DNA from: Mycobacterium sp. KBS0706 | GTDB taxonomy: Bacteria; Pseudomonadota; Alphaproteobacteria; DSM-16000; Inquilinaceae | NCBI RefSeq assembly: GCF_005938675.2 | Contig: NZ_VCCH02000002.1 | Location: 124,001-188,000, forward strand | Direction: 5' to 3' | Length of the DNA stretch: 64,000 bases | Shown here: positions 1-64,000 of the stretch, one piece after another | Position numbering within the stretch: the stretch's first letter is position 1 | How the letters are laid out: the number at the start of each line of letters is the position of its first letter | Program-made: the position numbers and the translations under genes | Notes under the pieces: generated by a model | Told to the model about the DNA's origin: nothing | The model's input: the letters and a program-made list of their open reading frames with translations, nothing else | Databases searched by the model: none

Positions 1-1
1 C

Positions 2-46
2 GTCCGCATCTCCCGCCTCATCGCGGCCCAGCGCCGGGCGCACTGA
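2..46 (+). CDS. possible 3' end of a gene cut by the window edge
   Basis: Fourteen open codons (ending ...RLIAAQRRAH) run from the first bases to a TGA at 44-46. The basic, alanine-rich tail would suit the C-terminus of a protein, but 14 codons cannot prove coding. An inverted repeat follows shortly after, which would suit the end of a transcript. No function can be suggested. Confidence 0.22.
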   Translation, partial: VRISRLIAAQRRAH

Positions 47-58
47 AGTGAGTTCTGA

Positions 59-82
59 TCAGGTGTTCCGGCGAGAACCTGA
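59..82 (+). terminator. weak hairpin after the window-edge ORF
   Basis: TCAGGTGTTC pairs with GAACCTGA through one bulged base, giving an eight-pair stem around a short loop. No T-run follows, so it is at best a weak or Rho-assisted terminator. It lies between the edge ORF and the end of the convergent dehydrogenase gene. Confidence 0.22.
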
Positions 83-123
83 CCCCGGATAGCGAGCTCT
101 TCGAGCCTCGGCACTCGGATTGG

Positions 124-939
124 TCAGGCCGGCAGCCGCATCTGCTTGCGCAGGCTCTTGTCGAATGCCTCCGCTGGCACGAACCGTCGCAACAGGCTGA
201 CTTGCCGCGCCCTCTTTCCGGCGGTGTAGCGCCGCCGCGGGCGGGCGTCGGTCACGGCCCTGAGCACTACGTCGGCCACCACCTGCGGGTCGTCGCCCGC
301 GCTCACCATGTCCCTCATCACCCCGACGGCATCGCTCCGAGCCCGGTCATACTCCGCCAGCGCGGCATCCGGCTCGAGGGAGTTCTGCTCGAAGCCGCTG
401 CGCGTGTTGCCCGGTTCGATCAGCGAGACGCGGATGCCGAAGGCGCGGACTTCGTGGTCGAGCGATTCCGAGTAGCCTTCGAGCGCGTGCTTGGTCGCCG
501 AGTAGTGGGTCGAGTACGGCGCGGGGATCAGCCCCAGGATCGAGCCGATATTGATGATGCGCCCCTGGCCGCGCCGCCGCATCGACGGCAGCACCGCGTT
601 GGTCATGCGCAGGATGCCGAACAGGTTGACGTCGAACAGGGCCTGCACCTGGGCGATGGAGGATTCCTCGGCACCGCCGATCAGGCCGATGCCGGCGTTG
701 TTGACCAGGACGTCGATCCGGCCGGTCTGCGAGAGCACGTCCGCGACCAAGGCCTCGACCGACTCGTCGTCGGTCACGTCGCAGGTCAGCATGGAAACCT
801 GGGCCGGGCCGTTGGCGGTCGCTCGCCGACTTGTGCCGAAGACGGTGAAGCCCGCCCGTGCCAGCGCCTCGGCGATGACGCGGCCGATGCCCGAGGAGGC
901 TCCGGTCACGATCGCGGTCTTCCCTGAATGTACGTTCAT
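124..939 (-). CDS. short-chain dehydrogenase/reductase (SDR)
   Basis: This 271-residue protein is a classical SDR, an NAD(P)-dependent cytosolic oxidoreductase of unknown substrate. The cofactor motif TGASSGIG is at residues 12-19, NNAG at 80-83, and the catalytic Ser133, Tyr146 and Lys150 (YSATK) are all present. The start is supported by a GGAGGATCG ribosome site directly before the ATG. The gene is divergent from the MarR regulator at 1052 and shares its 112-bp control region, so it is probably derepressed together with the efflux genes. The pairing suggests detoxification of a reactive carbonyl or quinone exported by the pump, but that is inference. Confidence 0.93.
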   Translation of the reverse strand: MNVHSGKTAIVTGASSGIGRVIAEALARAGFTVFGTSRRATANGPAQVSMLTCDVTDDESVEALVADVLSQTGRIDVLVNNAGIGLIGGAEESSIAQVQALFDVNLFGILRMTNAVLPSMRRRGQGRIINIGSILGLIPAPYSTHYSATKHALEGYSESLDHEVRAFGIRVSLIEPGNTRSGFEQNSLEPDAALAEYDRARSDAVGVMRDMVSAGDDPQVVADVVLRAVTDARPRRRYTAGKRARQVSLLRRFVPAEAFDKSLRKQMRLPA

Positions 940-1016
940 CGATCCTCCAAATCCACGAGGCCAAGCCTCTGCCGGCCAATTGAATTTCGACCATCATATA
1001 ATCAAAGCTGCGCCTC

Positions 1017-1045
1017 TTGACGATAGGTTCATATGCACCTATTTT
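1017..1045 (+). promoter_or_regulatory. promoter with MarR operator in its spacer
   Basis: TTGACG at 1017-1022 and TATTTT at 1040-1045 are 17 bp apart, a good -35/-10 pair. The spacer holds a 20-bp palindrome, ATAGGTTCATATGCACCTAT at 1023-1042, with a single mismatched pair. A repressor bound there would block polymerase, the usual MarR autoregulation. The expected start of transcription is at or next to the ATG at 1052, and no Shine-Dalgarno sequence precedes that ATG, so the message may be leaderless. A related sequence lies at 1546-1563 ahead of the efflux genes. Confidence 0.65.
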
Positions 1046-1051
1046 AGCGGC

Positions 1052-1513
1052 ATGTCACCTCCACAAGCCCTCGACGACGCAACCGCCGACCTCATCGCCC
1101 GTACCTGCCTGTGCCAACGCATCCAGCGGGCAGGGCGGATCGTCGGCCGCCGTTTCGACGAAGCGTTCCGGTCGCTTGGGATCAACAACTGGCAGTTCTC
1201 CATCCTCGTCGCGCTCCGGCAGCTTCGGTCGCCGATGATCGGGGAGGTGGCCGAGGTGCTCGGGATGGACCGCACGACCCTGACCAAGAACCTGAAGCCG
1301 CTGGCACGGCGCGGGCTGCTGCGCGTGGCCGCCGACGAGCACGACGCGCGGGCGCGGCGCATCACCCTGACCGCAGCCGGCGAGGAGATCCTCGCCAACG
1401 CCGGAGAGGGCTGGCAACGGGCCCAGCGGGCGGTCACGCGCGACTTTCCTCCGGAAGAGCTGGCGCGGCTGACGTCCTCGCTGGAGCGTTTCGGGTCTGT
1501 AGGCCGGGGCTGA
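1052..1513 (+). CDS. MarR-family transcriptional regulator
   Basis: The protein has 153 residues, typical for a MarR winged-helix dimer. The helix-turn-helix spans roughly residues 60-92 (IGEVAEVLGMDRTTLTKNLK), followed by the wing with the family's DEHDARARRITLT pattern. An open frame continues upstream on this strand, but it lies antisense to the dehydrogenase. The ATG at 1052 gives a normal-length MarR and falls where transcription should begin. It is probably a ligand-sensing repressor of itself, the divergent SDR and the RND genes that follow. The ligand is unknown, likely a phenolic or other lipophilic compound. Confidence 0.92.
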   Translation: MSPPQALDDATADLIARTCLCQRIQRAGRIVGRRFDEAFRSLGINNWQFSILVALRQLRSPMIGEVAEVLGMDRTTLTKNLKPLARRGLLRVAADEHDARARRITLTAAGEEILANAGEGWQRAQRAVTRDFPPEELARLTSSLERFGSVGRG

Positions 1514-1545
1514 AAGATGGCCACGAGATCCACAGCTTCGGCAAA

Positions 1546-1563
1546 TACGTGCATATACACCGA
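1546..1563 (+). promoter_or_regulatory. second MarR-type operator before the efflux genes
   Basis: TACGTGCATATACACCGA shares 13 of 18 positions with the operator core at 1024-1041 (TAGGTTCATATGCACCTA), including the central CATAT and the flanking CACC. It ends 33 bp before the adaptor ATG. Two related sites at the two control points make a single MarR regulon plausible. Confidence 0.55.
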
Positions 1564-1596
1564 TTCCCGCCTGCCCCAGTCGTCGGAACCCCGCTC

Positions 1597-2712
1597 ATGA
1601 CCAAGACGCGTCTCCTGCTCTTCGTGGCTCTGCCGCTGCTGGCGATCGGCGCGGCGGGCGTCGTCGTGGTCTCGGGAGCGGCCGAGGAGCGGGGGAGGGT
1701 GCAGGACGATCCGCGCAGCGCTCCGCCGGTGATCGCGATCGCCGAAGCCAGGACGCTCGGGCATGTCGAGCGCGCCTTCACCGGCTCGATCTCGGCGCGG
1801 GTGCAGAGCAATCTCGGCTTCCGTGTGCCCGGCAAGATCATCGAGCGCCTGGTCGATGTCGGTGAGCGCGTCGCCGCCGGCCAGCCGCTGATGCGCATCG
1901 ACGAGACCGATCTGAACCTCGCTTTGACGGCCAGGCAGAACGCGGTGGCGGCCGCCCGCGCCGTCGCGGTGCAGGCCCGCGCGGACGACAGGCGATATGC
2001 CGATCTCGTCGCCAAGGGATGGGCGACGAAGCAGCGCCATGAGCAGGCCAAGGCGGCGCTGGATTCCGCCGAGGCGCAGCTGGCCGCCGCCGAAGCCGAG
2101 GCCAGGGTGGCGGCGAACGAGGCCGGATATTCCACCCTCCAGGCCGATGCGGACGGCATCGTCGTCGAAACGCTGGGCGAGCCCGGCCAGGTCGTAACGG
2201 CCGGGCAGGTGGTGGTGCGGCTGGCCCATGCCGGGCCGCGCGAGGCCATCGTGGCGCTTCCCGAGGCGGTCAGGCCGGCCCTGGGGTCGCAGGCGGAGGC
2301 GAGCGTCTACGGCCCCGACCAGCAGCGCTGGCCCGCCCGCCTGCGGCAATTGTCGGATTCGGCCGACCCGCAGACCCGGACCTACGAGGCGCGCTACGTG
2401 CTGGACGGCGATGCTGCATCGGCGCCGCTGGGCGCGACGGTGACGCTGTGGCTCGCGGATGCCGATGCCGCGGAGGCCGTCGAGGTCCCGATCGGCGCCG
2501 TTCTGGACGATGGCCGCAAGACCGGCGTGTGGGTGATCGACCAGGCCAAATCCACGGTCCGCTTCCGGCCGGTGACGATCCGCCGGCTCGGCGGCGAGAC
2601 CGCGATCGTGTCGGGCCTCGAGCCCGGCACGTGGATCGCGGCGCTGGGCGCCCATCTGCTCCATGACGGCGAGACGGTGCGCACACTGGTTGCGAAGGCG
2701 GATGCGCCATGA
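1597..2712 (+). CDS. RND efflux periplasmic adaptor (membrane fusion protein)
   Basis: The protein (371 residues) is an HlyD/AcrA-type adaptor linking an inner-membrane RND pump to an outer-membrane channel. An N-terminal hydrophobic anchor (LLLFVALPLLAIGAAGVVVV) is followed by a lipoyl half-motif (GFRVPGKIIERLVDVGERV). An alpha-helical hairpin rich in Ala, Gln and Glu, near residues 105-175, separates it from the second lipoyl half (ADADGIVVETLGEPGQVV) and the beta-barrel. The ATG at 1597 was chosen because the signal anchor begins there; the frame is open for about 160 codons further upstream. Its stop overlaps the pump start by 4 bp. No outer-membrane factor is encoded nearby, so a general TolC is presumably used. 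Confidence 0.93.
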   Translation: MTKTRLLLFVALPLLAIGAAGVVVVSGAAEERGRVQDDPRSAPPVIAIAEARTLGHVERAFTGSISARVQSNLGFRVPGKIIERLVDVGERVAAGQPLMRIDETDLNLALTARQNAVAAARAVAVQARADDRRYADLVAKGWATKQRHEQAKAALDSAEAQLAAAEAEARVAANEAGYSTLQADADGIVVETLGEPGQVVTAGQVVVRLAHAGPREAIVALPEAVRPALGSQAEASVYGPDQQRWPARLRQLSDSADPQTRTYEARYVLDGDAASAPLGATVTLWLADADAAEAVEVPIGAVLDDGRKTGVWVIDQAKSTVRFRPVTIRRLGGETAIVSGLEPGTWIAALGAHLLHDGETVRTLVAKADAP

Positions 2713-5700
2713 GCTTCAACCTCTCCGCGCTCGCCGTCCGCGAGCGCCCGGTGACGCTGTTCTTCATCATCGCGATCGCGATCGCCGGCGCCTTCGCCTT
2801 CCTCAAGCTCGGCCGTGCCGAGGATCCCGCCTTCACCGTGAAGACGCTGACCGTCACCACCGCCTGGCCGGGCGCGACGGCGCAGGAGATGCAGGACCTC
2901 GTCGCCGAGCCGCTCGAGAAGCGCCTGCAGGAGCTGCAATGGTACGACCGGGTCGAGACCATGGTGCGGCCCGGGCTCGCCTTCATGACGCTGACCCTGA
3001 AGGACAGCACCCCGCCGGCCGCGGTGCAGGAGCAGTTCTACCAGGCCCGCAAGAAGCTGGGCGACGAGGCCCGGATGCTGCCCGCCGGGGTCATGGGCCC
3101 GTTCGTCAACGACGAGTATTCGGACGTCAGCTTCGCGCTCTACGCGCTGAAGGCCAAGGGCATGCCGATGCGCGCGCTGGTCCGGCAGGCCGAGGCGATC
3201 CGCCAGCAGCTGCTCCAGGTGCCCGGCGTCAAGAAGATCGACATTCTCGGCGAGCGGCCGGAACGGATCTTCGTCGAGTTCTCCTATGCCAAGCTGGTCA
3301 CGCTCGGCGTGTCGGCGCAGGACATCTTCGTCGCCCTGCAGCGGCAGAACGCGGTGACGCCGGCGGGGTCGATCGACACCGAGGGACCGCAGGTCTTCAT
3401 CCGGCTCGACGGCGCCTATGACGACCTTCAAAAGATCGCCGACACGCCGATCGCCGCCGGCGGCCGCACCCTCAAGCTCTCCGATATCGCCGATGTCCGG
3501 CGCGGCTACGAAGACCCGGCGACCTTCATCATCCGCCATCAGGGCGAGCCGGCGCTGATGCTGTCCGCGGTGATGCAGGACGGCTGGAACGGCCTCGATC
3601 TCGGCCGCGCGCTGGAGGCGGAGACGGCGAAGATCGCAGGCTCCCTGCCGCTCGGGCTCAGCCTGACCAAGGTGACCGACCAGGCCGTGAACATCACGGA
3701 GTCGGTCGACGAGTTCATGCTGAAGTTCTTCATGGCGCTCGGGGTCGTGCTGCTGGTCAGCCTGCTCAGCCTCGGCTGGCGCGTCGGCATCGTCGTCGCG
3801 GCCGCGGTTCCTCTGACGCTTGCGGTCGTCTTCCTCATCATGCTGGAGACCGGCCGCTTCTTCGACCGCATCACCCTCGGCGCCCTGATCCTCGCGCTCG
3901 GGCTGCTGGTCGACGACGCCATCATCGCCATCGAGGTGATGGTGGTGAAGATGGAGGAGGGCATGGACCGGCTGGCAGCCGCGGCCTATGCCTGGAGCCA
4001 CACCGCGGCGCCGATGCTGTCGGGGACGCTGGTGACGGTGGTCGGGCTGATGCCGGTCGGCTTCGCGCGCTCGACCGCCGGCGAATATGCCGGCAACATC
4101 TTCTGGATCGTCGGCTTCGCCCTGATCGCCTCCTGGGTCGTCGCGGTCGTCTTCACGCCCTATCTGGGCGTGAAGCTGCTGCCCGCGATCAAGCCGGTCG
4201 AAGGCGGGCACCATGCCATCTACGACACGCCGAACTACCGGCGCCTGCGCCGGGTCATCGGCTTCGCCGTCCGTCACAAATTCCTGACCTCCGGCGCGGT
4301 GGGCGTGCTCTTCATGCTCTCCATCATCGGCATGGGCGCGGTGAAGCAGCAATTCTTCCCGACCTCCGATCGTCCCGAGGTCCTGGTCGAGGTGCGCATG
4401 CCGGAGGGCACGAGCATCGAGACGACGGAGCGGACGGTCGAGAAAGTCGAGCGCTGGCTGGCGGACCAGCCGGAGGCGAAGATCGTCACCAGCTATGTCG
4501 GCCAGGGTGCGCCGCGCTTCTTCCTGGCCATGTCCCCGGAATTGCCCGACCCCGCCTTCGCCAAGATCGTCATCCTGACCCCCGACGCGGAGGCCCGCGA
4601 AGCGCTGAAGCGTCGGCTGCGCACGGCCGTGGCCGAAGGGCTCGCGCCCGAAGCCTATCTGCGCATCACCCAGCTGGTGTTCGGCCCCTACACGCCGTTC
4701 CCGGTCGAGTTCCGGGTCATTGGGCCGGATGCCGGCGAGCTGCGCCGGATCTCCGAGCGGGCCCTCGCCATCATGCGGGGCGTTCCCGACGTGCAGCAGG
4801 CCAATCGCGACTGGGGCAATCGCGCGCCGACCCTGCGCTATGTCCTCGACCAGGACCGGCTGCGCCTGATCGGCCTGTCGCCGGCGGAAGCGGCGCAGCA
4901 GCTGCAATTCCTGCTCACCGGCGTCACGGTCACGCAGTTCCGCGAGAACATCCGCACCGTCGACGTGGTGGCCCGCAGCGCCGGTGGCGAGCGGCTCGAT
5001 CCCGCCCGCCTTGCCGATTTCTCGCTCACCAGCCGCGACGGGCGCCTGATCCCGCTCGACCAGATCGGCCATGCCGAGGTGCGCATGGAAGATCCGATCA
5101 TGAAGCGGCGCGACCGCACCCCGACCATCGCCGTCCGCTCCGACATCGGCGAGGCCACCCAGCCGCCCGAAGTCTCGATGCAGGTCATGCAGGCCCTGCA
5201 GCCGCTGATCGCCTCGCTGCCGGACGGCTACCGCATCGAGATGGGCGGCTCGATCGAGGAGGCGGGCAAGGCGAATGTCGCGCTCGCCGCCGTGTTCCCG
5301 ATCATGATCGCCCTGATGCTGGTCTTCATCATGCTGCAGGTCCGCTCCTTCTCGGCGACCGCGATGGTGATGCTGACCGCCCCGCTCGGCCTCGTCGGCG
5401 CTGTGCCGATTCTGCTCGCCTTCAACCAGCCCTTCGGCTTCAACGCCATCCTGGGGCTGATCGGGCTCGCCGGCATCCTGATGCGCAACACGCTGATCCT
5501 GATCGGGCAGATCAAGGAGAACCGGGATGCCGGGCTCGACGACTACCACGCCGTGGTCGAGGCGACCGTGCAGCGCGCCCGCCCGGTGATCCTGACGGCG
5601 CTGGCCGCCGTGATGGCCTTCGTCCCGCTCACCCATTCGGTGTTCTGGGGATCGATGGCCTACACGCTGATCGGCGGCACCGCGATCGGCACCGTGCTGA

Positions 5701-5822
5701 TCCTGCTGTTCCTGCCGGCGCTCTACGCCACCTGGTTCCGGGTGAAGCCGGCCGTCTCGCCGGACGTCGCTCTGGGTCGCGGAGACCGGGAGGCGATCCC
5801 CGTGCCGGCCGGCGCCGAGTGA
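2709..5822 (+). CDS. RND-family multidrug efflux pump, inner-membrane subunit
   Basis: The 1037-residue length is standard for an AcrB/MexB-type HAE1 transporter. The first membrane segment lies near residue 15 (FFIIAIAIAGAFAFL), a large periplasmic loop follows, and TM4 carries the adjacent aspartates of the proton relay in LGLLVDDAIIAIE (about residues 397-409). The second half repeats the fold. The pump should drive proton-coupled export of amphipathic compounds. It is translationally coupled to the adaptor and sits behind the MarR gene. The sequence looks closer to the VexF/AcrB-like subgroup of soil bacteria than to heavy-metal CzcA pumps, since no metal-site motif was seen. Confidence 0.95.
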   Translation: MSFNLSALAVRERPVTLFFIIAIAIAGAFAFLKLGRAEDPAFTVKTLTVTTAWPGATAQEMQDLVAEPLEKRLQELQWYDRVETMVRPGLAFMTLTLKDSTPPAAVQEQFYQARKKLGDEARMLPAGVMGPFVNDEYSDVSFALYALKAKGMPMRALVRQAEAIRQQLLQVPGVKKIDILGERPERIFVEFSYAKLVTLGVSAQDIFVALQRQNAVTPAGSIDTEGPQVFIRLDGAYDDLQKIADTPIAAGGRTLKLSDIADVRRGYEDPATFIIRHQGEPALMLSAVMQDGWNGLDLGRALEAETAKIAGSLPLGLSLTKVTDQAVNITESVDEFMLKFFMALGVVLLVSLLSLGWRVGIVVAAAVPLTLAVVFLIMLETGRFFDRITLGALILALGLLVDDAIIAIEVMVVKMEEGMDRLAAAAYAWSHTAAPMLSGTLVTVVGLMPVGFARSTAGEYAGNIFWIVGFALIASWVVAVVFTPYLGVKLLPAIKPVEGGHHAIYDTPNYRRLRRVIGFAVRHKFLTSGAVGVLFMLSIIGMGAVKQQFFPTSDRPEVLVEVRMPEGTSIETTERTVEKVERWLADQPEAKIVTSYVGQGAPRFFLAMSPELPDPAFAKIVILTPDAEAREALKRRLRTAVAEGLAPEAYLRITQLVFGPYTPFPVEFRVIGPDAGELRRISERALAIMRGVPDVQQANRDWGNRAPTLRYVLDQDRLRLIGLSPAEAAQQLQFLLTGVTVTQFRENIRTVDVVARSAGGERLDPARLADFSLTSRDGRLIPLDQIGHAEVRMEDPIMKRRDRTPTIAVRSDIGEATQPPEVSMQVMQALQPLIASLPDGYRIEMGGSIEEAGKANVALAAVFPIMIALMLVFIMLQVRSFSATAMVMLTAPLGLVGAVPILLAFNQPFGFNAILGLIGLAGILMRNTLILIGQIKENRDAGLDDYHAVVEATVQRARPVILTALAAVMAFVPLTHSVFWGSMAYTLIGGTAIGTVLILLFLPALYATWFRVKPAVSPDVALGRGDREAIPVPAGAE

Positions 5823-5841
5823 CGGCGCGTATCGCGACTGC

Positions 5842-7071
5842 TCACGACGCGCCGGCGTCTGCGATCCGTCTCTTCTCGAAGCCACGGAAGCTCTTGCGGG
5901 CCAGCGGCAGCAGCGTCGCCGCCAGATAGGCCAGGCCGGTCAGCAGCAGCGCTGCGGCAAGGCCGATGCCGCTGATCAGCGCGCCGCCGAATAGCCCGCC
6001 GAAGGGGATCAGGGTCCAGCAGAGTGCGGTGCTCATCGATGTGACGCGGCCGGTCAGGGACTTGGGGATCCGCTCGAACATCACGGCCGACAGGATCGGA
6101 TTGAGGAAGCCCGAGGCGAACCCGCCGATCGCCAGGACGGCGAAGATAAGGGCGAGCGGCGCGTCCACCGCGAGGACCAGGAAGCGCGGCAATCCAGTCA
6201 GCAGGAACGCGACCGTATAGACGGCGAGGCGCGGCATCCGCTCGCCGATGGCAGCGGCAATGGCCGCGCCGATCATGGAGGTGCCGGAGAATACGGCCAG
6301 CATCGCTCCCAGCAATTCCGGGCCATGCCCGGCATCCCGCGTCCACACCGGCAGCAGGACGGCGTGAAAGGCCTGGTCCAGGAGATTGGTGGTGGCCACC
6401 ATGATGACGATGCCCATCAGCACCGCATCCCGGTGCAGGAAGGTCCAGCCTTCCAGCAGCTCCCGGCCATAGGACGCCGTCGCCGCGGCCGGGGCGTGGC
6501 GCAGCGCGGGAATGCTCGCCCCGACGATCAGGGCGGCGACGGCGAAGGTGACGGCATTGAAGATCAGGGCCTGGGCCGGGCCGGTCATGGCGATCAGCGC
6601 GCCGGCGCCGGCCGCACCCACCGTCGATGCCAGCCTTTCGATGGTTCCGACGACGCCGGTCGCCCGCTCCAGCGGCACCGCCGCCAGCTCGGCAATGTCC
6701 GGCACCATCGATTGCTTGGCCGCGTCGGACGGACCTCGCAGGATGCCGATGACGAAGACGATCGGCAGCAGGACCGGGATGGTGAGCAGGCCCAGGAGGT
6801 GCAGCAGGGGCAGCAGCCCCACCGCGACCATCGAGGCCGCATCGCAGAGGATGGCGATCCGCTTGGGGCCGGCGCGGTCGATCAGCGGGCCGGCCAGCGC
6901 CTTGGCGACGACATAAGGCAGCATTTCTGCCATCGCCACCATCCCGGTCGATACGGGGCTGCCCGTCGTGCTCAGCACCAGCCAGGGAATGGCGATCGTC
7001 GACAGCCTCGTGCCGGAAATCGAGAAGATTTCGGCGATGGCCAGGGCGAGAAAAGGCGCCCGTGCGCTCAG
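5842..7071 (-). CDS. MFS transporter with probable CTG start
   Basis: This is a major facilitator permease of about 409 residues, probably a drug or metabolite exporter. The first ATG/GTG/TTG codon in frame is the GTG at 6978, but starting there would delete the whole first transmembrane helix. The upstream codons clearly encode it (FLALAIAEIFSISGTRLST, then IAIPWLVL), and a stop lies at 7087-7089. The best start is CTG at 7071-7069, preceded by GAGGA nine bases away and overlapping the regulator's TGA. Loop motifs (DRAGPKR near TM2-3) are conserved. It is co-transcribed with the ArsR-type gene, which probably controls it. Confidence 0.85.
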   Translation of the reverse strand: MSARAPFLALAIAEIFSISGTRLSTIAIPWLVLSTTGSPVSTGMVAMAEMLPYVVAKALAGPLIDRAGPKRIAILCDAASMVAVGLLPLLHLLGLLTIPVLLPIVFVIGILRGPSDAAKQSMVPDIAELAAVPLERATGVVGTIERLASTVGAAGAGALIAMTGPAQALIFNAVTFAVAALIVGASIPALRHAPAAATASYGRELLEGWTFLHRDAVLMGIVIMVATTNLLDQAFHAVLLPVWTRDAGHGPELLGAMLAVFSGTSMIGAAIAAAIGERMPRLAVYTVAFLLTGLPRFLVLAVDAPLALIFAVLAIGGFASGFLNPILSAVMFERIPKSLTGRVTSMSTALCWTLIPFGGLFGGALISGIGLAAALLLTGLAYLAATLLPLARKSFRGFEKRRIADAGAS

Positions 7072-7712
7072 GGCCCGGCATCCTCGTCACGGTGCGGGAG
7101 GCGGCCCGGATACGGGAAGGCGTGCAGCATGATCGTGAAGGGCGCCATGCCCGGAGGCAGCGGTTCCCCAAGGGGCGGGGCGGCCTGCATCGCCTCCAGC
7201 ATGACGTCGGTCAGCCGCCGGGTCAGGGTCTCGGCCTGATCCGCCGTCAGCGGGATGATCACGTCGCTGGTCGTGCTGGCCTTGCGCCACGGGGCCGGCA
7301 GCTCGGGATATTCCTCGACGGCCCGCTGCATCTGGCCGACCTGCAGGGACAGCGCCGCCTGGGTGAAGGCGACGCCCGCATCCAATTCCGCGCCCTCGGC
7401 GTCCGTCTCGAGCACGGACGTCAATTCGTGGCTGGCGCGCCACCAGCGGTCGCGGCGCGAGGGGCCGGGCGCGTCCTCGATGAAGCCATACTGGGCGAGC
7501 TGGCGGAGGTGATAGCTCGTCGCGCCGCTATTGAGGCCCAGCCGCGCCGCCAGCTGCGTGGCGGTGGCTGGACCGTCGACCCTGAGCATGCCCAGCATCC
7601 GCAACCGAACCGGATGCGCCAGCGCCTTCAGGGCCGTCGGATCGGGAACGACTTGGCTGACGGCGCGAGGCGCTGTCGCAGCGGCCGTCTGACCAAAGCG
7701 AGGTGATTTCAT
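7068..7712 (-). CDS. ArsR-type winged-helix transcriptional regulator
   Basis: The protein (214 residues) has an N-terminal HTH_20/ArsR-like domain (roughly residues 25-95: PTALKALAHPVRLRMLGMLR, then ATQLAARLGLNSGATSYHLRQLAQYG) and a longer C-terminal ligand or dimerisation region ending in a helical segment. It lacks the ELCVCD metal-binding motif of ArsR sensors, so it probably responds to an organic signal. It directly precedes the MFS gene and overlaps its proposed start, giving a regulator-transporter operon. Three regularly spaced TTTGYAAA boxes lie just upstream of its start codon. Confidence 0.9.
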   Translation of the reverse strand: MKSPRFGQTAAATAPRAVSQVVPDPTALKALAHPVRLRMLGMLRVDGPATATQLAARLGLNSGATSYHLRQLAQYGFIEDAPGPSRRDRWWRASHELTSVLETDAEGAELDAGVAFTQAALSLQVGQMQRAVEEYPELPAPWRKASTTSDVIIPLTADQAETLTRRLTDVMLEAMQAAPPLGEPLPPGMAPFTIMLHAFPYPGRLPHRDEDAGP

Positions 7713-8042
7713 CCACCGAGATTAACTTTGCAAAGGCATGTTTGCAAATATTTCTTTGTAAATGCATGAAGGGATGCCCGCTTGCCGCCCGACGACGACA
7801 GCCGGTGTGGGCAGGAAGCGGACCTGGGAAGCAGGTGCGGGCCGTGGGTCATCCTGACCGCAACGGGTGAGGAGCGGCCCCGCCGACGGAGCTGCGAGAC
7901 GTCCGGATAGGGCGCTTATCGGCCATTGCGGCCGCTGCCCGGAACCGGGCGTCGGCGAACTCGGCGGGATCTGGCCCGTCCCGCCCGGTTCGGATCCGCG
8001 AAGTGCCCGAAAGCGGTCATCGCTTTGGCGCCTGGAACCCGT
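7713..8042. other. 330-bp intergenic region upstream of the ArsR-type gene
   Basis: The first 60 bases are AT-rich and hold the promoter region and TTTGYAAA boxes of the ArsR-type gene. From about 7771 to 8042 no convincing coding frame, RNA or terminator was recognised. The kinase gene reads in from the right and ends at 8043. Confidence 0.6.
7727..7762. promoter_or_regulatory. three TTTGYAAA boxes at exact 14-bp spacing
   Basis: TTTGCAAA at 7727-7734, TTTGCAAA at 7741-7748 and TTTGTAAA at 7755-7762 start exactly 14 bp apart. The first is embedded in the perfect palindrome CTTTGCAAAG. They begin 15 bp upstream of the ArsR-type start codon, so autoregulation by that protein is the simplest reading. 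The regular phasing suggests cooperative binding of several dimers. Confidence 0.6.
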
Positions 8043-11000
8043 TCATGCCGCGACTTTCGCTTCGGCAGGAAACGTGAACATGAACGTCGCTCCATGGGGT
8101 TCGTTCTTCTCTGCCCACAACCGTCCGCCGTGGGACTCGACGATCGACCGGCAGATCGCCAGTCCCATGCCCATGCCATGCTCTTTCGTCGTGAAAAACG
8201 GCTCAAATATTTTGTCGGGAAACTCGACGCCCTGGCCGCGATCACTGATCTCGGTCTGGACCACATCCCCCATATGGCGCGCCCGTATCTCAAGAACTCT
8301 ATCGCCGGCAACGGAATCCATCGCCTCCAGGCCATTGCGAATGAGGTTCACCAGGACCTGCTGTATCTGGATGCGATCCAACGTGATGAGCGGAAGGTCG
8401 CCTTCGACATCGATGACCATTCGAACGCGACGCCGCACCGCTTCCTCGGCCATGAGGCTACGCGCTTCGGCAATGATGCTGGAGAGCGCCGTGCAGTCCC
8501 TCGGCCCCGCGGATCGTCTGAACAAGGCGCGGATGCGGCTGATGACATCCGCCGTCGAGTTGGCGTCCCGGATGATGCGCTCAGCCGTGATCTTCGCGCG
8601 CTCGATGTTCGGGGGATCGGCCGACAGCCAACGGTGACATGCATGGGAATTGGCGACGATTGCCCCCAGTGGCTGGTTCACCTCATGCGCGATGGATGCG
8701 GAGAGTTCCGCAAGGCTCGCCGCCTGACTCGCGCGTGCAAGTCTATCTTGTGCGAGGCGCAGCTCTTCCTGCACCCGAACCTCACTGTCGATATCCAGGC
8801 AGATGACGTTCCACTGCACAATGGTACCTTCACTATTGCGCATTGGGGCGGCGCGCGTCTCGACCCAGCGATACTCGCCATCGAAGCGCCGCAGACGGTG
8901 CCTCCGCGCATACGGCTCGCCCGTGGACAACGAATGGGCATATTTCTCTTTGACACCCGCCACCTCGTCGGGATGAACACCGGCATCGAGTGTGCCTGCC
9001 AACCGGGACTTTCCGGTTCCGTCCAATTCTTCAAGGTTGTACCCGAGGAACTCGCGAAGCTGTTGGCTGCGATATATCGGTTCGCCGTCAGGCGCGGCGC
9101 AATCGATCATCGCGGGCAGCGTTTCAACGAGCTGCCACAGAAAGCGCTCTCTCTCGATCAGCGCTTCCTGGGAAATCACATGATCGTGGACGTCGACGTT
9201 GGCGCCATACCAGCGGATGATGCGACCACTCTCGTCGTGAAGAGGATCCGCACGACCTTCTGTCCAGCGATATGCACCATCCCACCGTCGGTTGCGGAAT
9301 TTCAGCTCGAACCGCTCGCCGGTTTCGAAGGAGTGGGTCAGGGCCTGCAGTAAATCGGCCCTATCATCCGGGTGAACGATGGTCTGAATTGCGCTGGACA
9401 ATCCTCCCTCATCATCGAAATCTTCCAGCTTCAGGCCAATGTAGTCGATCATGGTCTTGTTGATGTATGCTGGATCGCCGGCGGGCGTGACGCACCAGAG
9501 CTGTGCAGGAACCGTATCAATGAGTTGTACAAGCTCACGTTCCCGGTCGCGCAATGCCGCTTCCGCACGCTTGCGTTCGGTCAAATCGAGAATGTAGGCG
9601 ACGCCCTGCCTAGACTGCCCCTCGAAGCAGGCAGCCCCAATCAATACAGGCACCCGGCTGCCATCCTTCCTGAAAAACTCCTTCTCGCGGGCTTGCATCT
9701 TGCCCGTCGTCTTGAGCTCTTCAACCTCCTCGCGGGAATGCACGTCTTGCCATTCCGGAGGCGTCATGTCGAACCATCGAAGTCCGGCCTGCAAATCCTG
9801 GCGCTCGTACTGGACCATGCTGAGAAACGCGTTATTGGCGTCGATAAGGCGCCCATCCAAGTCCCAGATAACGATCCCGATAATATCTGAATCGACCAGC
9901 CGCCGAATCTTGGCTTCCCGTTCCTCAATGTCGCTGTAGTGGCGGATCTGATCGTCGATGTCGTGACAAAGGCCGAACCACTGGACAATACGTCCGCTGT
10001 CGTCCCGCATTGGCTCGGCGCGGCCCGACATCCATCGGTAAATGCCGTCGGCGCGGCGTAGCCGATATCGCATGGCGAAGCTTTCGCCAGTGGCAAGGCT
10101 ATGATGAAGGGTCTTTTTGAACTGCTGCGCGTCGTCCGGATGGACGGTCTCGACGACGGCCTGTAGCCGGCTCATGCCCGGACTGTCCGTATCTGCGACC
10201 TTCATGCCGAGGAAATCGACCATCTGCTTGTTAAAGAATACGGGCTCGCCGTCCGGGCTCAGCCGCCAAACGTGACTTGGAATCATGTCCACGAGCCGCG
10301 AGAGCTCCCGCTCTCGGCTGCGCGATGTGGCCAGCGCCAGCTGGTGCTGCCGGGATATGGCGGCCACGGTGAGCGCCGAAAATGCCGAGATCGCCAGAAA
10401 AAGCTGCAGCATGACCTGCCTTTGCCTCTGGGACTCGGGATCGCCGAGAAACTGGCTGTCGCCGGATATCGTGAGTGCTGCCGTGATCAGAGCGAGAAGT
10501 GTCAAGGCGACGGCAACGCCTCTGAACTCAAAACGCACCGCGACCCAGAGAAGGGGCGGCATGATGATGTAGGGGGAGGGCAGATAATTGTCGCTCAACG
10601 AAAGTGCGGCGACGCCCAAAAAGATCAGACCCAGGATGCCGGCTTCCGTCCACTGCGCGGCAGAGAGCTGGGTCTTGCTGCGCCAATACTGAATCACGAC
10701 CAGTGCCAGTGGCGCCACGAGCAAGATTCCGGTGGCGTCTCCAATCCAAAACAACGGCCAGACAGCTGTGAAGGTTTGCGATTCTACGCCGAACCACGCG
10801 AGAGTCGCACTTCCGATCGTCGCGCTTGCGAGCGGCGCAACTCCAGCGCCCAGAACGACGAATGCGAGAACCTCCTGAAACGTTTCCAGGCGAACCGGAG
10901 TGCCACATTTCCGTTTCACGAGCGTTGCGCCGACAGCCGCGCAAAGGGCGTTGCCGGCATAGATCAGAAAGCCTGCAGGCAGGGGACTGTGGAACCAAAC

Positions 11001-11228
11001 GAGCTGCGCGAACATCTCAGCCAGACAGCCCGCGAACATCCACCACGGCCAACTGTAAGGAGAGGTGAGGATGAGGGTCGCGATGAAGACCCCGCCCGGA
11101 GGCCAAATGGAAACAGATATTCCAGGGACGATCGCGAGCACCTCGGCGAACCCGCAGCCTAAGACATATGCCGCAAAGAAAAGCCCCAGGTGCAAGAATT
11201 GAGGGCGGTGCGACCAGACGGAGACCAT
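8043..11228 (-). CDS. MASE1-PAS(x4) sensor histidine kinase, orphan
   Basis: This large membrane sensor kinase has about 1061 residues. The order is an N-terminal MASE1-type domain of eight or so membrane helices (to about residue 290), then four PAS/PAC units (about 310-425, 435-555, 560-685 and 690-810). A HisKA domain with the phospho-acceptor His near residue 848 (SASIAHEVNQPLG) and an HATPase_c domain (LVNLIRNGLEAM, then GMGMGLAICRSIVESHGG) complete it. A start 19 codons upstream is possible, but the chosen ATG has AGGAGA seven bases ahead. Three of the PAS units repeat the same core (MRYRLRRADGIYRWMSGRAE-like), pointing to internal duplication. No response regulator is adjacent. Confidence 0.93.
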   Translation of the reverse strand: MVSVWSHRPQFLHLGLFFAAYVLGCGFAEVLAIVPGISVSIWPPGGVFIATLILTSPYSWPWWMFAGCLAEMFAQLVWFHSPLPAGFLIYAGNALCAAVGATLVKRKCGTPVRLETFQEVLAFVVLGAGVAPLASATIGSATLAWFGVESQTFTAVWPLFWIGDATGILLVAPLALVVIQYWRSKTQLSAAQWTEAGILGLIFLGVAALSLSDNYLPSPYIIMPPLLWVAVRFEFRGVAVALTLLALITAALTISGDSQFLGDPESQRQRQVMLQLFLAISAFSALTVAAISRQHQLALATSRSRERELSRLVDMIPSHVWRLSPDGEPVFFNKQMVDFLGMKVADTDSPGMSRLQAVVETVHPDDAQQFKKTLHHSLATGESFAMRYRLRRADGIYRWMSGRAEPMRDDSGRIVQWFGLCHDIDDQIRHYSDIEEREAKIRRLVDSDIIGIVIWDLDGRLIDANNAFLSMVQYERQDLQAGLRWFDMTPPEWQDVHSREEVEELKTTGKMQAREKEFFRKDGSRVPVLIGAACFEGQSRQGVAYILDLTERKRAEAALRDRERELVQLIDTVPAQLWCVTPAGDPAYINKTMIDYIGLKLEDFDDEGGLSSAIQTIVHPDDRADLLQALTHSFETGERFELKFRNRRWDGAYRWTEGRADPLHDESGRIIRWYGANVDVHDHVISQEALIERERFLWQLVETLPAMIDCAAPDGEPIYRSQQLREFLGYNLEELDGTGKSRLAGTLDAGVHPDEVAGVKEKYAHSLSTGEPYARRHRLRRFDGEYRWVETRAAPMRNSEGTIVQWNVICLDIDSEVRVQEELRLAQDRLARASQAASLAELSASIAHEVNQPLGAIVANSHACHRWLSADPPNIERAKITAERIIRDANSTADVISRIRALFRRSAGPRDCTALSSIIAEARSLMAEEAVRRRVRMVIDVEGDLPLITLDRIQIQQVLVNLIRNGLEAMDSVAGDRVLEIRARHMGDVVQTEISDRGQGVEFPDKIFEPFFTTKEHGMGMGLAICRSIVESHGGRLWAEKNEPHGATFMFTFPAEAKVAA

Positions 11229-11265
11229 CGGCTTCTCCTGCCGGACAAAGAAGGCTCTGGGACTG

Positions 11266-11451
11266 TCAGTGTGGCTCGGTGGCATCCCTCACATCCAAGC
11301 CAAGCGGTACAGCAACCGGGCCGAAGGCTCGCAGCATGTCCCGGTTCGCCGACGCGAGCGCAAGCTGCAACGGTTCGAATCCGCCGCCTTGGCGCAGTGG
11401 CACTTGTCGATCCATGCCGCGACCCGCAACAGCTTCAACCTCCGCCGTCAT
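11266..11451 (-). CDS. small hypothetical ORF (61 aa) abutting an IS end
   Basis: A 61-codon frame starts at ATG 11451 with AAAGGA eight bases upstream and ends 37 bp before the kinase start, so it could be co-transcribed with the kinase. The second half (LQLALASANRDMLRAFGPVA) would form an amphipathic helix; no family was recognised. The ribosome-site bases appear to belong to the terminal sequence of the neighbouring IS5-type remnant. The ORF may therefore be the tail of a gene cut by that insertion rather than a native small gene. Confidence 0.35.
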   Translation of the reverse strand: MTAEVEAVAGRGMDRQVPLRQGGGFEPLQLALASANRDMLRAFGPVAVPLGLDVRDATEPH

Positions 11452-11471
11452 CTTAGAGTCCTTTTGGAACG

Positions 11472-11762
11472 TCAGTGATGGGCAAATCTGCGAAGGATGA
11501 TACCGCCCATGGCGAGGAAGACCATGGCTTCGGAGACGTCGATGCGCTACTTGGAGTCGCACACGAGGCTTCGCCATCGGGTCACCATCCGAAGCTCCGC
11601 TCGACCACCCAGCGCCGCGGCAGAACCTTCAAGCCGGGCTCGGCGTCGGTGTGGCGGACCACCTCGACGACGAAGTTGAGGAAAGCGGCCTGTCCATCAG
11701 TTTGAGCCGGTCATAAGCGCCGTCGGCGAACGGATGTTTGACCCAAGGCCGCAGCCTGCGTG
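11472..11762 (-). pseudogene. decayed IS5-family transposase, C-terminal part
   Basis: Reading the minus strand across frames gives [15 protein letters not shown], then [19 protein letters not shown], then [13 protein letters not shown], then RIDVSEAMVFLAMGGIILRR, ending at TGA 11474-11472. This is the DDE C-terminus of IS5-family transposases. Two single-base deletions (after KLMD, and after ERSFGW near 11583) and an in-frame TAG at 11549-11547 inactivate it. The N-terminal half is missing. The likely right end of the element, AGAGTCCTTTTGGAACGT, lies at 11455-11472. Confidence 0.75.
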
Positions 11763-11932
11763 TGAATCGGCGCCACGTCGTAACCGCTCAGTATCGCGCG
11801 GTATCCGGCCCTTGCCGTGCAGATCGGTGCCGAGCCCCTGGCCGATTTGCACGCGGCTACGACCGGGCGTGCCATGTCGCCGCGGCGACGGCAGCGCTCA
11901 ACCAGCGGGTGTCGCCGCAAACGCTTCGGCGA

Positions 11933-12106
11933 GGCATATCTGGGTCGGCGGACGATCGGTACCAGGAACTGAGCCGGCTCGATGTCGAGCGGCTCGGCGA
12001 CGTCCTCGCCAATCCGATGCAGCGGGCCGGAGCAGCGCGGGCAGATCGGATGCTCCAGGTCGACCATGGTCTCGATCTGCGGCAGACGGGCCGGCTGCGA
12101 CAGCGG
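11933..12106 (-). pseudogene. IS66-family transposase fragment (zinc-finger region)
   Basis: The minus strand encodes RLPQIETMVDLEHPICPRCS, then GPLHRIGEDVAEPLDIEPAQ and VPIVRRPRYA. This is the zf-IS66 region that precedes the catalytic domain in IS66 transposases (CPxC then GEDVxExLDxxPAxF then RRPxYA). The frame breaks right after RRPRYA and no IS66 catalytic domain follows. The sequence between this fragment and the IS5-type remnant (about 11765-11932) could not be assigned. It is a relic, not an active element. Confidence 0.75.
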
Positions 12107-12196
12107 TTATTTGTATTTGGGTTTAAAATTGCTGTATTCGCCGCCGCTGAAACTGGTTTGGATGATAACCCCGGATACAGAATGACTGTTGGTCAT
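12107..12196 (-). CDS. possible 29-aa peptide ORF with strong ribosome site
   Basis: The ATG at 12196 is preceded by GAGGTGAT, a near-ideal Shine-Dalgarno sequence, and about 40 bp upstream by an AT-rich TTATAAG stretch that could be a -10 region. The frame encodes MTNSHSVSGVIIQTSFSGGE, then YSNFKPKYK, and stops exactly where the IS66 fragment begins. Local GC is much lower than in the neighbours. It may be a genuine short peptide, or the first codons of a gene cut by the IS66 insertion. No family was recognised. Confidence 0.35.
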   Translation of the reverse strand: MTNSHSVSGVIIQTSFSGGEYSNFKPKYK

Positions 12197-12363
12197 CGAA
12201 ATCACCTCAAATGCTTTGGTTGCATGGGGCTTATAAGATAAGCTCACGCGACGAGCCGAATCCGGGCCGACCAGGGGGAGCGCGGCGCCTCTGACCGCTT
12301 TGGGGTCGTCTCCCGCCAATCCCCGCGGGTGCCAAGCGTCAGATTTGCACCACTGGTACCGCC

Positions 12364-12389
12364 AGCCGAAACAGCGCGCGGTTTCGGCT
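12364..12389. terminator. strong 9-bp-stem hairpin upstream of the LacI gene
   Basis: AGCCGAAAC pairs perfectly with GTTTCGGCT around an 8-base GC loop. It could insulate the LacI operon from the IS patch. Only TTG follows it, so classical Rho-independent action is uncertain. Confidence 0.4.
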
Positions 12390-12410
12390 TGCGCCGCGGC
12401 CGCCCTGCAT

Positions 12411-12443
12411 GGTTAATCGTGCAACCTGCTTAATCGTGATACC
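12411..12443. promoter_or_regulatory. tandem LacI-type operators abutting the start codon
   Basis: GGTTAATCGTGCAACC (12411-12426) and GCTTAATCGTGATACC (12428-12443) match at 13 of 16 positions and are exactly 17 bp apart. The first is a partial palindrome with GGTT/AACC arms and a central CG, the usual form of LacI-family operators. The second ends three bases before the LacI start codon. This suggests tight autoregulation of the whole purine operon. Confidence 0.6.
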
Positions 12444-12446
12444 AGG

Positions 12447-13445
12447 ATGTCCGGCAAGCCGCCCTCCATGCTCGATCTCGCGCGCGCTCTCGGCGTGTCG
12501 CGGGCGACCGTGTCGAATGCGCTGCGCGGCAAGGGGCGGCTGTCGCCCGAGCTGGCGGGGCGGATCCGCGCTCTGGCAACGGAGCTGCGCTACATCCCTG
12601 CCCATGCCGGCCGCGCCTTGCGCACCGGCCGCAGCGCCACCATCGGCCTGATCGTGCCGGATTTCGGCCAGCCGCTGTTCCCGATCTTTGCCCAGGCGAT
12701 CGAGCGCGCCGCCAAGAGCCGCGGCGTCGCCGTGCTGGTCGGCGACAGCCTGGGCACAGCGGCGGGGCAGGCGGCTGAGATCGCCAATCTGGTCGGCCGC
12801 GGCATCGATGCGCTGGTGATCATCCCGACCCGCGGCACCATGATCGACGCCGCCGCCATCCCGGTGCCGGTGGCGGTGATCGACAGCGCCGCCACCCGCG
12901 GCAACACGGCGGCCAGCAACCATCGCGACGGCGGCCGCCAGGTCGCCGGCCACCTGATCGGGCTCGGCCACCGCGACATCCTGCTGCTGGCCGGGCCCAA
13001 GGATTCCAAAGTATCGCGCGAGCGCACCGACGGCATGCGCGAGGTCTTCGCCCGGGCCGGCATCACCTCGCGCATCCGATATTCCGTCACCAGCTTCGAG
13101 ATGGGAGCGGAGATCGGCGCCGAGGTCGACCTCGCCGGCGTCACCGCCTGCGCCGCGGCCTATGACGCGCTGGCCGTCGGCTTCGTCACCGGCCTGGCCG
13201 CGCGCGGCGTGCGGGTGCCGCAGGACGTCTCGGTCACCGGTTTCGACGACCTGATGTGGTCGCGCATCGTCTCGCCGCCCCTGACCACGGTGCGGCAGGA
13301 CCTCGCCGCCATCGCCGACCACGCTTTGGCCGTCGCCACCGGCGAGCGCCAGGGGGCACGGGTGTTTCCGGTCGAGCTGGTGCTGCGGGCCTCGACCGCC
13401 GCGCCACGACACGTCAACGACAACCGAAGAGGGGGTGCTTCATGA
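12447..13445 (+). CDS. LacI-family transcriptional regulator
   Basis: The protein has 332 residues. The N-terminal helix-turn-helix is at residues 8-28 (MLDLARALGVSRATVSNALR), and the hinge-like segment reads HAGRALRTGRSATIGLIVPD. A periplasmic-binding-protein-like sensor domain follows, ending in VSVTGFDDLMWSRIVSPPLT, the conserved late LacI motif. It is the first gene of the purine cassette and its TGA overlaps the binding-protein ATG (ATGA). A purine or nucleoside ligand is likely from context. The ATG has no clear ribosome site because the operator repeats sit directly before it. Confidence 0.93.
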   Translation: MSGKPPSMLDLARALGVSRATVSNALRGKGRLSPELAGRIRALATELRYIPAHAGRALRTGRSATIGLIVPDFGQPLFPIFAQAIERAAKSRGVAVLVGDSLGTAAGQAAEIANLVGRGIDALVIIPTRGTMIDAAAIPVPVAVIDSAATRGNTAASNHRDGGRQVAGHLIGLGHRDILLLAGPKDSKVSRERTDGMREVFARAGITSRIRYSVTSFEMGAEIGAEVDLAGVTACAAAYDALAVGFVTGLAARGVRVPQDVSVTGFDDLMWSRIVSPPLTTVRQDLAAIADHALAVATGERQGARVFPVELVLRASTAAPRHVNDNRRGGAS

Positions 13446-14467
13446 TCTCGACCCGGATGGCCGCCGGCGCCGCGCTGGCCGTTCTCGGCTTCTCGCCCGC
13501 CTTCGCCGAGACGCCGACCCTGACCATCTCGGTCTACGGCATCGCGCAGGACGCCTATAAGAAGGACCTGTACGACCCGTTCGAGGCGAGCTGCGGCTGC
13601 AAGCTGGTGGTCGAGACCGGCAACAGCAGCGAGCGGCTGGCGAAGCTCGAGGCCAACAAGGCGTCGCCGGTGATCGACGTCGCCGCGATCGCCGACTTCA
13701 ACGCGCTGGAGGCGGCGAAGAAGGACCTGATCCAGCCGATCGACGTGTCGAAGCTGTCCAACTACGGCGCGCTCTACGACCTCGCCCAGGACCCGCTCGG
13801 CGGCCATCTGGCGGTCGGCTACACCTTCTACTCGACCAGCATCGTCTACCGCTCGGACAAGGTCGCGATCGCCAGCTGGAAGGACCTGTTCAAGCCCGAG
13901 CTGGCCGGCCGCATCGCCCTGCCGAACATCACCACCACCCAGGGGCCGCTGGCGATCTACATGATCGACAAGGCCGAGGGCGGCACCACGCCCGACCTCG
14001 CGGCCGGCATCGACGCCATCGCCGCGCATCGCGAGGACGTGGTCACCTTCTACGAGCGCGGCTCGCAGATCCCGCAGCTGTTCGAGCAGGAGGAGATCCT
14101 GGCGGCGGTGGTCGGCCGCTTCGGCTGGGCCAACATCAAGAAGCTCGACCTGCCGATCAAATGGGCCACCCCGAGCGAGGGCCAGACCGGCGGCATGAAC
14201 GTGCTGACCCTGGTCAAGGGCACGAAGAACGAGGCGCTGGCGCTGAAGTTTATCGACTATTGGCTGTCCCAGGAGGTGCAGACCAGGCTGGCCATGGACC
14301 TGGTCGACAGCCCGGCGAACAAGTCGGTCGAGGTGCCGGCCGAGACGGCGGAGGCGCTGACCTACGGCGCCGAGACCGCGGCCAGCCTGAGCTTCATCAA
14401 GCCCGCGGCGATGCTGGAGAACCGCGAGGCCTGGGTCGCTGGCTGGAACGCCAAGGTCGCGCAGTAG
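13442..14467 (+). CDS. PotD-type ABC transporter solute-binding protein (nucleoside/purine cassette)
   Basis: This periplasmic binding protein has 341 residues and a Sec signal peptide (MISTRMAAGAALAVLGFSPA followed by FAE). The fold is the polyamine/iron-type SBP family (COG0687-like), with the pattern YRSDKVAIASWKDLF in the middle and ALALKFIDYWLSQEVQ near the end. Two close cysteines (CGCK, about residues 37-40) are unusual. It is coupled to the LacI gene and followed by two permeases and an ATPase. The hydrolase and deaminase downstream make a purine nucleoside the likely cargo, although the family often binds polyamines. Confidence 0.92.
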   Translation: MISTRMAAGAALAVLGFSPAFAETPTLTISVYGIAQDAYKKDLYDPFEASCGCKLVVETGNSSERLAKLEANKASPVIDVAAIADFNALEAAKKDLIQPIDVSKLSNYGALYDLAQDPLGGHLAVGYTFYSTSIVYRSDKVAIASWKDLFKPELAGRIALPNITTTQGPLAIYMIDKAEGGTTPDLAAGIDAIAAHREDVVTFYERGSQIPQLFEQEEILAAVVGRFGWANIKKLDLPIKWATPSEGQTGGMNVLTLVKGTKNEALALKFIDYWLSQEVQTRLAMDLVDSPANKSVEVPAETAEALTYGAETAASLSFIKPAAMLENREAWVAGWNAKVAQ

Positions 14468-14474
14468 GCGTCCC

Positions 14475-15305
14475 ATGTTCGAGAAGCGAGGCATCGGCCT
14501 GGCGCTGATGGCGCCCGCAGCGCTGTTCGTCGCGGTCGGCTTGCTGCTGCCGGTGGCGATCCTGCTGGCCGGCAGCTTCCACTCCGCCGCCGGCTGGGGG
14601 CTGGAGAACTTCACCGAGTTCTTCGCCAAGCCGCTGAACCGCGACGTGTTCTTCCGCACCTTCCGTCTGGCCCTCACAGTCACGGTGGTGGCGGCGGTGG
14701 TCGGCTACGCCGTGGCGCTGGTGATCGTCGACGCCTCGCCGGGCGTGAAGGGCAAGCTGGTCGGCCTCTTGGTGCTGCCGCTGATGATCTCGCCGGTGGC
14801 GCGGACCTATGCCTGGCTGGTGATCCTCGGCCGCACCGGCATCGTCAATGCGGCGCTGACCGGGCTCGGCCTGTCGGACGAGCCGATCCGCTTCCTGTTC
14901 AGCGAGACCGCGATCTTCATCGGCCTGATCCAGCTGTTCTTCCCGCTGATGGTGCTGCCGCTGGTCAGCGCGCTGGAGAACCTGCCGGCCGATGTGGTGC
15001 CGGCGGCCAGGGTGCTCGGCGCCTCCTGGTGGACGGTGTTCCGGCGCATCCTGCTGCCGCTGACCCGCGAGGGGCTGGTGGTCGGCGGCACGCTGGTCTT
15101 CGTCGGCTCGCTCACCGCCTATGTCACCCCGGCGATCCTCGGCGGGTCCAAGGTGCTGATGCTGGAGACGCTGATGTACCAGCGCGTCTCGGTCGCCAAC
15201 GACTACGCCGCCGCCGGGGTCATCGCCGTGATCCTGATCGGCATGAGCATCGTGACCCATAGCGGGCTGAAGCGGCTGGCCACGGCGCGGCGGAGGGCCG
15301 GCTGA
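14475..15305 (+). CDS. ABC transporter permease (PotB type)
   Basis: This inner-membrane permease (276 residues, about six helices) has the EAA-type coupling loop ARVLGASWWTVFRRILLPLT that docks on the ATPase. It starts seven bases after the binding-protein stop and overlaps the next permease by one base. It belongs to the PotB/CysT-like family and should form a heterodimeric channel with the product of the next gene. Confidence 0.93.
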   Translation: MFEKRGIGLALMAPAALFVAVGLLLPVAILLAGSFHSAAGWGLENFTEFFAKPLNRDVFFRTFRLALTVTVVAAVVGYAVALVIVDASPGVKGKLVGLLVLPLMISPVARTYAWLVILGRTGIVNAALTGLGLSDEPIRFLFSETAIFIGLIQLFFPLMVLPLVSALENLPADVVPAARVLGASWWTVFRRILLPLTREGLVVGGTLVFVGSLTAYVTPAILGGSKVLMLETLMYQRVSVANDYAAAGVIAVILIGMSIVTHSGLKRLATARRRAG

Positions 15306-16078
15306 TGCGCCTCGCCGGCCACACCTTGCTCGCCGCCGTGATGGTATTCCTGATCGGTCCGTTCCTCTTGATCTGCATCGCCGGACTGTCCGCCGGCGAG
15401 ACCCTGGCCTTCCCGCCAGAGGCCCTGTCGCTGCGCTGGGTCGAGAAGGTGTTCGAGGTCGAGAGCTTCCGCTCCAGCTTCGCCCTGTCGATGGCGCTCG
15501 GCCTCGGCGCCACCGGGGCGGCGCTGCTGCTCGGCATCCCCGCGGCCTATGCGCTGGAGCGCTACGACCTGCCGGGGCGCGAGGCGGTGCGCGGCGTGGT
15601 GACGGCGCCGATCATCGTGCCCGGCATCATCGTCGGCCTGGCGCTGCTGCGGCACCTGGTGATCCCGGCCGGCATCCCGGTGATCGCCGCCCTGTTCGTC
15701 GCGCACACGGCGCTCTTGGTGCCCTATGCCGTGCGCATCACCTCGGCCAGCCTGAAGAACCTGCGGGTCGACATGGAGGAGGCGGCGGTGCTGCTCGGCG
15801 CCAGCCGGGCCGGGGCCTTCTTCCGGGTGGTGCTGCCGAACATCCGGAACGGCATCATGGCCGCCTTCGTCATCGGCTTCGTCACCTCCTTCAACCAGGT
15901 GCCGGTGTCGCTGTTCCTGTCCGGCCCCGGGGTCTCGACCCTGCCGATCGACATGATGTTCTACATGGAATTCAACTACGACCCGTCGGTGGCCGCGCTG
16001 TCGGGCCTGCTGGCGCTGATATCGCTCGCCATCGTGCTGGTCGCCGAACGCCTGCTGGGGCTGTCCCGCTATGTCTGA
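15305..16078 (+). CDS. ABC transporter permease (PotC type)
   Basis: This second permease has 257 residues. Six hydrophobic segments are visible, and the EAA loop reads AAVLLGASRAGAFFRVVLPN. Its ATG shares a base with the preceding TGA, and its 3' end overlaps the ATPase start by 8 bp. This is a typical translationally coupled ABC operon. Confidence 0.93.
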   Translation: MRLAGHTLLAAVMVFLIGPFLLICIAGLSAGETLAFPPEALSLRWVEKVFEVESFRSSFALSMALGLGATGAALLLGIPAAYALERYDLPGREAVRGVVTAPIIVPGIIVGLALLRHLVIPAGIPVIAALFVAHTALLVPYAVRITSASLKNLRVDMEEAAVLLGASRAGAFFRVVLPNIRNGIMAAFVIGFVTSFNQVPVSLFLSGPGVSTLPIDMMFYMEFNYDPSVAALSGLLALISLAIVLVAERLLGLSRYV

Positions 16079-17093
16079 CGCCTTCCTCCAACTCGACGGG
16101 CTGACGCTCGCCTATCACGGCCAGGTCGCGGTCGACCGGCTGACCGTGTCGATCCGGCGGGGTGAGCTGGTGGCGCTGCTCGGCCCCTCCGGCTGCGGCA
16201 AGACCACGACGATGCGCGCCATCGCCGGGCTGATGGCGCCGGCCGGGGGGCGGATCACCCTGGCCGGGCGCGACATCACCCGGGTGCCGGCCAACAGGCG
16301 CGGCGTCGGGCTGGTGTTCCAGTCCTACGCCCTGTTCCCGCATCTGACCGTGGCCGAGAACGTCGCCTTCGGCCTACGCCTGAAGAAGCTGCCGGAGAAG
16401 GAGATCGCCGGCCGGGTCGGTGCGGCGCTGGCAAATGTCGGCCTTTCCGGCTTCGCCGAGCGCCTGCCCAAGGCCCTGTCCGGCGGCCAGCAGCAGCGCG
16501 TCGCCCTGGCCCGGTCGATCGTGGTCGAGCCGCAGCTGCTGCTCCTGGACGAGCCGCTGTCCAACCTCGACGCCCGGCTGCGGTTGGAGATGCGCAGCGA
16601 GCTGAGCCGGCTGCAGCGCGAGCTCGGCATCACCATGATCTACGTCACCCACGACCAGGCCGAGGCGCTGGCCCTGGCCGACCGGATCATCGTCATGCGC
16701 GCCGGCCAGATCGAGCAGATGGGCCGGCCGGACGAGATCTACGAGGCGCCGCGCTCGCCCTTCGTCGCCCGCTTCATGGGCTTCGAGAACACCTTCGCGG
16801 TGGAGCAGGGGCGGTTGGCCACGACGGGGGGCAGCCTGGCACCGGGCTTCGCCCTGCCGGCTTCGGCCAAGGCGCTGGGCTGGCGGCCGCAGGCGGTGGC
16901 GCTGGGCTCCGGCCCGCATCGCGGCCGGGTGCGCGGCGTCTCCTATCTCGGCCAGACCGTCGAATACCTGCTGGAGACGCCGGCCGGGCCGGTCAAGGCC
17001 GAGGTGCCGGCAGCGGTGCCGCGACACGAGGCGGGGGCCGAGATCGCCTTCGACCTGCCGCTGGCGACGGCGGCGGTGATGGAGCGGGCATGA
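16071..17093 (+). CDS. ABC transporter ATPase (PotA type)
   Basis: This importer ATPase has 340 residues. Walker A is GPSGCGKTT (about residues 39-47), the signature is LSGGQQQR, Walker B is LLLLDEPLSNLD and the H-loop is THDQAEAL. A C-terminal TOBE-like domain follows (GWRPQAVALGSGPHRGRVRG). All catalytic motifs are intact. It energises uptake through the two preceding permeases and overlaps the nucleoside hydrolase gene by 4 bp. Confidence 0.95.
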   Translation: MSDAFLQLDGLTLAYHGQVAVDRLTVSIRRGELVALLGPSGCGKTTTMRAIAGLMAPAGGRITLAGRDITRVPANRRGVGLVFQSYALFPHLTVAENVAFGLRLKKLPEKEIAGRVGAALANVGLSGFAERLPKALSGGQQQRVALARSIVVEPQLLLLDEPLSNLDARLRLEMRSELSRLQRELGITMIYVTHDQAEALALADRIIVMRAGQIEQMGRPDEIYEAPRSPFVARFMGFENTFAVEQGRLATTGGSLAPGFALPASAKALGWRPQAVALGSGPHRGRVRGVSYLGQTVEYLLETPAGPVKAEVPAAVPRHEAGAEIAFDLPLATAAVMERA

Positions 17094-18019
17094 TGCGCCG
17101 GGTCTGGATCGACACCGATATGGGCTTCGACGATGTCGTCGCCATCGCCATGGTGGCGGAGGCGGTGGACGTCGCCATCGCCGGCCTGTCGCTGGTCGCC
17201 GGCAATGCCCCGCTCGACCAGGTGGCGCAGAACGCCCGCGACGCGGCGGCGTTCTTCGGCTGGGACGCGCCGATCCATGCCGGCCGCGACCGGCCGCTGC
17301 TCGGCGACCTCGTCACCGCGGCCTATGCCCTCGGCGACGGCGCCATGCCGACGGTCGGGCGCACCCTGCCCGCAGCCGATACGCCGCTGTCCGCAGAGCC
17401 GGCGCTGCCGGCCCTGATCCGGTACCTCGTCGAGGGCGGCTCCGAAATCCTGGCGCTGGGGCCGCTGACCAACATCGCGGCGCTGGTGATCGCCCGGCCG
17501 GACCTAGCCGTGCGGATCCGGCTGGTCTGGATGGGCGGCAGCGCCGGCCCCGGCAACCATACAGCCGTCGCCGAGTTCAACGCCGCGGTCGACCCGGAGG
17601 CGATCCAGGCGGTGATCGATGCCGGGGTGCGCATCGGCATGGTCGGGCTCGACGCCTGCCGGCCGGTGACGGTCTCGGTCGCCGATGCCGACCGGCTGCG
17701 GGCGATCGGCGGCGACCGTGCCGCGGTGCTGGCCGACCTGCTGGAGGGCTATGCCTGCATCGGCCAGGCCGCGCATCCACTCTACGATCCGGTGGCGGCC
17801 GCCGCCTGGATCGATCCGGCGACAGTCGGCTTCCGCCCGGCCCGGCTGGATGCCGAGCTGTCCGGCCGGCTGACCCGCGGCATGACCGTCATCGAATGGC
17901 GGGTGCCGCGCAAGGCCGCCGCCAATGCCGACATCGCCACCGTGCCGGACGCCGAGCGCATCCGGACGATGGCTCTCGGCGCGCTCGAACGCGCCGCCCG
18001 ATCTGGAGGGGCCGGATGA
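17090..18019 (+). CDS. nucleoside hydrolase (IunH family), active-site His replaced
   Basis: This 309-residue enzyme of the inosine-uridine nucleoside N-ribohydrolase family splits nucleosides into base and ribose. The calcium-binding motif is DTDMGFDD (residues 8-15; family DxDPGxDD), and the second metal region is AEFNAAVDPEA. Where the family usually reads HDP near the C-terminal third, this protein has HPLYDPVAA, so the His that protonates the leaving base is replaced by Tyr. A His three residues earlier might compensate, or base specificity may differ. It is coupled to the ATPase gene and lies upstream of an adenine deaminase. Confidence 0.9.
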   Translation: MMRRVWIDTDMGFDDVVAIAMVAEAVDVAIAGLSLVAGNAPLDQVAQNARDAAAFFGWDAPIHAGRDRPLLGDLVTAAYALGDGAMPTVGRTLPAADTPLSAEPALPALIRYLVEGGSEILALGPLTNIAALVIARPDLAVRIRLVWMGGSAGPGNHTAVAEFNAAVDPEAIQAVIDAGVRIGMVGLDACRPVTVSVADADRLRAIGGDRAAVLADLLEGYACIGQAAHPLYDPVAAAAWIDPATVGFRPARLDAELSGRLTRGMTVIEWRVPRKAAANADIATVPDAERIRTMALGALERAARSGGAG

Positions 18020-18090
18020 ACGGAGAAGCCGCCCGGCGCCCTTCTCCTCGGGACGAAGGCACTGACACATCTCCTGGCTCCGCTCCCATT

Positions 18091-18144
18091 GCCTCTCCCG
18101 CTTGCGGGAGAGGTCGGGCTCGCGCAGCGAGACCGGGTGAGGGC
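18091..18144 (+). repeat. palindromic double-hairpin repeat, copy A
   Basis: Stem one is CCTCTCCCGC / GCGGGAGAGG with a two-base loop (18092-18113). Stem two is CTCGC-GCA-GCGAG (18119-18131), followed by CCGGGTGAGGG. The whole is the inverted counterpart of copy B, with a different second stem. This is the structure of REP/BIME-like extragenic elements. Confidence 0.7.
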
Positions 18145-18236
18145 GGCTCGGCCGCGACACCAGGATCAGCGTTTCAGGATGGGGTGGATCATGCACTCGC
18201 TCGTGGCAAAGCTGTGCTCTCGGTGAGGCCGCTATC

Positions 18237-18289
18237 CCCTCACCCGGACATCCTTCGGATGTCCGACCTCTCCCGCAAGCGGGAGAGGC
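18237..18289 (-). repeat. palindromic double-hairpin repeat, copy B
   Basis: This is the inverted copy of the element at 18091-18144. CCCTCACCC is followed by the stem CGGACATCC-TTC-GGATGTCCG (18245-18265) and the shared stem CCTCTCCCGC / GCGGGAGAGG (18267-18288). The variable stem has changed sequence but kept pairing. Confidence 0.7.
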
Positions 18290-18332
18290 AATCTGTTCGC
18301 ATACCTGCGGTCGGTCTCACTGATCGACGCAT

Positions 18333-18371
18333 GAATCCCCCGCCTCCTCGGCGGGAGGGTGAGGGGGATTC
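18333..18371. repeat. hairpin GAATCCCCC/GGGGGATTC before the adenine deaminase gene
   Basis: Nine-base arms pair perfectly and an inner GC-rich region can extend the stem. It lies 30 bp upstream of the adenine deaminase ATG and could modulate its translation or mRNA processing. Confidence 0.5.
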
Positions 18372-18401
18372 GAGCAGAGCCAACCCATCGAAGGTCCAGC
18401 C

Positions 18402-20174
18402 ATGACCCGCGAACCGCACGACCTGGACGATCCCGGCCTGCGCGACCGCGCCGTGCGCGCCGCCCGCGGGCTGGCGCCCTTCGACGTGCTGATCACCGGC
18501 GCCCAACTGGTCGACGTCGCGACCTCGGAGATCCGGGCGGCCGATATCGGGCTGGTCGGGCCGTTGGTCGCCAGCGTCCACGCCCCCGGCAGCCGCGGCG
18601 ATGCAGGCCGGGTGGTCGACGCCGCCGGCCGCTTCGTCGCGCCCGGGCTGATCGACACCCATCTGCACATCGAAAGCTCGATGGTGACGCCGCGGCGCTA
18701 TGCCGAGGTGGTGGTGCCGCAGGGCACGACCACGATCTGCTGGGACCCGCACGAGGTCGGCAACGTCGCCGGCCTGGCGGGGGTGCGCTGGGCGGTCGAG
18801 GCCGGGCAGGGGCTGCCGCTGCGGATCCTGACCCTGGCGCCCTCCTGCGTGCCCTCGGCGCCGGGGCTGGAGGTGGCGGGGGCCGAGTTCGGCGGCGGCG
18901 AGATGGCCGAGATGCTGCGCTGGCCGGAGATCGCCGGCGTCGCCGAGGTGATGAACATGCGCGGCGTGCTGGACCGCAGCGAGCCGATGCAGGGCGTGGT
19001 CGCCGCCGGCCTCGCCAGCGGCAAGCTGGTCTGCGGCCATGCCCGCGGGCTGGAGGGCGCGTCGCTGCAGGGCTTCGCCGCTGCCGGCATCCAGTCCGAC
19101 CACGAGATCACCTCGGGAGACGACCTGCTGGCCAAGCTGCGCGCCGGCTTCACCGTCGAGCTGCGGGGGGCGCACGACTATGTCCTGCCCGGCGCGGTCC
19201 AGGCGCTGGCCACCCTGCCGCATCTGCCGCAGACCCTGACCCTCTGCACCGACGACATCTTCCCGGACGACCTCGTCGCCGTCGGCGGCATCGCCGACGT
19301 GCTGCGGCGGCTGATCCGCTACGGCCTGCGCCCGGTCGACGCGATCCGGGCGGCGACGCTGAACGCGGCGATGCGGCTCGGCCGGCGCGACCTCGGCCTG
19401 GTCGCGCCGGGCCGCCGCGCCGACCTGATCGTGCTCGACGGGCTGGAGACGCTGGGCGTCGAGCGGGTCTTCGCCTCCGGCCGCGAGGTCGCGGCGGCGG
19501 GGCGCCTGACCGCGGGACAACTCGGCCGCGCGGCCGATGCCTTCCGCGACACGGTGAAGGTGCCGCCGCTGACCGCCGACGACTTCGTCCTCCGCCTGCC
19601 GGGGCGCAGCACGGCCGTGGTCAACTCGATCTTCCGGCCGCGCTTCACCGAATGGCGCGACCTCGCGGTCGAGGTGCGGGACGGCGCGGTGGTGTTGCCG
19701 GCTGACCGCATCCTGATGGCGGTGATCCACCGCCACGGCCGGCGTCCGGCGGTGCCGCAGATCGGCATCCTGGATGATTGGGGTCCCTGGCGCGGCGCGC
19801 TGGCCACCACGATCTCTCACGACAGCCACAACCTGACCGTGTTCGGCCGCGACCCGGCCGACATGGCGGCGGCGGCCAATGCGGTGATCGCGGCCGGCGG
19901 CGGCATGGCGGTGGCCGAGCGTGGCGCCGTGACTGCCCTTGTGGCGCTGCCGGTCTGCGGCCTGCTGTCGGACGCGCCGGCGGCGGAGGTGGCGGCGGAT
20001 TTCGCCGCGGTCAAGGCGGCGGCGGACCGGATCGTCGACTGGCAGCCGCCCTACCGCACTTTCAAGGCGGTGGTCGGCGCCAGCCTGGCCTGCAACCCGG
20101 GGCCGCATGTCACCGATCTCGGCCTGACCGACGGCACCACCGGCGAGATCCGGCCGCTCGCGGCCGCGGGCTGA
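18402..20174 (+). CDS. ade: adenine deaminase
   Basis: This 590-residue metal-dependent amidohydrolase deaminates adenine to hypoxanthine plus ammonia. The metal motif THLHIESSM (His87, His89) is the hallmark of Ade rather than of other amidohydrolases, and CWDPHEVGNV and GHARGL follow in order. The C-terminal half carries TTISHDSHNLTVFGRDPADM and the closing LGLTDGTTGEIRPL. The start has AAGG eight bases ahead. Located behind the nucleoside hydrolase, it would process adenine released from imported adenosine, so the operon yields ribose, ammonia and hypoxanthine. Confidence 0.95.
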   Translation: MTREPHDLDDPGLRDRAVRAARGLAPFDVLITGAQLVDVATSEIRAADIGLVGPLVASVHAPGSRGDAGRVVDAAGRFVAPGLIDTHLHIESSMVTPRRYAEVVVPQGTTTICWDPHEVGNVAGLAGVRWAVEAGQGLPLRILTLAPSCVPSAPGLEVAGAEFGGGEMAEMLRWPEIAGVAEVMNMRGVLDRSEPMQGVVAAGLASGKLVCGHARGLEGASLQGFAAAGIQSDHEITSGDDLLAKLRAGFTVELRGAHDYVLPGAVQALATLPHLPQTLTLCTDDIFPDDLVAVGGIADVLRRLIRYGLRPVDAIRAATLNAAMRLGRRDLGLVAPGRRADLIVLDGLETLGVERVFASGREVAAAGRLTAGQLGRAADAFRDTVKVPPLTADDFVLRLPGRSTAVVNSIFRPRFTEWRDLAVEVRDGAVVLPADRILMAVIHRHGRRPAVPQIGILDDWGPWRGALATTISHDSHNLTVFGRDPADMAAAANAVIAAGGGMAVAERGAVTALVALPVCGLLSDAPAAEVAADFAAVKAAADRIVDWQPPYRTFKAVVGASLACNPGPHVTDLGLTDGTTGEIRPLAAAG

Positions 20175-20204
20175 GCCGGTCGACATCGCCAAGAATCGAA
20201 GTAT

Positions 20205-20230
20205 CCTCGCTGCCTCGTCCGTCAGCGAGG
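20205..20230 (+). promoter_or_regulatory. hairpin whose 3' arm covers part of a ribosome site
   Basis: CCTCGCTG (20205-20212) pairs with CAGCGAGG (20223-20230) around a 10-base loop. The Shine-Dalgarno AGGGGAG of the next gene begins inside the 3' arm. It may act as a terminator for the purine operon or limit translation initiation; neither is shown. Confidence 0.35.
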
Positions 20231-20238
20231 GGAGCGCA

Positions 20239-20736
20239 ATGACCGACAAGACGCCCGCCACCTCGAAGGCCGCAAAGACGGCTGTCGCCAAGCCGCGCAA
20301 GCCGGCGCAGGGCCCCGCGCCGGCCGCGACGCCGGTCCTGCTTTCGGGCGGCAACCCGCAGATCGCGAAGGGCTATGGCGACGAGCCCGTGCAGGCCTAT
20401 ATCGCCGCCATGCCGGGCTGGAAAAGCGAGGTCGGCCGCCGCCTGGATGCGCTGATCGAGCGAACCGTCCCCGGCGTGCGCAAGGCGGTCAAATGGAACT
20501 CGCCCCTGTACGGGGCGGGGGCGGAGAACCAGACCTGGTTCCTCAGCCTCCATTGCTTCACGAAATACATCAAGGTGGCCTTCTTCCGCGGCGCGTCGCT
20601 GCAGCCTCTCCCGCCCGGCACGTCCAAGCACAAGGATGTGCGCTACTTCGACATCCGCGAAGACGAGCCGCTCGACGAAGCCCAGCTCGCCGCCTGGGTG
20701 AAGCAGGCCAGCGAATTGCCCGGCGAAAAGATGTGA
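20239..20736 (+). CDS. DUF1801 domain protein (YdhG-like), long form
   Basis: The protein has 165 residues. An Ala/Lys/Pro-rich N-terminal tail of about 40 residues precedes a DUF1801 domain (VQAYIAAMPGWKSEVGRRLD, then PGVRKAVKWNSPLYG). The family includes YdhG/Fra, proposed to act as a frataxin-like iron chaperone in Bacillus, but most members are uncharacterised. The acidic/basic pattern near the end (DIREDEPLDEAQL) is shared with the next gene product. The start has AGGGGAG at a good distance. Confidence 0.85.
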   Translation: MTDKTPATSKAAKTAVAKPRKPAQGPAPAATPVLLSGGNPQIAKGYGDEPVQAYIAAMPGWKSEVGRRLDALIERTVPGVRKAVKWNSPLYGAGAENQTWFLSLHCFTKYIKVAFFRGASLQPLPPGTSKHKDVRYFDIREDEPLDEAQLAAWVKQASELPGEKM

Positions 20737-20767
20737 CCGAGCAAATCTCGAGGGAGCGACGACAGCC

Positions 20768-21187
20768 ATGAAGACCAGCGGCGCGACGGACGGAGGCGAC
20801 TCTCCCTCCCGGCTGATCGATGCGAGGATCGAGGAACTGGGCGATTGGCGGGGCCAGACGCTCGCCCGGATCCGGGCTCTGATCAAGCAGGCCGACCCCG
20901 AGGTGGTCGAGGAGTGGAAGTGGCGAGGAGTTCCGGTGTGGTCGCATGCCGGCATCCTCTGCACCGGCGAGACCTACAAGGCCGTGGTGAAGCTGACCTT
21001 CGCCAAGGGCGCCGCGCTGGCCGACCCGTCAGGCCTGTTCAACTCCAGCCTCGACGGCAACACCCGGCGCGCCATCGACATCCGCGAGGGCGAGGCGATC
21101 GATGAGCCGGCGCTGCAGGCGCTGATCCGCGCCGCCGCGGCCCTGAACCTGTCGGTGCGGCCCCGCTCCCGGAAGAAAAGCGCTTGA
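20768..21187 (+). CDS. DUF1801 domain protein, short form
   Basis: This protein (139 residues) is a paralogue of the preceding one, with WRGQTLARIRALIKQADPEV, then VEEWKWRGVPVWSHAGILCT, and the late DIREGEAIDEPALQALI. The two genes are 31 bp apart and co-directional. Small DUF1801 proteins are often found in pairs in soil proteobacteria. The function is not known; it is probably cytosolic. Confidence 0.85.
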   Translation: MKTSGATDGGDSPSRLIDARIEELGDWRGQTLARIRALIKQADPEVVEEWKWRGVPVWSHAGILCTGETYKAVVKLTFAKGAALADPSGLFNSSLDGNTRRAIDIREGEAIDEPALQALIRAAAALNLSVRPRSRKKSA

Positions 21188-21246
21188 GAGGGCGGCGCAA
21201 CGGACTCTCATGCCAGCGGCCGTTGAGTTCGCGTCTTCGGTCCCTC

Positions 21247-21356
21247 CCGTCATGGCGAGGAGGCGAAGCCGCCCCTCTGAGTCAAAGATGGGCCATCCAG
21301 GGGGCCGGTGCGAGCGGCCCTGGATGGCCACGCCCCTTCGGGGCTCGCCATGATGG
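21247..21356. repeat. nested palindromic dispersed repeat, copy 1
   Basis: The outer arms CCGTCATGGCGAG and CTCGCCATGATGG enclose inner perfect 12-bp arms GGCCATCCAGGG (21291-21302) and CCCTGGATGGCC (21318-21329). The spacer GTGCGAGC and the tail CCCCTTCGGGG are shared with copy 2 at 45960. This copy is about 19 bp longer between the outer and inner left arms. It ends 115 bp before the convergent SnoaL-like gene. Confidence 0.8.
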
Positions 21357-21470
21357 GTCGATATTTCGCGCCGTCTGTATCAGGGATCGCGCAGAGATCC
21401 CGTGTCTGCGCCGCGGCACTTCGCGCCGCAGCGCGCACGGGATGACGAGCAATATTTTCGATCGTCGGTA

Positions 21471-21842
21471 TCACTCCACGATTTTCCAGTAGGAATCCTT
21501 GCGGACCACCTTGCCGTCGCGAAAGGTGTAGAAGTCGCACCCTCGGACCTCCACTCTCGTCATCTCGCGGGTGGTGCCTGTGAGGGTCCATTTCGAGATG
21601 CCGGTATTGGCCGCCGCATCCACGAAATGCTCCGCGTTGCCGTAATGGACATCCGGCAAGCGTTCAAAGCGGGTCGACAGCGCGTCCCGCACGTTCCGCT
21701 TGCCCTCGAAACGGGACCCCCAAGGCTCGCTTCCCCGCGGCATCTCCAGGACGCAATCGTCGGAAAAACACGCCATGATCCGATCGAGATCATGGGCGTT
21801 GAAAGCCGCACAGAGCTCCGTCAGTGTCGATCGAATGTCCAT
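21471..21842 (-). CDS. SnoaL/NTF2-like small protein
   Basis: The 123-residue protein has the alpha+beta barrel pattern of SnoaL-like proteins: LCAAFNAHDLDRIMACFSDD at the N-terminus, ERLPDVHYGNAEHFV in the middle and GCDFYTFRDGKVVRKDSYWK at the end. Members serve as small isomerases, hydrolases or ligand-binding proteins. Nothing in the neighbourhood fixes a role. It is 30 bp downstream of the methyltransferase gene on the same strand and may be co-transcribed with it. Confidence 0.85.
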   Translation of the reverse strand: MDIRSTLTELCAAFNAHDLDRIMACFSDDCVLEMPRGSEPWGSRFEGKRNVRDALSTRFERLPDVHYGNAEHFVDAAANTGISKWTLTGTTREMTRVEVRGCDFYTFRDGKVVRKDSYWKIVE

Positions 21843-21872
21843 CGCCCCATCTCCGTCCCGTCGGATCGTGGG

Positions 21873-22931
21873 TCACGGGCGGGCTTCGTAGACCAGGTTG
21901 AACGGCGTCTCCGCGACGCGGCGGAACCGGGTGAAGCCGGCCTCGTCCGCCACCCGGCGCATGCGCGCCTCGCCGGCCTGGGCGCCGAGCGCAAGCCCGA
22001 CCTCCTGGGACAGCGATGCCGGCGTGCAGATCAGCGTCGAGGCCGCGTAATAGATACGGCCGACCGGATTGAGGTTGTCCTCCAGCCGGTCGTTGGCGAA
22101 GGGCTCGACGATCATGCAGGTGCCGTCCGGCGCCATCGCCGAGCGCACGTGGCGCAGCGCGCCGGCCGGGTCGCCCATGTCGTGCAGGCAGTCGAAGAAG
22201 GCGACGAGGTCGTAGTTGCCGGCCGGGACCGCCTTGGCCTGGCAGGTCTCGAAGGCGACGCGGCCGGCAAGCTCGGTTCCGGCGATCGACTGCCGCGCCG
22301 CGGCGATCGACGGCTCATGGTAGTCGAAGCCGAAGCAGCGCGCCTGCGGGTGGGCCTGCGCCATCAGGACGGTGGAGACGCCGTGCCCGCAGCCGATATC
22401 GGCGATGCTGCCGCCCTGCGCCAGCTTGGCCGCCACGCCGTCCAGCGCCGGCAGCCACTCCTGCACCAGATGATGCTTGTAGGTGGTGCGGAAGAACCGG
22501 GCGGTACCGCAGAACAGGCAGGGGTTCTGGCGGTCCCAGCCGACGCCGTGGCCGGTCCGGAAGGCCTCGGCGACCTTCGGGCCGACATCGACCATCGCCG
22601 CGATCAGGTCGCCGACGCCGGCGAGGAACACCGGGCTGTCCTCATCCGCGAACACCGCCGCCTGTTCCGGCGGCAGGGTGAAGCGTCCGGCCGCGGCGTC
22701 GTATTCGACATAGCCGGACGCCGCCTGCGCGGCGAGCCATTCGCGGACGTAGCGCTCGGTCGTGCCGGTGCGCTGCGCCAGCTCGGACGACGTCATCGGC
22801 CCGCCGGCCGCCATCGCCTTGTAGAGGCCGAGGCTGTCGCCCAGTCGGATCAGCGGCGCGTTCACCGCCGCGCCGAGATCGCCGAGCATCTTGCCCATGA
22901 AGGCGTTCAGCTTGTCCGGATCGATCTGCAT
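21873..22931 (-). CDS. class I SAM-dependent methyltransferase with N-terminal winged helix
   Basis: The protein has about 352 residues. An N-terminal winged-helix dimerisation domain (MTSSELAQRTGTTERYVREW) is followed by a Rossmann methyltransferase core with the SAM motif IADIGCGHGVST. The next strand is FGFDYHEPSIAAARQ, and motif DLVAFFDCLHDMGDP follows. The arrangement matches the Rv2258c-like family and O-methyltransferases. The ATG at 22931 was preferred over one 31 codons upstream because GGAGGGAGG lies directly ahead of it. The substrate is unknown. Confidence 0.88.
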   Translation of the reverse strand: MQIDPDKLNAFMGKMLGDLGAAVNAPLIRLGDSLGLYKAMAAGGPMTSSELAQRTGTTERYVREWLAAQAASGYVEYDAAAGRFTLPPEQAAVFADEDSPVFLAGVGDLIAAMVDVGPKVAEAFRTGHGVGWDRQNPCLFCGTARFFRTTYKHHLVQEWLPALDGVAAKLAQGGSIADIGCGHGVSTVLMAQAHPQARCFGFDYHEPSIAAARQSIAGTELAGRVAFETCQAKAVPAGNYDLVAFFDCLHDMGDPAGALRHVRSAMAPDGTCMIVEPFANDRLEDNLNPVGRIYYAASTLICTPASLSQEVGLALGAQAGEARMRRVADEAGFTRFRRVAETPFNLVYEARP

Positions 22932-23035
22932 GGGACCTCCCTCCGGCGGCGGAGCCCAGGCCCTGCCGCCATGGTTTGTTGTGTCCCGATTGTCGCGCCG
23001 GCCGGCGCAGCTGTCGTCTCTCATTTGGGGGGCAT

Positions 23036-23100
23036 GCGGGACCTTTTCAGAGTTCCCAACACCGTCATTGCAATGACGGTGATGTTTTGAAAGGTCCCGC
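23036..23100. repeat. 65-bp nested palindrome between two minus-strand genes
   Basis: The outer arms GCGGGACCTTTTCA (23036-23049) and TGAAAGGTCCCGC (23088-23100) pair with one bulge. Inside them is a perfect 22-bp palindrome at 23060-23081 (half-site CACCGTCATTG). The right edge overlaps a small CCCG-CTTT-CGGG stem that could terminate the DUF899 transcript. It lies upstream of the methyltransferase gene and looks like a MITE-like or REP-like element or a large operator. Confidence 0.6.
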
Positions 23101-23117
23101 TTTCGGGAGGGCCCGGC

Positions 23118-23894
23118 TTACGGTTTCGTGCTTGCGCCCTTGTCCCGGAAGGCCGCCTCTCCGGCGTCCGACACCTCGACCCATTTCTTGTCGGGTGCTG
23201 CGTCCGCGACGTAGCTGTCGTGCCAGTTCCACCATTTGTAGGTCGGGGTCTGGGGATAGCCCTCGGGCGAATCCTCCCAGACCTCCTGCCGGCCCAGCGG
23301 CGTGATGTCGAGGTAGTTCCAGGTCCCTCCCATCTGCTCGTCGCCGCGGTTGTTGACGAAGTAGGTGCGGAAGACGCGGTCGCCGTCACGGTAGAACACG
23401 TTGGTGCCGTGCCACTCGTCCACGCCGAAATCGAGGTCGAAGCTGTCGGTGACGGTGAACCACGGGATCTCCCAGCCCATCCGCGCCTTCAGCCGCGCGA
23501 TGTCCGCCTGGGGCGCCCGCGAGACGAAGACCAGGGTGGTGTCGCGGGCGTTCAGATGGGCGACATGGGCGACCTGGTCGGCCACCATCGAGCAGCCCCG
23601 GCAGGCGTGGTCGGGCCAGCCGAACACGCCCGGCTCGAAGAAGGCGCGGTAGACGATCAGCTGGCGCCGGCCGTCGAACAGGTCGAGCAGGCTGGCCTTG
23701 CCCGCGGGCCCCTCGAACGCATAGTCCGACTTCACGGCCATCCACGGCATCCGCCGGCGCTCGGCGGCCAGGGCGTCGCGGGCGCGGCTGTGGGCCTTTT
23801 CCTTCACGAGCAGCTGCGCGTGGGCCGCCTTCCATGCCTGCGGCGACACCACCGGCGGCGTGTGCATGGCGGGCTGTCCGGTCTCTGTGGTCAT
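23118..23894 (-). CDS. DUF899 family thioredoxin-like protein
   Basis: This protein (258 residues) belongs to the DUF899 family, predicted to have a thioredoxin fold. Typical blocks are LIVYRAFFEPGV, then DHACRGCSMVADQVAH with a CxxC pair, then DTTLVFVSRAPQADIARLKA. The late block is DGDRVFRTYFVNNRGDEQMG, and a final KWWNWHDSY follows. The start is supported by AAGGAG. Biochemical function is not established for the family; a cytosolic redox role is inferred only from the CxxC. Confidence 0.9.
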   Translation of the reverse strand: MTTETGQPAMHTPPVVSPQAWKAAHAQLLVKEKAHSRARDALAAERRRMPWMAVKSDYAFEGPAGKASLLDLFDGRRQLIVYRAFFEPGVFGWPDHACRGCSMVADQVAHVAHLNARDTTLVFVSRAPQADIARLKARMGWEIPWFTVTDSFDLDFGVDEWHGTNVFYRDGDRVFRTYFVNNRGDEQMGGTWNYLDITPLGRQEVWEDSPEGYPQTPTYKWWNWHDSYVADAAPDKKWVEVSDAGEAAFRDKGASTKP

Positions 23895-24124
23895 GGCGTT
23901 TGACTCCTTCGGATGCGGGCGACCTCCCGCGCCTCATGGGCGCGGGTCCCTTCGCTGTTCATCGTTCGTTGTCGGTCGTGAAGTAGATTGGCGCCGGGCC
24001 CCGGACAGTGGGAGTGACATGTGTGGCGCGAGTCCGATCGACCCGCCGATGGCGCATTAAACGCAATGTGCATTGCCTTATTCGGAGGTGTTTGCCGTCC
24101 CGCCTCGCGCACAGGACGGATCCG

Positions 24125-24823
24125 TCACCGCCTGCCGATCGTCGTGGACAGCGCCGTGCGGACGATCTGCCAGGCGGCCTCGACCAGCCCGGCGGTGACC
24201 CGGCCGGCGGCCGGGGCGTCGGCACGGCGGATGGCGTCGATCATCTGCTGGTTGGCCTCGATCGCGATCGCGGTCATCTCCGCCGACACGCCATAGGCCA
24301 GATGGCGGTAGCGCAGCGCCGGCTTCTGCACGATGGCCAGCAGGCGCTGCAGCACCGCGTTGCCCGAGGCCTCGTGCAGCGCCTCGGTCAGAGCGACATT
24401 GGCGTCGAAGCAGCGCTCGACCTCGCCGGCCTCCAGCGCCGACCGCATCGCCGCGAGGGCCACCGACAGCTCGCCGGCGACCGCGACCGGATTGGCCGAC
24501 CGGGCGGCGCCTTCGGCCGCCAGCGCCTCCAGCTTCACCCGGCAGGAATAGATCTGGTCGAGATCGGCCAGCGACATCGGCGCCACCCGAACGCCCTGGC
24601 GCGGCCGCCGGATCACCAGCCCGGTGCCCTCCAGCAGCCGCAGCGCCTCGCGCACCGGCGACCGGCTGATGCCGTAGCGCTCGCACAGCTCCTCCTCCAC
24701 CAGCTTGGCGCCGGGGGGCAGCTCGCGCAGGATGATCTTGCGCTCGAGGAAGGCGAGCACCGTCTGCGACAGCACCGGCCGGCGCGGGGTGCCGCTGTCT
24801 TCATCCGGGATGGCGGTCTCCAT
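24125..24823 (-). CDS. GntR-family (FadR/FCD) transcriptional regulator
   Basis: The protein has 232 residues. The N-terminal GntR winged helix (LPPGAKLVEEELCERYGISR, then SPVREALRLLEGTGLV) is followed by an all-helical FCD ligand domain. The usual FCD metal His residues appear substituted: the ...FH... position reads LT in NVALTEALHEASGN, and the late His is Asn in NQQMIDAIRRADA. The sensor may therefore be metal-free. The gene starts 9 bp after the permease gene and is the last gene of the operon. The TGTATACA boxes at 29644-29675 are good candidate operators. Confidence 0.93.
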   Translation of the reverse strand: METAIPDEDSGTPRRPVLSQTVLAFLERKIILRELPPGAKLVEEELCERYGISRSPVREALRLLEGTGLVIRRPRQGVRVAPMSLADLDQIYSCRVKLEALAAEGAARSANPVAVAGELSVALAAMRSALEAGEVERCFDANVALTEALHEASGNAVLQRLLAIVQKPALRYRHLAYGVSAEMTAIAIEANQQMIDAIRRADAPAAGRVTAGLVEAAWQIVRTALSTTIGRR

Positions 24824-24832
24824 GGTCGCGGG

Positions 24833-25624
24833 TCAGAACCTCTGGATCTTGAGGCCGAGGACCTTCTCGGTCACCACCACGACCAGCAGCGTCATGACGA
24901 TGCTGATGGTGGAGACGGCCGCGGCCTCCGGCGTGAAGTTCAGGCGAAGATAATCGAACAGCTGGATCGGCAGGGTCGAAGTTCCGACGTCCTTCAGCAG
25001 GAACGAGATCGCGAAGGTGTCGAAGGAGATGATGAAGGCGAACAGGCAGCCGCCGATCAGCCCCGGCTTGATCAGCGGCAGGGTGATCCGGACGAAGACC
25101 CGCCACGGCCGGGCGCCGAGGCTGCGCGCCGCCAGCTCCCACGACCGGTCGAAGCCCTGCAGCGAGGCCGAGACGTTCATGAACACGAAGGGCAGGGTGA
25201 TCAGCACATGGCCGGTGACCAGCGCCACCAGGTTCCTTGTGCCGATGCCGATGGCGTAGAAGAAGAAGAGGAGGGCGATCGCCGTCAGCACCTCGGGCAG
25301 CAAGAGCGGCGCCAGCACGGCGATGCGGATCGCCTCCTTCGCCCGGCCGGCATGGCGGGCGTGGTACAGCGCGGCGGCGGTGCCGATGACGGCGGAGACC
25401 AGGGTCGCGACGGTCGCGACCTGCAGCGAGGTCCAGATCGCGGTGACGAACACCTCGTTGCCGAAGAACGCCTCGTACCAGCGCAGCGACAGCCCTTGCG
25501 GCGGGAATGCCAGGAAGGCGCCGGCGCTGAAGGAGGCGCCGACGACGACCAGGATCGGCGCCAGCAGGAAGGCGTAGACCAGCCCGCAGAACACCGGGAA
25601 CAGGATCGGGCGTCGTTGCTTCAT
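24833..25624 (-). CDS. ABC transporter permease (PotC type), second importer
   Basis: The protein has 263 residues with about six membrane helices and the EAA loop AARSLGARPWRVFVRITLPL. The frame is open far upstream, but the ATG at 25624 overlaps the preceding permease stop by 4 bp and gives a normal length. It pairs with the permease encoded just upstream. Confidence 0.92.
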   Translation of the reverse strand: MKQRRPILFPVFCGLVYAFLLAPILVVVGASFSAGAFLAFPPQGLSLRWYEAFFGNEVFVTAIWTSLQVATVATLVSAVIGTAAALYHARHAGRAKEAIRIAVLAPLLLPEVLTAIALLFFFYAIGIGTRNLVALVTGHVLITLPFVFMNVSASLQGFDRSWELAARSLGARPWRVFVRITLPLIKPGLIGGCLFAFIISFDTFAISFLLKDVGTSTLPIQLFDYLRLNFTPEAAAVSTISIVMTLLVVVVTEKVLGLKIQRF

Positions 25625-26478
25625 GCTGCCCACCGCATCCGCGTGGCCCGGGCGAACAGGACGACGCACAGTCCGCCGGCGACGCTGAGCATCAGGGCCA
25701 GGGCCGAGCCCAGCGGCCATTGGAACGCGTCGGTCAGCGTGTCGACCACGGTCAGGGTCATGGTCTTCACCCGCATGCCGCCGATCAGCACCGGGGTGAC
25801 ATAGGCGCTGAGCGCCAGCACGAAGACCAGGATGCAGCCCGACTGGATCCCCGGCAGCGCCAGCGGCAGCACGATGCGCCGGAACGCCACCCGCCTGGTG
25901 GCGCCGAGCGACCGTCCCGCCGCCTCCAGCGCCGGGTCGATGGTCTGCAGCGCCGCCATGATCGGCAGGATCATGAAGGGCAGGAAGACATGGGTCAGGG
26001 CGATGACGATGCCGAGCGTGTTGTACATCAGCGGCAGCGGCGCCAGGGTCAGACCGAGCGACCTTGCCGCCTTGTTGAGGACGCCGTTGTTGCCGAGCAG
26101 GATGGTCCAGCCGAAGCTGCGGACCACGATCCCGACCAGCAGCGGCGACAGCACGATGCCGTACAGCACCGGGCGCCAGCGCGACCGGCTGCGGGCCAGC
26201 TGCCAAGCGACCGGGAAGCCGACCAGAAGCGTCGTCCCTGTGGTCAGCAGCGCGATCCACAGCGTGCTGCCCAGCTGGCCCAGATAATAGCCGTCGGTCA
26301 GGGTGCGCTGGTAGTTGTCCAGCGTCAGCCCCGGCCCGTAGGGCGCGCCGGTGGCCGGCGGCCGGAAGCTCATCAGCACGATGTTGAGATAGGGCACCAG
26401 CAGGAACACGCCGAGCAGCACCGCCGCCGGCGCGATCATCAGCCAGGTCCAGGGCAGCCTCTTGCGCCGGGCGGTCAT
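25621..26478 (-). CDS. ABC transporter permease (PotB type), second importer
   Basis: The protein has 285 residues, with a basic N-terminus (MTARRKRLPW), six hydrophobic segments and the EAA loop AGRSLGATRRVAFRRIVLPL. It overlaps the ATPase gene and the next permease by 4 bp each, so the three are translationally coupled. Confidence 0.92.
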   Translation of the reverse strand: MTARRKRLPWTWLMIAPAAVLLGVFLLVPYLNIVLMSFRPPATGAPYGPGLTLDNYQRTLTDGYYLGQLGSTLWIALLTTGTTLLVGFPVAWQLARSRSRWRPVLYGIVLSPLLVGIVVRSFGWTILLGNNGVLNKAARSLGLTLAPLPLMYNTLGIVIALTHVFLPFMILPIMAALQTIDPALEAAGRSLGATRRVAFRRIVLPLALPGIQSGCILVFVLALSAYVTPVLIGGMRVKTMTLTVVDTLTDAFQWPLGSALALMLSVAGGLCVVLFARATRMRWAA

Positions 26479-27536
26479 GACGCCTCCGGGACGACCCAGA
26501 GCGGGGCGGCCGGCGGCCGCACCGCCACGCGCTGCCCCTCGGCGAAGCGGGTCTGGGTCAGGCTGTGGGCCTCGACATCGCTGCCGTCGGGCAGCCGGAT
26601 GCGGTAGTTCACCATGTTGCCGAGATAGTAGCGGCCCTCGACCACGCCTTCTGTCGCCGTGGTGCCGATGCCGGCGGGGGCCAGAGTGATCGCCTCGGGC
26701 CGCAGCAGCGCCCGGACCGAGGCACCCGGCGCGGTGCCGTTCAGCCCGTCCGCCGCGCAGTCGCCGAACACGGTGCGGATCTTCGCGTCGGCGCCGTCGG
26801 CCACGACGATGCCGGGCAGCAGGTTGGCCTGGCCGACGAAGCTCGCCACCCTGGCATCGGCCGGCCGCTCGTAGATCGCCTCGGGCGCGCCGGCCTGGAC
26901 GATGCGGCCGCCGAACATCACCACGACGCGGTCGGACATCGTCATCGCCTCGGCCTGGTCATGGGTGACGTAGATGGTGGTGATGCCGACCCGCCGCTGC
27001 AGGTCGCGGATGAACACCCGCATCTCGTCGCGCAGCCGGGCGTCGAGATTGGCCAGCGGCTCGTCGAGCAGCAGGATGCTGGGCTCGATCACCAGCGCCC
27101 GGGCCAGGGCGACGCGCTGCTGCTGGCCGCCGCTCAGCTCGCGCGGGTAGCGCTCCTCCATCCCGCGCAGCTGCACCATCTCCAGCACCTGGGCGACACG
27201 GGTTGCGATCCCGGCCCGGCCGACCTTGCGCATCTCCAGCCCGAAGGCCAGGTTCCGCGCCACGGTCATGTGCGGGAACAGGGCGTAGGACTGGAACACC
27301 ATGCCGATGTCCCGCCGCTCCGGCGGCAGGGCCGACACGTCGCGGCCGTCGAAGGCGATGCTTCCGTGCTCCGCCTCCTCGAAGCCGGCGATCAGCTTCA
27401 GCGTGGTGGTCTTGCCGCAGCCCGACGGGCCCAGCAGCGAGACGAACTCGCCGCTCGCGATCGACAGCGACAGCCGGTCGACGGCGCGGGCGGCGCCGAA
27501 GCTGCGGGTCAGCTCTGAAATGACGACTTCGGTCAC
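26475..27536 (-). CDS. ABC transporter ATPase (PotA type), second importer
   Basis: The protein has 353 residues, with Walker A GPSGCGKTT, signature LSGGQQQR, Walker B ILLLDEPLANLD and H-loop THDQAEAM. The C-terminal TOBE domain contains ALLRPEAITLAP and YYLGNMVNYRIRLPDGSDVE. No ATG suits the start. The GTG at 27536, which overlaps the binding-protein TGA as GTGA, gives a normal N-terminus (VTEVVISELTRSFG). Confidence 0.93.
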   Translation of the reverse strand: MTEVVISELTRSFGAARAVDRLSLSIASGEFVSLLGPSGCGKTTTLKLIAGFEEAEHGSIAFDGRDVSALPPERRDIGMVFQSYALFPHMTVARNLAFGLEMRKVGRAGIATRVAQVLEMVQLRGMEERYPRELSGGQQQRVALARALVIEPSILLLDEPLANLDARLRDEMRVFIRDLQRRVGITTIYVTHDQAEAMTMSDRVVVMFGGRIVQAGAPEAIYERPADARVASFVGQANLLPGIVVADGADAKIRTVFGDCAADGLNGTAPGASVRALLRPEAITLAPAGIGTTATEGVVEGRYYLGNMVNYRIRLPDGSDVEAHSLTQTRFAEGQRVAVRPPAAPLWVVPEAS

Positions 27537-28570
27537 TGGAAGGTCCGGTTCCAGCGTTCCGTCATCTCGGTGGCATTGGCGTTCACCCAATCCCAGTCCC
27601 AGGCGAGGATCCTGCTCATCTGGTCGCCATAGACCGGCACGTCGGCGCGCAGGTCCTCCGGCACCTCGACCGTGCGGTTGACCGGGGAGACGAAGAACTC
27701 CCGCGCCAGCATCAGCTGCGTCTCCGGCGACAGGATGAAGTCGATGTATTTGTAGGCCAGCTCCCGCGCCGGGGCGTTGGTGCAGATGCTGAAGGTCTGG
27801 TCCCACATCAACAGGCCTTCCTCCGGCACGATGCACTCGACCGGCAGTCCCTGGTGCTTCAGCCGGGCGATCTCGCCGAAATCATAGGGCGCGACCACGA
27901 TCTCGCCGGTCGACATCAGGGTCGACATGTTGAAGTCGGTCTGCAGCACGGGGGCCAGCTTGCCCAGCATCTCATAGGCCTTGTCCAGGTCCTGCGGGCC
28001 GCTGCCATACAGCTTGCCGGTCAGCATGACCATCGCCTTCCCAGCCGAGTTGACGATGTTGTAGAGGCCGATGCGGCCCTGGAACTCCGGGTTGTCCCAC
28101 AGGTCCTTCCAGGATTTCGGCGGGGTCTGCACCAGGTCGGTGCGGTAGCCTAGGCCGAGCGGCGAGATCATGCCGACCGCGGCCCAGCCGTCGCCGGTCT
28201 GGGCGATCGGGTACAGGTCCTTGTAGTGCGGCACCAGCGACAGGTCGAACTTCTCGAAATACCCCTCCTTGCGCAGCAACGAGGCGAAGATCTCGTTCAT
28301 CATCACCATGGAATAGGGCGGCTGGTCCTTGCCGGCCGCCCGCAGGGTCGAGGTGAAGGTGCGGCCGAAGCCGATGTCGAGCTTCGTCTTGGCACCGGTC
28401 GCGGTCTCGAAGGCGGGCACCAGGCTCTTGCGCCAGAACGCCTCCCAGACCCCGCCATAGGTGGTGATCACCAGCTCCTGCGCCGCGGCCGCCAGGGCCG
28501 GGAAACGCAGCATGGCCGGGCCCATCAGGGCCGCGCATGCCATGACAACCTGCCGTCGAGTGGGCTGCAT
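27533..28570 (-). CDS. PotD-type ABC solute-binding protein, second importer
   Basis: The protein has 345 residues. The N-terminus (MQPTRRQVVMACAALMGPAM) has a twin-arginine followed by a hydrophobic stretch ending in LAAAAQE, consistent with Tat or Sec export. The mature part starts LVITTYGGVWEAFWRKSLVP, typical of the spermidine/putrescine-like SBP family. Linkage to an oxygenase and a divergent nucleoside hydrolase suggests that a nucleoside or modified base is carried, but ligand residues could not be judged. AAGGAC precedes the start. Confidence 0.92.
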   Translation of the reverse strand: MQPTRRQVVMACAALMGPAMLRFPALAAAAQELVITTYGGVWEAFWRKSLVPAFETATGAKTKLDIGFGRTFTSTLRAAGKDQPPYSMVMMNEIFASLLRKEGYFEKFDLSLVPHYKDLYPIAQTGDGWAAVGMISPLGLGYRTDLVQTPPKSWKDLWDNPEFQGRIGLYNIVNSAGKAMVMLTGKLYGSGPQDLDKAYEMLGKLAPVLQTDFNMSTLMSTGEIVVAPYDFGEIARLKHQGLPVECIVPEEGLLMWDQTFSICTNAPARELAYKYIDFILSPETQLMLAREFFVSPVNRTVEVPEDLRADVPVYGDQMSRILAWDWDWVNANATEMTERWNRTFQ

Positions 28571-28616
28571 GTCCTTGTCTCCGCTGTTTGTGGACCGCCG
28601 ACCTGGGCGGCGCCTC

Positions 28617-28634
28617 CCCGGGGACCTGTCCCCT
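28617..28634. other. GC-rich hairpin between oxygenase and binding-protein genes
   Basis: GGGGA-CCTG-TCCCC with flanking bases forms a compact stem in the 71-bp gap. Being inside an operon, it could reduce or stabilise transcript downstream of the oxygenase gene. Confidence 0.3.
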
Positions 28635-28641
28635 GGCGTTC

Positions 28642-29619
28642 TCAGGACGCCTTCTTGCGGTACTCGTAGTTCTTGTTGAGCCGATCCAGGAGATAGTCGC
28701 CGTAGCGCACCGGCGGCTGGCGCGGCGCCTCGCCCGGCGCCAGCAGCGCGGCGGGGCAGTCGACCACCGAATCCATCGACGGGTCGTAGAAGAAGGGCTG
28801 CGAATAGCGCTCGCGGCCGCTCAGGTTCAGCACCCGGTGCGGGGTCGAGGCGAAGCGGTCATTCGACCAGCGCGCCAGGATGTCGCCGACATTCATCACG
28901 AAGGTGTTGGGGATCGGCGGCGCTGGGATCCACTCGCCGGCGCGGTTGCGGACCTCGAGCCCGCCGACCGAATCCTGCGCCAGCAGGGTGATGAAGCCGT
29001 AATCGGTGTGCGGGGCCGATCCGAACAGCCCTTCCTCGCGCCGCTGCTCGGGATAGTGCAGCAGGCGCAGGAACAGCGTCGGACGGTCGAAATGCGGGAG
29101 AAAGTAGGTCGGCGGCAGGTCCAGCGCCTCGGCGATTGCCACGGCCATGTCCCGGCCCAGGGCCGACATCGCCCGCATGTAGTCGAGCGCCGCCTGCCGC
29201 AGTTCCGGGATCTCCGCTGGCCACTGGTTCGGGCCCTGCAACGGCTCGCCCAGCGCCGGGTCGTCCTCCGCCAGGTCGTGCATCGCCATCAGGGATTCGC
29301 TCTGGTTCGGCTTGGTGACCGCGGCGACGGAGGAGGTGACGATGGTCGAGGTGCTGAACGGCATATAGCCGCGATGCGCGTCGTTCATGCGGAGGCGCAG
29401 CTTGGTCTCGGCCGGCAGGTCGTGGAACTGCACCGACAGGCGGTGCAGCCGCTCGCCCAGCTCCGGCGGCACGCCGTGATCGGCCAGATAGACGAAGCCG
29501 ATGGTCTCCAGCGTCCGGCGCAGCTCGGCCACCGTGCCGGCGCGGTCTTCCGGCCCGGCACCGCCGCGCAGCGGCGAGACGTCGAGCACCGGGATGTTCG
29601 AGAAGTCTCCCCGACCCAT
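28642..29619 (-). CDS. isopenicillin-N-synthase-like 2-oxoglutarate/Fe(II) oxygenase
   Basis: This soluble non-haem iron oxygenase has 325 residues. The N-terminal DIOX_N-type domain (IPVLDVSP, then TIGFVYLADHGVPPELGERL) is followed by the 2OG-FeII domain. Its iron triad is His204/Asp206 (APHTDYGF) and His261 (STPHRVLN), with the 2-oxoglutarate-binding RYS at 271-273. ATG 29619 has GGGGAG at proper spacing, so the TTG two codons upstream was rejected. It is the first gene of the importer operon and opposite a nucleoside hydrolase. Thymine 7-hydroxylase is a family member, so action on a nucleobase or nucleoside is a reasonable guess. Confidence 0.9.
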   Translation of the reverse strand: MGRGDFSNIPVLDVSPLRGGAGPEDRAGTVAELRRTLETIGFVYLADHGVPPELGERLHRLSVQFHDLPAETKLRLRMNDAHRGYMPFSTSTIVTSSVAAVTKPNQSESLMAMHDLAEDDPALGEPLQGPNQWPAEIPELRQAALDYMRAMSALGRDMAVAIAEALDLPPTYFLPHFDRPTLFLRLLHYPEQRREEGLFGSAPHTDYGFITLLAQDSVGGLEVRNRAGEWIPAPPIPNTFVMNVGDILARWSNDRFASTPHRVLNLSGRERYSQPFFYDPSMDSVVDCPAALLAPGEAPRQPPVRYGDYLLDRLNKNYEYRKKAS

Positions 29620-29643
29620 TCGCAAGCTCCCCTGTTTTTTCTA

Positions 29644-29675
29644 TCTGTATACAGAAACTCATTTCTGTATACATT
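29644..29675. promoter_or_regulatory. paired TGTATACA operators in a divergent promoter
   Basis: TCTGTATACAGA (29644-29655) is a perfect 12-bp palindrome. TCTGTATACATT (29664-29675) repeats its core exactly 20 bp away, about two helical turns. The T-rich surroundings contrast with the GC-rich genes. TGTATACA-type boxes are commonly bound by GntR/FadR-family proteins, and such a gene ends this operon. Both the oxygenase-importer operon and the nucleoside hydrolase would be controlled. Confidence 0.7.
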
Positions 29676-29723
29676 TTTCTGACGAACAGGACCGGCCGCT
29701 TCCAGGCCGGCAGGGAGGCGCGT

Positions 29724-30662
29724 TTGACCGAAGCCATCATCATCGACACCGATCCGGGGCAGGACGACGCCTTCGCCATCCTGCTGGCGCTGGCGTCGCC
29801 GGAGCTCGAGGTCCTCGGCCTCACCACCGTCGCCGGCAACGTCCCGGTCGCGGTCACGGCCGCGAACGCAAGGCGGGTGGTGGAGCTGGCGGGCCGGCCG
29901 GAGGTCCCGGTGCGGGCCGGCTGCGAACGGCCGCTGCTGCGGCCGGCCCGCTTCGCCGAGGAGGTGCACGGCAAGACCGGCCTGGACGGCTGGGACTTCC
30001 CGGCCCCGGCGCGGCCGCCGGAGCCCGGCCATGCGGTCGACTGGATGGTCGAGACGCTGCTCGCCCGGCCCGACGGCGCGACCACCCTGGTACCGGTCGG
30101 ACCGCTGACCAATGTCGCGATGGCGCTGCGCCGCTGCCCGGCGATCGCCCGCAAGATCCGCCGCATCGTGTTGATGGGCGGCGGCTTCTTCCAGGGCGGC
30201 AACATGTCCCCGGCGGCGGAGTTCAACATCCTGGTCGACCCGGACGCCGCCGCCATCGTGTTCGGCGCCGGCATCGACCTCGTCGCTGTGCCGATCGACT
30301 GCACCTATGCGGCGCCGACCCCGGACAGCTGGATCGCCGATCTGGAGGCGCTTGGCACCCGCGTCGGCGCCGCCGGGGCCGGGATGATGCGGTTCTTCCA
30401 GCGCTTCGGGAACGAGAAATATGGCACCGCCACCCGGCCGCTGCACGACGCGCTGGCGGTCGGCTATCTGCTGTGGCCGGAGCTGTTCACCGGGCGGCGC
30501 TGCAATGTCGAGATCGAGACGGCGTCGCCGCTGACCCTCGGCATGACCGTGGTCGACTGGTGGGGCATCTCCGGCCGCCCGGCCAACGCGCTGTGGCTGA
30601 CCGGATGCGACGCGCCCGCCTTCTACGGGCGGATGCTGCAGCGTCTGGCCAAGCTCGACTGA
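29724..30662 (+). CDS. nucleoside hydrolase (IunH family), intact active site
   Basis: This enzyme (312 residues) has the canonical calcium motif DTDPGQDD (residues 8-15). It also has LTTVAGN, VPVGPLTNVA, the metal region AEFNILVDPDA and the catalytic His in TRPLHDALAVGYL. It should hydrolyse the N-glycosidic bond of purine or pyrimidine ribonucleosides in the cytosol. The start is TTG with AGGGAGG eight bases ahead. It is divergent from the oxygenase-importer operon across the TGTATACA boxes, so uptake and cleavage are probably co-regulated. Confidence 0.93.
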   Translation: MTEAIIIDTDPGQDDAFAILLALASPELEVLGLTTVAGNVPVAVTAANARRVVELAGRPEVPVRAGCERPLLRPARFAEEVHGKTGLDGWDFPAPARPPEPGHAVDWMVETLLARPDGATTLVPVGPLTNVAMALRRCPAIARKIRRIVLMGGGFFQGGNMSPAAEFNILVDPDAAAIVFGAGIDLVAVPIDCTYAAPTPDSWIADLEALGTRVGAAGAGMMRFFQRFGNEKYGTATRPLHDALAVGYLLWPELFTGRRCNVEIETASPLTLGMTVVDWWGISGRPANALWLTGCDAPAFYGRMLQRLAKLD

Positions 30663-30664
30663 GG

Positions 30665-31567
30665 CTACAGCGGCGGCGCGGCCAGCGCGTCCTGCAGCGC
30701 CGCGAGGAAGGCCTGCGCCGCCAGCGACAGCGGCCGCCGCTTCGGCACGATCTGGCCGATCGAGACCGGGATGCGCGGCGCGAAGGGCCGGATCGCGAGG
30801 CCGGGCGCCGCCGCCGCGTCCCACACCGAGAACTCGTCGACGAGGGCCAGGCCGCGGCCGCGCTCGACCAGCTTGCGCACCACATGGCTGTGATTGGCCG
30901 ATAGCGGGTTGCGGATCTGGACGCCTTCATCCGCCAGCGTCTTGGCGATCGCTGCGCCGAAGGGCAGGGTCTTCGGATAGGTGATCAGCGGCAGGCCGGC
31001 CAGGTCGGCCGCCTCGATCTCGGCTTGGCGCGCCAGCGGATGGGCGGCCGGCAGGATGCAGACCATCGACCCGGTGCGCAGCGTCTGCGCCATCAGGTCC
31101 ATCTCCTGGCTCGGATGATGGACCAGCCCGAGGTCGTAATTGCCGCGGCTGACGAAGGAATGGATCTTGTCGGAATCCAGGATGTCGATCTGGACGAACA
31201 CGTCCGGGTGACGGGCGTTGAAGGCTTCGACCACCAGCGGCAGCAGCGCTACGCCGAAGGTGGCCAGCGTCGCGATCTGGACGAAGCCGCTCTTCAGCCG
31301 CGCCAGGTCGACCGACAGGGTCTCGAAGAAGGCCAGCTCCTCCATCAGCCGCGCCGCATGGGTGAACAGGATCTCGGCCTCCGGCGTCGGCTGCAGCCGG
31401 CCGCCGCTGCGCTGGAACAGCGCGATGCCGATCGAATCCTCCAGCTGCTTCAGCGATTTGCTCGCGTTCGGCTGGGTCGTGCCCAGGATCTCCGCCGCCT
31501 CGGTGACTGACCCGGTCTTCATGAACACCATCAGGGTCTCGAGGTGCCGGATCTTGATCTTGTGCAT
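30665..31567 (-). CDS. LysR-family transcriptional regulator
   Basis: The protein has 300 residues. The HTH (residues 5-60) reads IKIRHLETLMVFMKTGSVTE, then AAEILGTTQPNASKSLKQLE. A periplasmic-binding-like effector domain follows, ending at LAAPPL. Longer starts exist, but this ATG has GGAGAAGG upstream and gives the usual N-terminus. It is divergent from hyuA and ends 2 bp from the convergent nucleoside hydrolase gene. It probably activates the hydantoinase genes in response to their substrate. Confidence 0.92.
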   Translation of the reverse strand: MHKIKIRHLETLMVFMKTGSVTEAAEILGTTQPNASKSLKQLEDSIGIALFQRSGGRLQPTPEAEILFTHAARLMEELAFFETLSVDLARLKSGFVQIATLATFGVALLPLVVEAFNARHPDVFVQIDILDSDKIHSFVSRGNYDLGLVHHPSQEMDLMAQTLRTGSMVCILPAAHPLARQAEIEAADLAGLPLITYPKTLPFGAAIAKTLADEGVQIRNPLSANHSHVVRKLVERGRGLALVDEFSVWDAAAAPGLAIRPFAPRIPVSIGQIVPKRRPLSLAAQAFLAALQDALAAPPL

Positions 31568-31592
31568 ATGCCCGCGCCTTCGCCGGAGCCCA

Positions 31593-31610
31593 TTCCAATC
31601 CGGCATGGAA
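31593..31610. promoter_or_regulatory. LysR-type operator between LysR and hyuA
   Basis: TTCCA and TGGAA form a perfect inverted repeat around eight bases and contain a T-N11-A motif typical of LysR-family sites. It lies 25 bp upstream of the LysR start in a 208-bp divergent region; the rest of that region shows no gene. Confidence 0.5.
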
Positions 31611-31775
31611 AGCTCGAATAAATGAATTGTCCATGACCATGCGAGGCTGCCTAGCATCGTTTCGGGATCACCGGGCGGGCCAGGCGCCGCCGGACCAAGA
31701 ATTCGAACGCGGGTCCAGGAATTCGTGCCGGAAAACGGCACGCAGCGGGACCTGCGGACATGGGAAGGCTTCACG

Positions 31776-33827
31776 ATGGCTTGGCGCATTGGCGTGGATT
31801 CCGGCGGGACGTTCACCGACGTCTGCCTGTTCGACGATGAGAGCGGGCGGCTCGACGTCTGGAAGGTCTCATCGACCCCCGACGACCCGTCACGCGGCAT
31901 CGTCCAGGGGGTGGAGGAGGGGACGGCAAGGGTCGGCGCCGAGCCGGGGGAGATCGGCTATTTCGGCCACGGCACCACGGTCGGCACCAATGCCCTGATC
32001 CAGCATCGCGGCGTCCGCACCGGCCTCTTGACCACCGACGGCTTCCGCGACCTGCTGGAGATCGGCCGGCAGAAGCGCCCGGACCTCTACGACCTGCAGG
32101 CCGACAAGCCGGAGACGCTGGTCAGCCGCGACCTGCGCATCGACATCCCGGAGCGCATCCGCCACGACGGCTCGGTCGAGACCCCGCTGGACGAGGCGGT
32201 GCTGCGCAAGGCGGTGCGCGAGCTGCGCGCGGCCGGGGTCGAAGCGGTGGCGGTCAGCTTCCTCTATGGCTTCGTCCGCAGCGAGCATGAGGAGACGGCG
32301 CTGCGCATCCTGGCCGAGGAGTTCCCGGAGGCCTTCGCCTGCGCCTCGCACGGCGTGGCGCCGGAGTTCCGCGAGTATGAGCGGGTCTCGACCACCGTGG
32401 TGAACGCCTATCTCGGCCCGGTGATGCGCGGCTATATCGAGCGGCTGGGCCAGCGGCTGTCCGAGATCGGGGTCAAGGCGGCGCCGCGGCTGACCCAGTC
32501 GAATGGCGGCGTCATCAGCTTCGAGACGGCGGCGCGGCTGCCGGTCCGCACCGTCCTGTCCGGCCCCAGCACCGGCGTGGTCGCGGCCCAGGCGATCGGG
32601 GCGGTCGCCGGCTTCCCCGACCTGATCACCTTCGACATGGGCGGCACCAGCACCGATGTCGCGCTGTTGGCCGGCGGCCAATGCCGCCTGGCCGGCGAGG
32701 CGGTGGTGCATGGCTACCCGATCAAGGCCCCGATGCTCGACATTCACACGGTCGGGGCGGGCGGGGGCTCGATCGCCACTGTCGACAGCGGCGGGCTGCT
32801 GAAGGTCGGACCGCGCAGCGCTGGCGCCTGGCCCGGGCCGGTCTGCTACGGCCACGGCAATGGGGAGCCAACGGTGACCGACGCCAATGTCGTGCTGCAG
32901 ACACTGAACCCGGTGTCGCTGCTGGGCGGCCGCATGGCCGTTCGGCGCGACCTGGCCGAGGCCGCGATCGGCCGGCTGGCGCAGCAGCTGGGCCTCGGGC
33001 TGATGGAGACGGCGCAGGGTATTCTCACCGTCGTCACCGCCAACATGGCCAAGGCGATCCGCGTCATCAGCGTGCAGCGCGGCCACGACCCGCGCGACTA
33101 CACGCTGATGGCCTTCGGCGGCGCCGGCCCGCTGCACGCCGCCCGCCTGGCCAAGGAGCTCGACATCAGCCGCATCCTGGTGCCGCAGAATCCGGGCATC
33201 CTCTGCGCCATGGGCCTGCTGCTGACCGACCTGCGCGCCGATTTCGCCGCCACCCGGCTGACCGCGCTGGACCTGGCGGCGCTGCCCGCGGTCGAGGCCG
33301 CCTTCGACGGGCTGCTGGTCCGGGCCGAGGAATGGTTCGCGCAGGAGGAGGTGCCGCAGGGCGCGCGGCGCGTCACCCGTACCGTCGACATGCGCTATGC
33401 CGGTCAGAACTACGAGCTGCCGGTGGCGCTGCCGGACGGGCCGGTGACGCCGGCGACGCTGGAGGCGCTGGCCGCCGGATTCGCCCGGGCGCATGAGCGG
33501 CAATATGGCTTCGTCGCCGCCGGCGAGCCGGTGCAGTTGGTTACCTTCCGGGTCGAGGCCGCGGGCGTTGTCACCAAGGCCAGCTTCCGGCCGCAGCCCG
33601 ATGCCGGGCCGGAGGCTGGGCACGCCGTCACCGGTTCGCGCGAGGTCTGGCTGCCGGAGGCGGGGGGCTGGGTCTCCTGCCCGGTCTATGACCGCGCCCA
33701 ACTCAAGCCCGGCAACCGCATCGCCGGCCCGGCCGTGGTCGAGCAGATGGACAGCACCACCGTTATCCTCCCCGGCATGACGGCCCATGTCGAACCCTAT
33801 CTCAACCTGGTCCTGGATGTCCGATGA
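31776..33827 (+). CDS. hyuA: hydantoinase/oxoprolinase subunit A
   Basis: The protein has 683 residues. The N-terminal ATP-binding motif DSGGTFTDVCLFDD (about residues 8-21) and the second DMGGTSTDVALLAGG (about 288-302) are the acetate-kinase/actin-like motifs of the family. GHGTTVGTNALIQ is also typical. Members use ATP to open hydantoins, 5-oxoproline, acetone-type or lactam substrates together with subunit B. ATG 31776 has GGAAGG eight bases before it; an upstream in-frame start was rejected as too long. It overlaps hyuB by 4 bp. Confidence 0.93.
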   Translation: MAWRIGVDSGGTFTDVCLFDDESGRLDVWKVSSTPDDPSRGIVQGVEEGTARVGAEPGEIGYFGHGTTVGTNALIQHRGVRTGLLTTDGFRDLLEIGRQKRPDLYDLQADKPETLVSRDLRIDIPERIRHDGSVETPLDEAVLRKAVRELRAAGVEAVAVSFLYGFVRSEHEETALRILAEEFPEAFACASHGVAPEFREYERVSTTVVNAYLGPVMRGYIERLGQRLSEIGVKAAPRLTQSNGGVISFETAARLPVRTVLSGPSTGVVAAQAIGAVAGFPDLITFDMGGTSTDVALLAGGQCRLAGEAVVHGYPIKAPMLDIHTVGAGGGSIATVDSGGLLKVGPRSAGAWPGPVCYGHGNGEPTVTDANVVLQTLNPVSLLGGRMAVRRDLAEAAIGRLAQQLGLGLMETAQGILTVVTANMAKAIRVISVQRGHDPRDYTLMAFGGAGPLHAARLAKELDISRILVPQNPGILCAMGLLLTDLRADFAATRLTALDLAALPAVEAAFDGLLVRAEEWFAQEEVPQGARRVTRTVDMRYAGQNYELPVALPDGPVTPATLEALAAGFARAHERQYGFVAAGEPVQLVTFRVEAAGVVTKASFRPQPDAGPEAGHAVTGSREVWLPEAGGWVSCPVYDRAQLKPGNRIAGPAVVEQMDSTTVILPGMTAHVEPYLNLVLDVR

Positions 33828-35479
33828 GCGTCGCCGTCCCGCAGCGCCGCGAGGCCGCGCTCGACCCGATCACGGTCGAGGTGATCGGCAGCGCCTTCGC
33901 CTCGATCGCGGAGGAGATGGGGGAGGCGCTGGTCCGGGCCAGCTACTCGACCAACATCAAGGAGCGGCGCGACTGCTCCACCGCGCTGTTCGACATGGCC
34001 GGCAACACCCTGTGCCAGGCCGAGCACATCCCGATGCATCTCGGCAGCTTCATCGGCATCATCCCGCATATCATGAGGCGCCATCCGCTGGACCGGATGC
34101 GGCCGGGCGACGTGTTCATCGGCAACGACGCCTATGAGGGCGGCGGCACGCATCTGCCCGACATCGTGCTGGCGGAGCCGATCTTCGTCGACGGGCGGAT
34201 GGTGGCCTGGGCGGTCAACACCGCCCACCACGCCGACTTCGCCGACCGCGGCCACGCCCATATCTACCAGGAGGGGATCCGGATCCCGCCGATCCGGCTG
34301 TACCGCGCCGGCGAGCTGCAGGCCGATGTGCAGGAGCTGGTACTGCTGAACTGCCAGGTCCCGCGGGAGCGGCTGTCCGATCTCCGTGCCCAGATGGCGG
34401 CCAACCGCCTGGGCGTGCAGCGGATGACGGCGCTGTGCGCCAAATACGGCGCCGACGTCGTGCTCGCGGCCGGCGCCGCGCTGCAGGATTATGCCGAGCG
34501 CAAGATGCGCGCCGGCATCGCCGCGATCCCGGACGGCACCTACCGTTTCAACGATCGTTTCGACAATCCGGAGCTGGACGGCGAGCTCGACTTCGCTGTC
34601 GAGATCACCGTGGCCGGCGACGAGATGCGGCTGCATTTCGACAGCCCGCCGCAGGTCCGGGGTGGCCTCAATGTCGTCTACACGGCGCTGCTGTCGACGG
34701 TCTATTACGCGGTGAAGACGGTGGTCGACCCGACCATCCTGCCCAATGCCGGGCTGGCGCGGCCGCTGACGGTCACGGCGCCGGAGGGCACGGTGCTGAA
34801 CTGCATCCATCCGGCGGCGGTCAACGGCCGGGTGGCGACCTGCCAGCGCATCGCCGACCTGATCCACGGCGCCCTGGCCCAGGCGGTGCCGGAGCGGTTG
34901 ACCGCGGCCAGCAACGGCTCCTGCGCCTCCGCCACCTTCATGGGGCGCGACGCCAAGACCGGCGGCCTGTGGGTCTATCTCGAGACCATCGGCGGCGGCA
35001 GCGGCGCCCGCGCCGGCAAGGACGGGCTCGACGGCGTCCATGTCCACATGACCAACACCTCCAACCTGCCGGCCGAGGCGCTGGAGCTGGAATACCCGCT
35101 GACCCTGCTGCGCTACGAGCTGGTCGACGGCTCCGGCGGTCCTGGCGCGCAGCGGGGCGGCATGGGGCTGCGCCGGGTCTACCGGGCCGAGGCCGACTGC
35201 CGGGTGCATATCGACGGGTCGCGCCTGCGCTCCGCCCCGTGGGGGCTGGAGGGCGGGCTGGAGGGCGGCCGCGGCGGCTTCGTCTTCGGTCCCGGCGTCG
35301 CCCCGTTCGACCACGGCAATGGCGACCTGAAGCGCGGCGACGTGATCGAGATCGTGACGCCGGGCGCCGGCGGCTATGGCCCGCCATCCGGGCGCGCGGC
35401 CGACGCCGTGCAGCGCGATCTGGCGGAAGGACGGATCGACCGGGAGACGGCGCAGAGGGTCTACGGCGCCGTGCTCTGA
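33824..35479 (+). CDS. hyuB: hydantoinase/oxoprolinase subunit B
   Basis: The 551-residue length is normal for HyuB. Characteristic blocks are STNIKERRDCSTALFD, then HIPMHLGSF, then GDVFIGNDAYEGGGTHLPDI and HHADFADRGH, followed by the late GGSGARAGKDGLDGVH and NTSNLPAEALELEYPL. With HyuA it forms an ATP-dependent amidohydrolase, which may act on N-methylhydantoin, 5-oxoproline or a cyclic lactam. The binding-protein gene downstream suggests that the substrate is imported. Confidence 0.93.
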   Translation: MSVAVPQRREAALDPITVEVIGSAFASIAEEMGEALVRASYSTNIKERRDCSTALFDMAGNTLCQAEHIPMHLGSFIGIIPHIMRRHPLDRMRPGDVFIGNDAYEGGGTHLPDIVLAEPIFVDGRMVAWAVNTAHHADFADRGHAHIYQEGIRIPPIRLYRAGELQADVQELVLLNCQVPRERLSDLRAQMAANRLGVQRMTALCAKYGADVVLAAGAALQDYAERKMRAGIAAIPDGTYRFNDRFDNPELDGELDFAVEITVAGDEMRLHFDSPPQVRGGLNVVYTALLSTVYYAVKTVVDPTILPNAGLARPLTVTAPEGTVLNCIHPAAVNGRVATCQRIADLIHGALAQAVPERLTAASNGSCASATFMGRDAKTGGLWVYLETIGGGSGARAGKDGLDGVHVHMTNTSNLPAEALELEYPLTLLRYELVDGSGGPGAQRGGMGLRRVYRAEADCRVHIDGSRLRSAPWGLEGGLEGGRGGFVFGPGVAPFDHGNGDLKRGDVIEIVTPGAGGYGPPSGRAADAVQRDLAEGRIDRETAQRVYGAVL

Positions 35480-35507
35480 CCACGACAACAGACAGGGAGA
35501 GGTCATC

Positions 35508-37040
35508 ATGCTCGTGTCCCGTCGCACATTGCTCGCCAGCGGGCTCGCCGCCGGCGCCGTGCTGCCGGCGCTGCGCCTGCCGGCCTGGGGCCAGGCGTCG
35601 GCGAACACGCTGCGCTTCGGCCTTTCCAGCTATCCGCCGAACCTGCAGCCTTGGGTGAATTCCGGCGGCGCGGCGGGCTCGGTCGCGGCGCTGCTGCATC
35701 GCGGCCTCTTGTCCTACGCCGCCGACGGCAGCCTGCAGGGCGAGCTGGCTGAAAGCTGGCAGCCGGAGGGCGACAAGGCCTGGGTCTTCCGCCTGCGCCA
35801 GGCCCTCTTCCACAACGGCGCCCCGGTCACCGCCGCCGACATCCAGTGGAACATCGAGCAGGTCGCCGGCGAGAAATCGACCGCCTATCTGCGCACCCAG
35901 CTGCAGGGGGTAGAGCGGGTCGAGACGCCGGACGACCGCACCGTGCGCCTGGTGATGAAGCAGCCGACCGTCTGCGTGCCGCACTGGTTCGCCAACTACT
36001 ACATGCCGATCGTGGCGAAGGGGTCGACCGCCGACGACCCGCTGGGCATCGGCGCCGGGCCCTTCGTGCTGCAGGGGCAGGAGCGTGGCGTATCGCTCGA
36101 CCTCGCCGCCTTCGACAAATACTACAAGCCCGGCCTGCCGAAGCTGAAGGCGGTCAAGGTCATCGCCTATCCGGACGAGACCCTGCGGGTGGCGGCGCTG
36201 CAGGCCGGCGATGTCGACCTGATCGACTATGTCCCCTGGCAATCGATGCCGTCGATCGAGGCCGACGGGAACCTGAAGCTGGACAACCAGCTCGGCCCGT
36301 TCATGTACCTGACCTTCAACGGCAAGACCGGCCCCTTCGCCGATCCGCGCATCCGCAGGGCGGTGGCGCTCGGCATCAAGCGCGACGAGATCGTGCAGGC
36401 CGCCTTCTTCGGACGCGGTGCGCCGCTGGAGGGGCTGCCCTTCCCGCCGCAGACGCCCTTCTACGACGAGGCCGCGGCGCATGGCTGGCGCCATGACCTC
36501 GACAAGGCCAAGGCGCTGCTGGCCGAGGCCGGCGTGGCCGACGGCTTTTCCTGCAAGCTCCTCTCCACCGCCCAGTACGGCATGCACAAGAGCACGGCCG
36601 AGGTGATCCAGCAGAACCTGGCCGAGCTCGGCATCCAGGTCGAGCTGAACATGCCGGACTGGCCGACCCGGGTCAGCCTGGGCAATCGCGGCCAGTACGA
36701 GTTCGCGGTGATGGGCACGGCGATGGAGAGCCCGGATCCGGAAAGCCTGTCCTCCTTCGTCGATTCCTCGCTGTCGCCGTCCTACATCCGCAGCACCGGC
36801 ATCACCGTGCCCGGGCTGAACGAGCTGCTGGCGGCGGGGCGAGGGGAGTTCGACGCTGCGAAGCGCAAGGACATCTACGCCAAGGCCGGCCAGCTGGTGC
36901 TGGATCAGGCGCCGATGGTGACGCTGGCCTACCGGGCGCAGGGTTTCGCCATGCGCAAGGCCCTGCAGGGCTTCCGCAACCTGCCGGGCGGCCTCAGCTT
37001 CTACTCCGCGACCACGCTGGACCAGTCCTCCTTCGCCTGA
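35508..37040 (+). CDS. family 5 ABC solute-binding protein (DppA-like), first of two
   Basis: The protein has 510 residues and a Tat-like signal (SRRTLLASGLAAGAVLPAL). The mature part matches the peptide/nickel/opine SBP family: LAESWQPEGDKAWVFRLRQA, then VTAADIQWNIEQVAG, and the late QAPMVTLAYRAQGFAMRK. It has a good ribosome site and follows hyuB by 28 bp. No permease lies directly after it. It probably feeds the Opp-type transporter at 43-47 kb, which has its own binding protein. Confidence 0.92.
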   Translation: MLVSRRTLLASGLAAGAVLPALRLPAWGQASANTLRFGLSSYPPNLQPWVNSGGAAGSVAALLHRGLLSYAADGSLQGELAESWQPEGDKAWVFRLRQALFHNGAPVTAADIQWNIEQVAGEKSTAYLRTQLQGVERVETPDDRTVRLVMKQPTVCVPHWFANYYMPIVAKGSTADDPLGIGAGPFVLQGQERGVSLDLAAFDKYYKPGLPKLKAVKVIAYPDETLRVAALQAGDVDLIDYVPWQSMPSIEADGNLKLDNQLGPFMYLTFNGKTGPFADPRIRRAVALGIKRDEIVQAAFFGRGAPLEGLPFPPQTPFYDEAAAHGWRHDLDKAKALLAEAGVADGFSCKLLSTAQYGMHKSTAEVIQQNLAELGIQVELNMPDWPTRVSLGNRGQYEFAVMGTAMESPDPESLSSFVDSSLSPSYIRSTGITVPGLNELLAAGRGEFDAAKRKDIYAKAGQLVLDQAPMVTLAYRAQGFAMRKALQGFRNLPGGLSFYSATTLDQSSFA

Positions 37041-37090
37041 AGGGGGCGATCCTGCTCAGCGCCGCTGGCCGCAAATTCGTCACATGTCAC

Positions 37091-37120
37091 TTGACTCCGT
37101 CCATAGTGGACGATCACAAT
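37091..37120 (+). promoter_or_regulatory. putative promoter with palindrome in its spacer
   Basis: TTGACT (37091-37096) and CACAAT (37115-37120) are 18 bp apart. The spacer holds the inverted repeat CGTCCA-TAG-TGGACG (37098-37112). This is a reasonable repressor-controlled promoter for the oxidoreductase gene at 37296. Confidence 0.45.
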
Positions 37121-37151
37121 CATAATCTCAGTTGCCAAGAAGCGATCTGCC

Positions 37152-37167
37152 TTGAGACCGGTCTCAA
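37152..37167. promoter_or_regulatory. perfect 16-bp palindrome TTGAGACCGGTCTCAA
   Basis: This perfect inverted repeat lies about 130 bp upstream of the oxidoreductase gene and downstream of the putative promoter. It has the size of a MarR or GntR dimer site, and a MarR gene follows in the same gene run. The remainder of the 255-bp gap (37041-37295) shows no gene. Confidence 0.55.
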
Positions 37168-37295
37168 AACCGGGCTTGTCTGATCGCGTGCTACCGCACC
37201 AAGTTCTGGTGAAAAAGAAAGCATGACGTGCCTGCGATGGGCATTCTGCGTTCTTTTGATCGGAATTGTGTCAGTTCTTCCGGAACAGGAAGGAA

Positions 37296-38612
37296 ATGAT
37301 ACACAAGACATCGCTCGAACCGTCGCTGTGGTACGCCACGGCGGCCCCCGCGCCGGAGACGACGGCGCTGGACGGCACGATAGACGCGCCGGTCTGCGTG
37401 ATCGGCGCCGGCTACACCGGCCTGTCCACCGCGCTGCATCTCGGCGAGCGCGGTGTCGGCACGGTGGTGCTGGAGGCGGAGCAGATCGGTCATGGCGGCT
37501 CCGGCCGCAATGCCGGCCATTGCACCCCGACCTTCCATGTCCACGAGATCGCGACCGTCCGGCGCATCCTGGGCGAGCCTTTCGCCACGCGGCTGATCGA
37601 GCGCCAGACCAACGCCGCCAACCTGGTCTTCGACATCATCCGCCGCTACGGCATCGACTGCGAGGCGGTGCAGACCGGCTACATCCACGCCGCCCACGCC
37701 ACTGCCGCCCTGGCGAAGCTGGAGCGGCGCTGCCGGGAATATGCGGCTGTCGGCAAGGCCACGAGGATGCTCGACAGCGACGAGGCCCAGCGCCTGACCG
37801 GGTCGCCGCGCTTCTGCGGCGGCTGGATCCATCCGGAGGGCGGGCACCTCAACCCGCTCGGCTATGCCCGCGGCCTGGCCCGGGCGGCGATCTCGCGCGG
37901 CGCCCGGGTCTTCACCCGCTCGCCGGTCACCGCGATCCGGCCGCAGGGCGCGCGCTGGCGGGTGGAGACGCCGGCCGGCGCCGTCCTCGCCGACAAGGTG
38001 GTGTGCGGCACCGGCGCCTATACCGACGGCTACTGGCCGGGGCTGGAGCAGAGCTTCGCCCGCCTCGGCGTCGCCGTGCTGGCCACCCAGCCGCTCAGCG
38101 ACAATGTCCGCCGGACGATCGCGCCAGACAACAACACCGTGGTCGACAGCCGGCGCGACATCTCGATCTGGAAATACGACAAGGACGGACGACTGGTGAC
38201 CTCGCTGTTTGTCGAGGGACGGCGCGGCACGGACCCCGCCTACACCACGGCGCTGATGCGGCGGAAGCTGCAATGGCTGCTGCCGCAGCTCGGCGATGTC
38301 GAGTTCCAGTACAGCTGGACCGGCGCGATCGACATGCAGCCACGCACCTTCCCGCGGCTCTACGGCCTGGCGCCCGGCGTGGTCGCCTCGCTCGGCTATT
38401 CCGGCCGCGGCGTGCCGACCGGCACGATGATGGGCACGGTGCTGGCGGAATGGGCGACGGGAACACCGCCGCAGGACCTGGCGCTGCCGATCGAAAGGCT
38501 GCAGCGCACGCCCTTCTACATGAGCTTCATGCCGCGCGTCATGCTGGCCTGGTCGCGGATCCGCGACCAGCGCTCCGCCCGGCGCGACGGCCTCGACCCG
38601 CCGCCCTTCTGA
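37296..38612 (+). CDS. FAD-dependent oxidoreductase, gamma-glutamylputrescine-oxidase-like
   Basis: The protein has 438 residues. The dinucleotide-binding motif is CVIGAGYTGLSTALHL (about residues 32-47), followed by HGGSGRNAGHCTP, typical of the PuuB/ordL group. The C-terminal flavin motif LGYSGRGVPTGTMMG follows the same pattern. It should oxidise a secondary amine or N-substituted amino acid with release of an aldehyde. The ATG at 37296 is preceded by AGGAAGGAA. It lies between the hydantoinase and transporter genes, so it probably acts on the product of ring opening or an imported amine. Confidence 0.9.
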   Translation: MIHKTSLEPSLWYATAAPAPETTALDGTIDAPVCVIGAGYTGLSTALHLGERGVGTVVLEAEQIGHGGSGRNAGHCTPTFHVHEIATVRRILGEPFATRLIERQTNAANLVFDIIRRYGIDCEAVQTGYIHAAHATAALAKLERRCREYAAVGKATRMLDSDEAQRLTGSPRFCGGWIHPEGGHLNPLGYARGLARAAISRGARVFTRSPVTAIRPQGARWRVETPAGAVLADKVVCGTGAYTDGYWPGLEQSFARLGVAVLATQPLSDNVRRTIAPDNNTVVDSRRDISIWKYDKDGRLVTSLFVEGRRGTDPAYTTALMRRKLQWLLPQLGDVEFQYSWTGAIDMQPRTFPRLYGLAPGVVASLGYSGRGVPTGTMMGTVLAEWATGTPPQDLALPIERLQRTPFYMSFMPRVMLAWSRIRDQRSARRDGLDPPPF

Positions 38613-38660
38613 TCATGTGGAACCCTGGCTTGACCCACCTCACCGAACCCAAGGACGGCC

Positions 38661-39191
38661 ATGCCCGCCACGAGCGATGGCCGCGCCGGCCCGCGGCGCA
38701 ATCCGCAGGTCCCGAAGACGATCGACTTCTCGGAGATCGATTTCGATATCTTCACCGACCTGCTCAGCTTCTATGTCCGCACCGTCAACATGCTGGTCAG
38801 CCGCGACCTGGACGAGCAGATGGAAGCGCTGGAGGTCGCTGGCGGAACCGGCAAGATCTCGACGCTGCTGCTGGTCGAGCGCAATCCGGGCATCCGGCCC
38901 TCGGTGCTGGCGCACTTCATCCTCAAGGACCGCTCGGCCATGGGTCGGCTGCTCGAGCAGCTGCAGCAGGCTGGGCTGGTCGAGCAGAAGATCTCGCCGG
39001 AGGAGCGGCGGGCGCGCGAGCTGTATCTGACCGGCAAGGGCCGGCGCGTGGCCGAACAGGTGCGCGCCGTCGCCCGCCGGCAATCCGCCGAGTTCTTCTC
39101 GATCCTGAGCGGGGCGGAGCAGGCCGACCTGCTGCGCCTGCTGCGCAAGGTCTATGCCGGCTATGTCGAGCACGCGCCGGTGGTCGAGTGA
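38661..39191 (+). CDS. MarR-family transcriptional regulator (second)
   Basis: The protein has 176 residues. After a 25-residue basic N-terminal tail, the MarR fold includes DEQMEALEVAGGTGKISTLL, then the recognition region LAHFILKDRSAMGRLLEQLQ and the wing KISPEERRARELYLTGKGRR. It is 48 bp downstream of the FAD oxidoreductase and 9 bp before an SDR. It is probably the local repressor and may recognise the palindromes at 37.1 kb. Confidence 0.9.
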   Translation: MPATSDGRAGPRRNPQVPKTIDFSEIDFDIFTDLLSFYVRTVNMLVSRDLDEQMEALEVAGGTGKISTLLLVERNPGIRPSVLAHFILKDRSAMGRLLEQLQQAGLVEQKISPEERRARELYLTGKGRRVAEQVRAVARRQSAEFFSILSGAEQADLLRLLRKVYAGYVEHAPVVE

Positions 39192-39215
39192 GCGGGCGGG
39201 GTGGGAGGCATCGCC

Positions 39216-39908
39216 ATGACTGACACCCGTGTCGCCATGATCTCCGGCGCCGGCCGGGGCATCGGCGCGGAGATCGCGACCGCATTGGCCCGCGCCGGCT
39301 GGCGGCTCAGCCTCGGCGTGCGCGACCCGGTACGGCTGACCCCGCCGGACGGCGCCCTGGTCCACCGCTTCGACGCCCGCGATCCGGACTCCGAACGCCT
39401 GTGGGTCGAGGCCACGGCCGAGCGGTTCGGCCGGATCGACGCGATCATCGCCAATGCCGGCATCATGATCCCGAAGACGGTGATCGCGGCCGACGACGCC
39501 GACCTCGACGACCTGATCCAGGTCAACGTCAAGTCGCCGTTGCGACTGGTGCGGGCGGCCTGGCCGCATCTCGTCGCCTCCGGCCATGGCCGCGTCGTCA
39601 CCATCGCCTCGCTGTCGGGCAAGCGGGTGAAGTCGGCGACCTCCGGCCTCTATGCCGTCAGCAAGTTCGCGGCGCTGGCGATGACCCATGCCATCCGCCA
39701 TGCCGGCTGGGACGAGGGCGTGCGCGCCACCGCGATCTGCCCCGGCTTCGTCGCCACCGACATGGCCGCGGGCCTCGCCAAGCGGCCGCCCGAAGCCATG
39801 ACCCAGCCGCAGGACGTGGCGCAAATCGTCGCCTTCCTGCTCGACCTGCCCGACACGGCGAGCATCGCCGAGATCCCGATCAATTCGACCCTGGAGGACA
39901 GCTGGTGA
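39216..39908 (+). CDS. short-chain dehydrogenase in the amine/hydantoin locus
   Basis: The protein has 230 residues with SGAGRGIG near residue 10, NAGI, and the active-site segments ASLSGKR and YAVSK. GTG 39201 is possible, but ATG 39216 has GGGAGG ahead of it and gives a standard N-terminus (MTDTRVAMISGAGRG). It probably oxidises or reduces an aldehyde or alcohol generated by the FAD enzymes on either side. The substrate is unknown. Confidence 0.9.
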   Translation: MTDTRVAMISGAGRGIGAEIATALARAGWRLSLGVRDPVRLTPPDGALVHRFDARDPDSERLWVEATAERFGRIDAIIANAGIMIPKTVIAADDADLDDLIQVNVKSPLRLVRAAWPHLVASGHGRVVTIASLSGKRVKSATSGLYAVSKFAALAMTHAIRHAGWDEGVRATAICPGFVATDMAAGLAKRPPEAMTQPQDVAQIVAFLLDLPDTASIAEIPINSTLEDSW

Positions 39909-39945
39909 GCCCGATGCGTTCGATCGTCATGCGGGGAGGGCGCTG

Positions 39946-41274
39946 ATGGGCCTCCAGGTCGACAGCGTCGAGCCGGATGAAGTCCTGCCGCAGCAGGCCG
40001 ATGTGGTCATCGTCGGCGGCGGGATCATCGGCACCAGCGCCGCCTTGGCCCTGGCGCAGCGCGGAGTCTCGGTGGCGCTGTGCGAGAAGGGCCACATCGC
40101 CGGCGAGCAGTCGAGCCGGAACTGGGGCTGGTGCCGCAAGACCCGGCGCGATCCGCGGGAGATCCCGCTGATCATCGAGAGCATGCGGCTGTGGGAGGGG
40201 ATGAACCAGACGGTGGAGGCCGAGACCGGCTTCCGCCAGAGCGGCATCCTGTTCGCGGTCGAGACCGACCAGGAGATCGCGGAATACGAGGCCTGGCTGG
40301 AGCATGCCCGGCCCTACCAGCTCGACGCCCGGCTGATCAGCCCGGCCGAGTTCGACCGGCTGATGCCCGGCGCCGGCGCCCGCTGGAAGGCGGCGCTGTA
40401 CTCCGCCTCCGACGGGCGGGCGGAGCCGCAGCGCGCCGCCCCCGCCATCGCCCGCGCCGCGCGCCGGGCCGGCGCCGCGATCCTGACCGACTGCGCCGTC
40501 CGCGGCGTCGACCGGGCCGGCGGGCGCATCGCCGGGGTGGTCACCGAACGCGGCCGCATCGCCTGCAACAGCGTGATCGTGGCCGGCGGCGCCTGGTCGC
40601 GCCGTTTCCTGAAGGATCTCGGCCTGACCCTGCCGCAGCTCAAGGTCCGGGCCAGCGTGCAGCGCACGGCGCCGCTGGAGGGCGCGCCGGAAACGGCGAT
40701 GTGGTCGAAGGAATTCGCGCTGCGCAAGCGCCATGACGGCGGCTACACCATCGCCAACGGCAACTCCAACATCGCGCCGCTGGTGCCGGACAGCTTCCGC
40801 TTCTTCAGCGACTTCCTGCCGGCGCTGCGCATGGAATGGTCGGCGCTGAAGCTGCGGGTCGACGACCGGTTCCTCCAGGAATGGCGGGAGGCGGCGCTGG
40901 TGCCGCTGGACCAGGTCTCGCCCTATGAGAAGGCGCGGGTGCTGGATCCGGAGCCCGACCGCCAGGCCAACCGCCAGGCCATGGCCGACTTGGCCAAGCA
41001 GTTCCCGGCCTTCGCCGGCGCCAGGGTGGTGCAGGAATGGGCCGGGTTGATCGACGTCACGCCCGACGCCGTGCCGGTGATCTCGACGGTCGCGGAGGTG
41101 CCAGGCCTCGTCGTAGCGACCGGATTCTCCGGCCACGGCTTCGGCATCGGCCCCGGCGCCGGGCACCTGGCCGCCGATCTCGCCACGGGCGCCCGCCCGA
41201 TTGTCGACCCGAAGGATTTCCGCTTCTCGCGCTTCAGTGACGGATCGAAGCCCAGGCCGATGGCCGGGGTGTGA
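39946..41274 (+). CDS. FAD-dependent oxidoreductase (DAO family), second
   Basis: The protein has 442 residues. The N-terminal FAD motif VVIVGGGIIGTSAALALAQR (about residues 19-38) is followed by EQSSRNWGWCRKTRRDPRE, a pattern of D-amino-acid/opine-type dehydrogenases. The C-terminal motif ATGFSGHGFGIGPGAGHL closes the FAD domain. GGGGAGGG lies upstream. It resembles deaminating or demethylating enzymes acting on N-substituted amino acids. Having two distinct DAO enzymes in one locus suggests two sequential C-N bond oxidations. Confidence 0.9.
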   Translation: MGLQVDSVEPDEVLPQQADVVIVGGGIIGTSAALALAQRGVSVALCEKGHIAGEQSSRNWGWCRKTRRDPREIPLIIESMRLWEGMNQTVEAETGFRQSGILFAVETDQEIAEYEAWLEHARPYQLDARLISPAEFDRLMPGAGARWKAALYSASDGRAEPQRAAPAIARAARRAGAAILTDCAVRGVDRAGGRIAGVVTERGRIACNSVIVAGGAWSRRFLKDLGLTLPQLKVRASVQRTAPLEGAPETAMWSKEFALRKRHDGGYTIANGNSNIAPLVPDSFRFFSDFLPALRMEWSALKLRVDDRFLQEWREAALVPLDQVSPYEKARVLDPEPDRQANRQAMADLAKQFPAFAGARVVQEWAGLIDVTPDAVPVISTVAEVPGLVVATGFSGHGFGIGPGAGHLAADLATGARPIVDPKDFRFSRFSDGSKPRPMAGV

Positions 41275-41347
41275 ACCGGCCGGGCGGGGAGATGGGCGCA
41301 GACCCGCCCCCGCCGGGCCTTGGAGGCAACGAAAAGGGAGCTTCACC

Positions 41348-43027
41348 ATGACCGACGAGACCAGGGATCTTCCGTTCGCCCAGACCAGCCGCCGCCGCTT
41401 CCTGGCGGCAGGCCTCGCCGCCGGCACGGCGGTCTGGCTCGGCCCCGGCCAGGGCTGGGTCAAGGCCGCCCGCGCCGCAGGCCCACCATCGAAGGCGACC
41501 GGCCAGGCCGTGATCGGCCTGTCGCAGGAGCCGACGGTGTTCAACCCGCTGATGCTGCACATCGAGGTCGATGAGGGCGTCTATTTCAACCTGTTCAGCG
41601 CGCTGTGGCAGGTCGACCCCGAAGGCAAGTTCATCCCTGACCTGGCTGCGGAGGTGCCGAGCCTGGAGAATGGCGGCATCTCGGCCGACGGCCTGACCTG
41701 GCGCATCAAGCTGCGCGACAACGTCAAATGGCATGACGGCACGCCGTTCACCGCCGAGGACGTCAAGTATTCGATCGAGCTGATCAACAACCCGAAGTTC
41801 CGCGCCGCGCGCCGGGCCGGGCACGAGCTGGTGCGCGACCTGACCGTGGTCAGCCCGACCGAGCTGACCTGGAAGCTGGAGAAGCCCTACGCGCCCTATC
41901 CGTCGATCCTGTCCTGGACCTTCATCGTGCCGAAGCACCTGATGGAGAAGGAGGCCGACCCGAACGCCTCGACCTTCGCCACCAAGCCGGTCGGCACCGG
42001 GCCGTTCAAATGGGTCGAGCGCGTGCCGGGCGACCACATCACCCTGGCCGCGCATGACGGCTACCACCTGGACGGGCCGTATCTCGAGCGGCTGGTGATC
42101 AAGTACATCCCCGACCTGACCGTCCTGTTCACCCAGTTCACCACCGGCGACATCGACTATATCGGCCTGCAGGGCATCACCGCCGATCATTACGAGGAGG
42201 CCAAGGGACTGGCCGACCGTGACGTCTCGCCGGTGCCGCAGGCCTTCATCGAGAACATCGCGCTGAACCTCGGGATGCCGGTGTTCCAGGACCCGGCGGT
42301 GCGCGAGGCCCTCTACACCGCGATGGACAAGCAGAGCATCATCGACAGCATCTATTACGGCCTGCCGACACCGTCCGAATCCTTCCTGCCGAAGCAGTCC
42401 TGGGCCTTCAACCCGGACCTGCCGAAGCAGAGCTATGACGCCGAAAAGGCGAAGCAGATGCTGGACGCGGCCGGCTGGAAGCCGGGCGGCGACGGCATCC
42501 GCGAGAAGAACGGCGTGCGGCTGGAATTCGTCAACTCGACCACCGCCGGCAACCATGTGCGCGAGCAGGCGCAGCAGCTGCTGCAGCAGAACTGGCTCGA
42601 CATCGGCGTCAAGATGAACATCAACAACCTGCCCCCGGCGGTGATGTGGGGCGACTACTGGATGCAGTCGAAGTTCGAGACGGCGATGGTCGGGATCTAC
42701 TTCATGGTCGGGCCCGACCCGGACGCGACCGACTATTTCTCCAGCCGCTCGATCGGCGCCAAGGGCGGGGGCGGCCAGAACACGACGCAGTATGAGAGCG
42801 CCGACGTCGACAAGCTGCTGGCCGAGGGCGCGTCGACGGTCGACCCGGCCAAGCGCAAGGCGGCCTATTTCAAGATGCAGGAGTTCACGCGCAAGGACCT
42901 GCCCTACCTGCCGATCTTCCAATACGCCATGGTCCAGGGCGTGAAGAAGGGCCTGACCGGCTTCACCCCCAACGTCAACGTCCAGGAGAACTGCTGGAAC
43001 GCGCACACCTGGTACTGGGCGAGCTGA
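41348..43027 (+). CDS. family 5 ABC solute-binding protein (DppA-like), second of two
   Basis: The protein has 559 residues with a clear Tat signal (TSRRRFLAAGLAAGTAVWL). The body has GLTWRIKLRDNVKWHDGTPF, then TAEDVKYSIELINNP and PVGTGPFKWVERVPG, typical of peptide/opine SBPs. It is directly upstream of both permeases and is therefore the principal binding protein of this transporter. It is about 50 residues longer than its partner at 35508. The ATG at 41348 was chosen because the twin-arginine motif follows it. Confidence 0.93.
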   Translation: MTDETRDLPFAQTSRRRFLAAGLAAGTAVWLGPGQGWVKAARAAGPPSKATGQAVIGLSQEPTVFNPLMLHIEVDEGVYFNLFSALWQVDPEGKFIPDLAAEVPSLENGGISADGLTWRIKLRDNVKWHDGTPFTAEDVKYSIELINNPKFRAARRAGHELVRDLTVVSPTELTWKLEKPYAPYPSILSWTFIVPKHLMEKEADPNASTFATKPVGTGPFKWVERVPGDHITLAAHDGYHLDGPYLERLVIKYIPDLTVLFTQFTTGDIDYIGLQGITADHYEEAKGLADRDVSPVPQAFIENIALNLGMPVFQDPAVREALYTAMDKQSIIDSIYYGLPTPSESFLPKQSWAFNPDLPKQSYDAEKAKQMLDAAGWKPGGDGIREKNGVRLEFVNSTTAGNHVREQAQQLLQQNWLDIGVKMNINNLPPAVMWGDYWMQSKFETAMVGIYFMVGPDPDATDYFSSRSIGAKGGGGQNTTQYESADVDKLLAEGASTVDPAKRKAAYFKMQEFTRKDLPYLPIFQYAMVQGVKKGLTGFTPNVNVQENCWNAHTWYWAS

Positions 43028-43057
43028 GAAGGGGACGGCCCGGGGACGGAGGAAGCG

Positions 43058-44008
43058 ATGGCGCCATTCCTGTTCGGCCGCGCGCTGCAGAGCCTGCTGC
43101 TGCTGTGGCTCGTGTCGATGATCGGCTTCGCCGTGCTGCACCTGACCCCGGGCGGCCCGCTGTCGCAATTCGCCCTGGTCCCGGGCATGACGCAGGCGCG
43201 GCTGGCCGAGATCGCCCATGAGATGGGCCTCGACCGCTCCCTGCCGGTGCAATATTGGGAATGGGCCAGCCGGCTTCTGACCGGCGACTGGGGGCGGTCC
43301 TACCGCGACCAGTCGCCGGTGCTGGACGTCATCGGCTCGCATCTCTTCGCCACGCTCGAGCTGATGGCGACGGCGATCCTGATCGCGGTGCTGCTGGGCG
43401 TCTGGATCGGCGTCATGGGGGCGGTCCGGCGCTATTCCTTCGCCGACATGCTGGCGACGGTCGGCGCCATGGTCGCCCTGTCGATCCCGACCTTCTGGTT
43501 CGGCCTGGTCGTGATCTACATCTTCTCGGTCCGGCTGCAATGGCTGCCGGCCGGCAACATGTACACGGTCGGCGACGGGTCGCTGCTCGACTTCCTGCAC
43601 CATCTGATCGCGCCGGCCCTGGTGCTGGCGCTGGTCGAGGTGGCGGTCTGGAGCCGCTACATGCGCGCCTCGATGATCGACGTGATCAACCAGGACTATA
43701 TCCGCACCGCCCGGGCCAAGGGCCTGCCGGAGAAGCGGGTGCTGATCCGCCACGCGCTGCGCAACGCGCTGTTGCCGATGATCACCCTGGCCGGGCTGGA
43801 ACTGCCGACGCTGCTGGGCGGCGCCCTGGTGACCGAGACGGTGTTCACCTGGCCGGGCATGGGCCGGCTGTTCCTCGATTCCCTCGGCTACCGAGACTAC
43901 CCGGTGGTGATGGGCATCCTGATGGTCTCGGCCCTGCTGGTGCTGCTCGGCAACCTCTTGGCCGACATCCTCTGCGCGGTGGCCGACCCGCGCATCCGGC
44001 TGGATTGA
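43058..44008 (+). CDS. ABC transporter permease (DppB/OppB type)
   Basis: The protein has 316 residues. It begins with the usual short N-terminal helix (LQSLLLLWLVSMIGFAVLHL) and long periplasmic segment. Cytoplasmic coupling is through TARAKGLPEKRVLIRHALRN, and the chain ends DPRIRLD, as OppB-type proteins often do. It precedes its OppC-type partner by 12 bp. Confidence 0.94.
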   Translation: MAPFLFGRALQSLLLLWLVSMIGFAVLHLTPGGPLSQFALVPGMTQARLAEIAHEMGLDRSLPVQYWEWASRLLTGDWGRSYRDQSPVLDVIGSHLFATLELMATAILIAVLLGVWIGVMGAVRRYSFADMLATVGAMVALSIPTFWFGLVVIYIFSVRLQWLPAGNMYTVGDGSLLDFLHHLIAPALVLALVEVAVWSRYMRASMIDVINQDYIRTARAKGLPEKRVLIRHALRNALLPMITLAGLELPTLLGGALVTETVFTWPGMGRLFLDSLGYRDYPVVMGILMVSALLVLLGNLLADILCAVADPRIRLD

Positions 44009-44020
44009 GGGGAGGGGGCG

Positions 44021-44902
44021 ATGACAGCGACCGCCGCCGGCCCCACCGTCGAGACCGCCCGCCGCACCGGGAACCGCGGCTGGCGCCGTTTCCGCCGCCA
44101 CCGGCTGGCGATGGTGGGCGTCGCCTGCATCCTGCTGCTGGTGCTGGCCTGCGTTGCCGGGCCGTGGCTGCTGCCCTTCGACGATCTGCGCATCGACATG
44201 CGCGCCCGCTTCGCACCGCCGCTGACCGGCTGGCACCTGTTCGGCACCGACCCGCTGGGCCGCGACCTCTGCGCCCGGCTGCTGATGGCCGGGCGCATCT
44301 CGCTCTCCGTCGCCTTCGCCGCGATGGTGATCAGCACGATCGTCGGTTCCGCCATCGGGGTGGTGGCAGGCTATTACGGCCGGGCGGTCGGCGCCGTGCT
44401 GATGCGCCTGGTCGACGCCATGCTGTGCTTCCCCGCCGTCTTCCTGCTGCTGACTCTCGCCGCCCTGCTGAAGCCCGATCCGATCATGATCACCCTGATC
44501 ATCGCCGCGACCAGCTGGATGGAGGTGGCACGCGTGGTCGAAAGCCAGATCCGCACCCTGCGTGAGCGCGACTTCACTTTGGCGGCGGAGATGATGGGCG
44601 CGTCGGACGCCCGCATCATGGTCGACGAGCTGCTGCGCAACGCCATCGGGCCGATCGTCGTCGCCGCCACCTTGACCGTCGCCCGCGCCATCCTGATGGA
44701 GGCCTATATCAGCTTCCTCGGCTACGGCATTCAGCCGCCGACCGCGAGCTGGGGCAACATGCTGAACAACGCCCAGCAATACCTGACCTCGGCCCCCTGG
44801 CTGGCGCTGGTGCCGGGCATCGCCATCACCCTGGCGGTGACCAGCTTCAACTTCATCGGCGACGGGCTGCGCGACGCGCTCGACGCCCGGCTGGAATCGT
44901 GA
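44021..44902 (+). CDS. ABC transporter permease (DppC/OppC type)
   Basis: The protein has 293 residues. The N-terminal RRFRRHRLAMVG segment, the DPLGRDLCARLLMAGRISLS block and the coupling region LAAEMMGASDARIMVDELLR are all typical of OppC-type permeases, as is the end FIGDGLRDALDARL. It overlaps the first ATPase gene. Confidence 0.94.
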   Translation: MTATAAGPTVETARRTGNRGWRRFRRHRLAMVGVACILLLVLACVAGPWLLPFDDLRIDMRARFAPPLTGWHLFGTDPLGRDLCARLLMAGRISLSVAFAAMVISTIVGSAIGVVAGYYGRAVGAVLMRLVDAMLCFPAVFLLLTLAALLKPDPIMITLIIAATSWMEVARVVESQIRTLRERDFTLAAEMMGASDARIMVDELLRNAIGPIVVAATLTVARAILMEAYISFLGYGIQPPTASWGNMLNNAQQYLTSAPWLALVPGIAITLAVTSFNFIGDGLRDALDARLES

Positions 44903-45918
44903 TGACCGACGCCCCGATCCTCGAGGTCCGCGACCTGGCCGTCACCTTCCGCGGCGAAGCCGGGGCGCTGACGGTGGTCAACGACGTCTCCTTCTCCGTG
45001 CGGCGCGGCGAGACGCTGGCGCTGGTCGGCGAATCCGGCTCGGGCAAGAGCGTCACCAGCTTGGCGGTGCTGCGGCTGCTGCCGCCGGCGCCGCGCTGCA
45101 CCATCGCCGGCTCGGTCCGCTTCACCGGGCATGACGGCCGCAGCCGCGAGCTGCTGCAGCTCGACCCCGAGGCGATGCGGGCGGTGCGCGGCGACGAGAT
45201 CTCGATGATCTTCCAGGAGCCGATGACCTCGCTGAACCCGGTACACCGGATCGGCGACCAGATCGCCGAGGCGGTCACCTACCATCGCGGCCTCGGCCGG
45301 AAGGCGGCGCTGGCCCGGGCGGAGGAGCTGCTGGAGCTGGTCGGCATCCCGGAGCCGCGGCGGCGCCTGGCCGCCTGGCCGCACCATCTGTCGGGCGGCA
45401 TGCGCCAACGGGTGATGATCGCCATGGCGCTGGCCTGCGACCCCAGCCTGCTGATCGCCGACGAGCCGACCACGGCGCTGGACGTGACGGTCCAGGCCGG
45501 GATCATCGACCTCTTGAAGTCGCTGCAGGCGAAGACCGGCATGGCGATCATCTTCGTCACCCACAATCTCGGCGTGGTGGCCGAGATCGCGGACAGCGTC
45601 ATGGTCATGTATGCCGGCCGCATCGTCGAGCGCGGCGACGCCGTCGGGCTGCTGCAGCGGCCGCGCATGCCCTACACCCAGGGGCTGCTGCGGTCGGTGC
45701 CGCGGATCGACCGGCTGGATTTCGGCGGCGGCGTGCTGCCGGCGATTCCCGGCAGCGTCCCGGACCCCGGCCGGCTGCCGCCCGGCTGCTCCTTCCATCC
45801 GCGCTGCGGCCACGCCCGGCCCGGCGCCTGCGACGCCGCGGTGCCGGCGCTGGAGGAGGCCGACGGCCGGGTGGTGCGCTGCCGCCGCTGGCGCGAGATC
45901 GAGGCGGGGGGCGCATGA
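44902..45918 (+). CDS. ABC transporter ATPase (DppD/OppD type)
   Basis: The protein has 338 residues, with Walker A GESGSGKS, signature LSGGMRQR, Walker [13 protein letters not shown] and H-loop THNLGVV. The C-terminal oligopeptide region holds [15 protein letters not shown], the cysteine cluster of OppD/F proteins. A GTG one codon upstream (44899) is an equally possible start, since GTG and ATG are adjacent and overlap the OppC stop. A dispersed repeat separates it from its partner ATPase. Confidence 0.93.
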
Positions 45919-45959
45919 TGCAGGGTCGCTCGAAGGACGTTCGTCGCCAGCCCCAAAAT

Positions 45960-46050
45960 CGTCATGGCGAGGAGCGCAGCGACGTGGCCATCCAGGGGCC
46001 AGTGCGAGCGGCCCCTGGATGGCCACACCCCTTCGGGGCTCGCCATGACG
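45960..46050. repeat. nested palindromic dispersed repeat, copy 2, inside an operon
   Basis: Outer arms CGTCATGGCGAG (45960-45971) and CTCGCCATGACG (46039-46050) enclose 15-bp perfect inner arms at 45986-46000 and 46010-46024 (GGCCATCCAGGGGCC and its complement). Sequence and order match copy 1 at 21247-21356. It fills most of the 157-bp gap between the two ATPase genes of one transporter. Confidence 0.85.
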
Positions 46051-46075
46051 GTGAGGGGTGTGGGGACAGTGCGAA

Positions 46076-47095
46076 ATGACGACACCACCCATCCTCGAGC
46101 TGCAGGAGCTCAGCAAGTCCTTCCCGGTCGGCGGCTCGCTGTTCAGGCGCGACCGGCTGCAGGTGCGGGCGGTCGATCGCGTCTCCTTCACCGTTCGGCA
46201 GGGCGAGGTGCTGGGCCTGGTCGGCGAATCCGGCTCGGGCAAGAGCACGCTGGGTCGCACCCTGCTGCGGCTGATGCGGCCGACCGGCGGACGCGTGCTG
46301 TTCGAGGGCACCGACATCACCGATCTCGGCCGCCGACAGCTGAAGCCGATCCGGCCGCGGCTGCAATTCGTGTTCCAGGACCCGGCGGCGTCGCTGAACC
46401 CGCGCATGACGGTCGGCCGCATCGTCGCCATGCCGCTCAGAGTACAGAAACCCGCGCCCCCGGCGGCTGAGCGGGCGGCGCGGGTGGCGGCGGCGCTGGA
46501 GACGGTCGGCCTGTCCGCCAGCCATGCCGAGCGCTTCCCGCATGAATTCTCCGGCGGCCAGCGCCAGCGCATCGGCATCGCCCGGGCACTGGTGACCGAG
46601 CCGCGGCTGCTGGTGGCGGACGAGCCGGTCTCCGCCCTCGACGTCTCGGTCCAGGCCCAGATCATCAACCTCCTGATGGAGGTGAAGCGGCGGCTGGACC
46701 TGACCATCGTCTTCATCAGCCACGATCTGGCGGTGGTGGGCCAGATCTGCGACCGGGTGGCAGTGATGTATCTCGGCCGGATCGTCGAGATCGCCCCGGC
46801 CCGGGCGCTGTTCGAGACGCCGCGCCATCCCTACACCGAGGCGCTGCTGTCGGCTGCGCCGATCCCGGACCCGACGCTGCGCCGGCCGCGCATCCTGCTG
46901 AAGGGCGAGCTGCCCAGCCCATTGTCGCCGCCCTCCGGCTGCGCCTTCCGCACCCGTTGCCGTTACGCCCTGCCGGCCTGCGCCGAAGCCGTCCCGCCGC
47001 TGCAGGCGGTCGGCGACGGTCATCTCAGCGCCTGCATCCGGCCGGAGTTGGCCCTGGCCTCGCCGCTGCGCCCGGACATCGCCTGCGCCGGCTGA
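46076..47095 (+). CDS. ABC transporter ATPase (DppF/OppF type)
   Basis: The protein has 339 residues, with Walker [10 protein letters not shown], signature FSGGQRQR, Walker B LLVADEPVSALD and H-loop SHDLAVV. The C-terminal cysteine cluster (CAFRTRCRYALPAC) is present. An upstream GTG at 46058 would add six residues. The ATG at 46076 gives the usual N-terminus (MTTPPILELQELSKSF), though its ribosome site is weak, perhaps because the repeat was inserted directly upstream. Confidence 0.93.
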   Translation: MTTPPILELQELSKSFPVGGSLFRRDRLQVRAVDRVSFTVRQGEVLGLVGESGSGKSTLGRTLLRLMRPTGGRVLFEGTDITDLGRRQLKPIRPRLQFVFQDPAASLNPRMTVGRIVAMPLRVQKPAPPAAERAARVAAALETVGLSASHAERFPHEFSGGQRQRIGIARALVTEPRLLVADEPVSALDVSVQAQIINLLMEVKRRLDLTIVFISHDLAVVGQICDRVAVMYLGRIVEIAPARALFETPRHPYTEALLSAAPIPDPTLRRPRILLKGELPSPLSPPSGCAFRTRCRYALPACAEAVPPLQAVGDGHLSACIRPELALASPLRPDIACAG

Positions 47096-47169
47096 CTATA
47101 ATCTGTGCAGGCTGCCCCGCCGGACGCCGGCGGGAGGGCGGATCGGGCCGTTTCCGGGCTTTCCGCGGC

Positions 47170-47185
47170 TGGCACGGGCCTTGCT
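47170..47185 (+). promoter_or_regulatory. sigma-54 promoter of the ECF transporter operon
   Basis: TGGCACGGGCCTTGCT matches the sigma-54 consensus TGGCACG-N4-TTGCW at every defined position, with the invariant GG and GC 12 bp apart. Transcription would start near 47196, about 20 bp before the ATG at 47216, leaving room for GAGG. Dependence on RpoN usually means activation by an enhancer-binding protein such as NtrC. No obvious activator site was recognised in the short upstream gap. Confidence 0.75.
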
Positions 47186-47215
47186 TCGAATTTGTGACGA
47201 AAGCGAGGTCCCGCC

Positions 47216-47791
47216 ATGACCGACATCACCACCGTCAAGACCGAACGCAACATCCTGTTCCCGATCGTGCTGGCGCTGGTCGCCGGCGTCGCGACCGGCG
47301 TCCTGTGGTGCTACGCCAACCCGATCCAGCTGGTGCCCGGCGTCATCCAGTGGCGCATCTTCGCCTTTCTGCCGCCGCTGGTGGGCATCCTGTTCGGGGC
47401 GCGCAGCGGCTTCATCTGCGGCTATGTCGGATCTCTGGTCTGGTCGCTGCTGGCCGGCACTTTCATCCCGGCCCACACGCTGATCGTCGACGGCATCATG
47501 GTCGGGCTGACCGGCGCCGTGCCCGGCCTGCTGTTCGACCCGGCGCGCAAGCCGATCGACACCGCCGGCCTGGTGAAGATCGCCGCCACCTGCCTCGTCA
47601 TCGGCCTCGTGATGGTCGCCGCGGTCGCGGCCAGCCTGGCCTTCCTCGGCATCTTCCCGTTCTGGTGGGGGCTGCTCTATCTCGGCCTGTCGGACATCGT
47701 GCCGATGATCATCGGCACGCCGCTGCTGGTGAAGCCGGCGCTGAAGATCCTGGCCGGATCGGGCCTGACCTCCGGCATCACCCGGTTCTGA
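47216..47791 (+). CDS. ECF transporter substrate-binding (S) component
   Basis: This membrane protein (191 residues) has five or six hydrophobic segments (for example ILFPIVLALVAGVATGVLW and GVIQWRIFAFLPPLVGILFG). Its size and topology fit an energy-coupling-factor S component, which binds a small vitamin-like substrate. The following genes encode the ATPase pair and T component, which supports the call. The substrate is unknown; a phosphoribosyltransferase at the end of the operon suggests a nucleobase or a related precursor. Confidence 0.85.
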   Translation: MTDITTVKTERNILFPIVLALVAGVATGVLWCYANPIQLVPGVIQWRIFAFLPPLVGILFGARSGFICGYVGSLVWSLLAGTFIPAHTLIVDGIMVGLTGAVPGLLFDPARKPIDTAGLVKIAATCLVIGLVMVAAVAASLAFLGIFPFWWGLLYLGLSDIVPMIIGTPLLVKPALKILAGSGLTSGITRF

Positions 47792-47807
47792 GGACCCGCG
47801 CCGGACC

Positions 47808-49334
47808 GTGCTCGAGCTCGATGCGCTGAGCGTGGGCTTCGCCCCGGCGAAGCCCACCATCCTGCCCACCTCGTTCCGGATCGCGCCCGGCGAGCGCCTG
47901 CTGCTGTGCGGCGCCAACGGCTCCGGCAAATCGACGCTGCTGGCGGCGGCCGCCGGGGTGATCCCGAAGCTGTCCCGGCCGCCGCTCCTGGCCGGCTCCG
48001 TCCGTCTCGGCGGCGCCGAGCTGGGCGGCCTGCCGCGGACCGAGCTGTTCCGCCGCGTCGGCATCGTGTTCCAGAACCTCGATGATCAGCTCTGGGACCT
48101 CGGGGTCGAGGACCTGATCGCCTTTCCGCTCGAAAGCCGCGGCCTGCCAGGCCTGCGGGTGCGGGACCGGGTGCTGCAGCTGGTCTCGGCCCTGTCGCTC
48201 GAGGCGCTGCTCGGCCGCCGGGTGCTGACCCTGTCCGGCGGTGAGCGGCGCATGGTCGCCCTCGCCGCCGCGTTGGCGACGGGGCCGGAGCTGCTGGTGC
48301 TGGACGAGCCGACCACCGGCCTCGACCCGGCGGCGCGGCAGCGCTTGGCCACGCTGCTGGGCCGGCTGGGCGGAGACCTGCCGATGCTGCTGGCGGCGGA
48401 GCAGGATGCCAGCGCGCTGGCCTCGGTCGCCGATGCCGTGCTGCTGCAGAAGGACGGCGCAGCCGGCGCACCCCGGCCGATGGCCGAGGCCGCGGCCGAC
48501 GACCCGCTGTGGCTCGATCACGGCCTGCTGCCGCTGCGGCGCAGGGCTGGCAGCCATCGCCGAGGCGCGGGTATCGGCCGGCCCCTGATCGAGGCCACCG
48601 GGCTGGTCAGCCGGCTGCGCCGCAGCGACGGGCGGCCGGTGCTGGACGGCATCGATCTTACCGTCCGGGCCGGCGAGGTGGCCGGGTTGATCGGGCCGAA
48701 CGGCACCGGCAAGACCACTCTGTTCCAGTCGATCCTGGACCTGTCGCCGCTGGCGGCCGGGCGCATCCTCCTGGGCGGCGAGGAGGCCGGCGGCTGGACC
48801 GTCGCCCGTCGTGCCCGTCGCATCGCCTATGTGCCGCAGAATGTCCGGCGCATCCTGTTCAACCTGACCGTGCTGGACGAGGCGGCCTTCGCCGTTACCG
48901 GCAATCCGCGTGGGCTCGGCGCCGCCGATGTCCACGCCAAGGCGCAGGCGGCGCTGATGCGCTTCGGCCTCGACCGCCGGGCGGGGGACAGCCCCTTCGC
49001 CCTGTCGGCGCGCGAGCAGGCGGTGCTGGGCCTGGCCTGCGCCGCGGCGGCGGAGGCCGGGCTGGTGATCCTCGACGAGCCGCTGCTGGCGCGCGACCTC
49101 GCCGGCCGGGCGATGCTCGACCGCTTCCTCGATGATCTGCGCAGTCGCGGCGGAGCCGCCCTGCTGGTGTCGCACGACCTGGAGCTGGTCGACGACGTCG
49201 CCGACCGGCTGCTGATCATGGATGGCGGCAGGATCCGCCACGACGGGCCGCCGGAAGCGGGCTGGCGCTCCGCCGCCTTCGCCGCGCTGGGCTGGCCGGC
49301 GCCGCTGCCCGCGCCCACGGAGGCGGTGGCATGA
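47808..49334 (+). CDS. ECF transporter fused double ATPase (EcfA-EcfA')
   Basis: The protein has 508 residues and two ABC domains. The first has Walker A GANGSGKST (residues 35-43), signature LSGGERRM and Walker B LLVLDEPTTGLD. The second has Walker A GPNGTGKTT (about 296-304) and Walker B LVILDEPLLARD, but its signature reads LSAREQ instead of LSGGQ, so that site is probably degenerate. The start is GTG with GAGGA upstream. Its 3' end overlaps the T-component gene by 4 bp. Confidence 0.92.
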   Translation: MLELDALSVGFAPAKPTILPTSFRIAPGERLLLCGANGSGKSTLLAAAAGVIPKLSRPPLLAGSVRLGGAELGGLPRTELFRRVGIVFQNLDDQLWDLGVEDLIAFPLESRGLPGLRVRDRVLQLVSALSLEALLGRRVLTLSGGERRMVALAAALATGPELLVLDEPTTGLDPAARQRLATLLGRLGGDLPMLLAAEQDASALASVADAVLLQKDGAAGAPRPMAEAAADDPLWLDHGLLPLRRRAGSHRRGAGIGRPLIEATGLVSRLRRSDGRPVLDGIDLTVRAGEVAGLIGPNGTGKTTLFQSILDLSPLAAGRILLGGEEAGGWTVARRARRIAYVPQNVRRILFNLTVLDEAAFAVTGNPRGLGAADVHAKAQAALMRFGLDRRAGDSPFALSAREQAVLGLACAAAAEAGLVILDEPLLARDLAGRAMLDRFLDDLRSRGGAALLVSHDLELVDDVADRLLIMDGGRIRHDGPPEAGWRSAAFAALGWPAPLPAPTEAVA

Positions 49335-50014
49335 ACCTGCTGCTGCGCCTGAACTTCTTCCTCAAGCTGCTGGCCGCCGCCGCGGTGACGACCGCCGCCT
49401 GGCTGGTGGCCACGCCCTTGCTGGCGCTGCTGCTGATGGCCGCCGTCCTGGCCGTGCTGCTGGCGCTGCGGCTGCCGGGCCTGCGCGGCTATCTGAAGGG
49501 CGCCGCGATCCTGTTCGCCCTGGTCTTCGCCACCTGGCTGCTCAATCTCTGGCTGCAGGGCGCGCCGCCGGCCGAGGCCGCGGCGACGGCGCTGCGCATG
49601 GCGGCGCGGCTGGTGGCGACGACCGGTGCCTTCTTCTTCGTCATGGAGACGTCGAGCCCCGGCTCGATCCTGGCCGCGGCCAGCGCGCTGCGCCTGCCGG
49701 CCATGGCGACGCTGGTGCTGGCCCTGATCTTCGGCCTGATCCCGATGCTGCGCGACGAGTTCGAGCGCATCGGCGAGGCCCAGCGCGCCCGCGGCATGGA
49801 GCTGGACGACGTGCCACTGTGGACCCGGCTGCGCTATGGCCTGGCCCGCGGCGTGCCGCTCCTGGTGCAGAGCATCCGCATGGCCCAGGCGATTGCCACC
49901 TCGTTGTCGGTCTACGGCTTCGACCCGGCGGTGCGGCGCACGAGCTGGCGCCGGGTCGGAGTGCTGGTGGAGGAGCGGCTGCCGGCCGCCGGGAATGGAG
50001 ACCACAGGAATTGA
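49331..50014 (+). CDS. ecfT: ECF transporter transmembrane (T) component
   Basis: The protein has 227 residues. Hydrophobic segments fill the first 110 residues, and the cytoplasmic coupling helices carry the EcfT-type motif AQRARGMELDDVPLWTRL and a second, weaker one (SIRMAQAIATSLSVYGFDP). These helices transmit ATPase motion to the S component. The gene overlaps its neighbours by 4 bp on both sides. Confidence 0.88.
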   Translation: MNLLLRLNFFLKLLAAAAVTTAAWLVATPLLALLLMAAVLAVLLALRLPGLRGYLKGAAILFALVFATWLLNLWLQGAPPAEAAATALRMAARLVATTGAFFFVMETSSPGSILAAASALRLPAMATLVLALIFGLIPMLRDEFERIGEAQRARGMELDDVPLWTRLRYGLARGVPLLVQSIRMAQAIATSLSVYGFDPAVRRTSWRRVGVLVEERLPAAGNGDHRN

Positions 50015-50628
50015 CGGAGCAGAGCAAGCCGACCTGGCGCGTCGATGTGGCGGGGCTGCCCGTCGATCTGCCGATCGTGCCGATCAAGCCGGATTTCGCC
50101 ATCTCGCTGCTGATGGTGATCGACGCCGGCGTCGCCTTCGGCGCCCATATCGGCCGGGCCCTGGCGGAGCGGCTGGCGCCGCTGCAGCCGGATGTGGTGG
50201 TCGGCGCCGCCACGCTGGGCATCCCGGTCGCGATCGAGGTTAGCCGTTATCTCGGCCTCGACCGCTACGTCATCCTGCAGAAGTCGCCAAAGATCCATCT
50301 CGGCGACGCGCTGGTGCAGAGCATCACCTCGATCACCTCGAAGGGCGAGCAGCGGCTGCTGCTCGACCGTGCCGCGGTGCCGCTGCTGGCCGGCAAGCGG
50401 GTCGTGGTGGTGGACGATGTGGTGGCGACCGGTTCCAGCCTGGCCGGGTCGCTGGCGCTGGTGCGCGCCGCGGGCGCCGAGGTGGCCGGCATCGGCGTGA
50501 TCCTGACCGAGGCGCATGACTGGGAGCCGGTGCTGGGCGCCGACGCCGCCCTGGTCACGGCGCTCGGCCACATCCCCCAGTTCCGCCCGGGGGCACAGGG
50601 CTGGGAACCGATCCCCGGCACGCTGTGA
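50011..50628 (+). CDS. phosphoribosyltransferase-like protein
   Basis: The protein has 205 residues with the type I phosphoribosyltransferase PRPP motif VVVVDDVVATGSSLAG (about residues 131-146). Upstream is DVVVGAATLGIPVAIEVSRY, as in adenine/xanthine-type enzymes. The start is TTG, overlapping the T-component TGA as TTGA, with AGGAA close by. It probably converts an imported base to its nucleotide and so traps it in the cell. This supports a nucleobase-like substrate for the ECF transporter, but regulators with the same fold exist. Confidence 0.85.
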   Translation: MTEQSKPTWRVDVAGLPVDLPIVPIKPDFAISLLMVIDAGVAFGAHIGRALAERLAPLQPDVVVGAATLGIPVAIEVSRYLGLDRYVILQKSPKIHLGDALVQSITSITSKGEQRLLLDRAAVPLLAGKRVVVVDDVVATGSSLAGSLALVRAAGAEVAGIGVILTEAHDWEPVLGADAALVTALGHIPQFRPGAQGWEPIPGTL

Positions 50629-50661
50629 GGACCGGCGTCAATCGGGTCTACCTGGCTCGGT

Positions 50662-51510
50662 TCAAGCCAAATCGCCGCCGTCGATACCGATGACGTGGCC
50701 GCTGACATAGGAGGCGGCGTCGCTGGCCAGGAACAGGACGACGGCCGCGACCTCCTCCGGCGTGCCGGCGCGGCGCATCGGATAGGGCGCGACCAGCTGC
50801 TCGGTCGTTACCTGCCAGTCGCGCCGCACCCGCTCCAGCATCGGCGTCTCGATGGCGCCGGGGGCCAGCGCGTTGATCCGCACCTCGCGGCCGTATTCCT
50901 GGGCGGCTGCGCGCGTCATGTGGATCACCGCGGCCTTCGTGGCGCCATAGGCGACGATGTTCGGAAAGGCGTGGCGGCCGCCGATCGACGCCATGTTGAT
51001 CATCGCGCCCCTGGCCCGCGCCAGATGCGGCAGCTCGTATTTCATCGACACGAAGACGCCGCGCAGGTTGGTCGCGACTTGGTCGTCGAATCCCGCGATG
51101 TCGGTGTCGGCGATCGGCGCCGGCGGCAGATCGATGCCGGCATTGTTGAAGGCGATGTCCAGCCGGCCCCAGCGCGCCACCGTTTCGGCGACAAAGCGCT
51201 CCATCTGTGCCGCGTCGCGGACATCGGCGCGGGTGTAGGCGACGTCGCCGCCCTCCCAGCGGAGACGTGCCTCGACCTCCTCGCCCAACGCCTCGCGCCG
51301 GCCGTTGAAGGCGACCTTGGCGCCGGCCCGGGCCAGCGCGGCCGCGGTGGTCGCGCCGATGCCCGAGGTGCCGCCGGTGACGATCGCGACCTTGCCGGCC
51401 AGCACGCCCGGCGTCTCGGCGGCCGATGCCGCGGCCGGAAGTGCTGCCCCGCCGGCGGCGATCGCACCGGCCAGGACGGTGCGACGCGGCAATGCTGTCG
51501 TCTCTTCCAT
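50662..51510 (-). CDS. short-chain dehydrogenase with Tat-like signal
   Basis: The protein has 282 residues. An N-terminal LPRRTVLAGAIAAGGAALPA followed by ASAAE looks like a twin-arginine signal with a cleavage site, unusual for SDRs, which are normally cytosolic. The SDR core has VTGGTSGIGA, NNAGID and YGATKAA with the catalytic Tyr/Lys, ending in IDGGDL. An oxidoreductase that folds with its cofactor before export would need Tat. It is divergent from the LysR gene at 51614. Confidence 0.9.
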   Translation of the reverse strand: MEETTALPRRTVLAGAIAAGGAALPAAASAAETPGVLAGKVAIVTGGTSGIGATTAAALARAGAKVAFNGRREALGEEVEARLRWEGGDVAYTRADVRDAAQMERFVAETVARWGRLDIAFNNAGIDLPPAPIADTDIAGFDDQVATNLRGVFVSMKYELPHLARARGAMINMASIGGRHAFPNIVAYGATKAAVIHMTRAAAQEYGREVRINALAPGAIETPMLERVRRDWQVTTEQLVAPYPMRRAGTPEEVAAVVLFLASDAASYVSGHVIGIDGGDLA

Positions 51511-51601
51511 GGTCGCCTCCTGCTGGTTGTGCGGGAGAGTCTACCGGCTGCGATTGCCTTGAAAAATCGGCACTGTCTTTCTGAGCTTTTAAGTTTCGAT
51601 T

Positions 51602-51613
51602 TATAATCAGCGC
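51602..51613 (+). promoter_or_regulatory. -10 box TATAAT abutting the LysR start
   Basis: A perfect TATAAT at 51602-51607 ends six bases before the LysR ATG, and no Shine-Dalgarno sequence precedes that ATG. Transcription would begin at the ATG, giving a leaderless message. The -35 region is weak, as expected for an activator-controlled promoter. The 103-bp divergent region has no other recognisable feature. Confidence 0.5.
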
Positions 51614-52522
51614 ATGACCGCGCCCGACCCCTTCACCGGCCTGTCCGCCTTCCTCGCCGTGGCCGAGGCCGGCGGCTTCACCGGGGCGGCGGCCCGGCTC
51701 GGCGTGTCGCCGGCAGCGGTCAGTCAGGCGGTGAAGGCACTGGAGAGCCGGCTGGGGACGCTGCTCTTCGTCCGCACCACGCGCCGGGTCGGGCTGACCG
51801 AGGCCGGCGCCGCCCTGTTGGCGCGGGTCGGGCCGGCGACGATGGAGATCGCCTCGGCGATCGAGGCTGCAGGCGAGATGGCATCGGTGCCGACCGGCCT
51901 GCTGCGCCTGACCGTGCCGCGCATGGCGGTGCCGCTGGTGGTCGAGCCGGTGGTGGCGGCGCTGCGCCGCAGCCATCCCAGGATCGCGGTCGAGATCGCG
52001 GTCGACGACGCCACGGTCGACCTGACCGCGCGCGGCTACGACGCCGGCATCCGGATCGGCGAATATGTCGAGCGCGACATGGTGGCGGTGCGGCTGACCC
52101 GCGACATCGCCTGGTCGGTGGTCGGCAGCCCGGCCTATCTCGACGCCCGCGGCCGGCCGGAGCGGCCGGAGGACCTGACCCGGCACGAGGCGATCCGCTA
52201 CCGCTTTCCGGCCTCCGGCGCGATCTATCGCTGGGAGTTCGAGCGCGACGGCCGTGCCCTCACGGTCGATCCGCCGGGCAGCCTGATCGTCAATGATGGC
52301 GATCTGCTGCTCGCCTTCGCCCGGGCCGGGCTCGGCCTCGCCTATGTCGCCGATATCGCGGTCGCGGCGGAGCTCGCCTCGGGGGCGCTGGAGCCGGTGC
52401 TGCAGCCCTTCCTGCCGCGCACGCCCGGCCTGTTCCTGTACTTCCCGCGCCGGGCCCAGGACCAGCCGAAGCTGCGCGCCTTCATCGATGTGGCGCGGGC
52501 GGAGCTGCGACCGGGGCGCTGA
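51614..52522 (+). CDS. LysR-family transcriptional regulator (second)
   Basis: The protein has 302 residues. The HTH is FLAVAEAGGFTGAAARLGVS, then PAAVSQAVKALESRLGTLLF. The effector domain is of the CrgA/AaeR-like group, with GYDAGIRIGEYVERDMVAVR and LFLYFPRRAQDQPKLRAFID near the end. It is divergent from the Tat-signal SDR, which it probably controls. Confidence 0.92.
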   Translation: MTAPDPFTGLSAFLAVAEAGGFTGAAARLGVSPAAVSQAVKALESRLGTLLFVRTTRRVGLTEAGAALLARVGPATMEIASAIEAAGEMASVPTGLLRLTVPRMAVPLVVEPVVAALRRSHPRIAVEIAVDDATVDLTARGYDAGIRIGEYVERDMVAVRLTRDIAWSVVGSPAYLDARGRPERPEDLTRHEAIRYRFPASGAIYRWEFERDGRALTVDPPGSLIVNDGDLLLAFARAGLGLAYVADIAVAAELASGALEPVLQPFLPRTPGLFLYFPRRAQDQPKLRAFIDVARAELRPGR

Positions 52523-52817
52523 CGCGATGCCGGCTCTGCCGCTTCGCTTCGTGATCTCGTTCCGCATCCGGGCCGAATTGTCGTGAATAGTTTGGATTTT
52601 CCATTGTTTTTTCTGCGGCTGCGACCTTATTGCCGTTGAGGTATCCGAGTAGATCTTCTATCGCCGATGAGACTATGCTTGGTACCTCTGTCGGATCATT
52701 GTCGATTATTTTAACGAAAATCACGTCGATCGCACGCGGTCGGCGGAGGCCGGTGCTCACCGGTCCAAGGGGAGGACGCGTTCCGGTTTCCGCTGCCAAA
52801 GGACCCTTGGTTCCGCG
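52523..52817. other. 295-bp gap with a low-GC core
   Basis: From about 52565 to 52735 the sequence is unusually AT-rich for this genome (for example TTTTCCATTGTTTTTTCTGC and GATTATTTTAACGAAAATCA). It presumably holds the promoter of the two-component operon. The minus strand carries an 80-codon open frame (GTG 52724 to 52482; FVKIIDNDPTEVPSIVSSAI near its start) with rare codons such as ATA, CTA and GTA and no ribosome site. It overlaps the LysR 3' end, and I do not call it a gene. Confidence 0.45.
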
Positions 52818-53546
52818 ATGAACGAGCCTCTCCGCACCGACCGCGTGCTGGTGGTCGAAGACGATCCCGGCACCCGCTCCCTGATCGTGCGCATCCTGCG
52901 CGAGAACGGGCTGCGCGCCACCGGCGTCGGCGACGGCCGCGAGATGTGGGAGTCGATCGAGACGGCGCCGGTCGACCTGCTGATCCTCGACGTCATGCTG
53001 CCGGGCACCGACGGGCTCGACCTGTGCCGCGCCTTCCGGGCCCGGAGCCCGGTGCCGGTCATCATGGTCAGCGCCCGTGGCGAGGAGATGGACCGGGTGG
53101 TCGGGCTCGAGGTCGGGGCCGATGACTACATCAGCAAGCCCTTCGGCCGGCGCGAGCTGCTGGCGCGGGTGCGCGCGGCGCTGCGCCGGGGCGCGGCGCT
53201 GGAGCCGTTCCCCGGCCGTGCCGCCCGCGAGGTTCTGCGCTTCGCCGGCTGGGTGCTCGACCGGCGCCGGCGCCGGCTGACCGATCCCGGCGGGGCCGAG
53301 GTCGAGCTGTCCGGGGCCGAGCACGACCTGCTGGTCAGCTTCCTGGAGCATCCGCAGCGCGTGATCGGTCGCGAACGCCTGCTGGAGCTGTCGCGCTCGC
53401 GCCTCGGCAGCCCGTCCGACCGCAGCGTCGACGTGCTGGTCAGCCGGCTGCGCCGCAAGCTCGGCGCCGGCGGGATGGAGGGAGCGCTGATCCGCACCAT
53501 CCGCGGCGTCGGCTACATCTTCACGGCGGATGTCGAGCAGCGGTGA
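52818..53546 (+). CDS. OmpR-family response regulator
   Basis: The protein has 242 residues. The receiver has acidic residues in VVEDDPGTR, the phospho-acceptor Asp58 (LILDVMLPG) and the Lys in ISKPFG. The C-terminal winged helix has VELSGAEHDLLVSFLEHPQR and the wing IRTIRGVGYIF. It overlaps the kinase gene by 4 bp. Carbonic anhydrase and SulP genes follow directly, so they may be its targets. Confidence 0.95.
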   Translation: MNEPLRTDRVLVVEDDPGTRSLIVRILRENGLRATGVGDGREMWESIETAPVDLLILDVMLPGTDGLDLCRAFRARSPVPVIMVSARGEEMDRVVGLEVGADDYISKPFGRRELLARVRAALRRGAALEPFPGRAAREVLRFAGWVLDRRRRRLTDPGGAEVELSGAEHDLLVSFLEHPQRVIGRERLLELSRSRLGSPSDRSVDVLVSRLRRKLGAGGMEGALIRTIRGVGYIFTADVEQR

Positions 53547-54859
53547 TCCGCCGATTCGTCTGCCCGCGCGGCCTGCTCGGCCGCCTGACCCTGCTCGTCC
53601 TCTCCGCCGTGCTGCTGCAATTCGTCGGCAGCGCGGTGCTGCAGGAACTGGCCGAGCGCTACAAGGCGGGCAACGTCCATGCCGATCATCTGGCCGAGCG
53701 GCTCGCCATCGGCGAGCGGGCGCTGTCCAGCGTGCCGCCCGATCAGCGGCCGCGGCTGGCGCAGGCGCTGTCCACCGCCGACCTCGCCCTGAGCTGGTCG
53801 CAGCACCCGGGGGCAACCGAGGGCGCCGCCGCGTCGCCCTGGCTGCGCGACCTGGAGGCGCGGCTGCAGAAGCGGGATCTGGCCGGGCGCGGCCTGACCC
53901 TGGACCGGGGCGGCGGGGAAGGGGAGCCGCACCGCGTCCGCGGCGAGCTGCGCCTGGCCGACGGCTCCGTCCTCGGCTTCGACGTCACCCGGCTGCAGCA
54001 CGGCCTGCCCGACATCCTGCGCAGCCTGCTGTCCACCGCGCTGCTGGCCAGCTGCCTGCTGATCGCGGCGCCGCTGCTGGTCCGCGCCCTCGGGGCCCCG
54101 CTGCGCCAGCTGGTGCGGGCGGCGGATGCGATCGGCCGCGGCCGGCCGGTCCCGGTCGCCGTGGAAGGGCCGATGGAGGTGCGGCGGCTGGCGCGGGCGC
54201 TCAACGCCATGCAGGACCGGCTGGCCCGGCTGATCGCCGACCAGACCCAGGCCCTGGCCGCCGTGTCGCACGACCTGCGCACGCCGATCGGCCGGCTGCG
54301 CCTGCGCACCGACCTGCTCGATGATCGATCGCTTCAGGCCGAGCTGCAGGCCGATCTCGACGAGATGGAGCAGATGGTCGGCTCGGTGCTGGCCTATCTC
54401 AAGGGCGACACCGACCCCGAGCCGCCGCGGGCGGTCGACCTCGTGGCGCTGCTGACCACGCTGGTCGACGCCGCGGCCGATGCCGGGCAGGACGTCGTCT
54501 ATCGGGGGCCGGAGCGGGCCGTCCTCCACGCCCGGCCGCTGGGGCTGAAACGCGCCTTCGCCAACCTGATCGACAATGCGATCGCCTATGGCGGCTCGGC
54601 GCGGGTCGTGTTGCATTGCAGCGAAACCGATATGGCGATCGCCGTCTCGGATGACGGGCCCGGCATCCCGGAGGCCGAGCTGGGGCGGGTGCTGGAGCCG
54701 TTCCAGCGCATCGAAGGATCGCGCAACCGCACCACCGGCGGTGTCGGGCTCGGCCTGGCCATTACCCTTCAGGCGGTGGAGCGCGAGGGCGGGCGGCTGT
54801 CGCTGAACAACCGGCCGGGCGGCGGGCTGACCGCGGAGGTGACCCTGCCAAGGCGCTGA
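53543..54859 (+). CDS. membrane sensor histidine kinase (EnvZ-like)
   Basis: The protein has 438 residues and a GTG start. A first membrane helix (LTLLVLSAVLLQFVGSAVL) and a second (about 161-181) flank a periplasmic region of about 125 residues. HAMP follows, then HisKA with His243 (AAVSHDLRTPIGRLRLRTDL), then HATPase with N-box NLIDNAIAYG and GGVGLGLAI. The architecture is that of EnvZ-type kinases. Its partner is the upstream regulator; the signal is unknown. Confidence 0.95.
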   Translation: MIRRFVCPRGLLGRLTLLVLSAVLLQFVGSAVLQELAERYKAGNVHADHLAERLAIGERALSSVPPDQRPRLAQALSTADLALSWSQHPGATEGAAASPWLRDLEARLQKRDLAGRGLTLDRGGGEGEPHRVRGELRLADGSVLGFDVTRLQHGLPDILRSLLSTALLASCLLIAAPLLVRALGAPLRQLVRAADAIGRGRPVPVAVEGPMEVRRLARALNAMQDRLARLIADQTQALAAVSHDLRTPIGRLRLRTDLLDDRSLQAELQADLDEMEQMVGSVLAYLKGDTDPEPPRAVDLVALLTTLVDAAADAGQDVVYRGPERAVLHARPLGLKRAFANLIDNAIAYGGSARVVLHCSETDMAIAVSDDGPGIPEAELGRVLEPFQRIEGSRNRTTGGVGLGLAITLQAVEREGGRLSLNNRPGGGLTAEVTLPRR

Positions 54860-54878
54860 AACACTTTGTCACGAACCA

Positions 54879-54939
54879 TTCGCACATGCGAAAAACAGGA
54901 ATCCCATCCTCTCAGTGCACGACCCTCGCTCATGCACTG
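54879..54939 (+). promoter_or_regulatory. palindrome and hairpin ahead of the carbonic anhydrase
   Basis: TTCGCA-CA-TGCGAA (54879-54892) is a short perfect inverted repeat. CAGTGCA (54913-54919) pairs with TGCACTG (54933-54939), and the ribosome site GGAGG begins at the last base of that stem. The first could be an operator; the second could reduce translation initiation. Both lie in the 90-bp gap between the kinase and carbonic anhydrase genes. Confidence 0.4.
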
Positions 54940-54949
54940 GAGGCCAAGG

Positions 54950-55624
54950 ATGGACGACCTCTTCCTCGGGATGGCGCGGTTCCGCGCCGAAATCTTCCCG
55001 CAGCAGCAGCCGCTCTACCAGAAGCTCGCGACCGACGGCCAGCAGCCCCAGGCGCTGGTGATCTCCTGCGCCGATTCCCGGGTGGTGCCGGAGCTGATCA
55101 CCCAGAGCGGCCCGGGCCAGATCTTCTGCTGCCGCAACGCCGGCAACATCGTGCCGCCCTTCTCCCAGGCCAATGGCGGCGTGTCCTCGGCGATCGAATA
55201 CGCGGTGGTGGCGCTCGGCGTCCGCGACATCGTGGTCTGCGGCCATTCCGACTGCGGTGCGATGAAGGGGCTGCTGCACCCCGAGGCGCTGCAGGACATG
55301 CCGAACGTCGCCGCCTGGCTGCGCCACAGCCACGCCGCCCACCGGGTGGTGTGCGAGGCCTATCCGCCGGGCCGCGACGAGCGCGAGACGCTGCGCGCGC
55401 TGGCGCTGGAGAATGTGGTGGCGCAGCTGAACCATCTGCGCACCCATCCCTCGGTTGCGGCCAAGGTCGCGCGCGGCCAGCTGCGCCTGCACGGCTGGTT
55501 CTTCGAGCTCGAGACCGGCGACATCCTGGCCTATGACGGCGCCGCCGGCCGCTTCGGCCGGATCGACGACGCCGGCAGCCTGCCGGTGGCGCTGCCGCCG
55601 ATGCCGCGCCTGGCGGCGGAGTAG
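54950..55624 (+). CDS. beta-class carbonic anhydrase
   Basis: The protein has 224 residues, a zinc enzyme interconverting CO2 and bicarbonate in the cytosol. The zinc ligands are Cys40 (SCADSR), His99 and Cys102 (GHSDCG), and the Asp42-Arg44 dyad is intact. A longer open frame exists upstream, but the ATG at 54950 follows GGAGG and starts the usual N-terminus. The next gene encodes a SulP transporter. Such pairs occur in bacterial inorganic-carbon uptake modules. Confidence 0.95.
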   Translation: MDDLFLGMARFRAEIFPQQQPLYQKLATDGQQPQALVISCADSRVVPELITQSGPGQIFCCRNAGNIVPPFSQANGGVSSAIEYAVVALGVRDIVVCGHSDCGAMKGLLHPEALQDMPNVAAWLRHSHAAHRVVCEAYPPGRDERETLRALALENVVAQLNHLRTHPSVAAKVARGQLRLHGWFFELETGDILAYDGAAGRFGRIDDAGSLPVALPPMPRLAAE

Positions 55625-55628
55625 GGGC

Positions 55629-57143
55629 ATGGCGCGCTTTTTGCCATCCTCGCTGGCCCGCGACCTGCCGGCCTCGATCGTCGTCGTCCTGGTCGCCCTG
55701 CCGCTGTGCATGGGCATCGCCGTCGCCTCCGGCGTGCCGGCCGAGAAGGGGCTGGTGACCGGCATCATCGGCGGTCTCGTCGTCGGCCTGCTCGCCGGTT
55801 CGCCGCTGCAGGTCAGCGGCCCCGCCGCCGGCCTTGCGGTGATCGTGTTCCAGCTGGTGCAGGATTTCGGGCTCGCCATGCTCGGTCCGATCCTGGTGCT
55901 GGCCGGTCTGCTGCAGCTCGGCGCCGGCGTGCTGCGCCTGGGCAAGTGGTTCCGCGCCATCTCGCCCGCCGTGGTGCATGGCATGCTGGCCGGCATCGGC
56001 GTGCTGATCGTGGCGGCGCAGCTGCAGGTGCTGTTCGGCCGCACGCCGCTGCCGGACGGGCTGCAGAACCTGGCGGCGATCCCGGCCGCCCTGCTCGGCC
56101 TGCTGCCGCTGCAGTGGTCGTCCGGGACGGCCGCTGTGCTGGCCGGCGGCGCCACCATCCTGGCGATGGTGCTGTGGGAGAGGCTGCGGCCGCGCTCGCT
56201 GCGCCTCGTCCCGGGAGCCCTGGTCGGCGTCGTCGCGGGGACGGCGCTGGCCGCGGCCCTGGCGCTGCCGGTGCAGAGGGTGGACGTGCCCGACGCGATC
56301 CTGGCTGCCGTCTCGGTCCCGACCATGGCCGACCTGTCGCGGCTGGGTGAAGGCGGGATCCTGGCCGCGGCGCTGGTCATCGCCGTGATCGCCAGCGCCG
56401 AGACGCTGCTCTCCGCCGCGGCGGTCGACCGGATGCATGACGGCGTCCGCACGAATTACGACCGAGAGCTTTCGGCCCAGGGCGTCGGCAACCTGCTGTG
56501 CGGCCTGGCCGGCGCCCTGCCGATGACCGGCGTGATCGTGCGCAGCTCGGCCAATGTCCAGGCCGGCGCCGTCACCCGGTTGTCGACGATCCTGCACGGC
56601 GCCTGGATCCTGGCGGCCGTCGCCCTGCTGCCCTGGCTGCTGCGCGAGGTGCCGATGGCGGCACTGGCCGGGGTGCTGGTGGTCACCGGTTGGCGGCTGG
56701 TCAGCCTGAAGCATGTGCGCGAGCTGCTGCACCGGCACGGCGTGCTGCCGGCGGCGATCTGGGCGGCCACGGTGGTCATGGTGGTGGCGACCGACCTCCT
56801 GACCGGCGTCCTGGTCGGGCTGGCGCTGTCGTTCCTGGAGGTGCTGCCGCATCTGCGCCGCATGCCGCTGCGCATCCGGCGCCGCGACCTGCCGACCGGC
56901 GAGGCCGAGCTGCGGCTGGAGGGGGCGGCCACCTTCCTGCAGCTGCCGACGCTATTGCGGGCGCTGGAGGCGCTGCCGCCGGGCGCGACGGTCCGGCTCG
57001 ATGCAGGCGGGCTGGCCCAGATCGACCACACCAGCATGGAGATGATCGCCGACTGGGCCGAACGCCGCGCGGCGCCCGTCGAGCTGCACCGGCCGTCGGC
57101 CCTGCCGCATGGTCAGCGCCTGGCCGCGGCGCTCCGGGCCTGA
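55629..57143 (+). CDS. SulP-family anion transporter (probable bicarbonate)
   Basis: The protein has 504 residues. It begins with the family motif DLPASIVVVLVALPLCMGIA, followed by GVPAEKGLVTGIIGG and LAGSPLQVSGPAAGLAV. It has about 12 membrane segments and a C-terminal STAS-like domain (about residues 415-500, with LEGAATFLQLPTLLRALEAL). It starts 4 bp after the carbonic anhydrase stop. Genetic coupling to the anhydrase favours bicarbonate over sulfate, but substrate residues were not analysed. It is shorter than typical sulfate SulP proteins. Confidence 0.9.
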   Translation: MARFLPSSLARDLPASIVVVLVALPLCMGIAVASGVPAEKGLVTGIIGGLVVGLLAGSPLQVSGPAAGLAVIVFQLVQDFGLAMLGPILVLAGLLQLGAGVLRLGKWFRAISPAVVHGMLAGIGVLIVAAQLQVLFGRTPLPDGLQNLAAIPAALLGLLPLQWSSGTAAVLAGGATILAMVLWERLRPRSLRLVPGALVGVVAGTALAAALALPVQRVDVPDAILAAVSVPTMADLSRLGEGGILAAALVIAVIASAETLLSAAAVDRMHDGVRTNYDRELSAQGVGNLLCGLAGALPMTGVIVRSSANVQAGAVTRLSTILHGAWILAAVALLPWLLREVPMAALAGVLVVTGWRLVSLKHVRELLHRHGVLPAAIWAATVVMVVATDLLTGVLVGLALSFLEVLPHLRRMPLRIRRRDLPTGEAELRLEGAATFLQLPTLLRALEALPPGATVRLDAGGLAQIDHTSMEMIADWAERRAAPVELHRPSALPHGQRLAAALRA

Positions 57144-57148
57144 GGCTC

Positions 57149-57517
57149 TCACCGCCGCTCGATGAGATCCTTCAGCCCCTGCACGACCTGCAGCTGCAGG
57201 AACGGCTTGGTCCACACCGGGCGGCCGCGATGCAGCAGCTCGATCTCCGCCTCTGAGCGGCCGGTGACGAAGGCGAAGGGGATGTTGCGCTCCTCGAGGA
57301 CATCGGCTGCGGCATAGACCTCGGTGCGGCCGAGGCCGATGTCGAGGAGTGCCGCGTCCAGCCGCTCCGAGCTGGCGATCCGGACCGCCTCGCGCAGCGT
57401 GCTGACCGGGCCGACCACCTCGAGCCCGGCGGCCAGGACGATGTGCTCGAGCATCCCCGCGATCCAGGTGTCGTCCTCGACGATCAGGACCCGGGGTGGG
57501 GGCTCACGGCTCTCCAT
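57149..57517 (-). CDS. single-domain response regulator
   Basis: The protein has 122 residues and only a receiver domain: LIVEDDTWIAGMLEHIVLAA at the N-terminus, the phospho-acceptor Asp59 (AALLDIGLG), Thr/Ser at VTGRSE and the Lys104 motif WTKPF. It has no output domain, so it may relay phosphate or bind a partner protein. It converges on the SulP gene, 5 bp away. The large orphan kinase at 8 kb or the kinase at 53.5 kb could be its phosphodonor, but this is speculative. Confidence 0.9.
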   Translation of the reverse strand: MESREPPPRVLIVEDDTWIAGMLEHIVLAAGLEVVGPVSTLREAVRIASSERLDAALLDIGLGRTEVYAAADVLEERNIPFAFVTGRSEAEIELLHRGRPVWTKPFLQLQVVQGLKDLIERR

Positions 57518-57620
57518 GCCACCTCCACATGCCTGTGGGTTTCACCTCATCAACGGCAGATGACGGGAATCATATCCACAGGCCTGATGTCGGACGAGCC
57601 GGAGCCCGGCCCTCCGCCGG

Positions 57621-58403
57621 TCACGACATGATCAGGCCGCCATCGACATTGATGGTCTGGCCGGTGATGTAGGCGGCGTCGTCGCTGGCCAGGAAGGCGA
57701 CCAGGCCGGCCACGTCCTCGCCGCTGCCGGCGCGGCCCATCGGGATGCCGCGGACCCATTCCGCCATCAGCTCGCCCGGCTTGTAATCGCCCAGCAGCTT
57801 GCCCCAGGCGGCGTCATTGTAAGCCCACATATCGGTGTCGATGATGCCGGGGCAGAAGGCGTTCACGGTGATGCCCTCCTTCGCCACCTCCTTGGCCAGG
57901 CTCTGGGTCACCCCGACCACGCCGAACTTCGAGGCGGCGTAATGGGGCGTGAACACGAAGCCCTGGCGCGCCTGGCCGGAGGCGGTGTTGATCAGCCGGC
58001 CGCCGCGGCCGTGCTTGCGGATCCGGCGGATCGCCTCCTGGCAGCACAGGAAGACGCCCTTGGTGTTGACCGCCAGCACCTTGTCCCACTCCGCCTCGGT
58101 CATGTCCTCGATCCGGGCGATGGTGATGACGCCGGCGTTCTGGATCGAGATGTCGACCTTGCCGAACTGCCGCTCCGCCTCGTCATAGAGGGCCGCGACC
58201 TGGGCCGGGTCGGTGACGTCGGCGACGAAGGATGCGGTGCGGCCGCCCTCGGCCGCGATGCGGGTTGCGGCCTCGGCAACGCTGGGCTCGTTGGCGGCCA
58301 GCAGCACGGAGGCGCCCTCGGCGGCGAAGCGGCGGGCGATGGCGGCGCCGATGCCGCGGCTGGCGCCGGTGATGACGACGGTCTTGTCGGTGAAGCGGGG
58401 CAT
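57621..58403 (-). CDS. short-chain dehydrogenase (polyol/sugar type)
   Basis: The protein has 260 residues with TGASRGIG near residue 13, NAGVI (the usual first Asn of NNAG is Gln here) and the catalytic YAASKFG. The late GMDMW-like region reads CPGIIDTDMWAYND, followed by the C-terminal ITGQTINVDGG. Overall it resembles sorbitol/L-iditol and meso-butanediol dehydrogenases. It is 27 bp from the SorC-type regulator gene on the same strand. It probably oxidises a polyol or reduces a ketose in the carbohydrate pathway encoded divergently. Confidence 0.92.
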   Translation of the reverse strand: MPRFTDKTVVITGASRGIGAAIARRFAAEGASVLLAANEPSVAEAATRIAAEGGRTASFVADVTDPAQVAALYDEAERQFGKVDISIQNAGVITIARIEDMTEAEWDKVLAVNTKGVFLCCQEAIRRIRKHGRGGRLINTASGQARQGFVFTPHYAASKFGVVGVTQSLAKEVAKEGITVNAFCPGIIDTDMWAYNDAAWGKLLGDYKPGELMAEWVRGIPMGRAGSGEDVAGLVAFLASDDAAYITGQTINVDGGLIMS

Positions 58404-58430
58404 GGGGTCTCTCCCGGATGTGGCTTTGGG

Positions 58431-59405
58431 TCAGCGGGCGAAGTCGTTGTCGGACTGGGCCAGCAGCTTTTCCGCCGTGAAGCGGTCGGTGATCAGGATG
58501 TTGATGTGGCGGCCCAGCAGGGCGCCGCGGATCGCCGCCACCTTGCGGGCGCCGCCGGCGACGCCGACGATGCGCGGGATGGTGCCGATCTCGTCCAGCG
58601 ACATCGAGATCACACGCTCATCCAGCGGCGTCTGGACCGGGGCGCCATAGGCGCCGAAGAAGCGCAGGCAGATGTCGCCGACACCGCCGCTCTCGGCCAC
58701 CGCCTCCAGCTCCTCGCCGGTGAAGACGTTGCCGCTGTTGGCCAGCATCTTGGACGGCTCGACCGCGCCGATGCCGACCAGCGCCAGGGTGATGCGCCGC
58801 CACTGCTCGATCGTCGCCCGGACATAGGGGTCGGCGAGGAGGGCGCGCTTGGCCGAGGCCGAGCCCGCGACGCCGGGGGCGGGGAGGAGCTGCGGCTGCG
58901 ACCCGGTCAGCTGGGCCAGGCGCGTGGTCAGGTGGGTGGCGTGGCCCTGCACCGCGGGGTTGCCCATGCCGCCCAGCATCTGCACCACCCGCTCGGCCGC
59001 CACCCGCTTCAGGGGGTTGATGGCGTCGACCATGCGCAGCAGCGACGCGCTCCAGGACGAGATGCCGATCACCTCGCCCGGATCCAGCGTCGTCTCCAGG
59101 AAATGCGCGGCGGCGTCGCCGATGCCGGCCAGGATCGAGTCCTCGCGGTCCTCGCCGCATTCGGCGACGATCGCCTCGGCCAGGCCGAAGCGCTCGCGCA
59201 GCCCGGTCTCCAGGTCGACATAGGTGCCGCGCGGCGCGTTGATGGTGATGCGGACGATGGACTCGTCCTCGGCCCGCTTCAGCAGGCGCGAGATGGTGGC
59301 CTGCGAGATGTGCAGCCGCTGCGAGATGTCGGACTGCTTCAGCCGGTCGACATAGTACATCTGCGCCACCCGGGTGATCAGGCGAAGCTCGTTGATGCGG
59401 CTCAT
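58431..59405 (-). CDS. SorC/DeoR-family sugar-binding transcriptional regulator
   Basis: The protein has 324 residues. The N-terminal HTH is AQMYYVDRLKQSDISQRLHI, then SQATISRLLKRAED. A sugar-phosphate-sensing domain with an isomerase-like fold has QMLGGMGNPAVQGHATHLTT and VGVAGGARKVAAIRGALLGR. Proteins of this type respond to phosphorylated sugars. It is divergent from the transketolase-kinase-transporter genes and co-directional with the dehydrogenase, so both arms are probably controlled from 59.4-59.7 kb. Confidence 0.93.
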   Translation of the reverse strand: MSRINELRLITRVAQMYYVDRLKQSDISQRLHISQATISRLLKRAEDESIVRITINAPRGTYVDLETGLRERFGLAEAIVAECGEDREDSILAGIGDAAAHFLETTLDPGEVIGISSWSASLLRMVDAINPLKRVAAERVVQMLGGMGNPAVQGHATHLTTRLAQLTGSQPQLLPAPGVAGSASAKRALLADPYVRATIEQWRRITLALVGIGAVEPSKMLANSGNVFTGEELEAVAESGGVGDICLRFFGAYGAPVQTPLDERVISMSLDEIGTIPRIVGVAGGARKVAAIRGALLGRHINILITDRFTAEKLLAQSDNDFAR

Positions 59406-59467
59406 CGGAAGGCGGCCTCGATCATCGGTTGCCGGTTCGGCTGACTCGAAAATTTATGCATCATGGC

Positions 59468-59479
59468 CTGATTATTCAG
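59468..59479. promoter_or_regulatory. CTGATTATTCAG half-operator
   Basis: CTGA and TCAG form an inverted repeat, and TGATTATTCA resembles half of the palindrome at 59641. It lies 63 bp upstream of the SorC-type gene and 162 bp from the other site, which would suit looping by a tetrameric SorC protein. Confidence 0.4.
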
Positions 59480-59640
59480 TCGCCAGCCGATGTCGGGTCA
59501 AGCGGAAGCTGTGTGCCGTCGCCGAGCATGGCTCAGAATTTTCTCCTAGTTCTTCGCGTCATTTGTCCTTTGGGCGAACGACGAGCCGAGTGGCTTGACG
59601 GGCTTCCGACTCCTGGCTAGCATGAATTTAAATCTGAATG

Positions 59641-59654
59641 TGAATAATTATTCA
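59641..59654. promoter_or_regulatory. perfect 14-bp palindrome TGAATAATTATTCA
   Basis: This perfect inverted repeat sits 13 bp before the transketolase GTG start, in an AT-rich stretch unlike the neighbouring genes. It is the best candidate SorC operator of the locus. The remaining 262-bp divergent gap (59406-59667) shows no gene. Confidence 0.6.
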
Positions 59655-59667
59655 AGCCGGAGGAGCG

Positions 59668-60549
59668 GTGCTCGACCCCAAGCCCTCATTCGTCCCCGAC
59701 ACGGTCCCTGACCCGGCGCGCATCGCCGCGGCGGACGGGGCCGAGCGGGCGCGCCTCCTGGCCGGGGCGGCGGCGGAGATCCGCGGCTCGGTGCTGCGCA
59801 TGATCGGGCAGGCCGGCCTCGGCCATGTCGGCGGCGACCTGTCGGTGACCGACATCCTGGCGACGCTGTTCTTCGGCGTGCTCGACCTCGACCCCGCCAA
59901 CCCCATGCGGCCCGACCGCGACCGCTTCATCCTCAGCAAGGGCCATTGCGCCGCCGCGCTCTACAGCACGCTGGCGCTGCGCGGCTTCATCCCGACGGAT
60001 CTGCTCGGCAGCTTCATGAAGACGCTGTCGGTGCTGAACGGCCATCCGAACCGGCGCAAGGTGCCGGGGGTGGAAGCGAACACCGGCCCGCTCGGCCACG
60101 GCCTGCCGATCGGCCTCGGCTCCGCCATCGCGGCGCGGCTGAGCAGCACCCCCTGGCGCGCCTTCGTCGTGCTCGGCGACGGCGAGCTGCAGGAGGGCAG
60201 CAACTGGGAGGCGGCGATGTCCGCCGGCCATCGCGGCCTGGACAACCTGACGGCCATCGTCGACCGCAACCGGCTGCAGCAGGGGGCCCGCACCGAGGAC
60301 ACCAACCGGCTGGAGCCGCTGGCCGACAAATGGCGCGCCTTCGGCTGGGAGACGGTCGAGCTGGACGGCCACGACCATGCCGCGCTGTGGGCCGCCTTCA
60401 CCGCCGCGCCGGCCGGCAAGCCGCGCTGCGTCATCGCCCGCACGATCAAGGGGAAGGGCGTGTCCTTCATGGAAGACCGCGTCGAATGGCACCACAAGGT
60501 GCCGTCGCCGGCACAGATCGAGCAGGCGCTCGCCGAGGTGGCCCGATGA
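59668..60549 (+). CDS. transketolase, N-terminal (TPP-binding) subunit
   Basis: The protein has 293 residues with a GTG start after CGGAGGAGCG. The thiamine-diphosphate fold is complete, with SKGHCAAALYSTLALRGF, then GPLGHGLPIGLGSAIA, and the TPP motif GDGELQEGSNWEAAM with IVDRNRLQQ. It is half of a normal transketolase; the other half is the next gene, with a 4-bp ATGA overlap. Split transketolases occur in several dedicated sugar pathways. It transfers a two-carbon ketol unit between sugar phosphates. Confidence 0.93.
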   Translation: MLDPKPSFVPDTVPDPARIAAADGAERARLLAGAAAEIRGSVLRMIGQAGLGHVGGDLSVTDILATLFFGVLDLDPANPMRPDRDRFILSKGHCAAALYSTLALRGFIPTDLLGSFMKTLSVLNGHPNRRKVPGVEANTGPLGHGLPIGLGSAIAARLSSTPWRAFVVLGDGELQEGSNWEAAMSAGHRGLDNLTAIVDRNRLQQGARTEDTNRLEPLADKWRAFGWETVELDGHDHAALWAAFTAAPAGKPRCVIARTIKGKGVSFMEDRVEWHHKVPSPAQIEQALAEVAR

Positions 60550-61496
60550 GCGCCGATGTCGTCGCCAAGGCCGGCACCTTCGACTGCCGCAAGGCCTTCG
60601 CCGAGACGCTGACCGAGCTGGCGCGGACTGACCGGCGCATCGTCGCCGTGTGCAACGACTCCGTCGGCTCCAGCAACCTGACCGGCTTCGCCGCCGAGTT
60701 CCCGGACCGGCTGGTCAATGTCGGCATCGCCGAGCAGGCCATGGTCGGGGTCGCCGCCGGCCTGGCCAATGGCGGCTTCGTGCCCTTTGTCTGCGCCGCC
60801 TCGCCCTTCCTGACCGGCCGGGCGCTGGAGCAGATCAAGGCCGACGCGGCCTACAGCTACTATCCCATCGTGCTGTGCGGCATGAGCCCGGGCATGGCCT
60901 ATGGCGAGCTGGGGCCGACCCATCACTCGATCGAGGATCTGGCCTGGACCCGGGCGATCGCCGAGCTGACGGTGATGGTGCCGGCCGACCCGGCCCAGAC
61001 CCGCGCGGCGGTGCGCTGGGCGGCGGGCGCGGGCCGTCCCGTCTTCCTGCGCATCGGCCGCTTTCCGGTGCCGGAGGTGACGCCGCCCGGCACCGAATTC
61101 GACGCCGGCGCGACGCAGCTTCTGCGCGACGGCGGAGACGTCACGCTGGTGGCCACCGGCACCATGGTGTCGCGGGCGCTCGAGGCGGCGGAGCTTCTGG
61201 CCGGGCAGGGGGTTCAAGCCCGTGTGCTGAACGTCGCCACCCTCAAGCCGCTCGACCCCGAGCCGCTGCTGCGCGCCGCGGCCGAGACCGGCCGCATCGT
61301 CACCGTCGAGGAGGCGGTGGTGCAGGGCGGGCTGGGCGGCGCCGTGGCCGAGATCGTGGTGCAGGGCCGGCCGGTGCCGATGCGCATCCTCGGTGTCACC
61401 GGCTTCGCCCCGACCGGCAGCGCCGCCTTCCTGCTCGACCATTTCGGGCTCAACGCGGCCGGCATCGCCGCCGCCGCCCGCGAGCTGGTGGCCTGA
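60546..61496 (+). CDS. transketolase, C-terminal subunit
   Basis: The protein has 316 residues. The pyrimidine-binding domain has FVPFVCAASPFLTGRALEQI and AYGELGPTHHSIEDLAWTRA. The C-terminal domain carries GRIVTVEEAVVQGGLGGAVA. It completes the enzyme formed with the preceding subunit. The ATG overlaps the preceding stop; the open frame further upstream is only a shadow. Confidence 0.93.
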   Translation: MSADVVAKAGTFDCRKAFAETLTELARTDRRIVAVCNDSVGSSNLTGFAAEFPDRLVNVGIAEQAMVGVAAGLANGGFVPFVCAASPFLTGRALEQIKADAAYSYYPIVLCGMSPGMAYGELGPTHHSIEDLAWTRAIAELTVMVPADPAQTRAAVRWAAGAGRPVFLRIGRFPVPEVTPPGTEFDAGATQLLRDGGDVTLVATGTMVSRALEAAELLAGQGVQARVLNVATLKPLDPEPLLRAAAETGRIVTVEEAVVQGGLGGAVAEIVVQGRPVPMRILGVTGFAPTGSAAFLLDHFGLNAAGIAAAARELVA

Positions 61497-61498
61497 CC

Positions 61499-62974
61499 AT
61501 GACCTTCGTCCTCGCCATCGACCAGGGCACCAGCTCCACCAAGGCGCTGCTGGTCGATGCCGCGGGCGCGGTGGTGGCGCGGGGCTCCGCGCCGCTGGGC
61601 GAGACGCATCCGAAGCCGGGCTGGGTCGAGCAGGACCCGATGGCGATCTGGGACAGCGTCCGCGCGGCCGTGGCCGCCTGCCTGCGGGGGCGGGATCCCC
61701 GCTCGGTCGCGGCGGTCGGCTTCAGCACCCAGCGCGAATCCCTGCTGATGTGGGACCGGCGGACCGGCGAGGCGCTGTCGCCGCTGATCAGCTGGCAGGA
61801 CCAGCGCACCGGCGCGCTGTGCGAGGCGCTGCGCTCGCCCGATGCCGAGCGGCTGGTGCGGGACCGCAGCGGCCTGCCGATGGACCCGATGTTCTCGGCC
61901 GCCAAGGCCAAGTGGCTGCTCGACACGCTCGACCCGGACCGGGTGCGGGCGAAGGCCGGCGAGATCTGCCTCGGCACGGTCGATGCCTGGCTGCTCAGCC
62001 GGTTCGGCGGCGAGGCGGTGACCGAGGCCGGCAACGCCTCGCGCACCCAGCTGCTGGATGTCCGCCGCGCCGCCTGGGACCCCGACCTGATGGATCTCTT
62101 CGGCGTGCCGGAGGCGGCGCTGCCACGCGTGGTATCCTCGACCGGCCCGTTCCCGTCGGTCCGCGGCCTCGACCCACTGCCGGACGGCGTGCCGGTGGCG
62201 GCGGTGCTCGGCGATTCCCATGCGGCGCTGTTCGCCCATGGCGCCTTCGCCCCGGGCCAGATCAAGGCGACGATGGGCACCGGCTCCTCCGTCATGGGGC
62301 TGATCGACCGGGCCGAGGCGCTGGACCCCGGCTTGTGCCTGACCATCGCCTGGTCGGTCGACGGCCCGGCGCTGGCGGCGGAAGGCAACATTCGCTCGGC
62401 CGGGTCGACGCTGCGCTGGGTGGCAGAGCTGCTGGGCCTGTCGACCCAGGACCTGGCGGATCTGGCGGCCGATGCCGCCAGCGACGGTGTGTTCCTGGTG
62501 CCTGGCTTCAACGGACTCGGCGCGCCGTGGTGGGACCTGAACGCGGTCGGCCTGCTGGCCGGCTTCACCCTCGGCAGCGGGCGGGCGGCGGTCGCGCGAG
62601 CGGCGCTGGAATCTATCCCGCACCAGATCGCCGATGTGGTCGAGGCGATCGACCGCAGCGTCGGCCAGGTGCGGGCGCTGCATGTCGATGGCGGGCCGAC
62701 CCGCAACCCGGTGCTGATGCAGGCCCTGGCCGACCTCGCCGGCTGCGAGGTGCTGCGGTCGGATACGGCCGAGCTGTCGGCGCTCGGCGCGGCCCATCTC
62801 GCCGGTCTCGGCGCCGGGATCTGGAGCTGGGATGGCCTCGCGGCGCTGCCGCGCGAGCGGCATGGCTTCGCCGCGGCGATGCCGGCGGACCGGCGCCGGG
62901 CCGAGCGGGACGGCTGGCGGCGGGCGGTGCGGCGCGCCTCCGGCGCGGTGCCGCCGGAGACGGCGGAGCACTGA
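61499..62974 (+). CDS. FGGY-family carbohydrate kinase
   Basis: The protein has 491 residues with an ATP-binding N-terminal DQGTSSTKALLVD, then GFSTQRESLLMWDRRTG and the second-domain ATMGTGSSVMGLID and VDGGPTRNPVLMQALADL. The family phosphorylates sugars or polyols such as glycerol, xylulose, erythritol or apulose; DQGTSSTK is closest to the glycerol/xylulose/apulose group. It starts 2 bp after the transketolase stop, so the sugar is presumably phosphorylated and then passed to the transketolase. Confidence 0.93.
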   Translation: MTFVLAIDQGTSSTKALLVDAAGAVVARGSAPLGETHPKPGWVEQDPMAIWDSVRAAVAACLRGRDPRSVAAVGFSTQRESLLMWDRRTGEALSPLISWQDQRTGALCEALRSPDAERLVRDRSGLPMDPMFSAAKAKWLLDTLDPDRVRAKAGEICLGTVDAWLLSRFGGEAVTEAGNASRTQLLDVRRAAWDPDLMDLFGVPEAALPRVVSSTGPFPSVRGLDPLPDGVPVAAVLGDSHAALFAHGAFAPGQIKATMGTGSSVMGLIDRAEALDPGLCLTIAWSVDGPALAAEGNIRSAGSTLRWVAELLGLSTQDLADLAADAASDGVFLVPGFNGLGAPWWDLNAVGLLAGFTLGSGRAAVARAALESIPHQIADVVEAIDRSVGQVRALHVDGGPTRNPVLMQALADLAGCEVLRSDTAELSALGAAHLAGLGAGIWSWDGLAALPRERHGFAAAMPADRRRAERDGWRRAVRRASGAVPPETAEH

Positions 62975-63011
62975 TCTGCCCCGCCTGGTGACACGAAAAG
63001 GGATGTAGGGA

Positions 63012-63992
63012 ATGGAAGCGCGCATCGACCGACCGGCCACCAGGACGTTCCTGCCGCGATTCAGCCTGACCAGCGGTGCCCAAGGCCCGCTGATCGGCCT
63101 GATCCTGCTGTGCGTGATCTTCTCCTTCGCCTCGGACCATTTCCTGTCGGTCCGCAACGGCCTCAACGTGCTGGACCAGGTCACCGTGCTCGGCATCCTC
63201 GCCATCGGCATGACGGCGGTGATCGTGATCGGCGGCATCGACCTGTCGGTCGGGTCGGTCCTGGCGCTGTCGATGATGGTGATGGGCTGGCTGGCGCGCG
63301 ACATGGAGCTGCCGATGGCCCTGGCCATCCTGCTCGGCATCGGTTCCGGCGCGGTCTGCGGCCTGGCCTCGGGCCTCCTGATCACCATGGCGCGGCTGCC
63401 CGCCTTCATCGCGACCCTGACCATGATGTCGGTGGCGCGCGGCCTGGCCAACATCCTGACCGACGGCACCCAGATCGTCGGCTATCCCGACTGGTTCACG
63501 GCGCTGGCCACCGTGCGCAACTTCGGCTTCCTGTCGCTGACCGTAGCGCTGTTCCTGGTGCTGGTCGCGGTCAGCTGGCTGTACCTGACCTTCCGGCCCA
63601 GCGGCCGCAACCTCTACGCCATCGGCGGCAGCCGCGAGGTGGCGCGCCTGGCCGGCATCCATGTCGGCCGGGTGACGATCGCGGTCTACGCCGCGGCCGG
63701 GGCGCTGGCCGGCATCGCCGGCATGGCGCTGGCCTCGCGTCTCGACTCCTCGCAGCCCAGCGCCGGGCTCGGCTACGAGCTCGACACCATCGCCGCGGTC
63801 GTGATCGGCGGCGCCAGCCTGTCGGGCGGCGTCGGCAGCATCGGCGGCACGGTGGTCGGCGTCCTGATCATCGGCGTGCTGCGCAACGGGCTGAACCTGC
63901 TCGGCGTCTCGCCCTTCGTGCAGCAGGTGGTGATCGGCCTCGTGATCGCCGCCGCCGTCACCTTCGACACCCTCGGCCGGCGCAACCGCTGA
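63012..63992 (+). CDS. ribose-type ABC transporter permease (RbsC-like)
   Basis: The protein has 326 residues, with eight to ten hydrophobic segments and the family blocks MTAVIVIGGIDLSVGSVLAL, then AAVVIGGASLSGGVGSIGGT. The C-terminus ends TLGRRNR. It should carry pentoses or related sugars together with an ATPase and a periplasmic binding protein, neither of which is in the window; they probably follow beyond 64000. The start at 63012 suits the basic N-terminus and the first helix. It is 37 bp after the kinase. Confidence 0.93.
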   Translation: MEARIDRPATRTFLPRFSLTSGAQGPLIGLILLCVIFSFASDHFLSVRNGLNVLDQVTVLGILAIGMTAVIVIGGIDLSVGSVLALSMMVMGWLARDMELPMALAILLGIGSGAVCGLASGLLITMARLPAFIATLTMMSVARGLANILTDGTQIVGYPDWFTALATVRNFGFLSLTVALFLVLVAVSWLYLTFRPSGRNLYAIGGSREVARLAGIHVGRVTIAVYAAAGALAGIAGMALASRLDSSQPSAGLGYELDTIAAVVIGGASLSGGVGSIGGTVVGVLIIGVLRNGLNLLGVSPFVQQVVIGLVIAAAVTFDTLGRRNR

Positions 63993-64000
63993 CCGGGACA

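Follow-up and report, generated by a model that had tools for sequence, protein, structure and literature searches.

Nucleoside hydrolases favor ribonucleosides over deoxyribonucleosides and as a rule require a free 2'-OH, and we know of no nucleoside hydrolase partner in the fungal thymine 7-hydroxylase system. In the passages of PMC2898832 that describe base recognition, Gln227 of RihB contacts the base, and RihA carries a lysine in the same lid yet cleaves ordinary pyrimidine nucleosides. For thymine 7-hydroxylase, the active-site passages of PMC4787775 state that Asn87 contacts O2 of thymine and that an N294A change left activity unchanged. The acidic contacts of the binding protein PotD to polyamines are Glu36, Glu171 and Asp257, according to the relevant passage of PMC4096761. 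The passages of PMC12709175 on 2'-O-methylated nucleosides describe the fate of those released from RNA as largely unexplored; there, the bacterial 2-oxoglutarate (2OG) oxygenase FJS and human PHYHD1, both of the phytanoyl-CoA family PF05721, demethylate free nucleosides, and some hydrolases cut 2'-O-methylnucleosides directly.

We analyzed a 64-kb window (the whole stretch of DNA under study) from a relative of Inquilinus, and found a seven-gene cassette at 24125-30662 in which every open reading frame is intact. Six genes lie on the minus strand: a GntR regulator with an FCD domain, which is the last gene of the operon (24125..24823; Pfam GntR 66.1 bits, FCD 59.6 bits), a PotC-type permease (24833..25624), a PotB-type permease (25621..26478), a PotA-type importer ATPase (26475..27536; ABC_tran and TOBE_2), a PotD-like solute-binding protein (27533..28570; SBP families), and a 2OG-Fe(II) oxygenase (OXY, 28642..29625; DIOX_N and 2OG-FeII_Oxy) with the predicted fold of isopenicillin N synthase, thymine hydroxylase and ethylene-forming enzymes. 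A nucleoside hydrolase (NH, 29724..30662, plus strand; IU_nuc_hydro, 329 bits) diverges from OXY. The intergenic gaps from GntR to NH are, in order, 9, -4, -4, -4, 71 and 98 bp. Both permeases match BPD_transp_1, and their top NCBIfam models, PotC (163 bits, cut-off 326) and PotB (163.7 bits, cut-off 348), score below threshold. Judging ribosome-site spacing by eye, OXY probably starts at the ATG at 29619 rather than the TTG at 29625. The NH reading frame opens right at the catalytic motif, without a leader. A preliminary description of this DNA had proposed these seven genes, including a PotABCD-type importer, and the reading frames, the Pfam matches and the four-part importer architecture agree with it.

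The same description had placed hydrolase and oxygenase in one cassette, and a neighborhood survey confirmed the linkage: of the 84 loci with an OXY homologue, NH lies opposite OXY at 66, including every one of the 56 with an OXY identity of at least 58.96%. Clusters of OXY and importer that lack NH, named in the description as a finding that would count against it, do exist among the 84 loci, but there are none among those 56. The cassette occurs in two forms. Type A combines PotDABC and GntR with GTATAC boxes, and type B combines an amino-acid-type importer and TetR with TACAGTACTGTA, which is present in 43 of 44 type-B control regions; the loci are not independent, as 26 of the 44 type-B loci are Mesorhizobium by our own grouping. 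The NH-OXY pair stays in place while importer and regulator swap as one set, each set with its own conserved operator. The hosts are soil, plant-associated and marine Alphaproteobacteria. In the OXY tree, both clade A (21 rows) and clade B (25 rows) have strong support (100/99). As to whether OXY and NH were paired only once, the tree needs two changes, and the one-clade alternative was not rejected (p-AU 0.0805). NH and OXY distances are correlated (r 0.96, 44 rows), which mostly reflects shared descent.

The 98 bp between NH and OXY hold a perfect inverted repeat (29646..29673), with arms at 29646-29657 and 29662-29673 that are 100% complementary and carry two TGTATACA boxes. This sequence is found in no other place in the window. 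We examined 23 type-A NH-OXY regions, one from the window and 22 from other loci: 21 contain GTATAC, where shuffled sequences predict 0.32, and 17 contain TGTATACA, where they predict 0.03. The shuffles and the conservation across loci rule out chance, and the two GntR-type boxes previously proposed for a shared control region hold up. The GntR gene lies 3' of the importer genes in 18 of 19 complete type-A loci, and the repeat is probably an operator for GntR common to both divergent genes. The histidines that usually serve as metal ligands in FCD domains are seemingly missing across 18 GntR rows.

NH matches the group I nucleoside hydrolases (PF01156), and is predicted to hydrolyze ribonucleosides. 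It keeps H82 together with the DTDPGxDD Ca site, N39, N160, E166, N168, H241 and D242, and the latter set is invariant in 46 aligned cassette NHs and also in alignments of 47 and 19 rows. A degenerate hydrolase is ruled out by these intact catalytic residues. NH had been called divergent, which is correct in that the cassette NHs group as a single clade apart from 21 paralogues (support 97/93), but not in terms of catalysis, since the canonical residues are all kept. What distinguishes the clade is the lid over the base, where G229 and R238 are present in 47/47 cassette NHs, whereas 19/19 sister paralogues have D and G/A, respectively. Position 229 aligns with RihB Gln227. The arginine need not mean an acidic base, because RihA, with its lid lysine, cleaves ordinary pyrimidine nucleosides. 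The nearest known hydrolases are pyrimidine-specific (6ba0, 264 bits; RihB, 227; RihA, 223-224), and NH scores below the cut-offs of the NCBIfam equivalogs UriH, RihA, RihC and ribosylpyrimidine nucleosidase (274, 273, 264 and 236 bits for cut-offs of 450, 433, 382 and 459).

Two candidate substrates suggested by neighboring genes were considered. A methionine-gamma-lyase-like gene at 6 loci raised S-adenosylhomocysteine or S-adenosylmethionine, which we think unlikely because NH keeps N160 and E166, presumably the contacts to a free 5'-OH. An adenine-deaminase-like gene (18402-20174), 4 kb away, raised adenine as the released base; that gene belongs with another cluster, which has its own hydrolase and importer, and the enzymes closest to the cassette NH are pyrimidine-specific.

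Could NH and OXY perform unrelated steps, merely sharing one convenient regulated promoter? The NH-less OXY-importer clusters fit such an arrangement, as do NH paralogues without OXY, which are common (NH at E<=1e-95 in 40/398 genomes, OXY at E<=1e-90 in 6/398). We consider it highly improbable, given that the pair survives the exchange of importer and regulator, and that the cassette NHs are a clade with base-lid residues of its own.

The oxygenase had been described as isopenicillin-N-synthase-like with an intact iron triad, and indeed a Pfam scan (E<=0.001) returned PF03171 and PF14226 only, and the triad (H206, D208, H263) and the 2OG residues R273/S275 are invariant across 62 aligned OXYs. 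The same scan found no PhyH-family domain (PF05721), which bears on breakdown of 2'-O-methyl nucleosides, in which OXY would demethylate the ribose first and NH would cut afterwards. The activity of FJS and PHYHD1 on free nucleosides and the hydrolases' usual need for a free 2'-OH speak for this order of events. However, OXY is of another Pfam family, some hydrolases need no prior demethylation, and the amino-acid-type importer of type B is left unexplained, and we regard this route as quite unlikely.

A kinship of OXY with thymine 7-hydroxylase had also been proposed. It stands at the level of the family, and R190, Y217 and F292 of that enzyme are matched by OXY R187, Y209 and F279, so that the base-holding aromatics are retained. 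In contrast, Asn87 is replaced by His in type A (H84) and by Phe in type B, Asn294 is replaced by D281, and in an overall-fold comparison the scores of TraH, SpoC and ethylene-forming enzymes are similar to that of thymine hydroxylase. In view of these points and of the preference of nucleoside hydrolases for ribonucleosides, we consider it improbable that the cassette salvages thymidine, thymine or 5-methylcytosine nucleosides, the function suggested in the preliminary description. Residue 84 is also His in the NH-less rows, and no mapped OXY pocket residue separates NH-linked from NH-less rows; therefore, the pocket does not single out a nucleobase. The two cassette types may not share one substrate, since they differ at OXY residue 84 and at NH positions 80, 90, 231 and 233.

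The OXY family is broad, as relatives adjoin an ectoine-synthase gene (locus L096) and, at 38% identity, lie in an Azospirillum histidine-utilization region. At L110-L112, NH-less relatives adjoin genes for an isochorismatase-family hydrolase and a PnrA-type binding protein; at L093 the neighbor of such a relative is a deaminase-type amidohydrolase, and at L022 a PuuE-like deacetylase. All are assigned at the level of Pfam families, with every specific NCBIfam name below its cut-off. These neighbors are of a base-metabolism type, and we count them toward a nucleoside substrate.

We aligned the binding protein to PotD, and found that Glu36, Glu171 and Asp257 correspond to A44, S175 and Q258 of the window. 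Among 26 rows (the window and 25 of 27 matches), position 44 is K in 19, A in 2, T in 2, and Q, R and D in 1 each, the D coming from a locus without NH (L106); position 175 is S in 23 and T in 3, and position 258 is Q in 26. The PotD acids are thus absent from positions 175 and 258 in 26/26 rows and from position 44 in 25/26. Because the amine-contacting acids are replaced, we judge polyamine uptake unlikely, and with it the possibility, raised previously as a counter-case, that the protein takes only polyamines.

In the type-B binding protein, the S..TxxR and Asp positions, which in amino-acid binding proteins hold the alpha-carboxylate and alpha-amine, are retained. An amino-acid-type importer would be unusual for a nucleoside. 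Amino-acid-type accessory genes also occur: a gamma-lyase family at 6 loci, a FAD amine-oxidase family at 7 type-B loci and a 2-hydroxyacid dehydrogenase at 6 type-A loci. In the window, a possible accessory gene for a FAD-dependent oxidoreductase (39946..41274, plus strand, 9.3 kb away; family DAO) is 56% identical to a gene inside type-B cassettes, and is seen in 7 type-B loci, the window and L027. Both the motif and the accessory genes would fit a non-nucleoside substrate, such as an amino acid or other amine conjugate, with NH cutting another ribosyl bond or a different compound. Against this, NH retains its catalytic and ribose-contacting residues, and most loci lack the accessory genes; we consider it unlikely.

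Taken together, we lean slightly toward an inducible cassette that takes up a modified ribonucleoside and breaks it down, with NH and OXY in one pathway, because the pair persists through importer and regulator exchange and the NH clade has its own base-lid residues. The earlier proposal of import and oxidation of a pyrimidine or modified nucleoside is thereby supported in part, through the conserved pair, and weakened where the thymine-hydroxylase asparagines are replaced. In this pathway, GntR bound to the paired TGTATACA boxes would block the divergent promoters until substrate arrives. The PotD-like protein would catch the nucleoside outside, PotABC would bring it in, and NH would cleave the N-glycosidic bond in the cytoplasm to give ribose and base. 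OXY, with Fe(II), O2 and 2OG, might then hydroxylate the freed base or oxidatively strip a substituent, and the rest would enter general base and sugar metabolism. Weak hints suggest that the base bears a carboxylate or an amino-acid group. It is conceivable, though doubtful, that the substrates are hypermodified tRNA- or plant-derived nucleosides with such a side chain on the base (e.g. acp3U or carboxymethylaminomethyl-uridine), that the lid, with its new R238 and small G229, evolved to accept them, that OXY clips the side chain, and that the FAD oxidase, gamma-lyase or 2-hydroxyacid dehydrogenase of some genomes finishes the amino-acid part. If true, bacteria would have a salvage route dedicated to hypermodified nucleosides of this kind.

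A search of the open-access literature found no paper on this gene set, an absence that is weak evidence. A conserved cassette of importer, re-tooled NH and oxygenase offers a testable case for the fate of modified nucleosides, and could assign a substrate to one branch of the bacterial isopenicillin-N-synthase-like oxygenases. Compared with FJS and PHYHD1, OXY is likewise a 2OG oxygenase proposed to act on free modified nucleosides, but its Pfam family differs, and the passages of PMC12709175 on those enzymes mention no dedicated importer or NH partner. OXY has about 35% identity to Neurospora thymine 7-hydroxylase (PDB 5c3p-5c3s) and does not keep Asn87 or Asn294; its likeness to the ethylene-forming, TraH and SpoC oxygenases lies in the overall fold, the only level compared. 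The cassette shares the four-part architecture of the PotABCD polyamine importer, whereas its binding protein is without the three amine-contacting acids of PotD. Finally, NH shares catalytic and ribose residues with 6ba0, RihB and RihA, and differs from them in its G229/R238 lid, its oxygenase and importer partners, and its scores below the curated NCBIfam cut-offs.

The seven genes of the cassette occupy the positions that the preliminary description gave them (24125-30662), and a Pfam domain scan found the expected domains in them. On the minus strand, the order is OXY (2OG-Fe(II) oxygenase, 28642-29625), PotD-like binding protein, PotA, PotB, PotC and a GntR regulator, with intergenic distances of 71, -4, -4, -4 and 9 bp. 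NH (nucleoside hydrolase, 29724-30662, plus strand) lies divergently opposite OXY, 98 bp away. The two boxes proposed for the shared control region are real: a perfect inverted repeat at 29646-29673, inside the NH-OXY gap, holds two copies of TGTATACA, which a word search of the 64 kb found nowhere else in the window. The genome containing the window is 8.97 Mb. The cassette has close relatives of 94-98% identity in Inquilinus limosus DSM 16000 (locus L033), which marks this genome as that of an Inquilinus relative.

Named genomes were scanned with an alignment of ten OXYs, which confirmed 195 relatives; the best 80 of these and four plasmid loci form a set of 84. NH lies opposite OXY in 66 of the 84, comprising every one of the 56 loci whose OXY identity is 58.96% or more and 10 of the 28 below that value, with no facing NH in the other 18; the relatives are not independent, and these counts measure conservation rather than number of events. 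OXY is rare at the class level (4 of 385 genomes) and the phylum level (6 of 398; both at E≤1e-90), and occurs in 4 of 6 genomes of the genus (E≤1e-80), own genome counted in each case.

Two forms make up the 66 NH-OXY loci. Type A, in which OXY is joined to a PotDABC importer, accounts for 22, of which 19 are complete by our rule; GntR follows the importer in 18 of the 19, the exception being L049. The three loci failing the rule are L034, which ends at a contig edge, L039, where no match to the later genes was found, and L051, with Pot genes upstream. Type-A hosts are Inquilinus, many Rhodobacterales, Jiella, Methylocapsa, Komagataeibacter and a Thioclava plasmid, on which the seven-gene order is complete. 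In type B (44 loci), the genes after OXY encode a family-3 binding protein and an amino-acid-type permease and ATPase, and a TetR regulator adjoins NH in 42 loci. Mesorhizobium contributes 26 of the 44 by our own grouping; the remaining hosts include Nitratireductor, Kaistia, Celeribacter and Pseudosulfitobacter.

Each type has its own control region. Among 23 type-A regions (window plus 22 loci), GTATAC was found in 21, against 0.32 expected and a maximum of 3 in any of 300 shuffles, and TGTATACA in 17, against 0.03 expected. In total, the type-A loci and the window (487,338 bases) contain 20 copies of TGTATACA, which matches the 20 counted in the control regions. In most regions, the end of the box is 17-41 bases upstream of the aligned OXY start; L010 has one additional copy at 88 bases, and L049 and L051 have no box. 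The type-A box was not found in type-B loci, 43 of 44 of which carry TACAGTACTGTA (0 in 100 shuffles), itself found in 0 of 23 type-A regions. We therefore conclude that importer, regulator and operator were exchanged together and that the NH-OXY pair was retained.

The OXY tree was built from 62 rows (window and 61 of the 80 loci) together with five own-genome paralogues. In it, the 21 type-A rows and the 25 type-B rows each formed one clade, with support of 100/99. NH-linked rows needed two changes on this tree, and a single clade of them was not rejected (p-AU 0.0805). For NH, we compared 47 cassette proteins (window, 45 loci and L126) with 21 paralogues, defined by having no adjacent OXY match at our threshold, and one branch separated the two groups (support 97/93). 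Because of this split, and because NH is commoner than OXY among the 398 genomes (40 at E≤1e-95 versus 6), we conclude that the cassette NH is a branch within a common family. A paralogous NH in L120 (8360-10598), 57% identical and by eye adjoining an alcohol-dehydrogenase-like gene, is likely the housekeeping counterpart.

OXY relatives also occur in other settings. In L096 (1792-3237), one immediately precedes a gene scoring above the ectoine-synthase model, and in L092 (7129-8566) one immediately precedes a gene that by appearance resembles it. In Burkholderiales loci L110-L112, OXY and PotABCD form a cluster that has no NH; the extra genes there encode a PnrA-type binding protein, ABC parts, a hydrolase of the isochorismatase family and another oxygenase, scored in one locus each. 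On a Roseomonas mucosa plasmid (L013, 11190-13875), GntR-OXY adjoins insertion-sequence transposases and another OXY gene, which is shorter; a search for NH at this locus found none.

Accessory genes, each in a minority of loci, hint at an amine or amino-acid part. In seven loci, an FAD oxidoreductase of sarcosine/N-methyl-amino-acid-oxidase type (scores below cut-offs) separates OXY from the type-B binding protein; FAD genes 56% and 57% identical to it lie in the window (39946-41274, 9.3 kb from NH) and in L027. The last gene of six type-B loci is methionine-gamma-lyase-like (389 bits, against a cut-off of 550), a 2-hydroxyacid dehydrogenase follows GntR in six type-A loci, and L049 and L051 have an additional TauD-like oxygenase and class II aldolase. 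The expanded L049 and L051 cassettes also include a second IPNS-like oxygenase and, by appearance, a large TonB-receptor-like gene. Window 37266-41274 encodes a pair of FAD oxidoreductases together with a MarR-type regulator and a short-chain dehydrogenase; NH in L027 is directly followed on the same strand, ~390 bp away, by the first FAD gene. A hydantoinase A/B pair (31770-35479) adjoins the cassette, and Hyu-like genes lie near NH-less OXY clusters L093 and L102 and NH-linked loci L036, L046 and L073.

Taken together, we conclude that this conserved cassette is probably an inducible unit for uptake and catabolism of a nucleoside-type substrate. NH-OXY coupling is well supported by gene context. 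The class of explanation first proposed, an importer, oxygenase and hydrolase acting on a nucleoside or nucleobase, is likely, and its pyrimidine or methylated-base substrate is one among several ideas. Among the open-access papers searched, we found none that describes the cassette.

A second cluster in the window (12447-20174) has a LacI-type regulator, a Pot-like importer (binding protein, two permeases and PotA-like ATPase), a distant NH (17090-18019) and an adenine-deaminase-like gene. It suggests that Pot-type importers accompany nucleosides in this genome. In type B, the binding protein retains the positions that hold carboxylate and amine groups in amino-acid binders. PMC4096761 gives Glu36, Glu171 and Asp257 as PotD contacts; in the window protein these align with Ala44, Ser175 and Gln258. 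In an alignment of 26 rows, from the window and 25 of 27 hits, the residue at position 44 is Lys in 19, Ala in 2, Thr in 2, and Gln, Arg and Asp in one each, the sole Asp coming from L106, a locus without NH; position 175 is Ser in 23 and Thr in 3, and position 258 is Gln in all 26. The invariant Asp230, Glu233, Asn92 and Asn174 may form a new ligand site.

NH catalytic residues were invariant in alignments of cassette NHs and sister paralogues. Comparing the 47 cassette NHs with 19 sisters (L115 and L116 dropped as distant), 14 positions differed by our rule, one of them merely a gap; positions 80, 90, 231 and 233 differ between types A and B. Two of the 14 lie in the segment preceding H241: G229, which is D in 19/19 sisters, and R238, which is G or A in 19/19. 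Positions 229 and 233 align with RihB Gln227 and Tyr231, helix alpha-9 residues that tune base specificity according to PMC2898832. The residue at position 238, Arg in the cassette NH, is Gly in RihB and Ala in RihA. G229 and R238 may thus leave space and bring a positive charge close to the base, which would favour one bearing an acidic group, a weak suggestion because RihA, with a Lys in the corresponding lid, nevertheless cleaves ordinary pyrimidine nucleosides.
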